A DNA stretch of 41,570 nt from Thermodesulfovibrionia bacterium. GTDB lineage: Bacteria; Nitrospirota; Thermodesulfovibrionia; UBA6902; BMS3Bbin08. The notes below the pieces were generated by a model. It was not told where the DNA came from, did not search any database, and worked only from the letters and a program-made list of their open reading frames with translations. Of this stretch, positions 1 to 41,570 are shown piece after piece. Where the stretch lies: contig JAUXYI010000040.1 in NCBI GenBank assembly GCA_030694425.1, positions 1 through 41,570 on the forward strand, given 5' to 3'. How positions within the stretch are numbered: position 1 is the first letter of the stretch; each line of letters begins with the position of its first letter. Both the position numbers and the translations under genes were made by a program.

Positions 1-9
1 AGGTTTAAA

Positions 10-798
10 ATGATACGATATTTTATTTTATTGCTTATAATGCTGTTGCCCGTTGAGACATTTGCTCTTGATGCCAGTGATATTATGAAAAAATCTCAGG
101 CAGCTTTTCTCTATCAAGGCAAGGATTTTAAGGCAAGGGTGCTGATGAAACTAATAAGTAAAGGTGGTCAAGAGAGGATAAGAGAGCTTACAATGCTGAG
201 AAAAAACTATGGTGAATCCGGCGGCAACCAGAAATATTTTATGTATTTTTTTCAGCCTGCTGATGTGAAGGACATGACATTTATGGTGTATAAGTACCCC
301 GCAAAAGACGATGACAGATGGCTTTTTGTGCCTGCAATTAATATGGTACGGAGAATCGCTGCACAGGATAAGAGTTCAAGTTTTGTAGGCTCTGATTTTA
401 CTTATGAGGATATATCAGGGAGAGATATTGAGGATGATACCCACGCTATTGTAAAGGAAGAAAAACTTAGTGAAAAGGACAGTTATGTGATAAAAAGCAC
501 GCCAAAAGCTCAAGATGTAGATTATAGCTACAAAGTTTCATGGATTGATAAGGCTAATTTTCTGCCGATGAAGGAAGAATACTACGATAAAAGAGGCGAG
601 CTTTACAGGGTATTCACTGCCGATGAAGTGAAGGATGTAAAAGGCTTCCCGACGGCAACAAAAAGGACCATGAAAAATCTCCTGAGCGGCCATAGGACAG
701 AGGTTGCGTTTACAAAGACAGATTATGACATCGGGATTGAAGACAGTCTTTTCAGCGAACGCTTTTTAAAACAGCCGCCTAAAAAGTGGATTGAGTAA
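10..798 (+). CDS. Outer membrane lipoprotein-sorting (LolA-like) protein
   Basis: A 262-residue exported protein. Residues 1-19 form a signal peptide (hydrophobic FILLLIMLLP core, cut near FA-LD). The rest matches the LolA-like family usually annotated as outer membrane lipoprotein-sorting protein, recognisable from the central segment with DDRWLFVPAINMVRRIA and the following SSSFVGSDFTYED. These periplasmic half-barrel proteins are typically encoded beside an RND/MMPL exporter and an outer-membrane barrel; a barrel gene lies 1.2 kb downstream, and any exporter would lie upstream, outside the window. The ATG follows AGGTTTAAA. The likely role is carrying a lipid or lipoprotein across the periplasm; the cargo cannot be read from sequence. 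Confidence 0.8.
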   Translation: MIRYFILLLIMLLPVETFALDASDIMKKSQAAFLYQGKDFKARVLMKLISKGGQERIRELTMLRKNYGESGGNQKYFMYFFQPADVKDMTFMVYKYPAKDDDRWLFVPAINMVRRIAAQDKSSSFVGSDFTYEDISGRDIEDDTHAIVKEEKLSEKDSYVIKSTPKAQDVDYSYKVSWIDKANFLPMKEEYYDKRGELYRVFTADEVKDVKGFPTATKRTMKNLLSGHRTEVAFTKTDYDIGIEDSLFSERFLKQPPKKWIE

Positions 799-814
799 GA
801 TGAGGAGAAAAATA

Positions 815-934
815 TTAACACCCTCCCCTACATCCCCTCCCGTCCCCGGCCTCGCTCCGCGAAGCGGGGCGGGCAAGGGAGGGGAAATATTGGCAGTCCC
901 CTCTCCCCTTGCGGGAGAGGGTTAGGGTGAGGGG
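815..934. repeat. Composite G/C-rich dispersed repeat, copy 1
   Basis: The intergenic stretch begins TTAACACCCTCCCCT, continues with a CCCCTCCCGTCC arm and the palindrome CGCTCCGCGAAGCG, and ends with CCCTCTCCCCTTGCGGGAGAGGG plus GGTGAGGGG. The same composite lies inverted at 25121-25224. Its base composition is far from the AT-rich surroundings. No gene is seen in it. Confidence 0.85.
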
Positions 935-961
935 AAATTTTAACCAAAAGGAGGGTATGAA

Positions 962-1165
962 ATGAAACAAAACATGGGAACAATTGACCGTGTTGTAAGA
1001 ATTGTACTTGCTGTTGTAGTGGCGATTCTTTGTTTTACCGGACAGATAACAGGGATTGCTGCAACTGTGCTTGGTATATTCGCCGTAATTTTCATGGTAA
1101 CGAGCGCTATAGGATTTTGTCCCCTTTATGTGCCGTTTAAGATTTCAACCAGGAAGAAAGAGTAA
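962..1165 (+). CDS. DUF2892 (YgaP-like) small inner-membrane protein
   Basis: A 67-residue protein with two hydrophobic segments (about 9-28 and 32-52) joined by a short turn. The opening MKQNMGTIDRVVRI and the ending GFCPLYVPFKIST are the hallmarks of the DUF2892 family, known from the membrane part of rhodanese YgaP and many stand-alone copies. Family members are small inner-membrane proteins; the function of stand-alone forms is unknown. A strong Shine-Dalgarno sequence (AAAAGGAGG) precedes the ATG. It lies between two dispersed repeats, so it is probably its own transcription unit. Confidence 0.85.
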   Translation: MKQNMGTIDRVVRIVLAVVVAILCFTGQITGIAATVLGIFAVIFMVTSAIGFCPLYVPFKISTRKKE

Positions 1166-1224
1166 AGTTAAACAAAAAGTTAATGAACAGATACAAACGC
1201 AACAAATAAAATACTACTGCGCAG

Positions 1225-1309
1225 GTCATTCCTGCGAAAGCAGTCCCGCTAATGCGGGATGGATTCCCGCCGGAGTTTATCCCGTACTTTGATACGGGGC
1301 GGGAATGAC
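1225..1309. repeat. GTCATTCC...GGAATGAC dispersed palindromic repeat
   Basis: It opens with GTCATTCCTGCGAAAGCAG and closes with CGGGGCGGGAATGAC, enclosing GGATTCCCGCCGGAG. A close relative ends the window (41471-41569), sharing the GGAGTTTATCCCGT segment. Other members lie at 6957-7014, 8928-9104, 11006-11081, 19107-19230, 33215-33285 and 38776-38840. No gene is seen here. Confidence 0.85.
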
Positions 1310-1377
1310 AACTTTTTCTGTTACGTCATTTAATGCATTTGTATTATCCCGCAGCAAAGCAGAGATAGGAATAAAGG

Positions 1378-2052
1378 ATGAAAAGTAAGGCTGCTGAGGT
1401 TTTTAACCAGTATGCAGAAGACTATGATAGGTGGTTTGATACCTTAGAAGGAAAGGTGCTTTTTGAAATGGAGGTTAAGGCAGTTAGGCTCCTTATGAAA
1501 AACCTTGAAAGACCTTTTCTTGAAATTGGCGTGGGCACAGGGAAGTTTGCAGAGGAGTTAGGAATAGATTTTGGCATAGACCCCTCTTCTAAGGTCTTAG
1601 GGATAGCAGAGAGGCGTGGTATAAAAGTAAAAAAGGCAAGAGGAGAAAGCCTTCCATTTAGCGATGAGTCTTTTGGTGCTGTATTTATACTCTTTACACT
1701 CTGTTTTGTGGAAGACCCGCAGACAGTATTAGCTGAAACTGAAAGGGTGCTGAAGAAAGGCGGAGGGCTGATTATCGGGATAATTAACAGGGAAAGTCCA
1801 TGGGGTCAGCTTTATCTAAAAAAGAAGGCTGAGGCACATCCTATTTACACACACGCAAGATTTTATAGCATTAATGAGGTTACAAAAATGATAGAAAAGG
1901 CAGGGATGGAAGTCGGAGCATATTCTTCAACACTCCGCCAGTCGCCATCTGAAATACTTCATGAAGAATCTGTATATAACCATCTTGTAGAAAATGCAGG
2001 ATTTGTGTGTATTCTGGCAAGAAAACATTTGGAGATGACTAATGATAATTAA
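1378..2052 (+). CDS. Class I SAM-dependent methyltransferase
   Basis: A 224-residue Rossmann-fold methyltransferase. Motif I is FLEIGVGTGKFAEELG (about 48-63), followed by the acidic post-I strand FGIDPS. Motif post-II is the SLPFSDESFGAVFILFTLCF segment, and VLKKGGGLIIGI matches the UbiE/Methyltransf_11 style. The substrate is not determinable. The last 11 bases overlap the start of the outer-membrane protein gene, so the two are probably translated together. The length is normal for the family. Confidence 0.8.
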   Translation: MKSKAAEVFNQYAEDYDRWFDTLEGKVLFEMEVKAVRLLMKNLERPFLEIGVGTGKFAEELGIDFGIDPSSKVLGIAERRGIKVKKARGESLPFSDESFGAVFILFTLCFVEDPQTVLAETERVLKKGGGLIIGIINRESPWGQLYLKKKAEAHPIYTHARFYSINEVTKMIEKAGMEVGAYSSTLRQSPSEILHEESVYNHLVENAGFVCILARKHLEMTNDN

Positions 2053-3325
2053 TAAAAATGAGAAAGTACAGAACAAAAAATGCAGATTCATTATTGTTCT
2101 ACTTTTATTATCTATTATTTATCTGTCGTCTTCGTATGCAACCGCATCAGATACCTCTATTCACGGTTTTTTTCAGGGCAATTATTCTGCTGACCTGGAT
2201 GGCGCAAATCCTGACGGTAGAAATTTCAAATGGGCAGAGGAGAGACTCCAGTTAAAACTTGATGCAAATAAAGAACCATTTCATCTATTTTTTAAAACTG
2301 ATGCCTTTTATGACCATATTGATGAAGAAGCCGAAGTAGAGTTAAGGGAAGGGTATATTGACTTTACATCTTCAGGATGGGATTTAAGAATTGGCAGGCA
2401 GGTTATCACATGGGGACTTGGCGATTTAATTTTTATAAATGACGTATTTCCTAAAGACTATGAGGCATTTTTCTCCGGAAGGCCGATGGAATACCTTAAA
2501 AAGGGCGTTGACAGTGTAAAGATTGGCGTTTATCCTTCTTTTGTTTCCGCAGAATTAATTATTATCCCGTTTTTTGAGCCTAATAGTTATCCTAAGAGTG
2601 AAAGGTTCTGGATGTTTGACCCAATGCCGTCTGTTACAAACCGCAGCGAGCATGAACCTACAAGCAGGATGCGTAATACTGAAATAGCCTTAAGGGCATA
2701 TCGTGATATAGCAGGATTTGATGCCTCAATCTATATATATAAGGGATTTTACAGACAGCCTTCTATGCTTCCGGATAGTATGTCATCAACAACAAAGATT
2801 GACTTTTTTTATCGTAAACTTTCTGTTTATGGAGCGAGTTTGCAGGGCAGGGCGCTAAATGGGGTTTTAAGTCTTGAGGCTGGTTATTATGATTCAAGAG
2901 AGGACAGAAAAGGGGTTGACCCAATGATTCCAAATTCCCACTCAAAATTTCTAATCGGGTATCAGAGACAGATGTGGGAAGACTTTACCATAGGGCTTCA
3001 ATATTATGTTGAATATATGCATGACTATTTAAAGTATGTAATAAATCAGCCAGCAGGATTTCCGAAAGACAAGAGACTGCACGAGCTTACCGCTGTAAGA
3101 CTTACACAATTATTAAGACATCAGACAATGAAACTTTCTTTATTTTCTTTTTATAGTCCGTCTGATGGTGACTATCTGTTAAATCCGGAGGTTAAATACA
3201 ACTTCTCTGATTATGTATGGGCAGCTGCTGGAGCAAATATATTTGGAGGCGGTGAGGTATGGAGTCAGTTTGGTCAGCTAAGAAAAAATGATAATCTATA
3301 TTTACAGTTGAGATATGAGTTTTAG
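2042..3325 (+). CDS. Putative outer-membrane beta-barrel protein (DUF1302/porin-like)
   Basis: A 427-residue protein starting with a long signal peptide: a basic N-region (residues 1-15), a hydrophobic core near 16-31 and a probable cut after SYATA. The remainder alternates polar and aromatic residues as in a transmembrane beta-barrel and ends LYLQLRYEF, an aromatic C-terminal residue typical of BAM substrates. Conserved-looking features include RIGRQVITWGLGDLIF and DVFPKDYEAFF, which resemble the DUF1302/alginate-export-like barrels that accompany LolA-like proteins and RND exporters. That neighbourhood match (the LolA-like gene at 10-798) supports a role in export across the outer membrane. 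Family assignment is tentative. Confidence 0.65.
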   Translation: MIINKNEKVQNKKCRFIIVLLLLSIIYLSSSYATASDTSIHGFFQGNYSADLDGANPDGRNFKWAEERLQLKLDANKEPFHLFFKTDAFYDHIDEEAEVELREGYIDFTSSGWDLRIGRQVITWGLGDLIFINDVFPKDYEAFFSGRPMEYLKKGVDSVKIGVYPSFVSAELIIIPFFEPNSYPKSERFWMFDPMPSVTNRSEHEPTSRMRNTEIALRAYRDIAGFDASIYIYKGFYRQPSMLPDSMSSTTKIDFFYRKLSVYGASLQGRALNGVLSLEAGYYDSREDRKGVDPMIPNSHSKFLIGYQRQMWEDFTIGLQYYVEYMHDYLKYVINQPAGFPKDKRLHELTAVRLTQLLRHQTMKLSLFSFYSPSDGDYLLNPEVKYNFSDYVWAAAGANIFGGGEVWSQFGQLRKNDNLYLQLRYEF

Positions 3326-3447
3326 CTTAAATACAAATAAATTGTTAATAGAGTATAAATATTAAAAACTAATTGGTCAATGCAAATGGAATAACAAAAG
3401 TATTTCATCAAGAATTATCCGCTATCTGGGTTGAAAAATCTCCTAAT

Positions 3448-3476
3448 TTGACTTACATTGTAATTTAATGTAATAT
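3448..3476 (+). promoter_or_regulatory. Promoter with palindromic operator for the DUF433/DUF5615 pair
   Basis: TTGACT (3448-3453), a 17-bp spacer and TAATAT (3471-3476) make a near-ideal sigma-70 promoter. The spacer and hexamer edges form the inverted repeat TTACATT-N7-AATGTAA (3453-3473). An antitoxin bound there would block polymerase, as expected for an autoregulated toxin-antitoxin operon. The ribosome binding site is AAGGAGGTGAT (3487-3497), the full anti-SD complement. Confidence 0.75.
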
Positions 3477-3500
3477 ATTAACATACAAGGAGGTGATGAT

Positions 3501-3917
3501 ATGCCGACAGCTCAAAAAAGTTTGAGGGTTCCGGAGAATATTCTAAAAGAGATAGATAAGATAGCGAAGGAGGCGAAAAAGGATTTCACCGCTGTGACCA
3601 ATGAACTTCTAAAAGAAGCCATAAAAACCCACCGTTGTCCGGGAATAATCTTTACTGAAGGCACAAGCGGAAAAAGGGCAAGGGTTGCAGGAACAGGGAT
3701 AGAGGTATGGGAGATTATCGCGACTTACAAAAGTGTTGCCAATGATTTTAAACGGCTGAGTAAGGCATATAGCTGGCTTACAGTACAGCAGCTTAAATCT
3801 GCCATAGGCTATTACAGATTATATACAAAAGAGATAGATGACCTTATAGCTGAAAACGAAAGCTGGACACCTGAAAAAATCCGGGGAAAATATCCGTTTC
3901 TGTCAGAAGGCAGTTAG
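3501..3917 (+). CDS. DUF433 antitoxin with ribbon-helix-helix N-terminus
   Basis: A 138-residue protein in two parts. Residues about 5-45 (QKSLRVPENILKEIDKIAKE through TNELLKEAI) look like a ribbon-helix-helix DNA-binding unit. Residues about 50-135 match DUF433: GTSGKRARVAGTGIEVWEII, then a helix-turn-helix-like LTVQQLKSAIGYY. DUF433 proteins are the usual antitoxin partners of DUF5615 PIN-like toxins, and such a gene follows after 12 bp. The palindrome at 3453-3473 is the likely operator. A rich Shine-Dalgarno fixes the ATG. Confidence 0.8.
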   Translation: MPTAQKSLRVPENILKEIDKIAKEAKKDFTAVTNELLKEAIKTHRCPGIIFTEGTSGKRARVAGTGIEVWEIIATYKSVANDFKRLSKAYSWLTVQQLKSAIGYYRLYTKEIDDLIAENESWTPEKIRGKYPFLSEGS

Positions 3918-3929
3918 AACAGGGATGAA

Positions 3930-4274
3930 ATGAAATTTTACATAGATGAGGATTTGAACCCGAAGATTGCAGAGGTGCTTAGAAAAAATGGAATAGATGC
4001 CATTAGCGCTAAAGAGGCAGGAATGCTCCAGGCAAGTGACCTTGAACAAATGAAATATGCAGCTTCTACAAAACGCTGTATGGTGACAAGAAACAGAAAT
4101 GACTTTATCAAACTTACAGTCCAGTTTTTCAATGAGCACAGACATCATTACGGTGTGCTTATAATACCGGGGTCATATCCGGGTGACAGGTTTGCTCTTG
4201 CGGCAAAAGCCCTTAAAAGATATGCCTTAAAATACAAAGAGGGGATGACACCTTACAGTATAGATTTTCTTTAA
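3930..4274 (+). CDS. DUF5615 PIN-like toxin
   Basis: A 114-residue protein of the DUF5615 (Mut7-C-like, PIN-fold) family. It starts MKFYIDEDLNPKIAEVLRKN, with the acidic pair of a PIN active site at the end of strand 1, and has CMVTRNRNDFIKL in the middle and GVLIIPG further on. Family members are predicted metal-dependent ribonuclease toxins paired with DUF433 antitoxins. The gene follows its antitoxin by 12 bp in one operon and is intact, so the module is probably functional. Confidence 0.8.
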   Translation: MKFYIDEDLNPKIAEVLRKNGIDAISAKEAGMLQASDLEQMKYAASTKRCMVTRNRNDFIKLTVQFFNEHRHHYGVLIIPGSYPGDRFALAAKALKRYALKYKEGMTPYSIDFL

Positions 4275-4300
4275 ATTGCCCGAACAAATCAAATGATACT

Positions 4301-5101
4301 TTACTTAAAACTCTGTTCTTCTGAGGGGAATGAACCTTGCTCTATCTCTTCCTTATAAGTTTTAATTGCCTTTAAAGCCTCTTCTTTTAAATTCGCATAT
4401 CTCTTTATAAACTTTGGTACAAACCTTTCAAATAAACCAAGGACATCATGCAGCACAAGTACCTGTCCATCACAGTATGTCCCTGCTCCAATTCCAATTG
4501 TTGGTATGGAGAGTTCTTCCGTTATTTTTTTTGCGAGGCCCATTGGTATTGCCTCAAGCAGCACGGAAAACGCCCCTGCATCCTCTACAATATGCGCCTC
4601 TTCTATTAGTTTTCTGGCTGCCTCTTCAGTTTTGCCCTGAACTTTGTAACCGCCCATTCTGTGGATTGATTGAGGAGTAAGCCCGATATGCGCCATAACC
4701 GGAATATCTGATTTTGTCATTGCCTTGATATGGTCAGCTACCTCTGAGCCGCCTTCAAGTTTTATTGCAGCTGTGCCTGCCTCTTTTAAAAATCTTCCTG
4801 CATTTTTAACTGCATCTTCAACGCTTGATTGGTAGGACATAAAAGGCATATCTCCTATTACCATTGCATTTTTTGCAGCCCTTACGACCATTTTTGCATG
4901 ATAAATCATTTCATCCATTGTTACAGGCAGGGTGTTTTCATGCCCCTGAACAACCATGCCAAGTGAATCCCCAACAAGGATGACGTCTATTCCTGCTTCG
5001 TCCACAATCTGTGCAAACGGATAATCATATGCAGTAAGCATGGTAATTTTTTTACTTTCTTTTTTTTTCTTTAGAAAATCATGAACTGTAAATCTTGGCA
5101 T
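4301..5101 (-). CDS. panB: 3-methyl-2-oxobutanoate hydroxymethyltransferase
   Basis: A 266-residue enzyme transferring a hydroxymethyl group from 5,10-methylene-THF to 2-oxoisovalerate to make ketopantoate, the first step to pantothenate and CoA. Visible motifs are [19 protein letters not shown] (about 19-37), [19 protein letters not shown] with metal- and substrate-binding residues, IKLEGG, and [20 protein letters not shown] near residue 138. Length is normal. A GGAG Shine-Dalgarno precedes the ATG. It lies 217 bp downstream of metF, a short gap with no recognised element. The substrate link through methylene-THF fits this one-carbon block. Confidence 0.95.
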
Positions 5102-5318
5102 AAAATTGTCTCCGGAAGGAAATTATCAATCTACTACTTCAATTAATTCTAAATCAAAGGTAAGGTCTTTTATTTTTGAAAATAAAAAATTAAACCCTAC
5201 TTAACAGTATAACATATAAAGAAAAGGCAGAGTAAAGAATCAGAGGATGTGTCCTTTGAATTTATACTTTCAAGATAAGAATATATTTTTTATTAAAAGT
5301 TATTCACTTTTCACTATC

Positions 5319-6200
5319 TTAAAGCAATCCGGCTCTTTCCATTATGGCAGGGACTTTGTCCTCTGCTCCGATTGCCATGATATGCACGCCGTCGCAGATT
5401 TTTTCGTCTTTCAATTGTTTTATATGCCTTGCAGCAATCTTTATTCCTGCATCCAGAGCGCCTTCCTTTCCGGCAGCCTTGATTTCATCAATCAAATCCT
5501 GCGGAACCCTTATGCCCGGAACAAATTTATTCATGTAATTTGCCATGCCCGCGCTTTTCAGCAATACTATGCCTGCAAGAATTTTTACAGGAAATTTTCT
5601 GGCGAATTTCACGAATTCTTTGAATTTCTCAATATCATATATTGCCTGTGTCTGGAAAAATTTAGCGCCTGTCTTCACTTTTTTCTCAAATTTCATAAGC
5701 TGAGGCTCAACCGGGTTTGCTTCAGGTGTGACAACAGCGCCCTGAAAAAAGTTAGTAGAGCCCTTCATCTCATTGCCCATCATATCTTTGCCGTTATTAA
5801 GTGAATTGACAATTCCAAGAAGTTGGACGGATTCAACATCATAAACAGGTTTTGCCTCTTTGTGATCTCCTGCATTAGGATGGTCGCCGGTCATGCACAG
5901 GACGTTTTTTATTCCAAGCACGCTCGCTCCGAGTAAATCAGATTGTAATCCTATTCTGTTGCGGTCCCTGCACGTCATCTGAAGTATTGGTTCAAGCCCC
6001 ATATCAAGCAGTAACTTGCATATAGCCATGGAGCATATTCTCATGACTGCTGACTGATTATCAGTAACATTAACTGCATCTAATTTGCCTTTGAGCATTT
6101 CAGCATGATGGAGCATCTCTTTAATGTCCGTGCCTTTTGGCGGTCCTACCTCTGCTGTGACAACAAATTTTCCTGAATCAAAAGCGTTTTTAAAACTCAC
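5319..6200 (-). CDS. metF: Methylenetetrahydrofolate reductase
   Basis: A 293-residue TIM-barrel flavoenzyme reducing 5,10-methylene-THF to 5-methyl-THF. It shows the N-terminal FVVTAEVGPPKGTD (catalytic Glu region), DAVNVTDNQSAVMR, PILQMTCRDRNRIGLQSDLLG and the FAD/folate-binding TGDHPNAGDH. KTGAKFFQTQAIYD is also typical. Its ATG overlaps the end of metV by 4 bp. This metF-metV pairing is known from acetogens and other Wood-Ljungdahl organisms, where the two form one reductase; the nearby folD, formyl-THF cyclo-ligase and CooC-like genes point the same way. It may feed methyl-THF to the corrinoid protein as well as to methionine synthesis. Confidence 0.93.
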   Translation of the reverse strand: MSFKNAFDSGKFVVTAEVGPPKGTDIKEMLHHAEMLKGKLDAVNVTDNQSAVMRICSMAICKLLLDMGLEPILQMTCRDRNRIGLQSDLLGASVLGIKNVLCMTGDHPNAGDHKEAKPVYDVESVQLLGIVNSLNNGKDMMGNEMKGSTNFFQGAVVTPEANPVEPQLMKFEKKVKTGAKFFQTQAIYDIEKFKEFVKFARKFPVKILAGIVLLKSAGMANYMNKFVPGIRVPQDLIDEIKAAGKEGALDAGIKIAARHIKQLKDEKICDGVHIMAIGAEDKVPAIMERAGLL

Positions 6201-6868
6201 TTTTTTGCCTCCTCCTTTTTCTCGCGTATATTCAGTTTCATGGGTTTCTTATGTGCAGACCAGTCTTTAGGTTTGGCTATTTCCCTCATATCTTCAAGTT
6301 TATTAATACGTTTCATCCTGTTATATATCCTTACCCATGCACATTCTATATCAGGACTTACCTCGCATTTTCCCTCATTTGTTCCTCCGCAAGGTCCGTT
6401 TAAAAGCCCTTTTGGGCAGGCTGTTACAGGACATATCCCGCCTGTTTTATCAAGTATGCATTTGCCGCACAAAGAACACCTTTCATCAAACATCTGAAGC
6501 CTTGTCATATTGCCAAGGAACAGTGTGTCATTCGTTGGATATACAGGCTTGTCTTCATATAGTTCAACAGCAGTCTGGGTTCCGGCGCCGCAGGACATTA
6601 CGAGAATACAATCTGCTTCTGCAATAGCATCTTTAAACGGCTTGAGTTCCACCTTCGTGCCTAAAACCTGACAGCCTGTTTTTGCGACAAAACTACCGGT
6701 AATTTTTTTACCTTCTGCATCAAGAGTTTCTTTCATTGCCTTGAGTTCCGGCTCGCCTCCTGTTGCGCAGAGAGATGCACACTCTGAACAGCCAATGAGG
6801 AAAAAACTTTTGTAATTTTTAATGTTTTCCATTAATTCCTGAAGGTCTCGTTTTGCAGTGATTATCAT
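6197..6868 (-). CDS. metV: MetV-like methylenetetrahydrofolate reductase partner, cysteine-rich
   Basis: A 223-residue protein of the MetV / methylene-THF reductase C-terminal family. It carries conserved cysteines in an N-terminal part (FLIGCSECASLCATGGEPE, about 23-41; LVMSCGAGTQ near 90) and a C-terminal cluster (ERCSLCGKCILDKTGG, CPVTACPKGLLNGPCGG) suited to binding zinc or iron-sulfur. MetV partners MetF in acetogen-type reductases and may pass electrons. A good Shine-Dalgarno (AAGGAGG) precedes the ATG. The 4-bp overlap with metF implies translational coupling and equal stoichiometry. Confidence 0.88.
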   Translation of the reverse strand: MIITAKRDLQELMENIKNYKSFFLIGCSECASLCATGGEPELKAMKETLDAEGKKITGSFVAKTGCQVLGTKVELKPFKDAIAEADCILVMSCGAGTQTAVELYEDKPVYPTNDTLFLGNMTRLQMFDERCSLCGKCILDKTGGICPVTACPKGLLNGPCGGTNEGKCEVSPDIECAWVRIYNRMKRINKLEDMREIAKPKDWSAHKKPMKLNIREKKEEAKK

Positions 6869-6879
6869 TTATTCCTCCT

Positions 6880-7254
6880 TAAATATCAGCCACAGATATA
6901 CACGGATTACATATATATTTTAATATTAATGAGTCCGTTATGTTAAGCTCGTTTCTGTCATTCTGGCTTGTCCAGAATCCTTATCAAGAAAGATTCCGAA
7001 CAAGTCGGAATGACAAACCCGACAGGTGGCAATGACACGAAATGTAGCATTATTATGGATGTATTTAATTATTCTATTTGTTATATTCGTGAACATTTGT
7101 GTCAATTAGTGGCTAAATACTATTCCTTTACTCCAGCGAATCTCTTATTTATCAGCCACGAATAAACACGAATTACACAACTCATTTAAATAGTTTTAAT
7201 TTTTTTAATTTAAAATTTTTTCTGTGTTAATCTGTGTTAATCTGTAGCTAAGTT
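6880..7254. repeat. Intergenic repeat cluster between metV and folD
   Basis: This 386-bp gap holds no convincing gene. It contains partial CACAGATATACACGGATTAC-type repeats near 6889 and 7153, a GTCATTCTGGCTTGTCCAGAAT...GGAATGAC element (6957-7014), and TCTGTGTTAATCTGTGTTAA near 7220. The CAC-rich and GTG-rich ends are inverted and could pair over the interval. Confidence 0.7.
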
Positions 7255-8166
7255 CTATATCTTTATTCCTGCATGCATCTTAGCTGACGTAACAGTGTTT
7301 TTCATGAGCATAGTAATGGTCATTGGTCCGACGCCGCCGGGCACAGGAGTGATAGCCCCTGCTATCTCCTTGGCCTTATCAAAGTCAACGTCACCCTTTA
7401 GGATAGGCACCATCTTGCCTGTCTTTTCGCTTTTCTTCTCGCCAACGCGGTTGACGCCGACGTCTATAACGCAAGCGCCTGGCTTGATCCATTCAGGTTT
7501 GACAAGGTGCGGCACACCAGCGGCAACGATGAGGATGTCGGCTCTCTTACAGTGGGCTTCAAGGTTCTTCGTGCCTGTATGCACGATAGTGACCGTGGCA
7601 TTGGCGCCCCTGCCTTTCTGAAGCATGATGTTGGCGATAGGCTTGCCGACGATATTAGAGCGGCCTACAACAACAACTTCAGCTCCGGAGGTCTCAAAAC
7701 CTGAGCGCACAATCAGTTCCTGGATGCCTGCGGGTGTGCAGGGCAGAAACTTAGCCTCAGGGCCGCCTATCATCAGACGTCCGACATTGATAGGGTGGAA
7801 GCAGTCTACGTCTTTGTCGGGGTCTATAGCGTTAAGCACCTTCTTTTCATCAATGTGCTTGGGAAGAGGAAGCTGTACAAGGATACCGTGTATCTTTGGG
7901 TCATTATTGTACTTGTCAACGAGCTTGAGCAGAGCAGCCTCGGATATGTCCTCGGGCTGGTCATCCTGAATTGAATTAAAACCAAGCTCGTGAGCAGTTT
8001 TTTGTTTGCCGGTAACATAGCTGACCGAGGCGGGATTTTTGCCCACCAGGATGGTAACCAGCCCTGGCACGACCCCATGCTTATCCTTTAACTCGGCTAT
8101 TTCCTTCTTAAGCTCTTCCCTTATCTGTGCGGCGATTTCCGTGCCGCTTATTATCTTTGCAGACAT
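7255..8166 (-). CDS. folD: Bifunctional methylene-THF dehydrogenase / methenyl-THF cyclohydrolase
   Basis: A 303-residue FolD interconverting 5,10-methylene-THF, methenyl-THF and 10-formyl-THF. Motifs in order: SYVTGKQKTAHELGF with the catalytic Lys near 54, GILVQLPLPKHIDE with the active-site Gln, DVDCFHPINVGR, PCTPAGIQELI, the dinucleotide-binding VVVGRSNIVGKPIANIM, and GAITPVPGGVGPMT. AAGGAGG precedes the ATG. The gene is visibly richer in G+C than its neighbours: three 60-base lines give 27, 29 and 33 G+C, against 23 in a line of adjacent folE. That may mean later acquisition than metF/metV. It supplies the substrate of MetF. Confidence 0.95.
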   Translation of the reverse strand: MSAKIISGTEIAAQIREELKKEIAELKDKHGVVPGLVTILVGKNPASVSYVTGKQKTAHELGFNSIQDDQPEDISEAALLKLVDKYNNDPKIHGILVQLPLPKHIDEKKVLNAIDPDKDVDCFHPINVGRLMIGGPEAKFLPCTPAGIQELIVRSGFETSGAEVVVVGRSNIVGKPIANIMLQKGRGANATVTIVHTGTKNLEAHCKRADILIVAAGVPHLVKPEWIKPGACVIDVGVNRVGEKKSEKTGKMVPILKGDVDFDKAKEIAGAITPVPGGVGPMTITMLMKNTVTSAKMHAGIKI

Positions 8167-8204
8167 ATTCTTCCTCCTTAACTGTTTAAATCTATTTTAA
8201 AATC

Positions 8205-8326
8205 TAACCACAGAAAAACACAAAGAAAAATATTATTAAATTTAGCCGCAGATTTCACAGATAAAAATGTTCTTAAAAAAAATTTTAATATCTGTGTCAA
8301 TCTGCGCAATCTGTGGCTAAAACTTT
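8205..8326. repeat. CACAGAT-type repeat able to fold on itself
   Basis: The left arm TTTAGCCGCAGATTTCACAG and the right arm CAATCTGTGGCTAAA are inverted, with ATCTGTGTCAATCTGCG between. It fills the folD-folE gap. Relatives lie at 10523-10602, 7153-7252 and 39692-39825. Confidence 0.75.
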
Positions 8327-8331
8327 AATTA

Positions 8332-8895
8332 TCAGTCTCGTTTCTTTATCAATTCAAGCAGCTCTGACCGTGTTGATTCCTTTGTTCTGAATATGCCTCT
8401 TACCGCTGAGGTCACTGTCCTTGCTCCGGGTTTTTTTGTGCCTCTCATGGATAGACATAGGTGTTCAGCATCTATTATTACCATTGCACCTCTGGGTTTT
8501 AATTTTTCCATAATCATATTTGCAAGTTGTGCTGTCAGACGCTCCTGCACCTGAGGTCTTTTTGCCAGAATCTCAACTGCCTTTGCAAGCTCACTTAAGC
8601 CAACTATTCTTCCTCCTGCAGGAATATACGCAACGTGGGCTTTGCCTATAAAAGGCAGCAAATGATGTTCACATATTGAGTAAAAGGGTATATCCTTTAA
8701 AAGAACCAGTTCATCATGGCTTTCACCCTCTATTGGTTTTAATATTTCTTCTGTTGGCGTATTCAGCCCTGAAAATATCTCCTCATACATATCAGCTATG
8801 CGCTGAGGAGTATTTTTAAGCCCGGCTCTTTGTGGGTCTTCGCCTATTCCTTCAAGGAGCATTTTTACGGCTTTTATGATTTTTTTCTTATCCAT
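8332..8895 (-). CDS. folE: GTP cyclohydrolase I
   Basis: A 187-residue enzyme converting GTP to 7,8-dihydroneopterin triphosphate, the entry to tetrahydrofolate synthesis. It has [36 protein letters not shown] with the zinc-binding Cys and His, [20 protein letters not shown], and the C-terminal [20 protein letters not shown] with the second zinc Cys. Length is normal for the bacterial homodecamer subunit. The Shine-Dalgarno is weak. It sits within the folate/C1 block, separated from folD by a 165-bp repeat. Confidence 0.95.
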
Positions 8896-8927
8896 CGCAA
8901 GTTCTGCTGTTTATACGGACAATATTT

Positions 8928-9104
8928 CTGGATTCCCGTTTTCACGGGAATGACGTCATTCCTGCGAAAGCAGGAATCCAGGTTACTTAAGTTGTTACTA
9001 ATGAGTTTATCCGTAGAACCACACAATTTGTCATGCTCCCGATGCTTCGGGATTCGGCATCCTTCTTAAGAACTTAAGAAAGATTGCGGACAAGCCGCAA
9101 TGAC
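8928..9104. repeat. Two adjacent GTCATTCC-family elements
   Basis: 8928-8982 is two back-to-back palindromes (GGATTCCCGTTTTCACGGGAATGAC, then GTCATTCCTGCGAAAGCAGGAATCC). 9030-9104 is a second type with CCCGATGCTTCGGGA and GATTGCGGACAAGCCGCAATGAC; this type recurs at 33215-33285. No gene is seen. Confidence 0.85.
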
Positions 9105-9154
9105 AGCAATGAAAACCGATGTAGTCTTGATTAATACCTTATTAGTAACTTTTG

Positions 9155-9730
9155 CTATAGGCTTTTTTTACAGTTTATAACCCTTTTTTCAGTGATTATT
9201 TTATCTATCTTCACATCATGGCTTTCATTCGGCACCTTTGAAACAATCTGTTCTTCAAATGCAAGGGCAATTGTAGTAACAGGCTTTTCAGATTTTGAGA
9301 GAAGTTTATCATAATATCCAAAGCCATATCCAATGCGGTTTCCATTCTTGTCAAACCCTGCGCCTGGAACTATTGCAACGTCAATGTTCTTTAAGCCCTT
9401 TTCTCTGCTTTTTGCAGCCCTTGGCTCCATAATACCCATATAACCTGATTCAAGTTTAGAGATGTCTTTTATTTTGTAAAGTTTTAATTCTTTTTTTTCT
9501 CTGTCAACGCCTGGCAATGCAATCATCTTTTTCAGTTTAAGGGCATGCTGTATGCATTTAATTGTGTCTACCTCGCTTTTAAACGATGCATAAAATAATA
9601 TGCTTTTTGCTTTCTTAAAATCCACTGAAGCAAAGAGCCTTTTTCTTATGGCTGATTCTTTTTTTTTCTTTTCTTCAGGCGTGATGCTGTTTCTTTTCTT
9701 TAAAAGTGCCTCTCTAACGCCTCGTTTCAA
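9155..9730 (-). CDS. 5-formyltetrahydrofolate cyclo-ligase
   Basis: A 191-residue enzyme converting 5-formyl-THF with ATP to 5,10-methenyl-THF. It begins MKRGVREALLKKRNSI with the basic N-terminal helix of the family, has ILFYASFKSEVDT and VDREKKELKLYKI in the middle, and the conserved IDVAIVPGAGFDKNGNRIGYGFGYYDKLL with the ATP- and folate-binding glycines. The start overlaps the cooC stop by 4 bp, so they are co-transcribed. It keeps the folate pool available for the neighbouring FolD and MetF. Confidence 0.92.
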   Translation of the reverse strand: MKRGVREALLKKRNSITPEEKKKKESAIRKRLFASVDFKKAKSILFYASFKSEVDTIKCIQHALKLKKMIALPGVDREKKELKLYKIKDISKLESGYMGIMEPRAAKSREKGLKNIDVAIVPGAGFDKNGNRIGYGFGYYDKLLSKSEKPVTTIALAFEEQIVSKVPNESHDVKIDKIITEKRVINCKKSL

Positions 9731-10500
9731 ACAGATGTCTCCAGTGTTTTTTTAATTTTTTTAACTTCATCAATTGTTTGCTGTGAAGTCTCATACGACG
9801 GTAATCCTTTAATGTCTGTTTCCATTATATTATTGTTGAAACTGATTGCCCCTAAGAATGAGATATCGCTCAAAGCATTTTTTATAAAAGTGATATCCTC
9901 TTCCTTTCTAACCTTGTTTGCAACTATAAAAACTTTTTTAACGCCAAGCTCTTTTGCAAATTGTTTAACAGCAGTGGCTGTTTGAATACTCCTTTGTCCC
10001 GGCTCAACAACCACAATAAAGGCATCCACGCCCTCAGCAGTCCCTCTTGTGAGATGCTCTATGCCAGCCTCCATATCTACGATTACAACTTCATCCCTCT
10101 CAACAATAAGATGTTTTAAAAGTCTTCTCAAAAGTGCATTTTCAGGGCAGTAGCAGCCTGATGCAGCAGTTTTTGATTTGCCCATCACGAGCAGGGTGAC
10201 ACCATTGATTTTATAACCAAAGCCGTCGGGAATATCATCCACCCTTGGATTAATTTTAAATATTCCTCCGCTCGTTCCGGGCTTTGCACCTGTTCTTTCC
10301 TCAATTAATTCTGCCATCTCAGCTATTGCCTTTAGTTTTTCGGTTTCATTTTTAGGAACTCCAAGCGCTGAAGCAAGATTTGCATCAGGGTCTGCATCAA
10401 CAGCGATTACTTTTTTACCCTCTGAGGCAAATAAATAACTCAATATAGCTGAAATGGTGGTTTTTCCAACGCCGCCTTTGCCTGTAATTGCTATTTTCAT
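9727..10500 (-). CDS. cooC: CooC/AcsF-type nickel-insertion ATPase
   Basis: A 257-residue MinD-like ATPase. Residues 7-14 are the deviant Walker A GKGGVGKT, followed by VIAVDADPDANLASALG; VVIVDMEAGIEHLTRG is the Walker B region and SGCYCPENALLR carries the CXC that binds nickel in CooC dimers. These proteins load nickel into carbon monoxide dehydrogenase or acetyl-CoA synthase. It is the first gene of the minus-strand block and overlaps the cyclo-ligase gene, tying one-carbon folate metabolism to CODH/ACS maturation. The CODH/ACS genes themselves are not in the window. The 160 bp upstream contains a CACAGATTAACACAG repeat. Confidence 0.9.
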   Translation of the reverse strand: MKIAITGKGGVGKTTISAILSYLFASEGKKVIAVDADPDANLASALGVPKNETEKLKAIAEMAELIEERTGAKPGTSGGIFKINPRVDDIPDGFGYKINGVTLLVMGKSKTAASGCYCPENALLRRLLKHLIVERDEVVIVDMEAGIEHLTRGTAEGVDAFIVVVEPGQRSIQTATAVKQFAKELGVKKVFIVANKVRKEEDITFIKNALSDISFLGAISFNNNIMETDIKGLPSYETSQQTIDEVKKIKKTLETSV

Positions 10501-10522
10501 TTGAATTTACCTTTTAAAACAA

Positions 10523-10602
10523 ATTTAGCCACAGATGAACACAGATTAACACAGAAAGTAAGATAAATATAATGACAATCCAGTCCTTTATCTGCGGCAA
10601 TC
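10523..10602. repeat. CACAGATTAACACAGA-type dispersed repeat
   Basis: TTTAGCCACAGATGAACACAGATTAACACAGA opens it and TCTGCGGCAATCCATGG closes it. It lies just upstream of cooC and is related to the elements at 8205 and 39692. Confidence 0.7.
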
Positions 10603-10663
10603 CATGGTCTTTTAAAAAGGTTTAAAATACTACCATTTAGAGAGAAATTTTGTCAAAAATCCC

Positions 10664-10692
10664 TTGACAATACAAAGGGTTTAAAGAATAAT
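10664..10692 (+). promoter_or_regulatory. Array 1 leader promoter
   Basis: TTGACA (10664-10669), 17 bp, then AATAAT (10687-10692). The 37 bases starting at TTGACA match those at 34852 at 34 positions, and the second copy stands at the left end of array 2. A promoter at the head of a cassette array would play the role of the integron Pc promoter. The next gene starts 700 bp away, so what it now transcribes is uncertain. Confidence 0.55.
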
Positions 10693-10854
10693 TAAAACAT
10701 GCAAACCTTATCTTCTCAGACAAAGGGGTGATAAGTGACATATTTTTTCAAAAAGAGGGTTTTTAACTATTCAGCCAGAATGAAAATATCCGCACCAAGT
10801 GCTACTATCATCCCATATTCTGGAGCAAAATGGCACTCGGTGCTATTGTGAAGT

Positions 10855-10873
10855 AGTTAGCCGTTCATTACAG
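10855..10873 (+). other. GTTAGCCG recombination-core-like site, array 1
   Basis: AGTTAGCCGTTCATTACAG here matches AGTTAGCCGCTCATTGCAG at 35169-35187 with two differences, and attC-f continues GTTAGTTGTTCATTGCGG. GTTA is the cleavage-side box of integron sites. To the left, GCACCAAGTGC and GCACTCGGTGC can pair (10 of 11), but no matching TAAC box is at the expected spacing. It may be an attI-like or decayed site. Confidence 0.4.
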
Positions 10874-10962
10874 GCAGGGAGAAAGGATACTTATAAGAGA
10901 AAAACAACCGTCCCATTAAATTCAAGTTTGCTATACTGTAATAGATTATAATCGGTAATCTA

Positions 10963-11284
10963 TATTAACCTGAATCCTGCGTGAAAATATCATAATTTTA
11001 CCTTTCTGGATTCCCGCTTACTGACTGCGGGAATGACGACCAGATAAATGTCATACCCGAAGTTTTTAATCGGGCATCCAGTTCTTTTTCTATTTATTTT
11101 AATGCATATTCCATCATATCTTTGTAAATTTTTTGGGCTTCGTTTCATCTGTAATGTTAACCTAATTAAAAAGTAGGTTAACGTGATAACTAATAAATTA
11201 TACAATAAAGCTATATTTGTCCTTGAGTTTTTGGTAAGTTGTGTTATCATAACTTAAATAATGACGCAGGATTCAGGATTAATA
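10963..11284. mobile_element. About 320-bp non-coding element with inverted repeat ends
   Basis: The left end TATTAACCTGAATCCTGCGT (10963-10982) is the inverted complement of the right end (11264-11284) apart from one extra base; the 14-bp core CCTGAATCCTGCGT is perfect. Inside lie a GTCATTCC-family repeat (11006-11081) and AT-rich sequence with no convincing gene. The form suggests a MITE-like element or a relic insertion. It sits just upstream of the TIR gene. Confidence 0.55.
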
Positions 11285-11400
11285 TTAGGAGGGAGAGACC
11301 AAAAAGTTAGATTATCTTAAATTTTAGCAGGATAAAAGTACTAAGTTGCACAAAATTTTATATCAATAGATGAAGCTAAACCATTTGCCGAGGAGGTAAT

Positions 11401-11775
11401 ATGAAAAGAGTATTTATTTCATTCGCTATCGAGGATGAATTCGCAAGAAATAATTTAGTCCATCAGGCAAAGCAAGAACATACGCCTTTTGAATTTGTTG
11501 ACATGTCTGTTAAGGAACCTTGGTCAGCATCGTGGAAAACTAAATGTAGGGAGAGAATAAAAGGGTGTGATGGAGTTATTGCTTTTATAAGCAGGAATAC
11601 ACCCGGAGCTGAGGGAGCATGCTGGGAAATTAAATGTGCTATTGAAGAGGGCGTTCCCATTAAAGGATTCTGGGTACATGCAGATGATCCATGTTGTAAA
11701 CCAGTTGAACTTGGTTACAAACCCGTGGTTTACTGGACATGGGAAAACATTAAAAACTTCATAAATTCGTTATGA
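11401..11775 (+). CDS. TIR-like domain protein (DUF1863/ThsB-like)
   Basis: A 124-residue single-domain protein. KRVFISFAIEDEFARNNLV is the first strand and helix of the TIR-like DUF1863 fold, CRERIKGCDGVIAFISRNT the central strand, and GACWEIKCAIEEG carries the predicted catalytic Glu76. This family includes ThsB, the phage sensor of Thoeris, which makes a cyclic ADP-ribose-type signal from NAD. No ThsA effector is nearby; a RipA-like membrane protein follows after 9 bp and a second TIR protein lies beyond. The Shine-Dalgarno GAGGAGGTAAT is strong. An anti-phage role is inferred. Confidence 0.8.
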   Translation: MKRVFISFAIEDEFARNNLVHQAKQEHTPFEFVDMSVKEPWSASWKTKCRERIKGCDGVIAFISRNTPGAEGACWEIKCAIEEGVPIKGFWVHADDPCCKPVELGYKPVVYWTWENIKNFINSL

Positions 11776-11784
11776 ATTGCCGAT

Positions 11785-12285
11785 ATGAGCAGCCAATCTG
11801 AAATTATTGCTCGCACCTTACTTGGGGTATCTGAAACTGACTATGGTAACTGTTATCGTGAGCACCTTTTAACACAATACTTAAAATATCTTGATATGGC
11901 AGATAAGATAAGTGACAGGAGGTCTGCCTCAAATACTTTCTTTCTTACGGTAAATACAGCCTTAATATCAGCTATCGGAATTGCCAATTTAGTGTCTCAA
12001 ATGAAATCACCCTTCTTTTTTGCAATAGTTGGGTTTGCTGCTATTCTTTTGTGTTACTCTTGGTATCGTTTAATTCGTTCTTATAAAGATCTAAATACGG
12101 CTAAATTCAAAGTAATTCACGAACTCGAAAAACATTTGCCGATCCGTCTTTTTGATGCAGAGTGGGAGAGTGTCGGGAGAGGAAAGAATAAAAAACTTTA
12201 CTTACCCTTTACTCACATTGAAATATATGTGCCTTGGATATTTATATTGCTTTATAGTTCTTTGATTCTGTATGTAGTTATTTAG
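11785..12285 (+). CDS. RipA-like small membrane protein, probable partner of the TIR protein
   Basis: A 166-residue protein. The soluble N-terminus (HLLTQYLKYLDMADKISDRRSASNTFFLT, about 28-56) resembles the RipA family of oligomeric membrane proteins. Two hydrophobic segments follow (about 54-73 and 77-95), then a charged cytoplasmic stretch with KHLPIRLFDAEW and a last membrane helix (150-166). The gene starts 9 bp after the TIR gene, so the two form one unit. By analogy with other TIR and SLATT-type systems it could be a membrane effector opened by a TIR-made nucleotide; this is inference from arrangement only. Confidence 0.6.
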   Translation: MSSQSEIIARTLLGVSETDYGNCYREHLLTQYLKYLDMADKISDRRSASNTFFLTVNTALISAIGIANLVSQMKSPFFFAIVGFAAILLCYSWYRLIRSYKDLNTAKFKVIHELEKHLPIRLFDAEWESVGRGKNKKLYLPFTHIEIYVPWIFILLYSSLILYVVI

Positions 12286-12296
12286 TCAATTTATCA

Positions 12297-12440
12297 GTGC
12301 AAGCAATAAAGGTCGCAGTGTTTGATGTGGAATTTTGGGTATCAACTACAAAGATTGAATCCCTTTGCAACTTTGTACCCAAAAAGTTAGATGAAATTTC
12401 GAGAGGCAATAAATTTAAGTATGAGAGGAGGACAGGATAA
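12297..12440 (+). CDS. Possible 47-residue small protein (weak)
   Basis: A GTG-initiated reading frame of 47 codons fills the gap between the RipA-like gene and the second TIR gene, ending 3 bp before the latter's ATG. It reads IKVAVFDVEFWVSTTKIESL near the start and ends YERRTG. No good Shine-Dalgarno is visible and I do not recognise it. It could be a real small gene of the operon, a relic, or chance. Confidence 0.25.
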   Translation: MQAIKVAVFDVEFWVSTTKIESLCNFVPKKLDEISRGNKFKYERRTG

Positions 12441-12443
12441 ATC

Positions 12444-13583
12444 ATGGCAGAAACTTGTTTTAAGGCATTTCTGAGTTGTAGTTTTGCCGAGGAAGACAAA
12501 GAAGTAATAGATTTCTTTAAAAAAATGATCGCAGCATTTGATATACAACCTTTAGTCTATGACTACCAAGAAATAGGGAAAATATCAAATAAGGTTAAGG
12601 CCAATATAATCGAGAGTGATTGTTTAATAGCAATAGCGACAAAGAGAAATAAAATTGAGGGGTCAAATTACTGGTCATGTTCTGACTGGATTCAACACGA
12701 AATTGCACTTGCCCATGCATATAGCAAACCCATTGCAATCTTTTTTGAAGAAGGAGTTAAAATTGAAGGTCTTATCTCAATGGAAGAAAGACGAGAAAGA
12801 TTCAACAGACAAAATCTTATCAGCAACATAGACAAAATCACAGCATTTTTGTATAAGCTGAGAAACTACTTAGAATCTACAGATCAAACTTTGCAAGTAC
12901 CACTTTTATTAAGGCATTATATCCATGCAAAAGATCAAATGCTTTCTAAAGAACTTCTTGCTGAAAGAACTGAGATTTTAATGGAATCCTTAATTGATGG
13001 GTTAGAAGCAACGCATCATTCTATAGAACTCGAAGAAACAACTCCTGGACTATCAGTAAAACCCTTAGAATTTGACTTTAAATGTTTAGAGAAACCTTCA
13101 GGTACAAAGGTAGAGCCATTTATAGCCTTAAATACAGAAGCAAAGTTTTTCTGGAAGATTTTATTTAATCCTCCTCTCAAAAAAGGTGAAAGGGTAAAAT
13201 ATACTTTCAAGGAAGTTCGTCCTAATTATCGCCCCTACTCTTACGAGGAATTGATGAAAAGAATCGAGCAAGGAACTTATGAGTATAAGGAACCAAAGTG
13301 TGAGGCTTGCGAATGGACTATTGTCTATCCAACATATGAATTACGTCATGAATTTGAATTTCCAGAGAACTATGAAATTGAGAATTTCTATCCAGATGTG
13401 GCTATCGGGGAAGCAAAACTTAAAGCAGAAAATGAAGTAAAACGAATCGAAGAAGGAAATATGTTTACCGCCGAAAAGATATTTGATAAATGGGTATTAA
13501 AACTTCATGTACCAAAACCTTTCCAAAATTATACGTATTGTACATATTATTTGCCATTAAAGACACAACGAGAAACAAAATAA
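12444..13583 (+). CDS. TIR-domain protein with uncharacterised C-terminal domain
   Basis: A 379-residue protein. Residues 5-105 look like a TIR/nucleotide-binding Rossmann domain: FKAFLSCSFAEEDKEVIDFF, then VKANIIESDCLIAIATKR and DWIQHEIALAHAYSKPIAIFF, where Glu86 sits at the NADase position. A helical linker (about 130-200) follows. The C-terminal 170 residues are beta-rich, with a CEAC pair and many aromatic residues; I do not recognise this domain. It follows the TIR/RipA pair in the same orientation with no attC-like site between them, so all may belong to one cassette. The ribosome binding site is GAGAGGAGGACA. Confidence 0.65.
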   Translation: MAETCFKAFLSCSFAEEDKEVIDFFKKMIAAFDIQPLVYDYQEIGKISNKVKANIIESDCLIAIATKRNKIEGSNYWSCSDWIQHEIALAHAYSKPIAIFFEEGVKIEGLISMEERRERFNRQNLISNIDKITAFLYKLRNYLESTDQTLQVPLLLRHYIHAKDQMLSKELLAERTEILMESLIDGLEATHHSIELEETTPGLSVKPLEFDFKCLEKPSGTKVEPFIALNTEAKFFWKILFNPPLKKGERVKYTFKEVRPNYRPYSYEELMKRIEQGTYEYKEPKCEACEWTIVYPTYELRHEFEFPENYEIENFYPDVAIGEAKLKAENEVKRIEEGNMFTAEKIFDKWVLKLHVPKPFQNYTYCTYYLPLKTQRETK

Positions 13584-13679
13584 GCTCAAAACCCTAACTT
13601 CATATAATTGACCTATGAAATGGATGTAAGATAAAAAGAAAAATGAGACGGTTGTTCTATTATAATGCCTGCAACGGAC

Positions 13680-13747
13680 GGCTAACACGTTGCAAAAGAC
13701 TGACGTCAAAACCCATTGGGGCTTCTTTTGCAACGGGAACGTTAGCG
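13680..13747 (+). other. attC-like site b
   Basis: GGCTAAC (13680-13686), one base, CGTTGCAAAAG (13688-13698), a 26-nt loop, CTTTTGCAACG (13725-13735, perfect complement), GGAAC, then GTTAGCG (13741-13747). Total 68 nt. Outer boxes pair at 6 of 7 positions. It lies between two plus-strand genes, as an attC site would, and shares its exact geometry with sites d and g. Confidence 0.7.
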
Positions 13748-13780
13748 GAAATCGCATCAATTACATGAGAGGACTTCATA

Positions 13781-14665
13781 ATGACAGATAACTATTTTAG
13801 TGAAAGAGAACTTGGTCCGCCGCCACGAAATAAGGAAAAAATAGATCAGGGGTTTTGGGGTGGGTTCAGGACTCTTATTCAGGCTCGTATAAATGATGGT
13901 TCATTGGCAGAACGCTTTCCGATTAATTGTTTTGATGCTCCTATTCCTATTGGATGTGATGAATCAGCTATCAAACTGGCATTTGAAGCTGAGTTTCCCT
14001 TAATTGAATGGCCCTTTTATTCAAATGACCTGCCAGATTCCTTATTAGTGTTAGATGCAATTGAATTTTTCAATCGATATATTTCAAAACCAATCAGGAA
14101 AGAATATCACTCATTCGGGAAACATCATCACTTTATTTCATTCGATAAGGATGAAGGTCAACGGGAATATTTAAAAGATGTCAACCGACTTTTTAGACGA
14201 AACAGCCTTGCATTCGAGCTTAAAGAAAATGGTCGTGTCATACGATTAGAACCAATTGTTCTCCGTGAGACATTGGCCAGCGCAGTTTTTCATACAGAAG
14301 ATGGAGAACTCAACCGTCTTCTTGAACTTGCTCGTGAAAAGTTCCGCGATCCCGATGTAAACATTCGAAGGGAAGCAGTCGAAAAACTCTGGGATGCTTG
14401 GGAACGTTTAAAAACTCTTGAACCAGGGTCGGACAAGAAGAAACAGGTTGAAGTAATGCTCACAAAAGCCATTCCAGAATCAGAGTTTCGTGAGCGTATT
14501 AATGATGAAGCTATCGCATTGACTAAAATCGGAAATGATTTTGCGATTCGCCACACTGAGATAAACAAAGTGATAATCTCAGAAAGCGAGTTTTTAGATT
14601 ATCTTTTCCACCGTCTTTTTGCATTGATTCTACTATTGCTCCGCCGAACTGGACGAGTGCGGTAG
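13781..14665 (+). CDS. Possible AbiJ-like abortive-infection protein with C-terminal HEPN-like region
   Basis: A 294-residue soluble protein. The N-terminal half (FSERELGPPPRNKEKIDQGF, then a helical section to about 110) is followed by RREAVEKLWDAWERLKTLEP and a C-terminal ALTKIGNDFAIRHTEINK segment, which resembles the HEPN-type end of AbiJ-family proteins, with Arg-His in the RNase-motif position. If correct, it is a predicted ribonuclease acting in phage defence. It is the first gene after attC-like site b. No recognised attC lies before the protease gene 52 bp on, so the two may share a cassette. Assignment rests on the C-terminal motif only. Confidence 0.5.
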   Translation: MTDNYFSERELGPPPRNKEKIDQGFWGGFRTLIQARINDGSLAERFPINCFDAPIPIGCDESAIKLAFEAEFPLIEWPFYSNDLPDSLLVLDAIEFFNRYISKPIRKEYHSFGKHHHFISFDKDEGQREYLKDVNRLFRRNSLAFELKENGRVIRLEPIVLRETLASAVFHTEDGELNRLLELAREKFRDPDVNIRREAVEKLWDAWERLKTLEPGSDKKKQVEVMLTKAIPESEFRERINDEAIALTKIGNDFAIRHTEINKVIISESEFLDYLFHRLFALILLLLRRTGRVR

Positions 14666-14717
14666 CCTTATTCACTGTTTTTGAGAGAATATATGCAACA
14701 AATTGAATGGGGGCATT

Positions 14718-15728
14718 ATGAAGAAAATTAAAGCAAATCATTTATTGATTTTTTTAAGCATGATTACTATTTTATTTTCAATCCCTTTGCTGAGCCATGC
14801 AAAGACTGCAAGAGAAATAGCACAGAACAGCTTTCCATCAGTCGTAATGCTTTTAATGGAGGATTCAAATGGTCAACCGCTTTCTTTAGGGAGCGGTTTT
14901 TTTGTTAGAGAAGGGATAGTTGCTACCAATCTTCATGTAATAGAAGGTGCGGCAAAAGGTTATGTAAAAATAGTTGCTCAGAAGTTAAAATATGACATTG
15001 CAGGTATTCTTGGAATTGACAAGGAACATGACCTTGTACTTTTGTCTATAAAAGGTGCTAAAGCGCCATCCCTATCTCTTGGCGATGGCCAACAAGTTGC
15101 TGTTGGTGATGAAGTTTATGCGGTTGGTAATCCGCAAGGGCTTGAAGGCACGTTTTCCCAAGGCATCATTAGCAGTATTCGTCAAGTCGCTTCTGAAACT
15201 ATTTTACAAATAACAACACCTATTTCCCCGGGGAGTAGTGGCGGTCCTGTACTAAATGTTCAAGGTACAGTAATTGGCGTCGCTGTAGCTACATTCAAGG
15301 GCGGTCAAAATCTAAACTTCGCCATTCCTATTTCTTATTTGTCATCGCTGCTGCAGAATATAAAACCTCTCATGGCTCTATCTGGGAAGACACGATCCAA
15401 GCAGGACAAATCAATTCTCGATGGTTTAGGGGAGCGGAGTGTTGGAGGTGTTGTTGGAGGACAACTAACATGGACGTATTCAGTTTTGCAAAGTGGTGAT
15501 TATGCTTTTTCCTTTAGAAATCAACTTCGTGAACCAGTGAAAGACATCTATTGTCTTGTCGTATTTTATGACCGTGCAGACAACCCTATAGATGTTAATG
15601 TTGTACGCTATAGTGGTGTTATTCCAGCTGGACTTGCAAAGAGAGTAACGAGTCGGGTCGATGAAAGCGTTCAGAAATTAACGAGTAGAGTTGAATTTAG
15701 AATTTTAGATTTCAAGATAATAGAATGA
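14718..15728 (+). CDS. Trypsin-like (S1C/HtrA-type) serine protease, exported
   Basis: A 336-residue protein. Residues 1-28 are a signal peptide (LLIFLSMITILFSIPLLSHA). The catalytic triad is visible: His73 in IVATNLHVIEGA, Asp105 in KEHDLVLLS, Ser174 in SPGSSGGPVLN. No PDZ domain follows; instead there is a beta-rich C-terminal domain of about 100 residues (SGDYAFSFRNQLREPVKDIY). It acts in the periplasm or at the envelope. The ATG at 14718 is chosen because GGGGG stands 6 bp upstream; an in-frame TTG at 14703 has no such site. Trypsin-like proteases occur with bacterial defence genes, but this one is secreted. Confidence 0.85.
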   Translation: MKKIKANHLLIFLSMITILFSIPLLSHAKTAREIAQNSFPSVVMLLMEDSNGQPLSLGSGFFVREGIVATNLHVIEGAAKGYVKIVAQKLKYDIAGILGIDKEHDLVLLSIKGAKAPSLSLGDGQQVAVGDEVYAVGNPQGLEGTFSQGIISSIRQVASETILQITTPISPGSSGGPVLNVQGTVIGVAVATFKGGQNLNFAIPISYLSSLLQNIKPLMALSGKTRSKQDKSILDGLGERSVGGVVGGQLTWTYSVLQSGDYAFSFRNQLREPVKDIYCLVVFYDRADNPIDVNVVRYSGVIPAGLAKRVTSRVDESVQKLTSRVEFRILDFKIIE

Positions 15729-15737
15729 TGCAAAATC

Positions 15738-15756
15738 GCCTAACATGGTACAAAAG
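15738..15756 (+). other. Left half of an attC-like site (site c, truncated)
   Basis: GCCTAAC (15738-15744), one base and TGGTACAAAAG (15746-15756) match the left arms of the complete sites. The expected CTTTTGTACCA and GTTAGGC are absent; the sequence runs instead into the 110-bp repeat at 15773. It directly follows the protease gene. Confidence 0.6.
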
Positions 15757-15772
15757 ATTTTATCTAAACCCT

Positions 15773-15882
15773 TCCAGAGTGCAAAGAGGGTCAAGTCTTT
15801 CTTCTTGCAGTTTTGCCCGCAACGGCAGAGAACAGCATGCTTGTCTACGACTCGTAGAGAGGTTTACACCCAAAGGCTACGC
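15773..15882 (+). repeat. 110-bp cassette-border repeat, copy 1
   Basis: 102 of 110 bases match 17314-17423 without gaps. It starts TCCAGAGTGCAAAGAGGGTC, contains the palindrome TCTACGACTCGTAGA and an AGAGAACAGCATGCTTG segment resembling an attC left arm (AGATAACAGAGTGCTTG in site d), and ends CCCAAAGGCTACGC like an attC loop. The right arm is missing. A reading frame through it is spurious. Confidence 0.75.
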
Positions 15883-15974
15883 TCTTCTCAAATCATAAAA
15901 TTAAAACAACTATACTTGGAGCCATTGTGATATAATGAATTTATAATTATCCTTATGTGAAAGGAGGGTAAGAA

Positions 15975-16187
15975 ATGCATACGCAAATGAAGTACGAAGA
16001 TGAGATTATCAAGGAGTTGCAGAATATACCTGATGAACAGATTCTTAATCTTCTCAACATGATACGCATCTTCAAAAAAAGTATCAATATGCAGCGGGAA
16101 GCTGATTTCTATCTCAAAAAAGAATTTGATGAGTGGGATATTTTAAGCGACGAAGCACTAAGTAATTTTGAGGCTAAATTATCGTGA
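15975..16187 (+). CDS. Antitoxin partner of the MazF/PemK toxin
   Basis: A 70-residue acidic protein, unrecognised as a named family but similar in form to DUF2281-type antitoxins: an N-terminal helix (MKYEDEIIKELQNIPDEQIL) followed by a C-terminal tail rich in Glu and Asp (LKKEFDEWDILSDEALSNFE) suited to binding a toxin. Its stop overlaps the toxin start by 4 bp. GGAGGGTAAGAA precedes the ATG. The short promoter region upstream carries TATAATGAATTTATAATTAT. Antitoxin identity is inferred from position, size and overlap. Confidence 0.7.
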   Translation: MHTQMKYEDEIIKELQNIPDEQILNLLNMIRIFKKSINMQREADFYLKKEFDEWDILSDEALSNFEAKLS

Positions 16188-16522
16188 CTTTCGGAGATAT
16201 TTATCTCGTTGAAATTCCTGCTTCTGGCGGACACGAACAGCAAGGTGTCAGACCTGCAATTGTAGTCCAGACTGCTGAAAACATAGATAGAGTCCCTACC
16301 GTCCTTATTGTTCCTTTCACCACACAAATAAAGGCTGCGAGTTTCCCATTTACTTTTGTTGTAGAACCAGATTCTACCACTAATCTGACTTCAACATCTA
16401 TCGCTTTAGTGTTTCAACTAAGAGCTATTGATAAAAAGAGGATGAAGAACAGGCTCGGGAGTCTAAGCACAGGTGATATGCAAGTTTTGAAACAAAAATT
16501 GAAAGATATTTTAAACATATAA
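16184..16522 (+). CDS. MazF/PemK-family mRNA interferase toxin
   Basis: A 112-residue toxin of the PemK/MazF SH3-like fold. TFGDIYLVEIP (about 2-12) and GVRPAIVVQTAENI carry the core strands and the conserved Arg; TVLIVPFTTQIKA and the C-terminal FQLRAIDKKRMKNRLGSLS are typical. It cleaves mRNA at short sequence-specific sites. Translation starts at a GTG within the antitoxin stop (GTGA), giving coupling. The pair forms a cassette closed by attC-like site d. Toxin-antitoxin pairs are known to stabilise cassette arrays. Confidence 0.9.
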   Translation: MTFGDIYLVEIPASGGHEQQGVRPAIVVQTAENIDRVPTVLIVPFTTQIKAASFPFTFVVEPDSTTNLTSTSIALVFQLRAIDKKRMKNRLGSLSTGDMQVLKQKLKDILNI

Positions 16523-16554
16523 ATTTTTAAAGAACGAATCCTGCCCGCAGCGAC

Positions 16555-16622
16555 AGATAACAGAGTGCTTGAGATTAAACATCCAAAGGCTTTGCCCTTC
16601 TTAAGCACTCGAACCGTTAACT
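16555..16622 (+). other. attC-like site d
   Basis: AGATAAC (16555-16561), one base, GAGTGCTTGAG (16563-16573), a 26-nt loop, CTTAAGCACTC (16600-16610; ten pairs and one G-T), GAACC, then GTTAACT (16616-16622). Total 68 nt. The preceding CTGCCCGCAGCGACAG resembles the lead-in of other sites. Confidence 0.7.
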
Positions 16623-16701
16623 GAAATCCCACAAAAAAGGAGATAAAAATATGGAATCACAACAAATAGCAGAGCCATTTTGTCAGAGCTGTGGAATGCC
16701 G

Positions 16702-17127
16702 ATGAAAAAAACATTAAATTTTATAATCTTTGGTTTTATGTTTCTTATTTATCTACCAGTTGCCTGTAATGATATTTCTAAAATTGATCCGAAAAAAATC
16801 GAAAAAACACATCGAACATTAAAGTTTATAGAAGCCAAAATATTAACTGGGGTTTCCTATATAGATTTTAAAAAATCGATGCAGGATTTTTTAACCGAAA
16901 TTCTTATTACGAAAGATTTAATGCGAACAAACAAAGAGAAAGAAATATTACAACAATATATCGATATTTATGATATATATAACGATAGTCTTAAATTATG
17001 GGCAGATAAAGCAGAAGATAATAATTTACTTTCATTTGTCGCGTTTTACAAGGATATTGTAAAAAATACAATATTGAGACTTTCCCATTCAGTGAATACA
17101 AAGAAAGAAGGAGTATGGCTCTTTTAA
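16702..17127 (+). CDS. Small putative lipoprotein fused behind a zinc-ribbon gene start
   Basis: Reading from ATG 16702 gives 141 residues: MKKTLNFIIFGFMFLIYLP followed by VACND, a lipoprotein-like signal peptide with Cys23 as the possible lipidation site, then a helical charged domain. The same frame is open from ATG 16651, which has a better Shine-Dalgarno (AAAAAGGAG), and that adds 17 residues (MESQQIAEPFCQSCGMP) identical to the zinc-ribbon fragment at 18948. So the 5' end of a zinc-ribbon gene is joined in frame to this gene. I do not recognise the mature domain. The next gene overlaps its end by 13 bp. Confidence 0.55.
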   Translation: MKKTLNFIIFGFMFLIYLPVACNDISKIDPKKIEKTHRTLKFIEAKILTGVSYIDFKKSMQDFLTEILITKDLMRTNKEKEILQQYIDIYDIYNDSLKLWADKAEDNNLLSFVAFYKDIVKNTILRLSHSVNTKKEGVWLF

Positions 17128-17309
17128 AATTTTCCCCTGCACAAAGTTTTAACGAAGACCTGTACGGCCCGGACAAAATAGATACAACACCAGCCCTTGC
17201 TATTTATGTAAAATCGGAGTATGGCGATACATCTATGTTTGATATAGATCAGGCTATTGATAAAATATGGGGAGTAGCGAAGGAAAAAATTAGTGCAATA
17301 AAATATTAA
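17115..17309 (+). CDS. Small hypothetical protein, coupled to the upstream lipoprotein
   Basis: A 64-residue soluble protein starting inside the last codons of the preceding gene (13-bp overlap), with AAGAAGGAG at a good distance from the ATG. It has FSPAQSFNEDLYGPDKID in the first third and ends IDKIWGVAKEKISAIKY, an amphipathic helix. I recognise no family. The overlap suggests a two-gene cassette bounded by site d and the 110-bp repeat. Confidence 0.5.
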   Translation: MALLKFSPAQSFNEDLYGPDKIDTTPALAIYVKSEYGDTSMFDIDQAIDKIWGVAKEKISAIKY

Positions 17310-17313
17310 AAAA

Positions 17314-17423
17314 TCCAAAGTGCAAAGAGGGTCAAGTCTTTCTTCTTGCAGTTTTGCCCACAACGACAGATAACAGAGTGCTTGTCTACGACTCGTAGAG
17401 AGGTAAACACCCAAAGGCTACGC
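17314..17423 (+). repeat. 110-bp cassette-border repeat, copy 2
   Basis: Near-identical to 15773-15882 (8 differences). This copy has the better attC left arm, AGATAACAGAGTGCTTG, equal to that of site d, then TCTACGACTCGTAGA and CCCAAAGGCTACGC. It then breaks off into unrelated sequence (CCTGCAAATTT), so the right arm is gone. It separates two gene pairs. Confidence 0.75.
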
Positions 17424-17493
17424 CCTGCAAATTTTTGTATGTCATATATGTGCAGGTATGGTAAAATTAAGTAACTAATGGAAAGGAGGAATT

Positions 17494-17715
17494 ATGACAA
17501 CAGCATCTATAAAAAATAACCTTGCAGCTCAACTTGATAAACTTCCTTATAATTTACAACTTCGTGTGCTTGATTTTGTAAAGTCTCTAATACCCACAGG
17601 AGTCAAAGGTAAAAGCCTTCTGCGGTTTGAAGGAGCCATTCCTGCTGATGATTTAGAACTAATGTCTAAAGCTATAGAAGAAAACTGTGAAAAAGTAGAC
17701 ACCAGTGAATGGTAA
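17494..17715 (+). CDS. DUF2281-like antitoxin of a VapC pair
   Basis: A 73-residue acidic protein: LAAQLDKLPYNLQLRVLDFV forms the helical pair typical of DUF2281 antitoxins, and the tail LELMSKAIEENCEKVDTSEW would thread onto a PIN toxin. AAAGGAGGAATT precedes the ATG. It overlaps the VapC start by 11 bp. Since the toxin is interrupted, the antitoxin may no longer be needed and may be drifting, though it looks intact. Confidence 0.75.
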   Translation: MTTASIKNNLAAQLDKLPYNLQLRVLDFVKSLIPTGVKGKSLLRFEGAIPADDLELMSKAIEENCEKVDTSEW

Positions 17716-18094
17716 ATATCTTCTCGATACGAATATAATTATTTCCATTTTTGCTAAAGACCCTCAGATTCACAACCGTTTAGCAAACGCTGAAGAAGTG
17801 TTTATTCCATGTATTGCCATTGGAGAGTTGTGTTTTGGAGCATACAAGTCCCTCAAAATTGAAGAAAATCTTGCACGTATAGATGAATTTGCTATAAATA
17901 ATACTGTGCTTGCTTGTGATACAGACACAGCCAAAAAATATGGACATATAAAGAACCAATTGAAAGAAAAAGGGTAACCAATCCCTGAGAATGATGTATG
18001 GATTGCTGCAATCGCCCAACAATACGACATTACATTAATCTCAAAGGATATTCATTTTGCTGTAATTGAAAATTTAAAAATTGAAACATGGTAA
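17705..18094 (+). pseudogene. VapC PIN-domain toxin broken by an in-frame stop
   Basis: The frame begins GTG at 17705 (MNGKYLLDTNIIISIF) with the PIN acids Asp8 and Glu41 (AIGELCFG). Codon 91 is TAA (17975-17977). In the same frame the next codons read PIPENDVWIAAIAQQYDITL and then ISKDIHF, the rest of a normal VapC with Asp97 and Asp115, ending at a natural stop at 18092-18094. So one nonsense change splits a 129-residue toxin and removes the last catalytic acids. It is probably inactive unless the stop is read through. Confidence 0.85.
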
Positions 18095-18114
18095 AACAGC
18101 CTGCCCGCAACGGC

Positions 18115-18181
18115 AGATAACACAGGCTAAAAGATTGACATTCAAATGCTACCGCACTTCTTTTAGCCTTGAACGTTAGGC
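18115..18181 (+). other. attC-like site e
   Basis: AGATAAC (18115-18121), one base, CAGGCTAAAAG (18123-18133), a 26-nt loop, CTTTTAGCCT (perfect 10-bp complement of AGGCTAAAAG), TGAAC, then GTTAGGC (18175-18181), the textbook R' box. Total 67 nt. It is preceded by CCTGCCCGCAACGGC and follows the broken VapC gene. Confidence 0.75.
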
Positions 18182-18282
18182 AAAATCGTTCCTTCAGAGA
18201 AAAACATGACAAGCAATTTGCTCATTAATAACTTCGTTGGTGGACCTCTTTGTTTTTGCTGTCTTGAGATATAAGACATATC

Positions 18283-18942
18283 ATGAAGAAGAGCATATGG
18301 ATACCAACAAGACTAATTTCCATCTTTATCTTCTTCGCATTGGTCATGTTTGGAGGGACGCTCTGGACTCTCAGTGGAGGAGACCCCAGAGGAGAGTGGG
18401 TTCTCGTAACGTATGTAGTGGATGGCGATACTATTTCTGTGGGGCGTGGATGGAGGTCTACCACGGTGCGTCTTATTGGTATTGATACTCCTGAAACGGT
18501 GCATCCAGAAAAACCAGTCGAGTTTTTTGGCCCTGAGTCCTCAGAGTTTACCAAAAGGCAACTGGATGGGAAAAAGGTGCATCTTGAATTTGAGTCTTCT
18601 ACCCAGTATGATGACTATGACCGTTTGCTTGCTTATGTATTCCTTTTGGATGGTACCCTTTTCAATGCAGAACTTATCAAGCAAGGCTATGCTCGTGTTA
18701 TCGCCCCCTCTCCATTCCATCGCTATAAAGAGTTCCGCCTTTATGAACGCGAAGCGAGGGTTGCTGGGTTAGGCCTTTGGGCTGAAAAAGATATTTGTAG
18801 GGAGATCATTGGTAACAGGAGGTCGAAAATATATCGTCTTCCTGGTGATGCCGGCTGTAGTCGGATTAAGGAAGAAAACCGAATCTACTTTGATACGGAA
18901 GACGAGGCAATAAAGACAGGATATAGACGAGCGAAGCGGTAA
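18283..18942 (+). CDS. Thermonuclease-family (staphylococcal nuclease-like) protein, membrane-anchored or secreted
   Basis: A 219-residue protein. Residues 11-30 are a signal anchor (LISIFIFFALVMFGGTLWTL). The SNase domain (about 38-165) has VVDGDTISV, VRLIGIDTPETVHP (Arg63, Asp68, Glu71) and YDRLLAYVF (Arg114), the full catalytic set, so it should cut DNA or RNA outside the cytoplasmic membrane. The C-terminal segment IIGNRRSKIYRLPGDAGCSRIKEENRIYF resembles the Ada-type metal-binding tail on many such nucleases. It follows attC-like site e. An extracytoplasmic nuclease could act on incoming DNA; that role is inferred. Confidence 0.88.
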   Translation: MKKSIWIPTRLISIFIFFALVMFGGTLWTLSGGDPRGEWVLVTYVVDGDTISVGRGWRSTTVRLIGIDTPETVHPEKPVEFFGPESSEFTKRQLDGKKVHLEFESSTQYDDYDRLLAYVFLLDGTLFNAELIKQGYARVIAPSPFHRYKEFRLYEREARVAGLGLWAEKDICREIIGNRRSKIYRLPGDAGCSRIKEENRIYFDTEDEAIKTGYRRAKR

Positions 18943-18947
18943 GGATT

Positions 18948-19067
18948 ATGGAATCACAACAAATAGCAGAGCCATTTTGTCAAAGCTGTGGAATGCCGAT
19001 GAAACAGCCCGAAGATTTTGGGATAAACGCTGATGGAACCAGAAGCAAGGAAAATGATTGGCAATAG
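18948..19067 (+). pseudogene. Truncated putative zinc-ribbon protein gene
   Basis: Thirty-nine codons beginning MESQQIAEPFCQSCGMPMKQ, then PEDFGINADGTRSKE and an unrelated ending NDWQ before TAG. The FCQSCGMPM...NADG start is typical of a family of small putative zinc-ribbon proteins, normally about 80-100 residues with further cysteines (EYCTYCF-type) right where this copy breaks off. The first 57 bases recur at 16651-16707 with one mismatch. It starts 5 bp after the nuclease gene stop. Confidence 0.7.
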
Positions 19068-19106
19068 TACATATGGCGTCAATAAGCAACAAGTCGATAT
19101 TAAGAT

Positions 19107-19230
19107 GTCATTCTGGCTTGTCCAGAATCTATCCTTATTGTCATTGCAGCTTGTCTGCAATCATTCTTTGAAGAAAGATTCCGAATCCCGAAGCATCGGG
19201 AGAATGACAAGCCCGACAAGCGGGAATGAC
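19107..19230. repeat. GTCATTCTGG-family repeat cluster
   Basis: Nested segments GTCATTCTGGCTTGTCCAGAAT, GTCATTGCAGCTTGTCTGCAAT, ATTCCGAATCCCGAAGCATCGGGAGAATGAC and GGGAATGAC. It fills most of the 425-bp gap between array 1 and yjbQ. The remainder (19231-19367) shows no gene. It marks the right edge of the array. Confidence 0.8.
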
Positions 19231-19367
19231 AGTGGTGAGATAAATGCTATCTTCAACTAAAATACGAAAGAGGGAAAAAATTTGTATTGAGGCGGGAGAA
19301 ATCCTTTTTTAGTTCTTAAAAATATAATAAAAACTTAGACTTATATCTAACAACTTCAACTTATTGT

Positions 19368-19772
19368 TTAAACTCCATCATTTATCAACTTTACCAGAAC
19401 CCTTCTATGCCGTGGACCATCAAATTCGCAGAAAAATATGGACTGCCATGTGCCGAGAAGGAGTTTCCCATCATCAATAATAACGGTTTTTGAAGCGCCC
19501 ACAACAGTGGACTTTATATGTGCATCAGAATTTCCTTCCATGTGCGAATAATTTAAATTATTCGGAATAAGTTTGCTCAGAGTTCTTTGAATGTCGCTCA
19601 CAACAGACGGGTCTGCGCCTTCATTTATTGTAATCCCTGCGGTGGTGTGCGGGACATAAAGAAAACATATACCGCTTTTTATTCCGCTTTCGTCCAGTAG
19701 TTTTTCTATCTCAGAGGTAATATCTATAAATTCTGTTCTTGCTTTGGTTCTGATATTGATGTTATTTGTCAT
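19368..19772 (-). CDS. yjbQ: YjbQ/UPF0047 secondary thiamine-phosphate synthase-like protein
   Basis: A 134-residue protein of the YjbQ (UPF0047) family. The signature is HTTAGITINEGADPSVVSDI (about 47-66); HMEGNSDAHIKSTVVGAS and LLLGTWQSIFFCEFDGPRHRRV complete the trimeric fold. Some members show low thiamine-phosphate synthase activity; the physiological role is unclear. It lies downstream of the lipid A operon but 160 bp away across a repeat. Length is normal. Confidence 0.9.
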   Translation of the reverse strand: MTNNINIRTKARTEFIDITSEIEKLLDESGIKSGICFLYVPHTTAGITINEGADPSVVSDIQRTLSKLIPNNLNYSHMEGNSDAHIKSTVVGASKTVIIDDGKLLLGTWQSIFFCEFDGPRHRRVLVKLINDGV

Positions 19773-19828
19773 CCTATCCTCTAAATCAATACAACATGAA
19801 TATGTTGTTATTATTAGTTTTTATAGAC

Positions 19829-19927
19829 GAGATTGCCACGTCGTCCCGCTGTTTCGGGACTCCTCGCAATGACAGAAAAGATGCGCTAATATTTAATTTG
19901 TCATTGCGAGCAAAGCGAAGCAATCTC
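19829..19927. repeat. GAGATTGC...GCAATCTC dispersed repeat
   Basis: GAGATTGCCACGTCGTCCCG and TTTCGGGACTCCTCGCAATGAC on the left pair with TGTCATTGCGAGCAAAGCGAAGCAATCTC on the right. It sits between lpxK and yjbQ, and its right edge reaches the lpxK stop region. Confidence 0.8.
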
Positions 19928-19931
19928 ATAT

Positions 19932-20942
19932 TTATACACTTATGCCCCCTAATATATGATTATAAAAAGTATCGTCAATGGAAAAATCAACCCTTAAGGC
20001 AAAGATATTTTCCGGCATATCCAGCTCACTTAGTTTTACAAAATCTTTTTCAGTGGTAATTATTTCCAGGTCTCCCGCATCTTTTTTTATTTTATTAATG
20101 TCTCTTTGAGAGTAATTATAATGGTCTCTGTATGTTTTGAATTGTACTATATCAGCCCCTTTTGATGTCAAAACCTTTTTAAAATAAGATGGATTGGCAA
20201 TTCCTGCAAATGCATAAATCTTCTTATTGCTCAGCATTTCAAGTTCTCTGGTTTCTCCCGATGTATTTAAGAGAACTGTTGGTTTGTGTGATGCTGTGTA
20301 TATAGGAGTTTTTGTATTAAACTGCTTGATTTTTTGTGTAATTGCTGAGATTGATTCTTTGCTTACCATATCAGCCTTTGTTATTACTATAATGTCGGCA
20401 CGCTTCATTGCATCCAATGGTTCTCTCAGTATTCCTTCTGGAAAGAGTCTTTCATTCCCGAAAGGGTTTGATGCATCAATAAGAAGAATGTCTATATCCC
20501 TGTAAAGTCCCCAGTGCTGGAATCCGTCATCTAAAATAAACATGTTGATAGCATCAACGCCGAGTTCACCCATTGCATATACGCCTGCAAGAAATCTGTT
20601 TTGACCTTTTACAACAGGTATATCCTTTAATCTATACGCCATCAGGACAGGTTCATCGCCTGCAAGTTGCGTAGAAAGAAAATATTTTTTATCTTTACTT
20701 GAAAGACATGGCTTTTTTGTTTTGCCTTTGTATCCTCTTGTGAGCACGCAGGGCTTAAAGCCCCGTTTTTTTGCCTCCTGCGCTATTGCAATTACAGCAG
20801 GTGTTTTGCCTGTGCCGCCAAGAGTAAGATTGCCGATGCTTATAACTTTTGCAGGCAGTTTTTTGGTTTTTTTAATCCCTTTTCTGTAGAGTAAACTCCT
20901 GCCTGATAAAGCTGTTTTATAAATTGCACTAAGAATTCCCAA
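19932..20942 (-). CDS. lpxK: Tetraacyldisaccharide 4'-kinase
   Basis: A 336-residue kinase phosphorylating the 4' position of tetraacyldisaccharide-1-phosphate to give lipid IVA. The P-loop GNLTLGGTGKTP lies near residue 37, followed by VLTRGYKGK, AGDEPVLMA and MFILDDGFQHWGLYRDIDI with the catalytic Asp-containing DDGFQH. An N-terminal hydrophobic/basic segment anchors it to the inner membrane. The start overlaps the kdtA end by 14 bp. It is the last gene of lpxB-msbA-kdtA-lpxK. Confidence 0.95.
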   Translation of the reverse strand: MGILSAIYKTALSGRSLLYRKGIKKTKKLPAKVISIGNLTLGGTGKTPAVIAIAQEAKKRGFKPCVLTRGYKGKTKKPCLSSKDKKYFLSTQLAGDEPVLMAYRLKDIPVVKGQNRFLAGVYAMGELGVDAINMFILDDGFQHWGLYRDIDILLIDASNPFGNERLFPEGILREPLDAMKRADIIVITKADMVSKESISAITQKIKQFNTKTPIYTASHKPTVLLNTSGETRELEMLSNKKIYAFAGIANPSYFKKVLTSKGADIVQFKTYRDHYNYSQRDINKIKKDAGDLEIITTEKDFVKLSELDMPENIFALRVDFSIDDTFYNHILGGISV

Positions 20943-22224
20943 GAAAACTCCTTACAAGGGCAACCGCTTTTTTGACTGCGCCTGTATTCTTGTCTATTAT
21001 TCCCTTTGCCTTCTGCCCCATGTGTTCTGCCTTTTCAGTATTTTCTAATAAATCTTTTATTGCAGTCGCAAGACCGCCGGGATCTTTTACCATAATGGCA
21101 GCGCCTTCCATTAAAAAATCTTTTGCAATCGGAAAATTTTCCATGTGCGGGCCAAAGATGCTTGGTTTGCCCCAGTATGCAGGCTCTAATATATTATGCC
21201 CTCCGAAAGGCAGGAGACTGCCGCCAATAAAAGTAACGTCAGCTCCGGAAAAAAGTCGGGACAACTCACCAATCGTGTCCAGAAGAATAATGTCTGGAAG
21301 TTCTAATCCCCCCTCACCCCCCTTTGCTAAAGGGGGGAAGGGGGGATTAAGTGTGTTCTGTGCTCTGATTAACTCAGTGCGTCTTATAAAATTCAGGTTT
21401 CTTTTTTTCAGGATTTCCTCTGCCTCATTAAATCTCTCAGGGTGTCTCGGTGCAAGAATAAGTTTTAAATCAGGGAAGCTTTTTTTTACTTCTTCATATG
21501 CATCAAGGACAATTTCTTCTTCTCCCTTGTGAGTGCTTCCTGCTAAAAGGATTTTTCCTTTAACCCCATCCATCCATCTGACCGATTCTTTCTTATCAAG
21601 TTCTATATCAAATTTAAAATTTCCCATAATACCCACCTTGTTTTTGTCTGCTCCTATAGTGACAATTCTTTCAGCATCTGTTTCTCCCTGCATATATATA
21701 AAATCCAAGTATGATAAAACTTTCTTCATAAAAGGTTTTATTAATTTATATCCTTTGAATGATTCAGGCGAGATCCTGCCGTTTAAAAGAACAATACGGG
21801 ATCCATTTTTTTTCAGTGTGCTAAAAAGTGCAGGCCAGAGTTCTGTTTCAATTGTTATGAAAACTTTTGGCTTTATTATCCTTACAGCCTTGCGAATAGT
21901 TAGCCATGTGTCCCATGGAATATACATTGTCCTGTCTGTTGAGGGAAATTTCTCGCGGGCGATTTTTTGTCCTGTATATGTGGTAGTAGAAAGTACAATT
22001 TTAATCCCCGGAAATTCTTTTTTAAGCGATGCTAAAAAGGGCAGGGCAGCCATTACCTCTCCGACAGAGACTGCATGTACCCAGATGTCTGCATTTGTAT
22101 ATTCTGATATCCCGAGCCTCTCCTTTAAATATTGCAGCCTGTTTTCATGTCCTTTTTTGGATAAAAGCCACGGAAGATATGCTATGAGGGATATTAGTGA
22201 AAGGAGGTTATATATTATGAGCAT
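20929..22224 (-). CDS. kdtA: 3-deoxy-D-manno-octulosonic acid (Kdo) transferase
   Basis: A 431-residue GT30 glycosyltransferase adding Kdo to lipid IVA. The start at 22224 (MLIIYNLLSLISLIAYLPWL) is chosen because it opens with the membrane anchor of the family and lies 17 bp inside the msbA end; the frame is open 34 codons further but those lack family features. Motifs: DIWVHAVSVGEVMAALPFL, TETELWPALF, LLNGRISPESF, LLAGSTHKGEEE, LAPRHPERF, and FIGGSLLPFGGHNILEPAYW. An in-frame palindromic repeat encodes NPPFPPLAKGGEGG between two conserved parts (about residues 293-307). Confidence 0.95.
   Translation of the reverse strand: MLIIYNLLSLISLIAYLPWLLSKKGHENRLQYLKERLGISEYTNADIWVHAVSVGEVMAALPFLASLKKEFPGIKIVLSTTTYTGQKIAREKFPSTDRTMYIPWDTWLTIRKAVRIIKPKVFITIETELWPALFSTLKKNGSRIVLLNGRISPESFKGYKLIKPFMKKVLSYLDFIYMQGETDAERIVTIGADKNKVGIMGNFKFDIELDKKESVRWMDGVKGKILLAGSTHKGEEEIVLDAYEEVKKSFPDLKLILAPRHPERFNEAEEILKKRNLNFIRRTELIRAQNTLNPPFPPLAKGGEGGLELPDIILLDTIGELSRLFSGADVTFIGGSLLPFGGHNILEPAYWGKPSIFGPHMENFPIAKDFLMEGAAIMVKDPGGLATAIKDLLENTEKAEHMGQKAKGIIDKNTGAVKKAVALVRSFLGNS
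21306..21347. repeat. Palindromic repeat inside kdtA
   Basis: ATCCCCCC at one end and GGGGGGAT at the other, with the perfect inner palindrome CCCCCCTTT-GCT-AAAGGGGGG (21317-21337). Read on the minus strand it adds about 14 codons in frame (NPPFPPLAKGGEGG) to a conserved enzyme. Confidence 0.85.
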
Positions 22225-23938
22225 CTTTTTCGAATTGAGACTTATAGAGGAATTTATACATGCCTTCTTTTGAGAGAAGTTCCTCATGAGTGCCTGTTTC
22301 AATAACTTTTCCCTTATCAAGCACAAGAATTTTATCAGCTTTTCTTACTGTGGATAATCTGTGTGCAATAACAAATGTTGTTCTGTTTGTCATCAGGTTA
22401 TCAAGCGCCTTCTGCACGATAATCTCTGATGCGGTGTCAAGGGATGATGTAGCTTCATCAAGTATGAGGATAGGGGGGTTTTTAAGCAGCGCCCGTGCAA
22501 TTGATATTCTCTGTTTCTGTCCGCCTGAAAGCCTTATGCCCCTTTCACCGATTATTGTGTCATAGCCATGCAGCATCTCTTTTATGAAATCATGGGCATA
22601 GGCTGCCTTTGCTGCTTCTTTTATCTCTTCTTCCGTTGCATCGAGTTTGCCAAGTGCGATATTATCCATGACTGTTTCATTAAATAATATGATGTCCTGA
22701 CTTACAATCCCGATATTTTTGCGGAGGGATTCAAGGGTAACATCATTTACATCAATATCGTCAATAAATATGCTTCCGCTTACGGGTTTATAAAATCTTG
22801 GGAGCATATCAACCATGGTTGTTTTGCCTGCTCCGCTTTTGCCGACTATTGCTACGAGTTCTCCTTTTTTGACTCTAAAATTTATATCATCAAGGACTTT
22901 TTTTCTGGTGCCCGGATAAATAAATCTTACGTTGTCAAAAACTATCTCATTCTTTATTTCAGTCAGATTTTTTGTTCCGTCAACTTCAGGCTGCTGGTCA
23001 AGGAGATAAAAAATCCTTTCTGAGGCGGCGCGTGCCTGCTGCAGATTATTATTAGCATTGCCGAGTCTTCTTATAGGCGTGTACATCATTCCAATAGCAG
23101 CGAAAAAGGACAGGAGGTCGCCCATTGTCATTTTGTTATGGAATACGAGATAAAAGCCGTAGAACAGAATAGATGTTGAACCTATGCCGGTTATGATTTC
23201 ATGGATGAGCGATGAATATTCTATTGTGCGGGCGCCTTTTAAGGCTACCCTGTAATTCTTTTTATTTTCTTCATTGAATTTATCTTCATGGAGTTTTTCA
23301 CGCCTGAATCCCTTAATCATTTTAATGCCTGATATGCTCTCGGTGAGCCTTATTATAAGACCTGATATCTGCTCCTGTGTTTGCTGGCTTATCTTTTTCA
23401 TCTTTTTCCCGAATTTATTAATGACAAAGAATGAAAACGGAAGTACTGTTATGGCTATTAATGCAAGGTCCCAGCGTCGTATAAAGGCAATAATTAGGAG
23501 AACTAAAAAAGATGTACCTTCAACAATAATGTCTTTTACTGAATAACCAAGAAGTCCCTGCAAGACATTTGAATCATTTATTACCCTTGAAATTAATTCA
23601 CCCGAGGGTCTGTTCACATAAAAATTCATTGGAAGTCCGATAAGTTTTTTGAAGAGCTGTTCCCTCACATCCCTTACAACCTTTGAGCCTACTGCGCGCA
23701 TGAGGAAGGAATAGGCAAAAGAAAAAAGCCCTTTAAGCGTGAAAAAACCGATATACAAAAGTGGAAAAGTTTTTATTATATGAATGTCTTTGTTTAAATT
23801 TATGCCGTCAATTACCGGCTTGATATACCATGCCATTGCCCCGGAAATACCCGAGGTTGCAAGGCTGAACATAGTTGCAATTGCAACAACCCACCAGTAT
23901 GGTTTGAGATATCTAATTAGGCGCTTGTACTGTTCCAT
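22208..23938 (-). CDS. msbA: Lipid A export ATP-binding/permease protein
   Basis: A 576-residue ABC half-transporter flipping lipid A-core across the inner membrane. Six transmembrane helices span about residues 15-300. The nucleotide-binding domain has Walker A VGKSGAGKTTMVD, the Q-loop GIVSQDIILFNETV, signature RLSGGQKQRISIARALL, Walker B ILILDEATSSLD and the H-loop FVIAHRLSTV. Its start overlaps the lpxB end by 22 bp and its end overlaps kdtA. Lipid A context supports MsbA over a multidrug exporter. Confidence 0.92.
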   Translation of the reverse strand: MEQYKRLIRYLKPYWWVVAIATMFSLATSGISGAMAWYIKPVIDGINLNKDIHIIKTFPLLYIGFFTLKGLFSFAYSFLMRAVGSKVVRDVREQLFKKLIGLPMNFYVNRPSGELISRVINDSNVLQGLLGYSVKDIIVEGTSFLVLLIIAFIRRWDLALIAITVLPFSFFVINKFGKKMKKISQQTQEQISGLIIRLTESISGIKMIKGFRREKLHEDKFNEENKKNYRVALKGARTIEYSSLIHEIITGIGSTSILFYGFYLVFHNKMTMGDLLSFFAAIGMMYTPIRRLGNANNNLQQARAASERIFYLLDQQPEVDGTKNLTEIKNEIVFDNVRFIYPGTRKKVLDDINFRVKKGELVAIVGKSGAGKTTMVDMLPRFYKPVSGSIFIDDIDVNDVTLESLRKNIGIVSQDIILFNETVMDNIALGKLDATEEEIKEAAKAAYAHDFIKEMLHGYDTIIGERGIRLSGGQKQRISIARALLKNPPILILDEATSSLDTASEIIVQKALDNLMTNRTTFVIAHRLSTVRKADKILVLDKGKVIETGTHEELLSKEGMYKFLYKSQFEKDAHNI

Positions 23939-25044
23939 CCTGCCAACTTTCCTATCATTGAAGCGACATGGTTTGAGGCTGTTTTTCTTCCCATAATATC
24001 TTTGATTTTTTGCAGTTTATAAATCATATCATATCTATATTTGTCATCAGTTAAAATTCTTTTTAATTCAGTAAAGATGTTCTCTGCTGTTGCATTTTTC
24101 TGGATTAGTTCCACAACAACCTCTCCCCCGAATAGAATATTAACAAGGGAAACAAATTTAACCTTTACTAAAAGTTTGGCAAAAAAGAATGTCAAAGGTG
24201 AAACTTTATAAAAAACCACCATGGGTATGCCTAAGAGCGCAGTCTCAAGCGTTACGGTTCCAGAGGCAACTGCCACGGCTTCAGAACAGGCAATGACCTC
24301 GGTAGTGCGGTCGTATATCACCTTTATATAATCCGGAATATCCCAGTCAATATTTGTTCCTGAAACAAGAGGAATAATTATCTGCATATCAGGGAATTCA
24401 TTATGGATTTTTTCAGCAACTTTTATAATCAGATGCTGATGTTTCTTTATCTCAGCAGGCCTGCTCCCCGGAAGCAGCGCAATTACCTTTTTCAGAGTGT
24501 CAATACCGAGTTTTTCTTTTAATTCTTCTTTTGTCTGGTTAATATTGATTATTTCTGCGATAGGGTGTCCTACAAATTCACATGGAAGCCCGGTATTTTT
24601 GTATATGTCAACTTCAAACGGGAAAAGCACTGCAATTTTATTTACAAGAGAAGCTATTTTTTTTGCCCTGCCCTGCCTCCATGCCCAGACTTGCGGACTG
24701 ACATAATATAGTATCGGGATTCCTGCTGTCTTAGCCTTTTTAGCAAGTGCGATATTAAAATCAGGGTAATCTATAAGTATAAGTATATCAGGTCGTTGCC
24801 TGATGAGGGTTTCTTTAGCTTTCTTGAAACTGTTGATTATCTCTCTCCAGTGTCTTATGGTCTCTGTTATTCCTATAGCGCTGGTGATAGAGGCAATCAA
24901 TTGTACCCGTTCGTTTTTCATTCGGTTTCCGCCGATACCGATTATTTCAGCATCAGGCCATTTTTTTCTGATTTCACGGCTCAGCAGGGCGCCGTACAAT
25001 TCTCCGGAAGCTTCACCTGCGCTTATCATCACTCTCTTTGACAC
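23917..25044 (-). CDS. lpxB: Lipid-A-disaccharide synthase
   Basis: A 375-residue GT19 enzyme joining UDP-2,3-diacylglucosamine and lipid X. It opens MSKRVMISAGEASGELYGAL, with IGIGGNRMK, LILIDYPDFNIALAKKAK, YVSPQVWAWRQGRAKKIA, LPFEVDIYKN-like FPFEVDIYKNTG, FVGHPI, IALLPGSRPAEIKKH, and ASGTVTLETALLGIPMVV. The start is GTG. It is the first gene of the lipid A operon. Length is normal. Confidence 0.95.
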   Translation of the reverse strand: MSKRVMISAGEASGELYGALLSREIRKKWPDAEIIGIGGNRMKNERVQLIASITSAIGITETIRHWREIINSFKKAKETLIRQRPDILILIDYPDFNIALAKKAKTAGIPILYYVSPQVWAWRQGRAKKIASLVNKIAVLFPFEVDIYKNTGLPCEFVGHPIAEIININQTKEELKEKLGIDTLKKVIALLPGSRPAEIKKHQHLIIKVAEKIHNEFPDMQIIIPLVSGTNIDWDIPDYIKVIYDRTTEVIACSEAVAVASGTVTLETALLGIPMVVFYKVSPLTFFFAKLLVKVKFVSLVNILFGGEVVVELIQKNATAENIFTELKRILTDDKYRYDMIYKLQKIKDIMGRKTASNHVASMIGKLAGWNSTSA

Positions 25045-25120
25045 CTGAATAAAATATCACTATTATACGGTTTAATTCAATGTTTACCTTTTGCTGGTAA
25101 GCATCTTTTTTTCCTTGATA

Positions 25121-25224
25121 ACTCCCCTCACCCTATCCCTCTCCCGCAAGGGGAGAGGGGAATTGTTTTTATTTTCTCTTTATTTCCCCTCCTTGGACGG
25201 GAGGGGATAGAGGGGAGGGTGTTA
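25121..25224. repeat. Composite G/C-rich dispersed repeat, copy 2 (inverted)
   Basis: CTCCCCTCACCCTATCCCTC and CCGCAAGGGGAGAGGGG, then TTGGACGGGAGGGGATAGAG and GGGAGGGTGTTAA. It is the inverted relative of 815-934 and lies between the YeeE gene and lpxB. No gene is seen. Confidence 0.85.
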
Positions 25225-25253
25225 AATTGTCTTCTTAACCTAATCGAGACTTT

Positions 25254-26471
25254 TTAAATAAATGCCCGTGTTTTTTCATTCCATGAGGTGACAAGATAGT
25301 ATAACAACATTATCATGACAATAAGGATAACAGTCCAGTGATACGAGATATATTTTGGTAAAAAGACTCTTTTACCCATGACCGAAGTAAGCGTTTCCGA
25401 TGATTCAATAAATAATTTGCATAGTGAATTTGATATGCCCATAAAGGCAACCGCTATCATTTGTTTGATACCTCCTTCGGCTGTTCTCCAGCATGTACCG
25501 CTTCCGCATCCGCCGGCAAAAGGCATACCAAAACCAAAAATAATTCCGCCTACGAAACTGCCAACCCAGAATGTTGACGTAACATAAGCTCCTTCGGGTC
25601 TAAGCCCGCTGGACTTGAGCGCAGCAAATCCAAGCACACTAACGATAACAGCAATGGCCATTCCTCTGGACTGCTCAGCATTGCCGGATGCAAAAGGTTC
25701 CCGAAATGCTTGAAGAAATGCAAAACGGCTTCGATGAAGAATTATTCCAAAGGCAAGTCCTGAAATCAAAAGACCGCCTGTTTTGACATAACTGTAACCA
25801 GAAACAGAATCAATTCCATAAGAGCGATAAATAAATGCTCCTGCAAAGGCAACTAATACTGCTAAAGCTCCTAAGCAAGGTTGTATCCTTTTCCAGTCAA
25901 TAGAACCTTTTTTTGGCTTTTTGGGTCTGCCATCTCCTCTTTTAAAACGAAGATGTTCTACTTCCCAATAAAAATAATGAACTTCAAGAAAAACTCCTAC
26001 AATTAAGCCTGCCATCATAGCTATGCCGCTTAGTGAAAGGGCGCTGACCGCACTAAAAAATCCCCCTACATTACATCCCATGGCCATAGTTGTACCAATC
26101 CCCATGAATATGCCGCCAACTGCTCCTCTGATTAATTCAAAAGGAGGAGGTATTTTTATGGCAAATTGTTTTGACAACAGGGCTGAAGCAAAAGCGCCCC
26201 ATAATAATCCAAAAGTCAGAATAGAACTGGTGCTTAAATGCGGGCTATAATACGGATGTGACGTGTATATCCCCAAAGAATAAAATGACCAGTCAATCCA
26301 TTCCCTTAAACCTCCAAGAACTCCCCATGGTCTTTCCCATGCAAAAGTGATAACACTGGTAATTCCTATTAATAATCCTCCCAGCCATACCGGCCAGTTC
26401 TTATAAAAAATTTTTGCATAGGCATCTTTAAGAATAGAAACAAGAACACTTGTCTCATGAGTTTCACTCAT
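25254..26471 (-). CDS. YeeE/YedE-family sulfur-compound transporter
   Basis: A 405-residue multi-pass inner-membrane protein with about nine or more hydrophobic segments. The two family signatures are present: MGIGTTMAMGCNVGGFFSAV and FGFGMPFAGGCGSGTCWRTA, whose cysteines in the TsuA thiosulfate channel bind the substrate in relay. The substrate is likely thiosulfate or a related sulfur or selenium compound. The start at 26471 is chosen because GAGGTG stands 8 bp upstream; an in-frame start ten codons earlier lacks one. No TusA-like partner gene is adjacent. Confidence 0.88.
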   Translation of the reverse strand: MSETHETSVLVSILKDAYAKIFYKNWPVWLGGLLIGITSVITFAWERPWGVLGGLREWIDWSFYSLGIYTSHPYYSPHLSTSSILTFGLLWGAFASALLSKQFAIKIPPPFELIRGAVGGIFMGIGTTMAMGCNVGGFFSAVSALSLSGIAMMAGLIVGVFLEVHYFYWEVEHLRFKRGDGRPKKPKKGSIDWKRIQPCLGALAVLVAFAGAFIYRSYGIDSVSGYSYVKTGGLLISGLAFGIILHRSRFAFLQAFREPFASGNAEQSRGMAIAVIVSVLGFAALKSSGLRPEGAYVTSTFWVGSFVGGIIFGFGMPFAGGCGSGTCWRTAEGGIKQMIAVAFMGISNSLCKLFIESSETLTSVMGKRVFLPKYISYHWTVILIVMIMLLYYLVTSWNEKTRAFI

Positions 26472-26710
26472 TTTAATACACCTCAATATTTGGTTCTGCA
26501 AATAAAGAAAATTTCAAATTAAAAGATAGCATAATTAACTTTAAGGTGTAAATATAGATATTTGAAAAATAAAGCAACTTGATTAATTAATGTTCCTATT
26601 TACTCCATATTATATGGATTCTCAGATTTTTTGTTGTGGAAGAGTTGATGTAATTTCTTTCTTGCAAAAATATTTATTTAATGGTATATATTTTTTATAT
26701 GAAGAAAATG

Positions 26711-26840
26711 AAGTTCTTCAGCCGATGCGTTAGCATTGGAATTCAAGAAGTACTTAGTTCAGGAATCGTTGAACACGCGTTCCGTGGAAGACTAAGGAAG
26801 CCCTTTTTATATGTCTTTCTATAGGGGTAAAAAAAGGAGG
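26711..26840 (+). promoter_or_regulatory. Structured 5' leader of the cold-shock gene
   Basis: The 350-bp gap before the cold-shock gene is AT-rich up to about 26700, then holds a series of helices: CCGATGC-GTTA-GCATTGG (26722-26739), CTTAGT/ACTAAG (26753-26758 with 26791-26796) enclosing GAAC-ACGC-GTTC, and CCTTTTT (26802-26808) able to pair with AAAAAGG (26831-26837) at the ribosome binding site AAAAAGGAGG. That last helix could hide the site at one temperature and free it at another. Function inferred. Confidence 0.45.
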
Positions 26841-26851
26841 TTTTAAAAAGT

Positions 26852-27058
26852 ATGCCGTTTAAAGGGACAGTAAAATGGTTTAATGATGCGAAAGGGTATG
26901 GTTTTATCCAGCAGGATAATGGTCTGGATGTCTTTGTTCATTTTTCAGCCATTGCAGGAGAGGGTTATAAGGGACTGGCTGAAGGACAGAGGGTGGAATT
27001 CGATGTCGTTGATGGAGATAAAGGACCTAAAGCAGCCAATGTTGTAAAAATTCAATAA
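26852..27058 (+). CDS. Cold-shock (CspA-family) protein
   Basis: A 68-residue single cold-shock domain. RNP1 is KGYGFIQ (about 15-21) and RNP2 is VFVHFSAI (about 29-36); it opens [11 protein letters not shown] and ends [11 protein letters not shown]. Such proteins bind single-stranded RNA and DNA as chaperones. AAAAAGGAGG lies 11 bp before the ATG. A long structured leader precedes and a terminator follows at 27077, so it is monocistronic. Confidence 0.97.
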
Positions 27059-27076
27059 AAATCTGCTAACCTATAG

Positions 27077-27107
27077 AGCCTCTCAGAATATCCTGAGAGG
27101 CTTTTTT
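27077..27107 (+). terminator. Rho-independent terminator of the cold-shock gene
   Basis: AGCCTCTCAG (27077-27086), loop AATATC, CTGAGAGGCT (27093-27102, perfect complement) and a run of six T. It lies 18 bp after the stop codon. Confidence 0.93.
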
Positions 27108-27223
27108 AATGCCTTCTAAATCCCTTAATCAAATTCTATTTCAATATGGTAAAATGTAAAATTCAAAATTATTTGGTGCAGCGGTTTTAAAAGAGAGATT
27201 TCATTACGGAAAGGGAGTTTTAG

Positions 27224-29731
27224 TTGGAAGAAAAATACAACCCGCAGAAAATAGAAAAAAAATGGCAGGAATACTGGGAGGATAAGGAATTATCTAAGGT
27301 TAACGAGAACCCCAACCTCCCCAAATTTTACTGTCTCGAAATGTTTCCATACCCCTCCGGCAAAATCCACATGGGACATGTAAGAAACTACGCTATTGGA
27401 GATGTTATCGCAAGGTACAAAAAAATGAGAGGGTTTAATGTGTTGCATCCAATGGGATGGGATGCATTCGGGTTGCCTGCTGAGAACGCTGCTATAAAGC
27501 AAGGGGTTCATCCTGCCAAATGGACGTATGAAAACATCAGCTATATGAAAACGCAGATTAAAAAAATGGGCATGAGTTATGACTGGCAGAGAGAAGTTAC
27601 AACCTGCGACGCAGAATATTACAGGTGGAATCAGTGGTTTTTTCTTAAGATGTTTGAGAGAGGGCTTGCATATAAAAAGGCGTCTTTTGTGAACTGGTGT
27701 CCATCCTGTGAAACAGTCCTTGCCAATGAGCAGGTAGTAAATGATTTATGCTGGAGATGTGACAGCAGGGTAACGCAAAAAGACCTTAAACAATGGTTTC
27801 TTAAAACAACAGCATATGCAGATGAACTGTTAAAAGATTGTGATTCTCTGACTGGCTGGCCTGAAAGGGTTATTACCATGCAGCGCAACTGGATTGGACG
27901 GAGTGAAGGCGTTGAGGTTGATTTTAAAGTTGCAGGCTCTGATGAAGCAATAAGAATCTTTACTACCAGACAGGATACCCTTTTCGGTGCAACATTCATG
28001 AGTATTGCTAAAAGGCATCCTCTTATCGGGAAACTGGTGAAGGATAAAAACATCATAAAACAAGTAGAGGCGCTTTCTGAAGACCCTGAGAAAAAGGAAG
28101 GAGTTTTCACCGGCAGTTACGCAATTAATCCTTTGACAGGAGATAAACTTCCAATCTGGGCAGCAAATTTTGTGCTTATGGAATACGGCACAGGCGCTAT
28201 AATGGCAGTTCCTGCCCACGACCAGCGCGACTTTGATTTTGCAAAGAAATATAACTTGCTTGTGAAGGTTGTGGTAGTACCTAATAATAGTGCGGAAGTG
28301 CAGAAGTGCGGAAGTGCAGAAGAAAAAAATAACTTCCTAACTTCCAAGCTTCCGAACTGTGCTTTTGAAGACGAGGGTATTCTTATTAATTCAGGTCAGT
28401 TTTCAGGGCTTCCAAGTGAACAGGCAAGACTAAGAATTGCTGATTTTATTGAGGCAAATAGTCTCGGCAAGAAAACAATAAATTACAAATTACGGGACTG
28501 GGGCATATCAAGGCAGAGATACTGGGGGACGCCTATTCCAATAATATACTGTGAATCATGCGGCATAGTCCCTGTGCCTGAGAATGAACTTCCGGTTATA
28601 CTTCCTCAGGATGTTGTTCTTACTGGTAAAGGCGCTTCTCCGTTATCAGAGGCAAAAGATTTTGTAAATACAAAATGCCCTAAATGTAATAAACCCGCAA
28701 AAAGAGAAATCGACACCATGGATACTTTTGTAGATTCGTCCTGGTATTTCCTGAGATATTGTTCTCCACTCGTAAAAGACAGGGCAGTTGATTCAGATGC
28801 TGTGCATTACTGGATGCCTGTTGACCAGTATATAGGCGGAATAGAACACGCAGTGCTTCATCTCCTTTATTCACGATTTTTTACAAAAGTCTTAAGAGAT
28901 ATCGGCATTATAAATTTGAGAGAGCCTTTTGAAAACCTGCTCACGCAGGGCATGGTTATTAAAGACGGGGCTAAAATGTCCAAGTCAAAGGACAATGTGG
29001 TTGACCCTGATTATCTGATTAGTTCATACGGGGCTGATACAGTAAGACTTTTCTGTCTTTTTGCTGCTCCCCCGGAAAAAGACCTTGATTGGTCAGATCA
29101 GGGCGTTGAGGGTGCGTACCGTTTCTTAAATCGGGTCTGGGGGTTTGTATATAAAAACCGTAATGCGTTACGCGTAACAACTAATGAGAATTTTTTTAAC
29201 TCGTCACTCGTCACCTGCCTACCGAGCAGGCAGGCTCGTCACTCGTCACTGCTTTTAAGAAAAACTCATCAGACAATTAAGAGAGTCACTAATGATATTG
29301 AGCGGGATTATCATTTCAATACAGCCATAGCAGCATTGATGGAACTCATGAATGAGATTACAACATTTACCCCTTTAAATGCTGATGATCTGTCTGTCCG
29401 GTCATTTGCCATTAAGCAGGAGATTTTACTCCTTGCTCCTTTTGCCCCTCATATTGCTGAAGAGCTTTATCATGCGCTCGGCGGAAGCAATAGTTTGTTT
29501 GACGAAAACTGGCCTGCATGGGATGAGGGATTAACAAAAGAGGAAGATATTGAACTTGTTATACAGATAAATGGTAAGCTTAGAAGCAAGGTTATGATAC
29601 CTGCGGGTCTGGACGATGAATCTGTAAAAGAAAAGGCTCTACAGGACGCGAAGATTGCAGAATATGTGAAAAATAAACCTCTTAAAAAAATAATTATTGT
29701 TAATGGTAGACTTGTAAATATAGTAATTTGA
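27224..29731 (+). CDS. leuS: Leucyl-tRNA synthetase
   Basis: An 835-residue class I aminoacyl-tRNA synthetase. The HIGH motif is [14 protein letters not shown] (about 44-57) and KMSKS is [14 protein letters not shown] (about 583-596). The CP1 editing domain shows [12 protein letters not shown] and [14 protein letters not shown]. The start is TTG with AAGGGAG upstream. Two stretches without family character are repeat-derived: residues about 355-378 ([20 protein letters not shown] and on) and about 650-676 ([20 protein letters not shown] and on). It leads an operon with lptE and holA. Its stop overlaps the possible TTG start of lptE. Confidence 0.97.
28290..28321 (+). repeat. Tandem 16-bp repeat inside leuS
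   Basis: GTGCGGAAGTGCAGAA twice in a row, followed by TAACTTCCTAACTTCC and AAGCTTCCG, partly complementary to the tandem units. It is translated in frame within LeuRS. Confidence 0.85.
29200..29249 (+). repeat. Direct and inverted repeat inside leuS
   Basis: CTCGTCACTCGTCAC occurs at 29200-29214 and 29235-29249 around the stem-loop CCTGCCT-ACCGAGC-AGGCAGG (29214-29234). It is translated in frame in the linker before the anticodon-binding region. Confidence 0.85.
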
Positions 29732-29736
29732 GGAAA

Positions 29737-30291
29737 ATGAAAGTTCAAAGTTTAAAGTTCAAAAAAGTTTTTAGTTTTAATTTCTTGCCGTTTGCCGTTT
29801 ACTGTTCACTGTTCACTGCGGTTTTACTGTTCACTGTTTTTGGCTGTGGTTATCAAATGGTTGGTTCCAAACACCTGCCTTTCAACTCGGCAACAATAAA
29901 ACCTGTCCAGAATAAAACATACGAACCAAAACTTGAAGAAAGGCTGCACAGGGCGCTTTCAGAGGAATTTATATCGCAGGGCATCAATGTAATGACTGTA
30001 AACGGAGATATAAACATAGAAACAACAATAACATTTTTTGAGCTTGGCTCCATTGCAGTTGTAAATGAAAATGTCCAGGAGCAGACAATAACAATGAGAG
30101 TGGATGTAAAAATCATAGATAAGGAACGGGTTATAGAGTTTAATTCAATGGAATCTCCGATAAGAATTACTTTCCAGTCTACCGGTACAGTCAGCAACAG
30201 CGTTATGCAGAAGGAAAGGGCAATAGATAAGGCATGCAGAGAGATAGCGAGTGAAATAGTAGGAAAAATGATATTGAGATATGCTGGATAG
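29737..30291 (+). CDS. lptE: LptE-like LPS-assembly lipoprotein
   Basis: A 184-residue lipoprotein. A hydrophobic signal (FLPFAVYCSLFTAVLLFTVF) ends in the lipobox VFGC, after which GYQMVGSKHLPF begins the mature protein, a start seen in LptE/RlpB proteins. Middle segments NKTYEPKLEERLHRALSEEF and TVSNSVMQKERAIDKACREI fit the family. LptE plugs the LptD barrel at the outer membrane. The ATG at 29737 is preferred; a TTG at 29728 overlapping the leuS stop is possible. The signal region is built from the repeat-like GCCGTTTGCCGTTTACTG and GTTCACTGTTCACTG. It overlaps holA by 11 bp. Confidence 0.8.
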   Translation: MKVQSLKFKKVFSFNFLPFAVYCSLFTAVLLFTVFGCGYQMVGSKHLPFNSATIKPVQNKTYEPKLEERLHRALSEEFISQGINVMTVNGDINIETTITFFELGSIAVVNENVQEQTITMRVDVKIIDKERVIEFNSMESPIRITFQSTGTVSNSVMQKERAIDKACREIASEIVGKMILRYAG

Positions 30292-31240
30292 CAGGCTTAA
30301 TAAAGAGATTCAAAAAGGGCTGCCCAGACCCCTGTATTTTTTATGGAGTAAAGAAAATTTTTTCTTAACTGAGGCATTATCAGAGGCAGTTAATGTAATT
30401 ATCCCTTCTCATCAAAGAGATTTTAATTATGATGTATTCTATCCTTCATCAAACCCTCAGGAGATTTTTGATGCTGCTTTAACCCTGCCTTTTCTGGCAC
30501 AAAGACGTTTGGTTGTCTTAAAGGATTTCCATCAATTTTCAATGCCTGCTATAGAGGCTCTGACAGCTTATTTCAAAAACCCAAGCGATACTACATGCAT
30601 GCTTATACTTTCCTTAAAAGAGCCTAAAAAGGGTTTAGATTTTTATGGGAGCATATATTTTCTGGAAATAAAAGAACGTGAAGCGCCAGCGTGGTTAAAA
30701 CAGGCAGCAGTCAAAAAAGGAATTAGATTATCTGAGAGCGCTGCTGAATATTTGATTGAGGCTGTCGGACCTGATATAGGACTTCTTACTATGGAGTTGG
30801 AAAAATTAGCGCTTTCAGGACGTAAGATAATTGAAGACAAAGATATTATGGCATCTGTAGGCATAACAAGAGAGTATATCCCTTTTAATCTTGTGGACGC
30901 ACTGATAGCAGGGAAAAAAACAAAGGCGTTCAGGATTTTGAAAACTCTGCTTGAAGGAAAATCCGCCGTAGAGATGCCGCCTCTTATCATCGGGGCATTA
31001 AACAGGCATTACAGACAATTTTATGAATTATGGAAGAGTAAGGGTAAAAGGCCCCCGAAAATGTGGGACTCAACATTTAGAATACTTTCAAAATATCTGC
31101 CGAATGTAACACTGGAAACTTTTAATAAAATATTTCAAATTCTTCATAAAGCAGATTTAGAAATAAAGACTTTTACAAGACCCGAAGTTGTGTTAGAGAT
31201 GTTGTTAATTAAGCTGCTCCGGGCAGGAGAAAGGAATTGA
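30281..31240 (+). CDS. holA: DNA polymerase III subunit delta
   Basis: A 319-residue clamp-loader subunit opening the beta clamp. The N-terminal RPLYFLWSKENFFLTEALSE is the degenerate P-loop region, FDAALTLPFLAQRRLVVLKD the conserved core, and FNLVDALIAGKKTKAFRILKTLLEG the C-terminal collar domain. The start overlaps the lptE end. Its last 32 bp overlap the end of rpsT on the other strand, an unusual convergent overlap also seen in organisms where holA and rpsT are neighbours. Confidence 0.9.
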   Translation: MLDSRLNKEIQKGLPRPLYFLWSKENFFLTEALSEAVNVIIPSHQRDFNYDVFYPSSNPQEIFDAALTLPFLAQRRLVVLKDFHQFSMPAIEALTAYFKNPSDTTCMLILSLKEPKKGLDFYGSIYFLEIKEREAPAWLKQAAVKKGIRLSESAAEYLIEAVGPDIGLLTMELEKLALSGRKIIEDKDIMASVGITREYIPFNLVDALIAGKKTKAFRILKTLLEGKSAVEMPPLIIGALNRHYRQFYELWKSKGKRPPKMWDSTFRILSKYLPNVTLETFNKIFQILHKADLEIKTFTRPEVVLEMLLIKLLRAGERN

Positions 31241-31505
31241 CAAGTCTTGTAAGTTGTGAGATTTTTCGTGAGGCGGTATTTTTATGGATTATGCCTTTAA
31301 CTGCTGCTTTGTCAATAGCAGCAATTGCTTTGTTTAAGGCGTTTTTTGCGCCATCTACATTTTTATTCACTACTTCTAAATTAACTTTTTTTGAAAGGGT
31401 TCTTAATATGCTTTTGACTGAACGATTTTTTAACGTCCTTTTTTGGGTCTGTCTATGTCTTTTTATGACTGATTTACTTTTTTTTGGCGCTGCTTTTGCT
31501 GGCAA
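31209..31505 (-). CDS. rpsT: 30S ribosomal protein S20
   Basis: A 98-residue basic protein that binds 16S rRNA helices at the base of the small subunit. It opens AKAAPKKSKSVIKRHRQTQK, and KGIIHKNTASRKISQLTRLV is the conserved C-terminal helix. GGAGG lies upstream of the ATG. It is convergent with holA with a 32-bp coding overlap and no terminator between them. Confidence 0.95.
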   Translation of the reverse strand: MPAKAAPKKSKSVIKRHRQTQKRTLKNRSVKSILRTLSKKVNLEVVNKNVDGAKNALNKAIAAIDKAAVKGIIHKNTASRKISQLTRLVNSFLLPGAA

Positions 31506-31632
31506 TAGATTATCCTCCTTGGTTATTGCTGTTTAAAATTTAAAATTGTATTTTACAGAAAAAAATGAAACAAAAACTTTATATTTTTAACATTACAAGC
31601 GCATAAAAGTCAAGGTTTACTAAAAGAGATGT

Positions 31633-33198
31633 ATGAAAATGGATGAAAAAAGAAATATAACAAAAGCCGCCGGCCTGATGTCCATAGCCACATTTATCAG
31701 TCGAATACTTGGCTATGCAAAGGATATGATACTGGCTGTCTTCTTCGGGGCAACAGGACTCTCAGATACATTTTTTGTTGCATTCAGAATCCCGAATCTC
31801 TTAAGGGAACTCTTTGCTGAAGGCTCTATGTCCTCTGCTGTAATCCCGGTTCTGACAGAGCATCAAACAAAATACGGCGATGAAGAGGCAAAGAGGCTTG
31901 TCAGGATTATATTTACATCTATCACAATTTTTGTCGGTTTAATCTGTGTCCTTGGGATTATTTTTGCCCCTGCAATTGTAACAGCAATAGCCCCGGGGTT
32001 TCTCAATATGCCGGATAAATTTTCATTGACTGTCCTTCTTACGCGGCTGATGTTCCCCTTCCTCTTATTCATTAGTTTTGCTGCGATTGTAATGGGGGCA
32101 CTGAACACAAGGCGCATTTTTTTCATCCCTGCAGTCGCCCCTGCAATGCTGAACATTACGATAATAGCCGCTGTGCTTTTGCTTGCTCCGGGAATGGAAC
32201 AGCCGATTATCGCAGTTGCTATTGGCGTGGCGATTGGCGGTCTCGTGCAGTTTGCATTTCAGCTCCCTTCTTTTTTTAAAAACGGATACAGCCTTACCCC
32301 TCAATATGATTTCAGGCACCCGGGGCTTAAAAAAATATCCATCCTGATACTGCCTGCAACAATGGGAATGGCTGTTGCACAGATAAATATCTTCATAAGC
32401 ACAATCCTTGCATCATATCTGGCAGAAGGAAGCATCACATATCTCTATTATTCAATGAGACTGATACAATTCCCTATCGGCATATTTGGTGTTGCAATGG
32501 GGATGGCAGTTCTTCCGACTTTATCAGAGCATGCAGTAAAAGGAGATTTTGACAGTCTAAGAAGTGATTTTTCATTTGCCTTGAGATTGCTTTTTTTTAT
32601 GACGATCCCGGCAATGGCAGGATTAATTGCGTTAAGAGAGCCGATAGTGAATATGCTTTTTCAGAGGGGTAAATTTGACTATGCTGCAACAATCGGCACA
32701 TCACAGGCATTACTCTTTTACTCCCTTGGCATATGGGCAATGGTCGGCGTGAGAATCGTCACAGCAAGTTTTTATTCAATGCAGGATACAAAGACACCTG
32801 TAAAGATTGCTGTTATTGCATTAACGACAAATATCATTCTAAGTTTTATTCTAATGGGACCACTCAAACACGGCGGGCTTGCCCTTGCTAATGCTATTGC
32901 TTCTACAGTAAATTTTACTGTTCTCTTTTTTATGTTAAGGAGAAAGCTCGGCAGAGTAGAGGGAAGGAAAATTCTCAGCTCTTTTATAAAAGTATCCACC
33001 GCTTCTGCTGTGACCGGGTTAATAAGCTGGTTCATAATAAGAGGCGATATGTGGATGGAAAGCGGCAAAATAATTGAAAAGGCAAGTGCTATGACAGGAG
33101 TAATTGCACTTTATATTGCAGTGTATGTCCTGATTATGTATTTATTCAGAAGTGAAGAACTTACATATCTTATAAAGATGCTAAAGAAGAAAAGTTAA
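31633..33198 (+). CDS. murJ: Lipid II flippase MurJ (MviN)
   Basis: A 521-residue MOP-family membrane protein with about 14 transmembrane helices, flipping the peptidoglycan precursor lipid II. It opens with AAGLMSIATFISRILGYAKD and GLSDTFFVAFRIPNLLRELF, the family hallmark; LPTLSEHAVKGDFD and REPIVNMLFQRGKFD follow. The ATG at 31633 is used, with ATG 31639 as alternative. Length is normal. The upstream 127 bp carries the divergent rpsT promoter region. Confidence 0.95.
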   Translation: MKMDEKRNITKAAGLMSIATFISRILGYAKDMILAVFFGATGLSDTFFVAFRIPNLLRELFAEGSMSSAVIPVLTEHQTKYGDEEAKRLVRIIFTSITIFVGLICVLGIIFAPAIVTAIAPGFLNMPDKFSLTVLLTRLMFPFLLFISFAAIVMGALNTRRIFFIPAVAPAMLNITIIAAVLLLAPGMEQPIIAVAIGVAIGGLVQFAFQLPSFFKNGYSLTPQYDFRHPGLKKISILILPATMGMAVAQINIFISTILASYLAEGSITYLYYSMRLIQFPIGIFGVAMGMAVLPTLSEHAVKGDFDSLRSDFSFALRLLFFMTIPAMAGLIALREPIVNMLFQRGKFDYAATIGTSQALLFYSLGIWAMVGVRIVTASFYSMQDTKTPVKIAVIALTTNIILSFILMGPLKHGGLALANAIASTVNFTVLFFMLRRKLGRVEGRKILSSFIKVSTASAVTGLISWFIIRGDMWMESGKIIEKASAMTGVIALYIAVYVLIMYLFRSEELTYLIKMLKKKS

Positions 33199-33214
33199 AT
33201 AGTTTTATTTTACT

Positions 33215-33285
33215 GTCATTCCTCCCGATGCTTCGGGATCGGGAATCTTTCTTTGAAAGAAGGATTGCGGACAAGCCGCAATGAC
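33215..33285. repeat. GTCATTCCTCCCGATGCTTCGGGA-type repeat
   Basis: GTCATTCCTCCCGATGCTTC, a CTTTCTTTGAAAGAAGG hairpin and GATTGCGGACAAGCCGCAATGAC. The same type occurs at 9030-9104. An open frame through it into the next gene is artefactual. Confidence 0.85.
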
Positions 33286-33300
33286 AGAAACAGAGAAAAC

Positions 33301-33924
33301 ATGATTATTAAAAAATTAGTTGTCGGTCCGCTTGAGGAAAATAGTTACGTTGTAGCTGATGAGAAAACAAAACAGGCTCTTGTTATTGACCCCGGAGATG
33401 AGCCGGACAGAATTATCGAATTAATAAAAAACAATGCTTTTGAGGTAAAAGCAGTTGTATGCACGCATGCCCATTTTGACCATATAGGAGCAGTTGGAGA
33501 TGTTAAGAAGGCGGCTGGCGCAAAGGTGTTAATCCATGAAAGCGATATGGAATTGTACAGGGGCGCTAAAGACCAGGCGGCTTTCTGGGGCTATGACCTT
33601 GACGACATCCCGGAGCCGGATGGTTTTCTTAATGAGGGAGATGAAGTGCGGATAGGAAATCTGACATTCAAAGTTTTGCATACGCCTGGCCACAGCCCCG
33701 GCGGGATATGCCTTTATGGTGAAGGAGTTGTGTTTACAGGCGATACGCTTTTTCAGGGTTCGGTTGGAAGAACGGATTTCCATGGTGGAGACATGGCAAA
33801 ACTTAAAGAGTCTTTTAAACGGTTGCTCAAATTGCCAGAAGATACAACCGTGCTTTCAGGGCATGGGCCAGAGACAACAATAGGGAGAGAAAAAAGAGAG
33901 AATTTTTTCATAACTGAACTATAG
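33301..33924 (+). CDS. MBL-fold metallohydrolase (glyoxalase II-like)
   Basis: A 207-residue metallo-beta-lactamase-fold enzyme. VCTHAHFDHIGAV is the HxHxDH metal site, HTPGHSPGGICLY the third His, VFTGDTLFQGSVGRTDF the bridging Asp, and LSGHGPETTIGREKREN the last His. This is the GloB-like hydroxyacylglutathione hydrolase subgroup; the true thioester substrate is unknown. The ATG at 33301 is chosen because the 16 codons before it derive from a dispersed repeat. Confidence 0.9.
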   Translation: MIIKKLVVGPLEENSYVVADEKTKQALVIDPGDEPDRIIELIKNNAFEVKAVVCTHAHFDHIGAVGDVKKAAGAKVLIHESDMELYRGAKDQAAFWGYDLDDIPEPDGFLNEGDEVRIGNLTFKVLHTPGHSPGGICLYGEGVVFTGDTLFQGSVGRTDFHGGDMAKLKESFKRLLKLPEDTTVLSGHGPETTIGREKRENFFITEL

Positions 33925-33927
33925 AGT

Positions 33928-33973
33928 TTGATTTTTCTTGTCTAACATACTATACTTAAGTAACTTAAGTATA
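33928..33973 (+). promoter_or_regulatory. Promoter and palindromic operator of the Phd/PIN pair
   Basis: TTGATT (33928-33933), 17 bp, TATACT (33951-33956). A perfect 23-nt palindrome, TATACTTAAGT-A-ACTTAAGTATA (33951-33973), covers the -10 box and ends just before the ribosome binding site TGGAGG. This is an autoregulation site for the antitoxin. Confidence 0.75.
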
Positions 33974-33983
33974 TGGAGGTTAA

Positions 33984-34265
33984 ATGGAAAAAACTATAAG
34001 CATTGAAAATGCACGAAAAAAACTGGGAGACCTTGTAGACGGAGTTAGAATAAAAGGTGACCTCTACATAATCAGTAAAAAAGGGAAACCAGCCGCAGCT
34101 ATCGTACCTCTGGAGATTGCTAAAAAACATGAAGAGTCAAAAAAAACTCTTTTAAGACTTATTAAGGAAGTTCATGAAAGGAACAAGGGTAAAAAACCAG
34201 AGGAAATAGAGGCTCTTATTAATAACGCTATTAAATGGGCAAGAAAGACTGAAGTAAAACATTAA
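33984..34265 (+). CDS. Phd/YefM-family antitoxin
   Basis: A 93-residue antitoxin. The N-terminal ISIENARKKLGDLVDGVRIK and YIISKKGKPAAAIVPLE are the Phd/YefM DNA-binding fold; the C-terminal helical tail (KKPEEIEALINNAIKWARKT) would wrap the toxin. Its stop overlaps the toxin ATG by one base. The palindrome 11 bp upstream of the start codon is the probable operator. The pair sits directly left of array 2. Confidence 0.88.
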   Translation: MEKTISIENARKKLGDLVDGVRIKGDLYIISKKGKPAAAIVPLEIAKKHEESKKTLLRLIKEVHERNKGKKPEEIEALINNAIKWARKTEVKH

Positions 34266-34711
34266 TGTTAAGGGTTGTCCTTGATACCAACCAGTTAATT
34301 TCCGCGATATTAAACCCACATGGTCTTGCAGATACTATACTGAAAGCCGCTGGATTAGGAAGCGACCAGAAATACGAACTCGTGATATCAAAATCTATAA
34401 CAAAAGAAATTGGGAGGGTTCTCAGATATCCGAGAATAAAAAAGCTGCATAATTGGTCAGAAGAAAAGATTGATTTGTTCCTTGCTCTTCTTGAAGAGAT
34501 AGCATTTGTTTCCGGAGAGACAGACGAGACATCTACTATTATTATAAAAGCTGACCCTGATGATGACAAATTCCTTCTCGCAGCTCTAAATGCAGGTGCA
34601 TCCTACATTGTTAGCAGAGATGAACATCTCCTATCTTTAGGAGAATATAAAGGCATAACTATCCTTTCCCCTGAGGTTTTTCTTTCAGCTTTAAAGAGAG
34701 GAGCATTATAA
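34265..34711 (+). CDS. PIN-domain toxin (COG1569-like)
   Basis: A 148-residue PIN-fold ribonuclease toxin. LRVVLDTNQLISAILNPHG carries the first catalytic Asp, ELVISKSITKEIGRVLRYP the Glu, and IIKADPDDDKFLLAALNAGA the later acids, followed by YIVSRDEHLL. This is the putative toxin-antitoxin system toxin component of the PIN family. It is intact, in contrast to the VapC at 17705. Confidence 0.9.
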   Translation: MLRVVLDTNQLISAILNPHGLADTILKAAGLGSDQKYELVISKSITKEIGRVLRYPRIKKLHNWSEEKIDLFLALLEEIAFVSGETDETSTIIIKADPDDDKFLLAALNAGASYIVSRDEHLLSLGEYKGITILSPEVFLSALKRGAL

Positions 34712-34714
34712 TAT

Positions 34715-34855
34715 TTGAAAAATAAAAAGCAAAAAGTGCAGTCCGGAGAAATTTCTCCTTCTGTTTTTAAGTGGATTGGGATACTAAAGACTAAAAAAAC
34801 TTATAAGAAACTTAGAGATGAATATATAAACTCCAGAATAAAGAAAGATTCTTGA
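34715..34855 (+). CDS. Possible 46-residue basic protein or gene relic
   Basis: A TTG-initiated frame of 46 codons just after the PIN toxin. It contains SGEISPSVFKWIGILKTKKT and ends DEYINSRIKKDS. The SPSVFKWIGILKT segment looks like the C-terminal end of a small antitoxin. Its stop codon overlaps the TTGACA box of the array 2 leader. The Shine-Dalgarno (AGAGGAG) is 12 bp away. It may be the tail of a gene cut off at its 5' end. Confidence 0.3.
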   Translation: MKNKKQKVQSGEISPSVFKWIGILKTKKTYKKLRDEYINSRIKKDS

Positions 34856-34880
34856 CAATACAAGGGGTTTAAATAATAAT
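34852..34880 (+). promoter_or_regulatory. Array 2 leader promoter
   Basis: TTGACA (34852-34857), 17 bp, AATAAT (34875-34880), the second copy of the sequence at 10664. The shared block is 37 bp with three substitutions. It stands at the left end of array 2. Confidence 0.55.
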
Positions 34881-34939
34881 TAAGACATACAAATCCTTAG
34901 CTTTCCATTGGTTAATCTCGTAGGAGAGGGAATAATTAT

Positions 34940-35098
34940 GGGGTAGTAACCATCAATAAAGAAGCCTCTAATATAATAACAGTTTCCTTCCCATATAATG
35001 CTCAGCTTGTTGAAAAGGTCAGAACCATTGATGGCCGCAAATGGCATAAGGGTAAAAAATACGGGAGCTTTCCAAATACTAATGGTGATGACCCATAG
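34940..35098 (+). pseudogene. Fragment resembling the N-terminus of a tyrosine recombinase
   Basis: The open frame ends at TAG 35096-35098. It reads NIITVSFPYNAQLVEKVRTI then DGRKWHKGKKYGSFPNTNGD. The FPYN-LVEKV-TI-GR-WH-K-W/G-SFPN pattern resembles the HARP-like N-terminal extension found on some bacterial XerCD-like integrases. No start codon is obvious and none of the catalytic domain is present. It lies between the array 2 leader and the GTTAGCCG core, the place where integrase sequence would be expected in an integron. Family recognition is from memory and tentative. The rest of the 34712-35217 gap shows no further gene. Confidence 0.45.
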
Positions 35099-35168
35099 GG
35101 AGGTATATCCGACATAGTCGTCTATCCCTTTAAAACTGGAAAAAAGGCGACATTGTCGTCTGTGAACG

Positions 35169-35187
35169 AGTTAGCCGCTCATTGCAG
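35169..35187 (+). other. GTTAGCCG recombination-core-like site, array 2
   Basis: AGTTAGCCGCTCATTGCAG, the counterpart of 10855-10873. Upstream lie CGACATAGTCGTC and CGACATTGTCGTC, near-identical quasi-palindromes. The first cassette gene starts 31 bp downstream. Candidate attI-like or attC right end. Confidence 0.4.
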
Positions 35188-35217
35188 CAAAAGTAAAAGG
35201 TAATTTAAATATTTGCT

Positions 35218-35952
35218 ATGGACAGTCAAAAAAATTTTTTAGAAAATATTAAATCAGTATTACCAGTTATTTCTGTTTTATTTCTAACATATGGATATGC
35301 CTATCTAAATATCTATTACAGCAATTTTGGGATCAAGGTTCAAAATTTCTTTTCAATTGAAGATTATTTGAGAGCTAATATAGACAATATTTATAAGTTA
35401 GTTTTTCCTTTTTTACTTTCATTTTTATGGGGTTTTTTCTCAAAAATGATAGATAGCAAACAAGTAACTCAAAGAAGAAAGATATTTGAAGATATTATTA
35501 CTTATATTCTCTTAGCAACATTAATTATCGCCGGTATAGTAAGTACGTATATAGTTAAATCTCCTGCAAGATACTGGCTTTATTGGTTAGCTGCGATGGG
35601 CATCTGGGTGGAAGTCGTTAGCAAAGTTACTTCAAAGATAAGGGATAAATTTGAAAAATTCAACATATGGGGTTATCTTTCAGTTTTTATTCTATTGCCT
35701 CTTACCTTTATCAATCTTTATTTTAATGCCAAGCTTGACGCTGCTAATATTATAGAGTTAAAAAAGCCAAGCAATATAGAAGTTTCTTTTGATGATAATT
35801 TTTTAAAATTAAATAAAATTGACACAAAACATTTATTTTTAATCGGCTCTAATTCAAACTATATGTTTTTTTATGATGCTAATAGTAGCCTTACATATAT
35901 TGCGCCTTTAAACATGGTAAAAGGCATTACGGTTAAAATGAATATATCATAA
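35218..35952 (+). CDS. Hypothetical membrane protein (array 2)
   Basis: A 244-residue protein with five predicted membrane segments (about 13-33, 60-78, 91-110, 116-131, 149-167) and an 80-residue C-terminal soluble tail (IDTKHLFLIGSNSNYMFFYD) that looks beta-rich. I recognise no family. It is the first gene after the array 2 core site and is closed by attC-like site f 40 bp after the stop. No Shine-Dalgarno of note precedes the ATG. Low G+C (AT-rich codons) matches cassette genes in array 1. Confidence 0.7.
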   Translation: MDSQKNFLENIKSVLPVISVLFLTYGYAYLNIYYSNFGIKVQNFFSIEDYLRANIDNIYKLVFPFLLSFLWGFFSKMIDSKQVTQRRKIFEDIITYILLATLIIAGIVSTYIVKSPARYWLYWLAAMGIWVEVVSKVTSKIRDKFEKFNIWGYLSVFILLPLTFINLYFNAKLDAANIIELKKPSNIEVSFDDNFLKLNKIDTKHLFLIGSNSNYMFFYDANSSLTYIAPLNMVKGITVKMNIS

Positions 35953-35991
35953 AAAAAGAGTTTCGATTTTTAGAAATTTTGTTGCAACGGC

Positions 35992-36066
35992 GGCTAACAG
36001 CAGGCTAAAAGAAAAAAAACAATAGGCAAATGCTATCGCACTTCTTTTAGCCTGTAACCGTTAGTT
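35992..36066 (+). other. attC-like site f
   Basis: GGCTAAC (35992-35998), AG, CAGGCTAAAAG (36001-36011), a 32-nt loop, CTTTTAGCCTG (36044-36054, perfect complement), TAACC, GTTAGTT (36060-36066). Total 75 nt. The stem nearly equals that of site e, 18 kb away in array 1. Confidence 0.75.
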
Positions 36067-36130
36067 GTTCATTGCGGGCGACTTTAAACTAAAATGTCAG
36101 TAATATTTAAACGCCTAACTAAGATTAAAA

Positions 36131-37156
36131 ATGACAAAAGTCGAGCGTATATTAAATAGGATTAAAAACCACCCCGTTATAAGCGTTTTTATTGTGATAG
36201 GAATTGTAATCATTTCTCTATCAACGTTTAAAGATTCTCTCCATGGTCTCTTTGGTCGATCTGACGGGAAGACACAAACCATCCAACAAAAAATGGAAAA
36301 ATCTCCAGGTTCAATTCAGGCTGGTCGTGATGTAAACATAGAAGTTCATATGGATAAAAGTTCTTCTGTTTCTCGTCCTGTTGCTCGATTTCCTTTTGAT
36401 TTACAGATACGTAATGCCAAAGAACGCATCAGATACCTCTCTCAAGAATATTTAAAAACAGATACAATGAGCCTCATTGAGGTAATCGGAGCGTATGGAG
36501 ACAATGTTCTTGATAGCCCCCAACTTTATGATTGGAATAAAGTTATGAATGAGCTTGAAAAACAAGGTTATATTAAGATTATTCTACGAACAGAAAACAA
36601 CATTGAGTTTAAAGTTTTGGGAAGGAGATTTACAGAACCAGCCCTTCAAGCCCCATTTGATATGACTCTATTTTTCTACCCTTCAGGATGGATGGGAGAT
36701 GGAGAATATGGCACAAGATACATCCAACTTAATACAGCGTTTAAAGAATGTAATCGCACTGGTGATACTGATGGTCTTTGCATCAAAATAAGCTACCAGC
36801 CAAATAAAAAGGGTTGGGCAGGCATTTATTGGCAATACCCGGATAGTAATTGGGGTGACCAGCGCGGGAGAAGAATTATGGGAGATAGGAGAATTATCTT
36901 TTGGGCAAAGGGAGAAAGAGGTGGTGAAGTAGTTGAATTTAAGGCGGGAGGAATTAATGCCCCCAACAAGCCTTATCGAGACAGTTTTGAAGTTTTCAGA
37001 GGGCGTATTGTTCTTACAGGAGAATGGAGAAGATATGAGATTTCTCTATCTGGACAAGATCTCTCCAATGTCATAGGAGCGTTCGCGTGGGTAGCGTCAA
37101 GAGATACAAATCCTGGGGGCGTAACCTTTTATTTGGATGATATTCGATATGAATAG
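36131..37156 (+). CDS. Membrane-anchored protein with C-terminal jelly-roll-like domain (array 2)
   Basis: A 341-residue protein. One N-terminal transmembrane helix (about 17-34, VISVFIVIGIVIISLSTF), then a linker with GSIQAGRDVNIEV, a motif seen in many prokaryotic signalling and effector proteins. A helical middle region (about 90-165) includes LIEVIGAYGDNVL and YDWNKVMNELEKQGYIKI. The C-terminal part has GWAGIYWQYPDSNWGD and GGVTFYLDDIRYE, typical of carbohydrate-binding beta-sandwich domains. Function unknown. It lies between attC-like sites f and g as a single-gene cassette. Confidence 0.7.
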   Translation: MTKVERILNRIKNHPVISVFIVIGIVIISLSTFKDSLHGLFGRSDGKTQTIQQKMEKSPGSIQAGRDVNIEVHMDKSSSVSRPVARFPFDLQIRNAKERIRYLSQEYLKTDTMSLIEVIGAYGDNVLDSPQLYDWNKVMNELEKQGYIKIILRTENNIEFKVLGRRFTEPALQAPFDMTLFFYPSGWMGDGEYGTRYIQLNTAFKECNRTGDTDGLCIKISYQPNKKGWAGIYWQYPDSNWGDQRGRRIMGDRRIIFWAKGERGGEVVEFKAGGINAPNKPYRDSFEVFRGRIVLTGEWRRYEISLSGQDLSNVIGAFAWVASRDTNPGGVTFYLDDIRYE

Positions 37157-37172
37157 AATGGCAGCCAACTTC

Positions 37173-37240
37173 ATCTAACATGGCGGAAAAGACTGTCGCG
37201 CAAACCGTAGGAGGCTTCTTTTCCGCCAATAACGTTATGC
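37173..37240 (+). other. attC-like site g
   Basis: ATCTAAC (37173-37179), one base, TGGCGGAAAAG (37181-37191), a 26-nt loop, CTTTTCCGCCA (37218-37228, perfect complement), ATAAC, GTTATGC (37234-37240). Total 68 nt, the same geometry as b and d. It starts 17 bp after the stop codon of the preceding gene. Confidence 0.75.
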
Positions 37241-37294
37241 GAAATACGATTTTTATTTAAAAAGGTGGGAACATCCCCTCTTAACAATTAACTT

Positions 37295-37936
37295 ATGGGA
37301 AACACAATTCAAATAGATCATGACCAGAAAGAAAACTGGTTTATTAAAAATATTAAAAAGTATCAAGTAATTACATTTACTTTCGGATTCCTGCTCCTTT
37401 ACCGGTTTTCAACATTTCTAATTGGATACTTTGCAGACAAAAATTTATTCTTAGAAAGATTTGGCCTGAATATTTGGTTTTGGGCAATCGGCATTCCCAT
37501 TATATATTTTCTTCAATGGTTGTTGGTGGTTTGTGTTGCCTCAAAACTTTCAAAAGATAAATTACAACAAAAATTTTTAAGACACCCAATAGCAACAATC
37601 ATCTTATTTATTCTCTATGTTACAGACCTACCATACAGATTAGCGGAATACGGTGGTAATATTACCAATATATTTGAAACGATTGTTTATTATGCCTTCG
37701 TTTCATTTCTTTGGTGGCTACTTGTATGCTGGATTAGCACTAAAATTTTTAAAAAACAAAGGTTTCAATGGCGTTGGTATAAAAAAATAATGGAAAAATT
37801 TTTTGTTGTAATGCCAATTGCTTATAAAGTTATTTTGGGGTTGATTATAGCCTTTTTACTCTTTTTCATTATATTTTTGTTATTGACAATTGTATTCAAA
37901 TATTCAGGCCAAGATTTAAAAATGTTATTTTCTTAA
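37295..37936 (+). CDS. Hypothetical membrane protein (array 2)
   Basis: A 213-residue protein with five predicted membrane helices (about 24-46, 60-80, 97-115, 130-148, 180-202). Many aromatic residues (FLWWLLVCWI, RFQWRWYKK) and a short N-terminal cytoplasmic part. I recognise no family. It begins 54 bp after attC-like site g. The next small gene follows after 39 bp, so they may share a cassette. Confidence 0.65.
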   Translation: MGNTIQIDHDQKENWFIKNIKKYQVITFTFGFLLLYRFSTFLIGYFADKNLFLERFGLNIWFWAIGIPIIYFLQWLLVVCVASKLSKDKLQQKFLRHPIATIILFILYVTDLPYRLAEYGGNITNIFETIVYYAFVSFLWWLLVCWISTKIFKKQRFQWRWYKKIMEKFFVVMPIAYKVILGLIIAFLLFFIIFLLLTIVFKYSGQDLKMLFS

Positions 37937-37975
37937 TTTTTAACTAAATTATAGAGTTTATAGGAGGAAGATCTT

Positions 37976-38239
37976 ATGAAAACAATCGGCAAAATTATCG
38001 GTTATCTAATATGGATAGGAGCAGGAATCCTAATGTTTATTTTCTGGCTTATGGCCATGAGTAAATGGTTGGGATTACTTGGCACCATCTTAGCTTTTGT
38101 ATTATGCCCTGGCTTAGTAATATTTCCGATTGTATTTTGGATTGTAGAAGGGGTGTTCCCAGTTTTCTATTTCATAGTTTGGGGCGTTGGAATAGTAGGA
38201 CTTATAATCACTGGCTTATCCAGCATCGGAGAAGATTAA
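37976..38239 (+). CDS. Small hypothetical membrane protein (array 2)
   Basis: An 87-residue, almost wholly hydrophobic protein with about three membrane helices (IIGYLIWIGAGILMFIFWLM, LGTILAFVLCPGLVIFPIVF, VFYFIVWGVGIVGLIITGL). AGGAGG lies 9 bp before the ATG. No family is recognised. A partial attC-like sequence starts 18 bp after its stop. Confidence 0.65.
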   Translation: MKTIGKIIGYLIWIGAGILMFIFWLMAMSKWLGLLGTILAFVLCPGLVIFPIVFWIVEGVFPVFYFIVWGVGIVGLIITGLSSIGED

Positions 38240-38257
38240 AAATAAAAATCGTACATC

Positions 38258-38349
38258 GTATAACAGCGCAAAGATAGGCGCAAAGATAGGGACAGCGACC
38301 ATTAATAAAGAAAGATTTACCCGTACCGGCAGATAACAGAGTGCTTGAG
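38258..38349 (+). other. Partial attC-like sequences (site j)
   Basis: GTATAACAGCGCAAAGATAG (38258-38277) could be one left half; its CGCAAAGATAGG unit is repeated in tandem. AGATAACAGAGTGCTTGAG (38331-38349) equals the left arm of site d over 19 bases, but the expected CTTAAGCACTC and GTTA box are missing. Read as truncated sites before the HicB-like gene. Confidence 0.5.
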
Positions 38350-38408
38350 GTTAAGCTTTGCTATTCTAAAAATTCTTCTAAAAGACTTTGAAGGAGAGGT
38401 GAACTTTA

Positions 38409-38621
38409 ATGTATAAGTATGAAATTATTATTTACTGGGATAATCAAGACCGTATTTATATTGCAGATGTTCCTGAACTACCAGGTTGCTCTGCTCACGG
38501 TAATACTTATGACAAGGCGTTAAATAATGCAAAAAAAGCCATTCAATTATGGATTGATACAGCAAAAGAATTTGGAGACCCAATACCTGAACCAAAAGGT
38601 CAGCGTTTAATTTACGCATAA
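38409..38621 (+). CDS. HicB-like antitoxin (orphan)
   Basis: A 70-residue protein of the short HicB-like type: YEIIIYWDNQDRIYIADVPE, LPGCSAHGNTYDKALNNAKK and AIQLWIDTAKEFGDPIPEPK give the complete partial-RNase-H fold. GAAGGAGAGG precedes the ATG. No HicA toxin gene is seen on either side, so it is an orphan antitoxin or a solitary cassette. It is the last gene of array 2; no complete attC follows. Confidence 0.88.
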   Translation: MYKYEIIIYWDNQDRIYIADVPELPGCSAHGNTYDKALNNAKKAIQLWIDTAKEFGDPIPEPKGQRLIYA

Positions 38622-38775
38622 CAGACTGCATCACCCCCTGTTTTTTAAGAAGAATACCCACAACAGAGAGGTAGCAAAAAAGAAAAGACAATAGAAACAT
38701 CGTCATTAAGTTGTATCATTCTTAGTAACTTACCACATAGTGTCTTGTCTAACGGTTCTTTACATTTTTTGAAGT

Positions 38776-38840
38776 GTCATTCCGGCTTGACCGGAATCTT
38801 TCCCCTTGTAAAAAAAGGATTCCCGACAGGCGGGAATGAC
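38776..38840. repeat. GTCATTCCGGCTTGACCGGAAT-type repeat
   Basis: GTCATTCCGGCTTGACCGGAAT and GGATTCCCGACAGGCGGGAATGAC with an A-rich middle. It lies at the right edge of array 2, as 19107-19230 does for array 1. The rest of the 294-bp gap shows nothing. Confidence 0.85.
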
Positions 38841-38915
38841 AGAATTGTGTAAATTTATTTATGAGACATGACAATAGAAAACAAATTAGGCACAAATACG
38901 TTATAATTTTTCGTT

Positions 38916-39662
38916 ATGAAACTGATTGTTCTTGGCAGTGGGACATGCGTGCCATCTCTGAAAAGAAGTGCACCTGCGTATTATCTTGAGGCAGAGGGAA
39001 AACAGATATTAATTGACTGTGGTGGTGGAACGCTTTTACAGCTTGAAAAGATAGGCAAGAGTTATAAAGATATAGACGCTGTGTTTGTTACCCACACTCA
39101 TCCAGACCATATAGCAGATCTTATGCCATTAATACATGCGCTTCTTGCGACGCCGTTATTTACAAGAGAAAAAGACTTATTCCTTATCGGGTCTAAAGGA
39201 TTTAAAAAATTTTATGAAAAATGCATTGCCAGTATTATGGGCAAGCCCAAAACATTTTCAATCCAGATAATTGAGATTGAAGACAAAATGGATTATCCGC
39301 CTTTCCAGATTCTCGCAGCAAAAACAGTCCATTCAGAAAACAGCATTGCTTTTAGATTTGAATATAGAGGTAAGTCATTAGTTCTTACAGGCGATGCAGA
39401 TTACGATCAGGACATCATTGAGCTCTCAAATAATGCGGATTTATTAATTGCAGATTGTTCTTTTACTGAGTCTATGAAGGGGCAGGGGCACATGACTCCG
39501 AAGGAATGCGGTCTTGTCGCAAAAAAAGCAGGCGCCAGAAAACTCCTTTTATCGCATTTTTATCCTTTGCCTTTTCCCGATGATGAGAGAATAAAAGAAT
39601 GCAGGCAGGTTTTTGACGGTGATGTTTCTCTTGCAGAGGACTTCTTAGAGCTTAATCTTTAA
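38916..39662 (+). CDS. MBL-fold metallohydrolase (RNase Z-like)
   Basis: A 248-residue metallo-beta-lactamase-fold protein. It opens LIVLGSGTCVPSLKRSAPAY and ILIDCGGGTLLQL; VFVTHTHPDHIADLMPLIHA is the HxHxDH site, VHSENSIAFRFEYRGKSLVLTGDADYD the middle His and Asp, and LLLSHFYP the last His. This form is close to RNase Z/ElaC-like and PqqB-like proteins; tRNA 3' processing is possible but the exosite arm is not evident. Length is shorter than classic RNase Z (about 300). Confidence 0.85.
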   Translation: MKLIVLGSGTCVPSLKRSAPAYYLEAEGKQILIDCGGGTLLQLEKIGKSYKDIDAVFVTHTHPDHIADLMPLIHALLATPLFTREKDLFLIGSKGFKKFYEKCIASIMGKPKTFSIQIIEIEDKMDYPPFQILAAKTVHSENSIAFRFEYRGKSLVLTGDADYDQDIIELSNNADLLIADCSFTESMKGQGHMTPKECGLVAKKAGARKLLLSHFYPLPFPDDERIKECRQVFDGDVSLAEDFLELNL

Positions 39663-39691
39663 CCCGGAAAACGCAGTTAAAAAAAATAAAA

Positions 39692-39825
39692 AACAGCAGA
39701 ACACAGATTTTAAAAGATTTATCATGATTAACACAGATAATTCTATGAATATTTTTATTCAAAGACGTATAAAGATATTTCTTTTTTTAAATCATGTAGT
39801 TTCTGTGTTTATCCGTGTCCAATTG
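39692..39825. repeat. CACAGAT/ATCTGTG inverted dispersed repeat
   Basis: AACAGCAGAACACAGATTTT and GATTAACACAGATAATTC on the left face TTTCTGTGTTTATCCGTGTCC on the right. It lies between convergent genes and could form a long weak hairpin that ends transcription from both sides. Confidence 0.6.
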
Positions 39826-39859
39826 CACTTTTTGGGTTAAAAAAGTAATACCCCGCTCT

Positions 39860-40555
39860 TTATGTCGGCTTCTTTGCTGCTGCTACTTTTTTTGCTGTTT
39901 CGCGGATAGCGCCAGGAATATTCTTGTCTTTTTCAAGCATCAATAAATCCTTGAGTTTCAGGTTGTACATATATTTTAGTGAAATCGCAATAGGTGTTTT
40001 TGGATTGGTAACAATGGCATAAACAATTGAATAGTTTTTAAGCCATTCCTTCCTTTTTGCAATGGTCCTGATAATTTCGTCAGGCGTAGTTTTCTGTTTT
40101 GCAATAAGTTCTATCTCACTCTCTGAAATCCTGGGATTATCCAGGACGGACAGCATTACTTCCTTATTTGTGTCACGCAAAAGGATTGACCTTATCTCTC
40201 TGCCGCCTTTAAGCGCAAGCTGGATTCTCTCTCCGACTTTCAGTTTTTGAATCTTTTGAAGTAAGCTTTGTGTCCTGTGCTTATATTTTATTTCTTCTGA
40301 AACAGGCTCTTCTGGTGTTTCCTCAACCACGTGCGGAACTGGTAATTGTAATGTTTGCGCAACAAATTGTCTTGTATCCCCGGGAGTATTCGGATGGTCA
40401 AGAAGATATCTGAGAATTTCTGGTCTGTGGATGTTTTTATGGGCTATCTCCTCGAAAAGCGATGGTTCAACGGCGCTATCAAATAGAAGAATCTCAATGA
40501 CTTTTAGAGACAGGGCAGATGTGTCAAGCGGAATTAGCTTAATGTCTTCTTCCAT
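39860..40555 (-). CDS. Conserved hypothetical helical-repeat protein
   Basis: A 231-residue, mostly helical, soluble protein. Segments of about 30-40 residues recur with a pattern like IAHKNIHRPEILRYLLDHPNTP, VMLSVLDNPRISESEIELIA and VYAIVTNPKTPIAISLKYM, suggesting HEAT-like repeats. It ends in a Lys/Ala-rich tail (AKKVAAAKKP). I do not know a function. Proteins of this look occur in Nitrospirota and deltaproteobacteria. It lies 58 bp downstream of tlyA on the same strand and is probably co-transcribed. Confidence 0.7.
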   Translation of the reverse strand: MEEDIKLIPLDTSALSLKVIEILLFDSAVEPSLFEEIAHKNIHRPEILRYLLDHPNTPGDTRQFVAQTLQLPVPHVVEETPEEPVSEEIKYKHRTQSLLQKIQKLKVGERIQLALKGGREIRSILLRDTNKEVMLSVLDNPRISESEIELIAKQKTTPDEIIRTIAKRKEWLKNYSIVYAIVTNPKTPIAISLKYMYNLKLKDLLMLEKDKNIPGAIRETAKKVAAAKKPT

Positions 40556-40613
40556 AAATTTTATTAATTATATAGATGCCGGATGAAAGAGGTCAAGGTA
40601 AGGAATAATAAAA

Positions 40614-41426
40614 TTATTTATCTATCTTTCGTTTTAAATATATAAAATACTCAATATTCCCTTTTGGACCAACAAGCGGAGATTTTATAACTCCTTTAAC
40701 TTCAAGTCCCAGGTTGTCAGTTTCTTTGCTTATTTTTTCTATGACCTCGAGTCTTTTTGATTCATCCTTTACAACTCCGCCTTTTCCTACGTCTTTTCTT
40801 CCAACCTCAAACTGGGGTTTTATAAGGGCAACTATTTCTCCGTCTTTTTTAAGGAATTCTGTAATCTTCGGTATTACTTTGAGAAGAGAAATAAAAGAGA
40901 CATCTACTGTAGCTATATCAATATTATTTTTTATGAGGTCTTCAAATTCCTTACCCCTGATTACTGACTTCTCGCCTCGGCGAGTCGCATGAGGAGGCTG
41001 ATTTCTGACTATTTCATCAAGATATCTTATATTTGTTTTTTCCAATAATATAACCCGCTGGTCATTTCTGAGTTTCCAGTCTAACTGGCCGTAACCAACG
41101 TCAACCGCATAGACTTTTTTTGCACCGTGCTGCAAAAGACAGTCTGTAAAACCCCCTGTTGATGCACCAACATCCATGGCAATTTTATCATTTACATCAA
41201 TCTTAAAATTTTTTAGTGGAGCCTCAAGTTTTAAGCCCCCTCGGCTTACATAAGGCATTTTATGTAAAACCTTTAATGATGCATCAGGATTGATGAATGT
41301 CCCGGGCTTGTTAGCCTTTATTTCATTGACAAGAACATTTCCTTCTAAAATAAGCGCTCTGGCTTTTTCCCTGCTCTCAACCAATCCTTTTTCAACCAAT
41401 AAACTGTCCAGACGAATTTTTTTCAT
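40614..41426 (-). CDS. tlyA: TlyA-family rRNA 2'-O-methyltransferase
   Basis: A 270-residue protein. Residues 1-60 are an S4 RNA-binding domain (RLDSLLVEKGLVESREKARA). The FtsJ-like methyltransferase domain has AMDVGASTGGFTDCLLQHGA as the SAM-binding motif and VYAVDVGYGQLDWKLRND; IATVDVSFISLLKVIP and ALIKPQFEVGRKDVGKGGVV follow. Family members methylate 16S and/or 23S rRNA. Residues about 139-157 (VRNQPPHATRRGEKSVIRG) are not family-like and come from a repeat in the gene (40957-41010). Confidence 0.92.
   Translation of the reverse strand: MKKIRLDSLLVEKGLVESREKARALILEGNVLVNEIKANKPGTFINPDASLKVLHKMPYVSRGGLKLEAPLKNFKIDVNDKIAMDVGASTGGFTDCLLQHGAKKVYAVDVGYGQLDWKLRNDQRVILLEKTNIRYLDEIVRNQPPHATRRGEKSVIRGKEFEDLIKNNIDIATVDVSFISLLKVIPKITEFLKKDGEIVALIKPQFEVGRKDVGKGGVVKDESKRLEVIEKISKETDNLGLEVKGVIKSPLVGPKGNIEYFIYLKRKIDK
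40957..41010. repeat. Direct repeat with palindromic core inside tlyA
   Basis: CTGATTACTGACT (40957-40969) and CTGATTTCTGACT (40998-41010) flank CTCGCC-TC-GGCGAG (40971-40984). It is translated in frame on the minus strand. Confidence 0.8.
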
Positions 41427-41470
41427 AATATTACTAAGAAGACCATAAGTAAGAGCACATTGCTTTTTCC

Positions 41471-41569
41471 GTCATTCCCGCAGTCCTTAAGCGGGAATCC
41501 AGTATTTTCTTTGGTTTTCCTGGATTCCTGCTGGAGTTTATCCCGTGTTTCATACGGGGCAGGAATGAC
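41471..41569. repeat. GTCATTCC-family repeat at window end
   Basis: GTCATTCCCGCAGTCCTTAA and GCGGGAATCCAG, then CTGGATTCCTGCTGGAG and CATACGGGGCAGGAATGAC. It is close to 1225-1309. It lies upstream of tlyA. Confidence 0.85.
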
Positions 41570-41570
41570 T

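What the first reader, a model, noticed from the sequence alone, without database searches (positions are those of the whole stretch)
10664..18942. Array 1: integron-like gene-cassette array without an integrase, rich in defence and toxin-antitoxin genes
All genes from 11401 to 18942 lie on the plus strand between minus-strand operons and are mostly one- or two-gene units. Complete attC-like elements b, d and e follow units; truncated ones lie after the protease gene and at the two 110-bp repeats. The cargo is typical of cassettes: TIR proteins, possible AbiJ-like protein, MazF and VapC pairs, thermonuclease. Cassette arrays without integrase are known as CALINs and are established carriers of phage-defence genes; finding one beside Wood-Ljungdahl and lipid A operons of a probable Nitrospirota would extend this.
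Basis: partly seen in the sequence, partly recalled or inferred. Interest (0 to 1): 0.9.

Follow-up and report, generated by a model that had tools for sequence, protein, structure and literature searches.

The report
Integron lacking the usual integrase domain
The stretch is a broken-down copy of a gene-capturing platform (an integron) carrying likely anti-virus genes, and it belongs to a family, seen in many bacteria and archaea, whose enzyme and DNA sites both appear to lack the parts thought essential for gene capture.

Summary
The array is real: three complete attC sites (13674-13753, 16549-16628, 18109-18187; E<=2e-13, though they are seeds of the model) in one direction, with defence and toxin-antitoxin genes. 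It is not a plain CALIN. It begins with a relic integron head: a promoter at 10664 and an attI at 10759-10861, the integrase ORF gone. The 2.4-Mb genome (Thermodesulfovibrionia, inferred) has 11 attI matches; contig C32 keeps an open integrase frame reading towards its cassettes. That enzyme resembles IntI but lacks the ~41-residue I2 domain: motif spacing is 91-93 residues in 51 of 52 testable loci, 133 in all 19 canonical IntI genes measured. Among 80 loci found from the integrase alone (many phyla and archaea by MAG title), attI follows in 51 of 70 with room, and 44 of 45 attC hits lie downstream on its strand. Its attCs mostly lack extrahelical bases and share an 11-12-bp stem, a 1/5-nt asymmetric spacer and a tip with CAAA and CTT. 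The literature treats I2 and extrahelical bases as a co-evolved pair needed for cassette capture. Best reading: a lineage of integrons working without either. Recombination by this enzyme is inferred, not shown.

The parts
10664..10692 (+). promoter of the integron head, TTGACA-17 nt-AATAAT; would now read straight into attI and the cassettes
   Evidence: same motif with 17-nt spacing at 8 heads of this genome; 0.06 expected per window by Markov simulation. Function inferred.
10759..10861 (+). attI 1, with two palindromes (P1, P2) and a GTTA core at 10856-10859; integrase ORF missing between promoter and attI
   Evidence: R2 93.3 bits, E 5.6e-17 (a seed of R2); nearly identical to the attI behind the integrase gene of G047:C2
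11401..11775 (+). TIR protein, ThsB-like
   Evidence: Pfam ThsB_TIR 1.8e-8
11785..12285 (+). 8xMP family membrane protein
   Evidence: Pfam 4.5e-41
12444..13583 (+). 379-aa protein with a TIR-like N-terminus by eye; no Pfam, NCBIfam or PADLOC match
13674..13753 (+). attC site 1
   Evidence: R1 86.8 bits (seed)
13781..14665 (+). AbiJ N-terminal domain 4 / PADLOC PDC-S32 protein
14703..15728 (+). trypsin-like serine protease
15736..15770 (+). 5' half of an attC (tentative)
   Evidence: sequence read by eye; not found by R1
15773..15885 (+). 113-nt repeat copy 1 with the 5' half of an attC
15975..16187 (+). putative antitoxin gene (no family match over a cut-off)
16184..16522 (+). MazF/PemK toxin
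   Evidence: Pfam 1.4e-25
16549..16628 (+). attC site 2
   Evidence: R1 74.4 bits (seed)
16651..17127 (+). ORF of unknown function
17314..17426 (+). 113-nt repeat copy 2 with the 5' half of an attC
17494..17715 (+). putative antitoxin gene
   Evidence: weak DUF2281, E 0.026, below cut-off
17705..18094 (+). VapC-like gene (name from reading the sequence) with an in-frame TAA at 17975-17977
18109..18187 (+). attC site 3
   Evidence: R1 69.9 bits (seed)
18283..18942 (+). staphylococcal-nuclease-like protein; no attC found behind it
   Evidence: Pfam 4.4e-26
34852..34880 (+). promoter of a second integron head
34940..35086 (+). N-terminal remnant of the I2-less integrase (57% to query 1-49)
35078..35175 (+). 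attI 2
   Evidence: R2 56.3 bits, E 6.4e-9 (a seed of R2)
35986..36072 (+). attC of array 2
   Evidence: R1 39.8 bits, E 1.1e-6; not a seed
37167..37246 (+). attC of array 2
   Evidence: R1 83.8 bits (seed)

Best explanation
Array 1 is a decayed platform of a distinct integron family. SHOWN by sequence: an intact unit runs promoter, integrase gene, attI, cassettes, with the integrase reading towards the cassettes. The integrase is IntI-like but has no I2 domain and carries an extra N-terminus with a weak HARP match. The attI is a ~100-nt element with two palindromes whose arms covary. The attCs have an 11-12-bp stem, mostly without extrahelical base, a 1-nt/5-nt asymmetric spacer, and a tip with a flush hairpin between CAAA and CTT. 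INFERRED: this recombinase joins circular cassettes at attI and cuts them out at attC. It tells the strands apart by the spacer asymmetry and the branched tip instead of by I2 gripping extrahelical bases. One promoter drives integrase and cassettes, so loss of the integrase ORF (as here) leaves the promoter next to attI and the cassettes expressed. The C32 integrase may serve the other platforms in trans. The cargo is a turning-over stock of defence and toxin-antitoxin genes at a platform site shared with a relative of another family.
For: Linkage: of 80 loci found from the integrase alone, 51 of the 70 with at least 100 nt downstream have attI (R2, E<=0.1) within 160 nt of the gene's matched end, and 44 of 45 attC hits (R1, E<=0.01) lie downstream on its strand, in 29 loci (28 of the 51 with at least 1 kb downstream). 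Co-occurrence in 61 genomes: attI and attC 13 both, 1 and 1 alone, 46 neither, p 3e-11; I2-less integrase (>=55% identity in the rows shown) and attC: 10 both, 1 integrase only, 4 attC only, 46 neither, p 1e-7; canonical IntI over cut-off and attC not associated, p 0.37. No I2: spacing GLRxxE to HxLRH 91-93 residues in 51 of 52 testable loci and 101 in one; 133 in all 28 canonical hits, which are 19 distinct genes, and in IntI1; closest PDB chain is the integron integrase 2A3V, the alignment breaking at query 269-298 against chain 171-242; also first by fold. Canonical IntI over cut-off in 7 of 24 family-bearing genomes that I chose. Purifying selection: omega 0.047-0.148 in the 15 of 36 pairs with usable dS. 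attC: 77 of 92 evaluated sites without bulge in the first 11 pairs; CAAA in 73 of 81 loops, shuffled mean 11.4; flush hairpin 3.09 pairs, shuffled 1.34, maximum 1.77 (47 distinct sites). attI covariation score 0.285, shuffled 0.099, slid 0.03-0.12. Turnover at one shared site.
Against: No recombination was observed. Most copies seen in this genome, including both in the window, are decayed; C32 has no obvious ATG start, and a transposase-bearing insertion lies between its gene and attI. Seven of 24 genomes also hold a canonical IntI that could act on these sites, and MAGs can miss genes. R1 was built from sites without bulges, so its count of bulge-free sites is biased; in the less biased scan 16 of the 17 hits that I judge to be attC had no bulge and one had a bulge on the other arm at position 11, but that scan hits both strands (23 and 28) and 6 of its 23 plus-strand hits look false. 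Of 92 R1 sites, 4 do have a bulge on the L'' arm and 11 on the other arm; 20 more had no AAC/GTT core where expected. Two of the five covariation measures for attI do not beat the shuffles (110 and 121 of 500). Nineteen of 70 loci lack attI by the rule used. G008 and G027 have attC without the I2-less integrase at >=55%; G004 and G040 hold only fragments seen; G059 has integrase fragment and attI without attC. The HARP match is weak (E 0.0017-0.0036, below cut-off). The canonical attC comparison rests on 4 local sites judged by eye plus the literature.
Confidence: 0.78

Rival explanations
1. Plain CALIN: the arrays were built by a canonical IntI, now lost or acting in trans; the I2-less enzyme is an unrelated XerA-like recombinase that happens to lie nearby.
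For: 28 of 61 relatives and 7 of 24 family-bearing genomes hold canonical IntI over the cut-off, among them 8 of the 14 attC-bearing relatives.
Against: 44 of 45 attC hits are downstream on the integrase strand and attI follows in 51 of 70; R2 finds no attI at any of 20 canonical IntI loci; attC does not associate with canonical IntI (p 0.37); the 4 attCs seen near canonical IntIs of the class look different (134-136 nt, two bulges in one arm); single-contig genome G052 has none (best 119 bits).
Confidence: 0.13
2. The I2-less enzyme acts only on double-stranded attI-type sites (whole-platform movement or resolution) and the cassettes are mobilised by another enzyme.
For: attI palindromes look like recombinase half-sites; platforms are multi-copy (11 attI matches in G000); the XerA-type family model NF040815 is met.
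Against: attC and attI co-occur in 13 of 61 genomes with one exception each way; attCs beside the family show a shared architecture of their own across phyla.
Confidence: 0.08
3. Origin, not function: I2 was lost from a canonical IntI in this lineage and the sites then lost their extrahelical bases.
For: A canonical IntI of the class (G047:C56) shares the N-terminal domain (49% to query 3-77).
Against: In both trees IntI is one clade (100/100) that does not contain the family. But deep order is unresolved, one search kept the I2 columns, few outside IntIs were included, and one long-branched I2-less row (L265) joins IntI.
Confidence: 0.3

Closest known systems
Canonical integron, IntI (TIGR02249; solved integrase 2A3V; IntI1)
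   Same: Tyrosine recombinase next to attI and a one-way array of attC cassettes; closest solved structure by sequence and fold
   Different: No ~41-residue I2 domain; extra N-terminus; best score 224 bits against a cut-off of 265 for two members scored
CALIN (cluster of attC sites lacking integrase; PMC9024848, passages)
   Same: Several attCs with no IntI at the locus
   Different: attI and promoter are kept and the genome codes a matching I2-less integrase
Reverse integrons, as in Spirochaetota (PMC9668308, passages; otherwise recalled)
   Same: Integrase transcribed towards the cassettes
   Different: I2-less integrase, different attC and attI; whether Treponema IntI has I2 was not tested here
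XerA-type 'site-specific tyrosine recombinase/integron integrase' NF040815
   Same: Family model met, 240-244 bits against 220; 92-residue spacing is close to that of the Xer rows (94-103)
   Different: Separate from the chromosomal Xer-like rows of the same genomes, 100/100; followed by attI and cassettes

Membership tests
integron | attC sites in one orientation after cassettes | tested here: met
integron | attI next to the integrase gene | tested here: met
   new model R2: 51 of 70 loci; relic head at 10759-10861 in the window
integron | integrase recombines attI and attC | not testable with these tools
   needs a recombination assay
integron | cassette content turns over at a fixed platform | tested here: met
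   one syntenic pair only, G000 and G007:C30
canonical IntI (TIGR02249) | score over the curated cut-off of 265 bits | tested here: not met
   208 and 224 bits for two members; own copy 130.5 and 101.8 in two pieces
canonical IntI | IntI-specific I2 additional domain | tested here: not met
   92 against 133 residues
canonical attC | R''/R' boxes (AAC...GTT) and paired L boxes | tested here: met
   20 of 112 rows lacked the core where expected
canonical attC | extrahelical bases on the R''-L'' arm | tested here: not met
   4 of 92 sites have a bulge on that arm in the first 11 pairs; model bias noted, less biased scan 0 of 17
CALIN | two or more attC and no integrase | tested here: inconclusive
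   met at the locus; the genome has an IntI-like integrase that the IntI profile scores below cut-off
reverse integron | integrase in the same direction as the cassettes | tested here: met

The most novel reading that the evidence does not exclude
The I2-less integrases are a living branch of integrons from before I2 arose, or a parallel solution: cassette capture through folded attC sites existed, and still works, without the I2 domain and without extrahelical bases, using spacer asymmetry and a conserved branched tip. It has spread through many bacterial phyla and archaea unnoticed, probably because searches for integron integrases rely on I2. This would dissolve the published 'chicken-egg paradox' of I2 and extrahelical bases.
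Probability: 0.35. Interest if true: 0.95.

Novelty: new variant of a known kind. Interest (0 to 1): 0.86.

Why it matters
[quoted passage not shown] The extrahelical bases it grips are described as conserved among all folded attC sites and as the main cue for strand choice (PMC2727003, passages). PMC4792948 (passages) calls their joint origin a chicken-egg paradox. A family with attC cassettes but neither feature makes that question directly testable. It also suggests that some 'integrase-less' arrays in bacteria and archaea are systems whose integrase IntI profiles score too low, and it widens the known reservoir of mobile defence genes.

Tried and rejected
Rfam has no match over gathering score in the window. 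A consensus pattern of the attC 5' flank gave 22 hits against 17 for the control pattern, so I went to covariance models. A first MAFFT seed alignment mixed orientations and was replaced. 'CALIN only' was rejected as the leading view after the attI and integrase relics were found, and 'mere Xer' by linkage and tree. The structure scan does not tell strands apart and was used for geometry only. The AlphaFold model is of medium quality (pLDDT 75.7, pTM 0.49) and was used only for the nearest fold. A fair comparison of canonical and I2-less attCs was limited: scans of 20 canonical IntI loci gave only 4 sites, in 3 loci, that I judge to be attC. Literature: the searches listed no title or abstract start on an I2-less integron integrase; the library lacks preprints and most subscription journals.
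Full report
What is in the window. The window is contig C95 of a 2.4-Mb, 101-contig genome. The ORFs with family matches between 11401 and 18942 are on the plus strand. Three complete attC sites punctuate them: 13674-13753, 16549-16628 and 18109-18187. The covariance model R1 was seeded with eight sites, three from array 1, one from array 2 and four from other contigs, so scores of seeds are inflated. Genome-wide it finds 18 places at E<=1, of which I accept 17: five in C95, and others in C87, C61, C19, C91, C7, C9 and C32. Several were not seeds (C87 86.1 bits, C91 70.6, C7 70.4). The second 'TIR' has no family match.

The head of the array. Comparison of the array loci showed a shared starting block: a promoter TTGACA-17-(A/G/T)ATAAT, the coding sequence or relics of one integrase, then a conserved ~100-nt element ending in GTTA. 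In the window the promoter starts at 10664 and the element lies at 10759-10861; the integrase ORF is gone between them. A second such head is at 34852-35175, with an N-terminal integrase remnant. The promoter motif stands at eight heads of this genome, against 0.06 expected per window. I call the element attI. An attI model (R2, 19 seeds) finds 11 places in this genome (13 rows; two I read as opposite-strand shadows; the places on C101 and C53 were not looked at further). Two palindromes in it covary: 80.7% of cells paired against 67.2% shuffled and 27-38% when slid, covariation score 0.285 against 0.099, none of 500 shuffles as high. Two other measures, the number of pairs with a change on both sides and the number of further pair types, do not beat the shuffles (110 and 121 of 500).

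The integrase. The best copy in this genome is on contig C32 (403-residue open frame, no obvious ATG start), with transposase ORFs between it and its attI. Its closest solved structure by sequence is the integron integrase 2A3V, but the alignment breaks where IntI carries its specific insert: query 269-298 against chain 171-242. The fold search on a medium-quality model of a relative also puts 2A3V first (E 1.7e-16). I measured the spacing between two conserved catalytic motifs. Of the 80 loci found from the integrase alone, 52 had both in one frame: 92 residues in 48, 91 in one, 93 in two, 101 in one; six of the 52 are Patescibacteria loci that I do not count to the family proper. The other 28 loci had no such pair in one frame and were not examined for the reason. 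In 32 canonical loci there were 28 hits, all 133, from 19 distinct genes; four loci gave none. IntI1 from an E. coli plasmid also gives 133. The enzyme has an N-terminal stretch with a weak HARP match (E 0.0017-0.0036, below cut-off) before the usual SAM-like and catalytic domains. A canonical IntI of the class, in G047:C56, shares that N-terminus at 49%. NCBIfam calls two members 'site-specific tyrosine recombinase/integron integrase' (NF040815, 240-244 bits, cut-off 220) and scores them below cut-off as integron integrase (208-224, cut-off 265). Selection is purifying: omega 0.047-0.148 in the 15 of 36 pairs with usable dS, most of them with high dS.

Association across genomes. In 61 genomes (own and 60 relatives), attC (R1, E<=0.01) occurs in 14, attI (R2, E<=0.01) in 14, both in 13 (p 3e-11). 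The I2-less integrase at 55% identity or more, by the rows shown whose list was cut, occurs in 11, ten of them with attC (p 1e-7). G004 and G040 hold fragments seen only; G008 and G027 have attC without it; G059 has an integrase fragment and attI but no attC. Canonical IntI over cut-off is in 28 of 61 and does not track attC (8 of 14 with attC, 20 of 47 without; p 0.37). The own genome and single-contig genome G052 have none. In G052 the order is integrase, attI, cassettes, attC, all on one strand. One scan of 84,980 species genomes with the family alignment gave 86 relatives, of which the best 80 were kept; by MAG title they come from Nitrospirota, Nitrospinota, Desulfobacterales, WOR-3, Acidobacteria, Spirochaetes, Parcubacteria and others, and from archaea such as Methanophagales, Methanoperedenaceae and Archaeoglobus (binning errors possible). 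In these, 51 of 70 loci with at least 100 nt downstream have attI within 160 nt of the integrase match end, and 44 of 45 attC hits at E<=0.01 are downstream on the same strand, although upstream holds more bases (300 kb against 256 kb). R2 finds nothing at E<=0.1 at 20 canonical IntI loci. In 24 genomes behind 25 such loci, which I picked mostly because they showed attC, 7 hold canonical IntI over the cut-off and 17 do not, one of these with a broken canonical piece (G074).

The attC sites. The 117 R1 rows (E<=0.05; E<=1) include a few duplicates. After dropping 5 rows (shadows and L265), 20 had no AAC/GTT core where expected and 92 could be evaluated: 77 have no bulge in the first 11 pairs, 4 have one on the L'' arm, 11 on the other arm (5 of these at position 10); the commonest spacers are 1 and 5 nt, in 52 of 92. 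R1 itself has no bulge, so this leans to that result. A scan that allows bulges gave 23 plus-strand and 28 minus-strand hits downstream of the integrase; of the 23 I judge 17 to be attC, none with an L''-arm bulge. In 81 of the 117 rows with at least 9 of 11 ungapped pairs, CAAA is in 73 loops (shuffled mean 11.4) and CTT directly precedes L' in 58. In the 48 of these 81 that have both anchors (47 distinct), a hairpin sits flush between CAAA and CTT: 3.09 contiguous pairs on average against 1.34 shuffled (maximum of 500: 1.77); a second, weaker one lies before CAAA: 1.60 against 1.10 (maximum 1.36). By contrast the four attCs that I could find near canonical IntIs of the class, in 3 of 20 loci, are 134-136 nt long with two bulges in one arm. 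The literature describes extrahelical bases as conserved in all folded attCs and as the main cue for strand choice (PMC2727003, passages) and I2 as the part that docks them and as necessary for cassette capture (PMC7790495, two sections; PMC4792948, passages).

Origin and platform stability. In a tree of 81 rows, where columns filled in under 30% of rows (and so the I2 insert) were dropped, 48 I2-less rows form a clade (100/98) and canonical IntI another (100/100), both apart from chromosomal Xer-like rows; the Patescibacteria rows fall outside the 48, and one long-branched row (L265) joins IntI. A second tree with IntI1 and two other outside IntIs agrees on IntI but kept the I2 columns, supports the I2-less group weakly (74/0) and leaves deep order open. 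So ancestral absence and old loss are both possible. Two platforms of this genome have a counterpart beside the same gene in another family: array 1 beside an ATPase gene (read as CooC-like) as in G007:C30, and the C44 head beside a 723-aa frame (read as MoeA-like, 69% identity) as in G009:C29 (head positions there are rough). Cassette proteins of array 1 have no match in the G007 locus, which ends about 3 kb beyond the relic. R2 finds no attI at E<=1 within about 1.5 kb of the same ATPase gene in the other 12 relatives looked at.

Mechanism. Shown: anatomy, linkage, covariation, conservation. Inferred: that this integrase catalyses attI x attC and attC x attC exchange; that strand choice rests on the 1/5 spacer and the branched tip; that the head promoter expresses the cassettes after integrase loss; that the C32 enzyme serves other platforms in trans.

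Verdict. The reading as an integrase-less array is right for the locus and incomplete for the system. The system is best read as a new variant of integron; its enzymatic activity is still to be tested.

Noticed in passing
window 34852-37246: Second integron head and array (promoter, integrase N-terminal remnant, attI, two attCs) in the same contig, same family as array 1.
   Followed up: yes
L015 (C32) 2145-3339: Transposase-like ORFs sit between the integrase gene and its attI; they may separate the best integrase frame of the genome from its site.
   Followed up: partly
L016 (C9) 6265-6741: An attC-bearing cassette joins the middle of the integrase gene, so the copy looks broken by a cassette insertion or a rearrangement.
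   Followed up: partly
window 15773-15885 and 17314-17426: Two 113-nt repeats hold half an attC interrupted by a small palindrome; a similar palindrome stands at the C44 head (by eye).
   Followed up: no
window 16650-16722 and 18947-19019: A 73-nt repeat (89%) codes the start of a zinc-ribbon-like protein twice; possibly broken cassette ends.
   Followed up: no
G024:C103: A ~300-aa recombinase at 39% identity (10884-11699, +) lies beside a canonical IntI with one stop (about 9077-9913, -); similar ~40% proteins in G045, G025, G044 and others.
   Followed up: no
L253, L254, L256, L260, L264: Patescibacteria recombinases at 45-50% identity, matched only from residue ~76 on, with 92-93 residue spacing; no attC at E<=1 (R1) and no attI at E<=0.1 (R2).
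   Followed up: partly
L302 3992-5035 (Chryseobacterium plasmid): A 347-aa integrase with the N-terminal stretch, 42% identity and 92-residue spacing; a recombinase called TnpF or tyrosine recombinase on Acinetobacter and other plasmids is 51% identical over residues 102-352.
   Followed up: partly
window 17975-17977: The VapC-like gene of array 1 carries an in-frame stop.
   Followed up: no
G000:C101:13251-13346 and C53:1940-2042: Two further attI-like matches (53.6 and 44.2 bits) whose surroundings were not read.
   Followed up: no

Follow-up and report, generated by a model that had tools for sequence, protein, structure and literature searches.

Hairpin sites between gene cassettes in a Thermodesulfovibrionia genome point to a probable integron-like system with a recombinase outside the IntI family

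The window, that is, the whole stretch of DNA analyzed (41,570 nt), is contig C95 in full of a 2.4-Mb bin of a Thermodesulfovibrionia bacterium (GCA_030694425.1, JAUXYI010000040.1). It contains five hairpin sites (b, d, e, f, and g), four broken site copies and two attI-like junctions, together with genes for TIR, 8xMP, AbiJ_NTD4, peptidase, PemK toxin, PIN, and nuclease proteins. These features form two decayed arrays, in which attI-like regions are present without a usable gene for the tyrosine recombinase termed IntX here, plus one IntX fragment. The features are as follows:

10770-10862, +: attI-like region 1, decayed; junction G^TTA, G at 10856; resembles the region 3' of the IntX stop codon elsewhere
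10856-10876, +: leader of first cassette, GTTAGCCGTTCATTACAGGCA; forms inverted repeat I4 (86% complementarity) with the trailer ahead of site b (13666-13686)
11401-11775, +: cassette gene, ThsB-type TIR domain protein (PF08937, 1.8e-8)
11785-12285, +: cassette gene, 8xMP octameric membrane protein (PF24838, 4.5e-41)
12444-13583, +: cassette gene, no family
13680-13747, +: hairpin recombination site b, 68 nt, spacers 1/5 (fold; model R1, 77.5 bits as a training member)
13781-14665, +: cassette gene, AbiJ_NTD4/candidate defence protein PDC-S32 (PF18863, 2.5e-13; PADLOC, 1.1e-47)
14703-15728, +: cassette gene, trypsin-like peptidase (PF13365, 1.7e-27)
15738-15772, +: broken hairpin site, 5' half only (GCCTAACATGGTACAAAAG), from sequence
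15827-15885, +: broken hairpin site inside a 113-nt repeat (D1, 92%; second copy 17314-17426)
16184-16522, +: cassette gene, PemK/MazF toxin (PF02452, 1.4e-25); small partner ORF at 15975-16187
16555-16622, +: hairpin recombination site d, 68 nt (R1, 74 bits)
17368-17426, +: broken hairpin site (repeats D1, D2)
17705-17977, +: cassette gene, PIN-domain protein shortened by a stop (PF01850, 1.7e-9)
18115-18181, +: hairpin recombination site e, 67 nt (R1, 74 bits)
18283-18942, +: cassette gene, staphylococcal-nuclease-like protein (PF00565, 4.4e-26)
34940-35098, +: relic of the IntX N-terminal domain (..ITVSFPYNAQLVEKVRTIDGRKWHKGKKYGSFPNTNGDDP*), from translation; blastn 72-77% to IntX 5' regions of other loci
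35085-35176, +: attI-like region 2; junction G^TTA, G at 35170
35218-35952, +: cassette gene, weak DUF5345 match
35992-36066, +: hairpin recombination site f, 75 nt (R1, 53.8 bits)
36131-37156, +: cassette gene, no family
37173-37240, +: hairpin recombination site g, 68 nt (R1, 73.5 bits)
38331-38395, +: broken hairpin site, 5' half only, from sequence
38406-38621, +: HicB-like antitoxin gene (PF15919, 4.7e-11)

The IntX gene upstream of attI-like region 1 has been deleted, and the blastn match of this region to contig C87 of the same genome (G000) stops at 10860, while the relic that directly precedes attI-like region 2 has lost its catalytic domain. Within the first array, positions 16650-16722 and 18947-19019 are 89% identical and hold the starts of a small zinc-ribbon ORF (MESQQIAEPFCQSCGMPMK), truncated in both copies.

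Site b reads GGCTAAC A CGTTGCAAAAG [26 nt] CTTTTGCAACG GGAAC GTTAGCG and exactly follows the layout 7+1+11+26+11+5+7=68 nt that the original prediction had put forward, and the same holds for sites d and g, while e, with one base less, and f, with its longer loop, deviate in the manner described there. The stem ends in AAAAG/CTTTT at the loop in four of the five sites, the exception being d (TTGAG/CTTAA), and CAAA inside the loop and CTT at its end are common to all five. In general, a site consists of TAAC, one A, an 11-bp stem (12 bp if a nearly invariant terminal A-T is counted), the loop, the stem partner, five bases and GTTA, and it folds, like the sites of integrons, into R and L stems with an unpaired central spacer, here of 1 nt on one side and 5 nt on the other. 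A fixed outer stem, proposed from complementarity outside the boxes (TGCCTGCAACGG/GTTCATTGCAGGCA), was rejected, being true of a subset only.

The notion of a conserved structure with changing sequence is borne out, as standard pairs make up 86.7% in the five sites (72.5% when shuffled) and 9 of 18 pairs are changed on both sides. In an alignment of 74 sites from relatives and other phyla, which was fitted to a covariance model and is thereby biased towards structure, 89.0% of pairs are standard (71.1% when shuffled), compensated cells number 232 against 72 +/- 6.5, and every one of the 12 inner-stem pairs has changed on both sides, so that the compensatory changes on which the original prediction had staked itself are abundant. 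As single-stranded DNA, all five window sites fold better than dinucleotide shuffles on either strand (z -2.0 to -5.5), and the suggested test of bottom-strand folding found the bottom strand to be the more stable one in 63 of the 74 sites. Intergenic hairpins that fold well could also be terminators of transcription or RNA elements that recur 3' of short operons, but these have long loops and no T run, an Rfam scan of the window gave no match at curated thresholds, the near-invariant AAC/GTT boxes pair with the neighboring site and the orientation is locked to IntX, which makes such a role a negligible prospect.

The departure of the outer boxes from RYYYAAC/GTTRRRY, already pointed out in the original prediction, is real and arises because the sites are composite, the two boxes of one site belonging to neighboring cassettes. 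When the leader box of a cassette is compared with its own distal box, 27 of 34 pairings are perfect, with a mean of 3.68 of 4 variable positions, whereas the two boxes inside one site reach 2.01 of 4 and random boxes 1.64, and the pairing within own cassettes was attained in 0 of 5000 permutations. Such complementarity is expected of circular cassettes with a self-complementary site that are joined between G and TT, and the sites thus resemble composite attC with exchange between G and TT of R'. In stretches shared between genomes, 22 of 120 alignment ends, a few of them matches of the attI region, fall within 12 nt of G^TTA, about ten times the 1.8% expected. One MqsRA cassette, with a match that starts exactly at G^TTA, lies behind attI at two loci (L148, L016) and behind a hairpin site at two others (L064, L142); by genome, it follows attI in G000:C9 and L148, and G047 and a Nitrospinae bin have it after a hairpin site. 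These data also bear on the idea that IntX and the hairpins constitute a transposon-like or phase-variation element, with the sites as its ends and no capture of cassettes. Several IntX/attI copies exist per genome (C32, C9, C61, C44, C87, and two in the window) and some plasmid relatives of IntX are annotated as TnpF, as such an element might predict. The units between sites, however, hold differing cargo and no recombinase of their own, and a given cassette follows attI or a hairpin site depending on the genome; with boxes composite between neighbors, a result that largely refutes this reading, it is very improbable.

A covariance model, R1, was built from the five window sites after 7 loop bases had been removed from the training sequence of site f. 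The search that had been suggested with such a model returned 16 genomic matches with E<0.04, which include nine further full sites outside the window (E<=2e-4), as well as a partial site (31.9 bits) and a match of 25.6 bits beside a recombinase fragment. Matches lying mostly away from cassette-type genes would have spoken against a cassette function, but those examined (C9, C32, C61) have toxin-antitoxin and other genes of cassette type as neighbors and lie close to IntX or to relics of attI-like regions.

No match to the IntI profile TIGR02249 exceeds the curated cut-off in this genome. Instead, a 403-residue IntX open frame is found on C32 and IntX fragments on C9, C61, and C44, and, judged by IntX, the closest named relatives are groundwater bins of Nitrospirae. 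The C32 frame (L015) may be dead, because no ATG start is evident; at this locus, an IS3-type transposase (2145-3339) separates the IntX stop codon from the attI-like region. IntX combines Phage_int_SAM_4 and Phage_integrase domains and retains the catalytic residues, and with 249 bits it passes the 220-bit cut-off of XerA/NF040815, 'site-specific tyrosine recombinase/integron integrase'. TIGR02249, in contrast, matches it only on either side of profile positions 172-235, and in an alignment that included 20 full IntI from the same class, the columns unique to IntI form blocks of 31 and 10 at the IntI-specific insertion, both of which are missing from the IntX rows; IntX thus lacks the additional domain that characterizes the catalytic domain of IntI. 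In a maximum-likelihood tree, the IntI clade (100/100) excludes IntX, as does the clade of the housekeeping recombinases XerC/XerD (100/91), whose loci are without the hairpins; IntX forms a group of its own (93/89) with members from many phyla and four nested insertion-less relatives, the branching order of the three being unreadable because of long branches. An AlphaFold model of IntX from a 27-sequence alignment (pLDDT 84, pTM 0.55) comes nearest to Vibrio cholerae IntI (2a3v) and archaeal XerA, and displays a separate N-terminal alpha-beta domain for which there is no Pfam match. Recombinases of Acinetobacter plasmids are 51% identical to the catalytic part of IntX, with a match that leaves out the N-terminal domain, and one of them is annotated as TnpF.

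The region right after the IntX stop codon is conserved from Nitrospirota via archaea to Bacteroidota and displays an attI-like order, namely two hairpins with similar arms on either side of a CCC..GGG hairpin, followed by some ten bases and GTTA. The twin hairpins were read by eye in many loci, and an automatic hairpin test gave only a moderate excess, with an arm of 5 or more in 59% of the attI-like regions compared to 27% when shuffled. The first cassette appears to start at the GTT end of this region, which would place an attI beside the integrase gene, as in integrons. At four loci (L099, L105, L151, L158), a leader hairpin lies just 3' of the junction, e.g., AAAATGTCGCTTCGCTCCATTTT.

Among 61 relatives, R1 sites occur in 10 of 11 genomes with IntX (at 55% identity or more, fragments counted) but in only 3 of the 50 others (Fisher p=3.3e-8); the link is weaker in 246 genomes of the phylum, where sites are found in 6 of 8 with IntX compared to 13 of 238 (p=2.4e-6), and both tests ignore kinship among the genomes, all of the Nitrospirota evidence coming from metagenome bins. 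In 13 of the 19 Nitrospirota genomes that have strong sites, no close IntX was detected; cassettes hence occur independently of it as well, and other enzymes, IntI included, might move them. A corresponding alternative is that the sites are a canonical attC class moved by canonical IntI, absent here as in integrase-less attC clusters (CALIN), with IntX as a bystander. IntI tolerates diverse attC, the TAAC/GTTA boxes, composite boxes and cassettes are exactly integron-like, IntI exceeds the curated cut-off in 28 of the 61 relatives, and three site-bearing genomes (G004, G027, G040) have IntI with only an IntX fragment or none. Yet IntI is unassociated with the sites among the relatives (p=0.37), and across many phyla the sites lie directly behind IntX and not near IntI. 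Moreover, sites that are linked to IntI in the same order (L220, L221, L222, L227) differ, as they are 131-135 nt long, mostly have 5/5 spacers, bear 2-3 extrahelical bases in the R''-L'' arm, are located on the opposite side of a divergent intI and match the textbook attC (PMC2727003, PMC5371416); two cassette systems therefore coexist in this lineage. Taken with its bystander role for IntX, this alternative is unlikely.

The association of the sites with IntX extends well beyond Nitrospirota. At IntX loci from named genomes, 31 of 37 R1 matches are downstream and on the IntX strand. A model-free scan for AAC, an imperfect hairpin and GTT at 80 IntX loci of many phyla yielded 95 downstream sites with the longer spacer 3' and 13 downstream in the opposite sense, as well as 30 sites upstream of IntX in 1.7 times as much DNA. 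When restricted to asymmetric hairpins (spacer difference of 3-5), the scan gave 72 on the strand of IntX and 9 on the opposite one in 240 kb of downstream DNA, and 5 in 400 kb upstream; their density per 100 kb is 30 downstream of IntX compared to 0.84 at XerC/D loci and 0.65 at IntI loci, about 40 times fewer. The commonest spacers of the IntX-linked sites are 1 and 5 nt, 66 of 72 have an A directly 3' of AAC, and 61 of the 72 are free of bulges, which sets them apart from canonical attC, in which two or three bases of the R''-L'' arm are extrahelical (PMC2727003). Sites of Bacteroidota are longer, about 132 nt, and obey the same spacer rule, with seven within 5 kb at the Flavobacterium terrisoli locus. 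For about half of the loci with Bacteroidota IntX relatives, the scan of 6 kb detected no site, and none was detected at the chosen thresholds on Chryseobacterium plasmids, although attI-like regions are present there. Two such plasmids of cultured strains (L236, L237) carry IntX, an attI-like region and a series of genes that mostly point the same way, and a Dehalococcoidia locus (L152) has one site behind IntX and, farther down, three sites of opposite sense, like a second array facing it. As the site class occurs in Nitrospirota, Nitrospinota, Atribacterota, Chloroflexota, Bacillota, Bacteroidota, Micrarchaeota, Altarchaeota, and others, it cannot be called a lineage-specific attC class of an integron integrase, and the recombinase with which it co-occurs is IntX rather than IntI. 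Of the attC reading in the original prediction, cassette recombination hairpins with TAAC/GTTA boxes are therefore retained, while ordinary attC sites of IntI are not.

The five elements are very probably cassette recombination hairpins of an integron-like system, to judge from sequence comparison, with IntX, from outside the IntI family, as the most likely recombinase. The same kind of evidence shows the order of the platform, the 1/5 spacer asymmetry, the compensated stems, the composite boxes and the shared cassettes that break at G^TTA. A complete platform consists of intX, a hairpin-rich attI-like site right after its stop codon and then the cassettes, all on one strand, each cassette having a TTRRRY-like start, one or two genes, often of toxin-antitoxin or defence type, and the end AAC-A-stem-loop-stem-5 nt-G. 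By analogy with integrons, the cassette site would be folded by IntX as a single strand, most likely the bottom one, and the enzyme would bind the stem, cut at G^TT and at this point link the circular cassette with the attI-like site or a further site. The strands would be distinguished by the 4-nt spacer asymmetry rather than by extrahelical bases, and this asymmetry is the clearest strand-distinguishing feature in most sites. The platforms of this genome have decayed, and its two window arrays retain attI while having no usable IntX.

Like canonical integrons (IntI, attI, attC; e.g., class 1 and Vibrio superintegrons), IntX platforms have a tyrosine recombinase, an adjacent attI, codirected cassettes, composite sites with G^TT exchange, and a folded hairpin with an unpaired spacer whose bottom strand folds better. 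In contrast to these, the recombinase has no IntI-specific insertion, forms a separate group and is codirected with the cassettes, 1/5 spacers characterize the sites, most of which are devoid of extrahelical bases, and attI is rich in hairpins. The system would work in an integron-like manner, yet lies outside the IntI family by the IntI domain and the extrahelical bases. Codirected (inverted) integrases are already known from the Treponema type (PMC3607928), which, as compared by description, shares with IntX platforms an integrase transcribed towards attI and cassettes. The IntI of one relative (L228, G047:C56) has an IntX-type N-terminal domain, a hairpin-bearing attI and codirected attC, but differs from IntX in that the IntI insertion is kept and the attC have an extrahelical base, and this locus may connect inverted integrons with IntX platforms. 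Clade-specific attC models have likewise been reported (PMC8352920).

CALIN are attC clusters that lack IntI, and Nitrospira inopinata has two of them (PMC9024848). With five sites in the window and no IntI above the cut-off in the genome, where two or more attC without a nearby IntI suffice, the window arrays would presumably be counted as CALIN by the logic of IntegronFinder, if the sites were detected at all; in contrast to CALIN, they have attI-like sites of their own and a cognate-looking recombinase that searches based on IntI do not count. Integron surveys demand the IntI-specific domain by design (PMC9668308), because of which IntX platforms are invisible or filed as integrase-less arrays. 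Smyshlyaev et al. noted that the insertion is not fully conserved in the 'integron-like' subgroup of tyrosine recombinases, and the accessible part of that work describes proteins only, with no sites, attI or cassettes for insertion-less members (PMC8138268). A literature search, with most subscription journals and all preprints outside its reach, returned neither non-IntI cassette systems, Bacteroidota cassettes or atypical integrons of this kind nor a report of recombinases without the insertion that have sites and an attI of their own.

Gene-cassette machinery of a second kind, apparently undescribed, may thus be widespread, in about a dozen phyla including archaea. On balance, and with some reserve, IntX platforms are seen as a second lineage of cassette capture parallel to the IntI integrons, in at least a dozen bacterial and archaeal phyla, in which the strands are told apart by spacer asymmetry, attI is structured and part of the recorded integrase-less attC clusters is included. 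Cultured carriers of IntX are Flavobacterium limicola, F. terrisoli, and Winogradskyella epiphytica, and IntX is also found on Chryseobacterium plasmids. Should IntX be the enzyme, cassette capture would have a route of its own into Bacteroidota, Bacillota, and several archaeal groups, the surplus and broad distribution of attC clusters without integrase would in part have a testable cause, and the supposed need for the IntI insertion and for extrahelical bases in folded-site recombination could be examined in a natural system that has neither.
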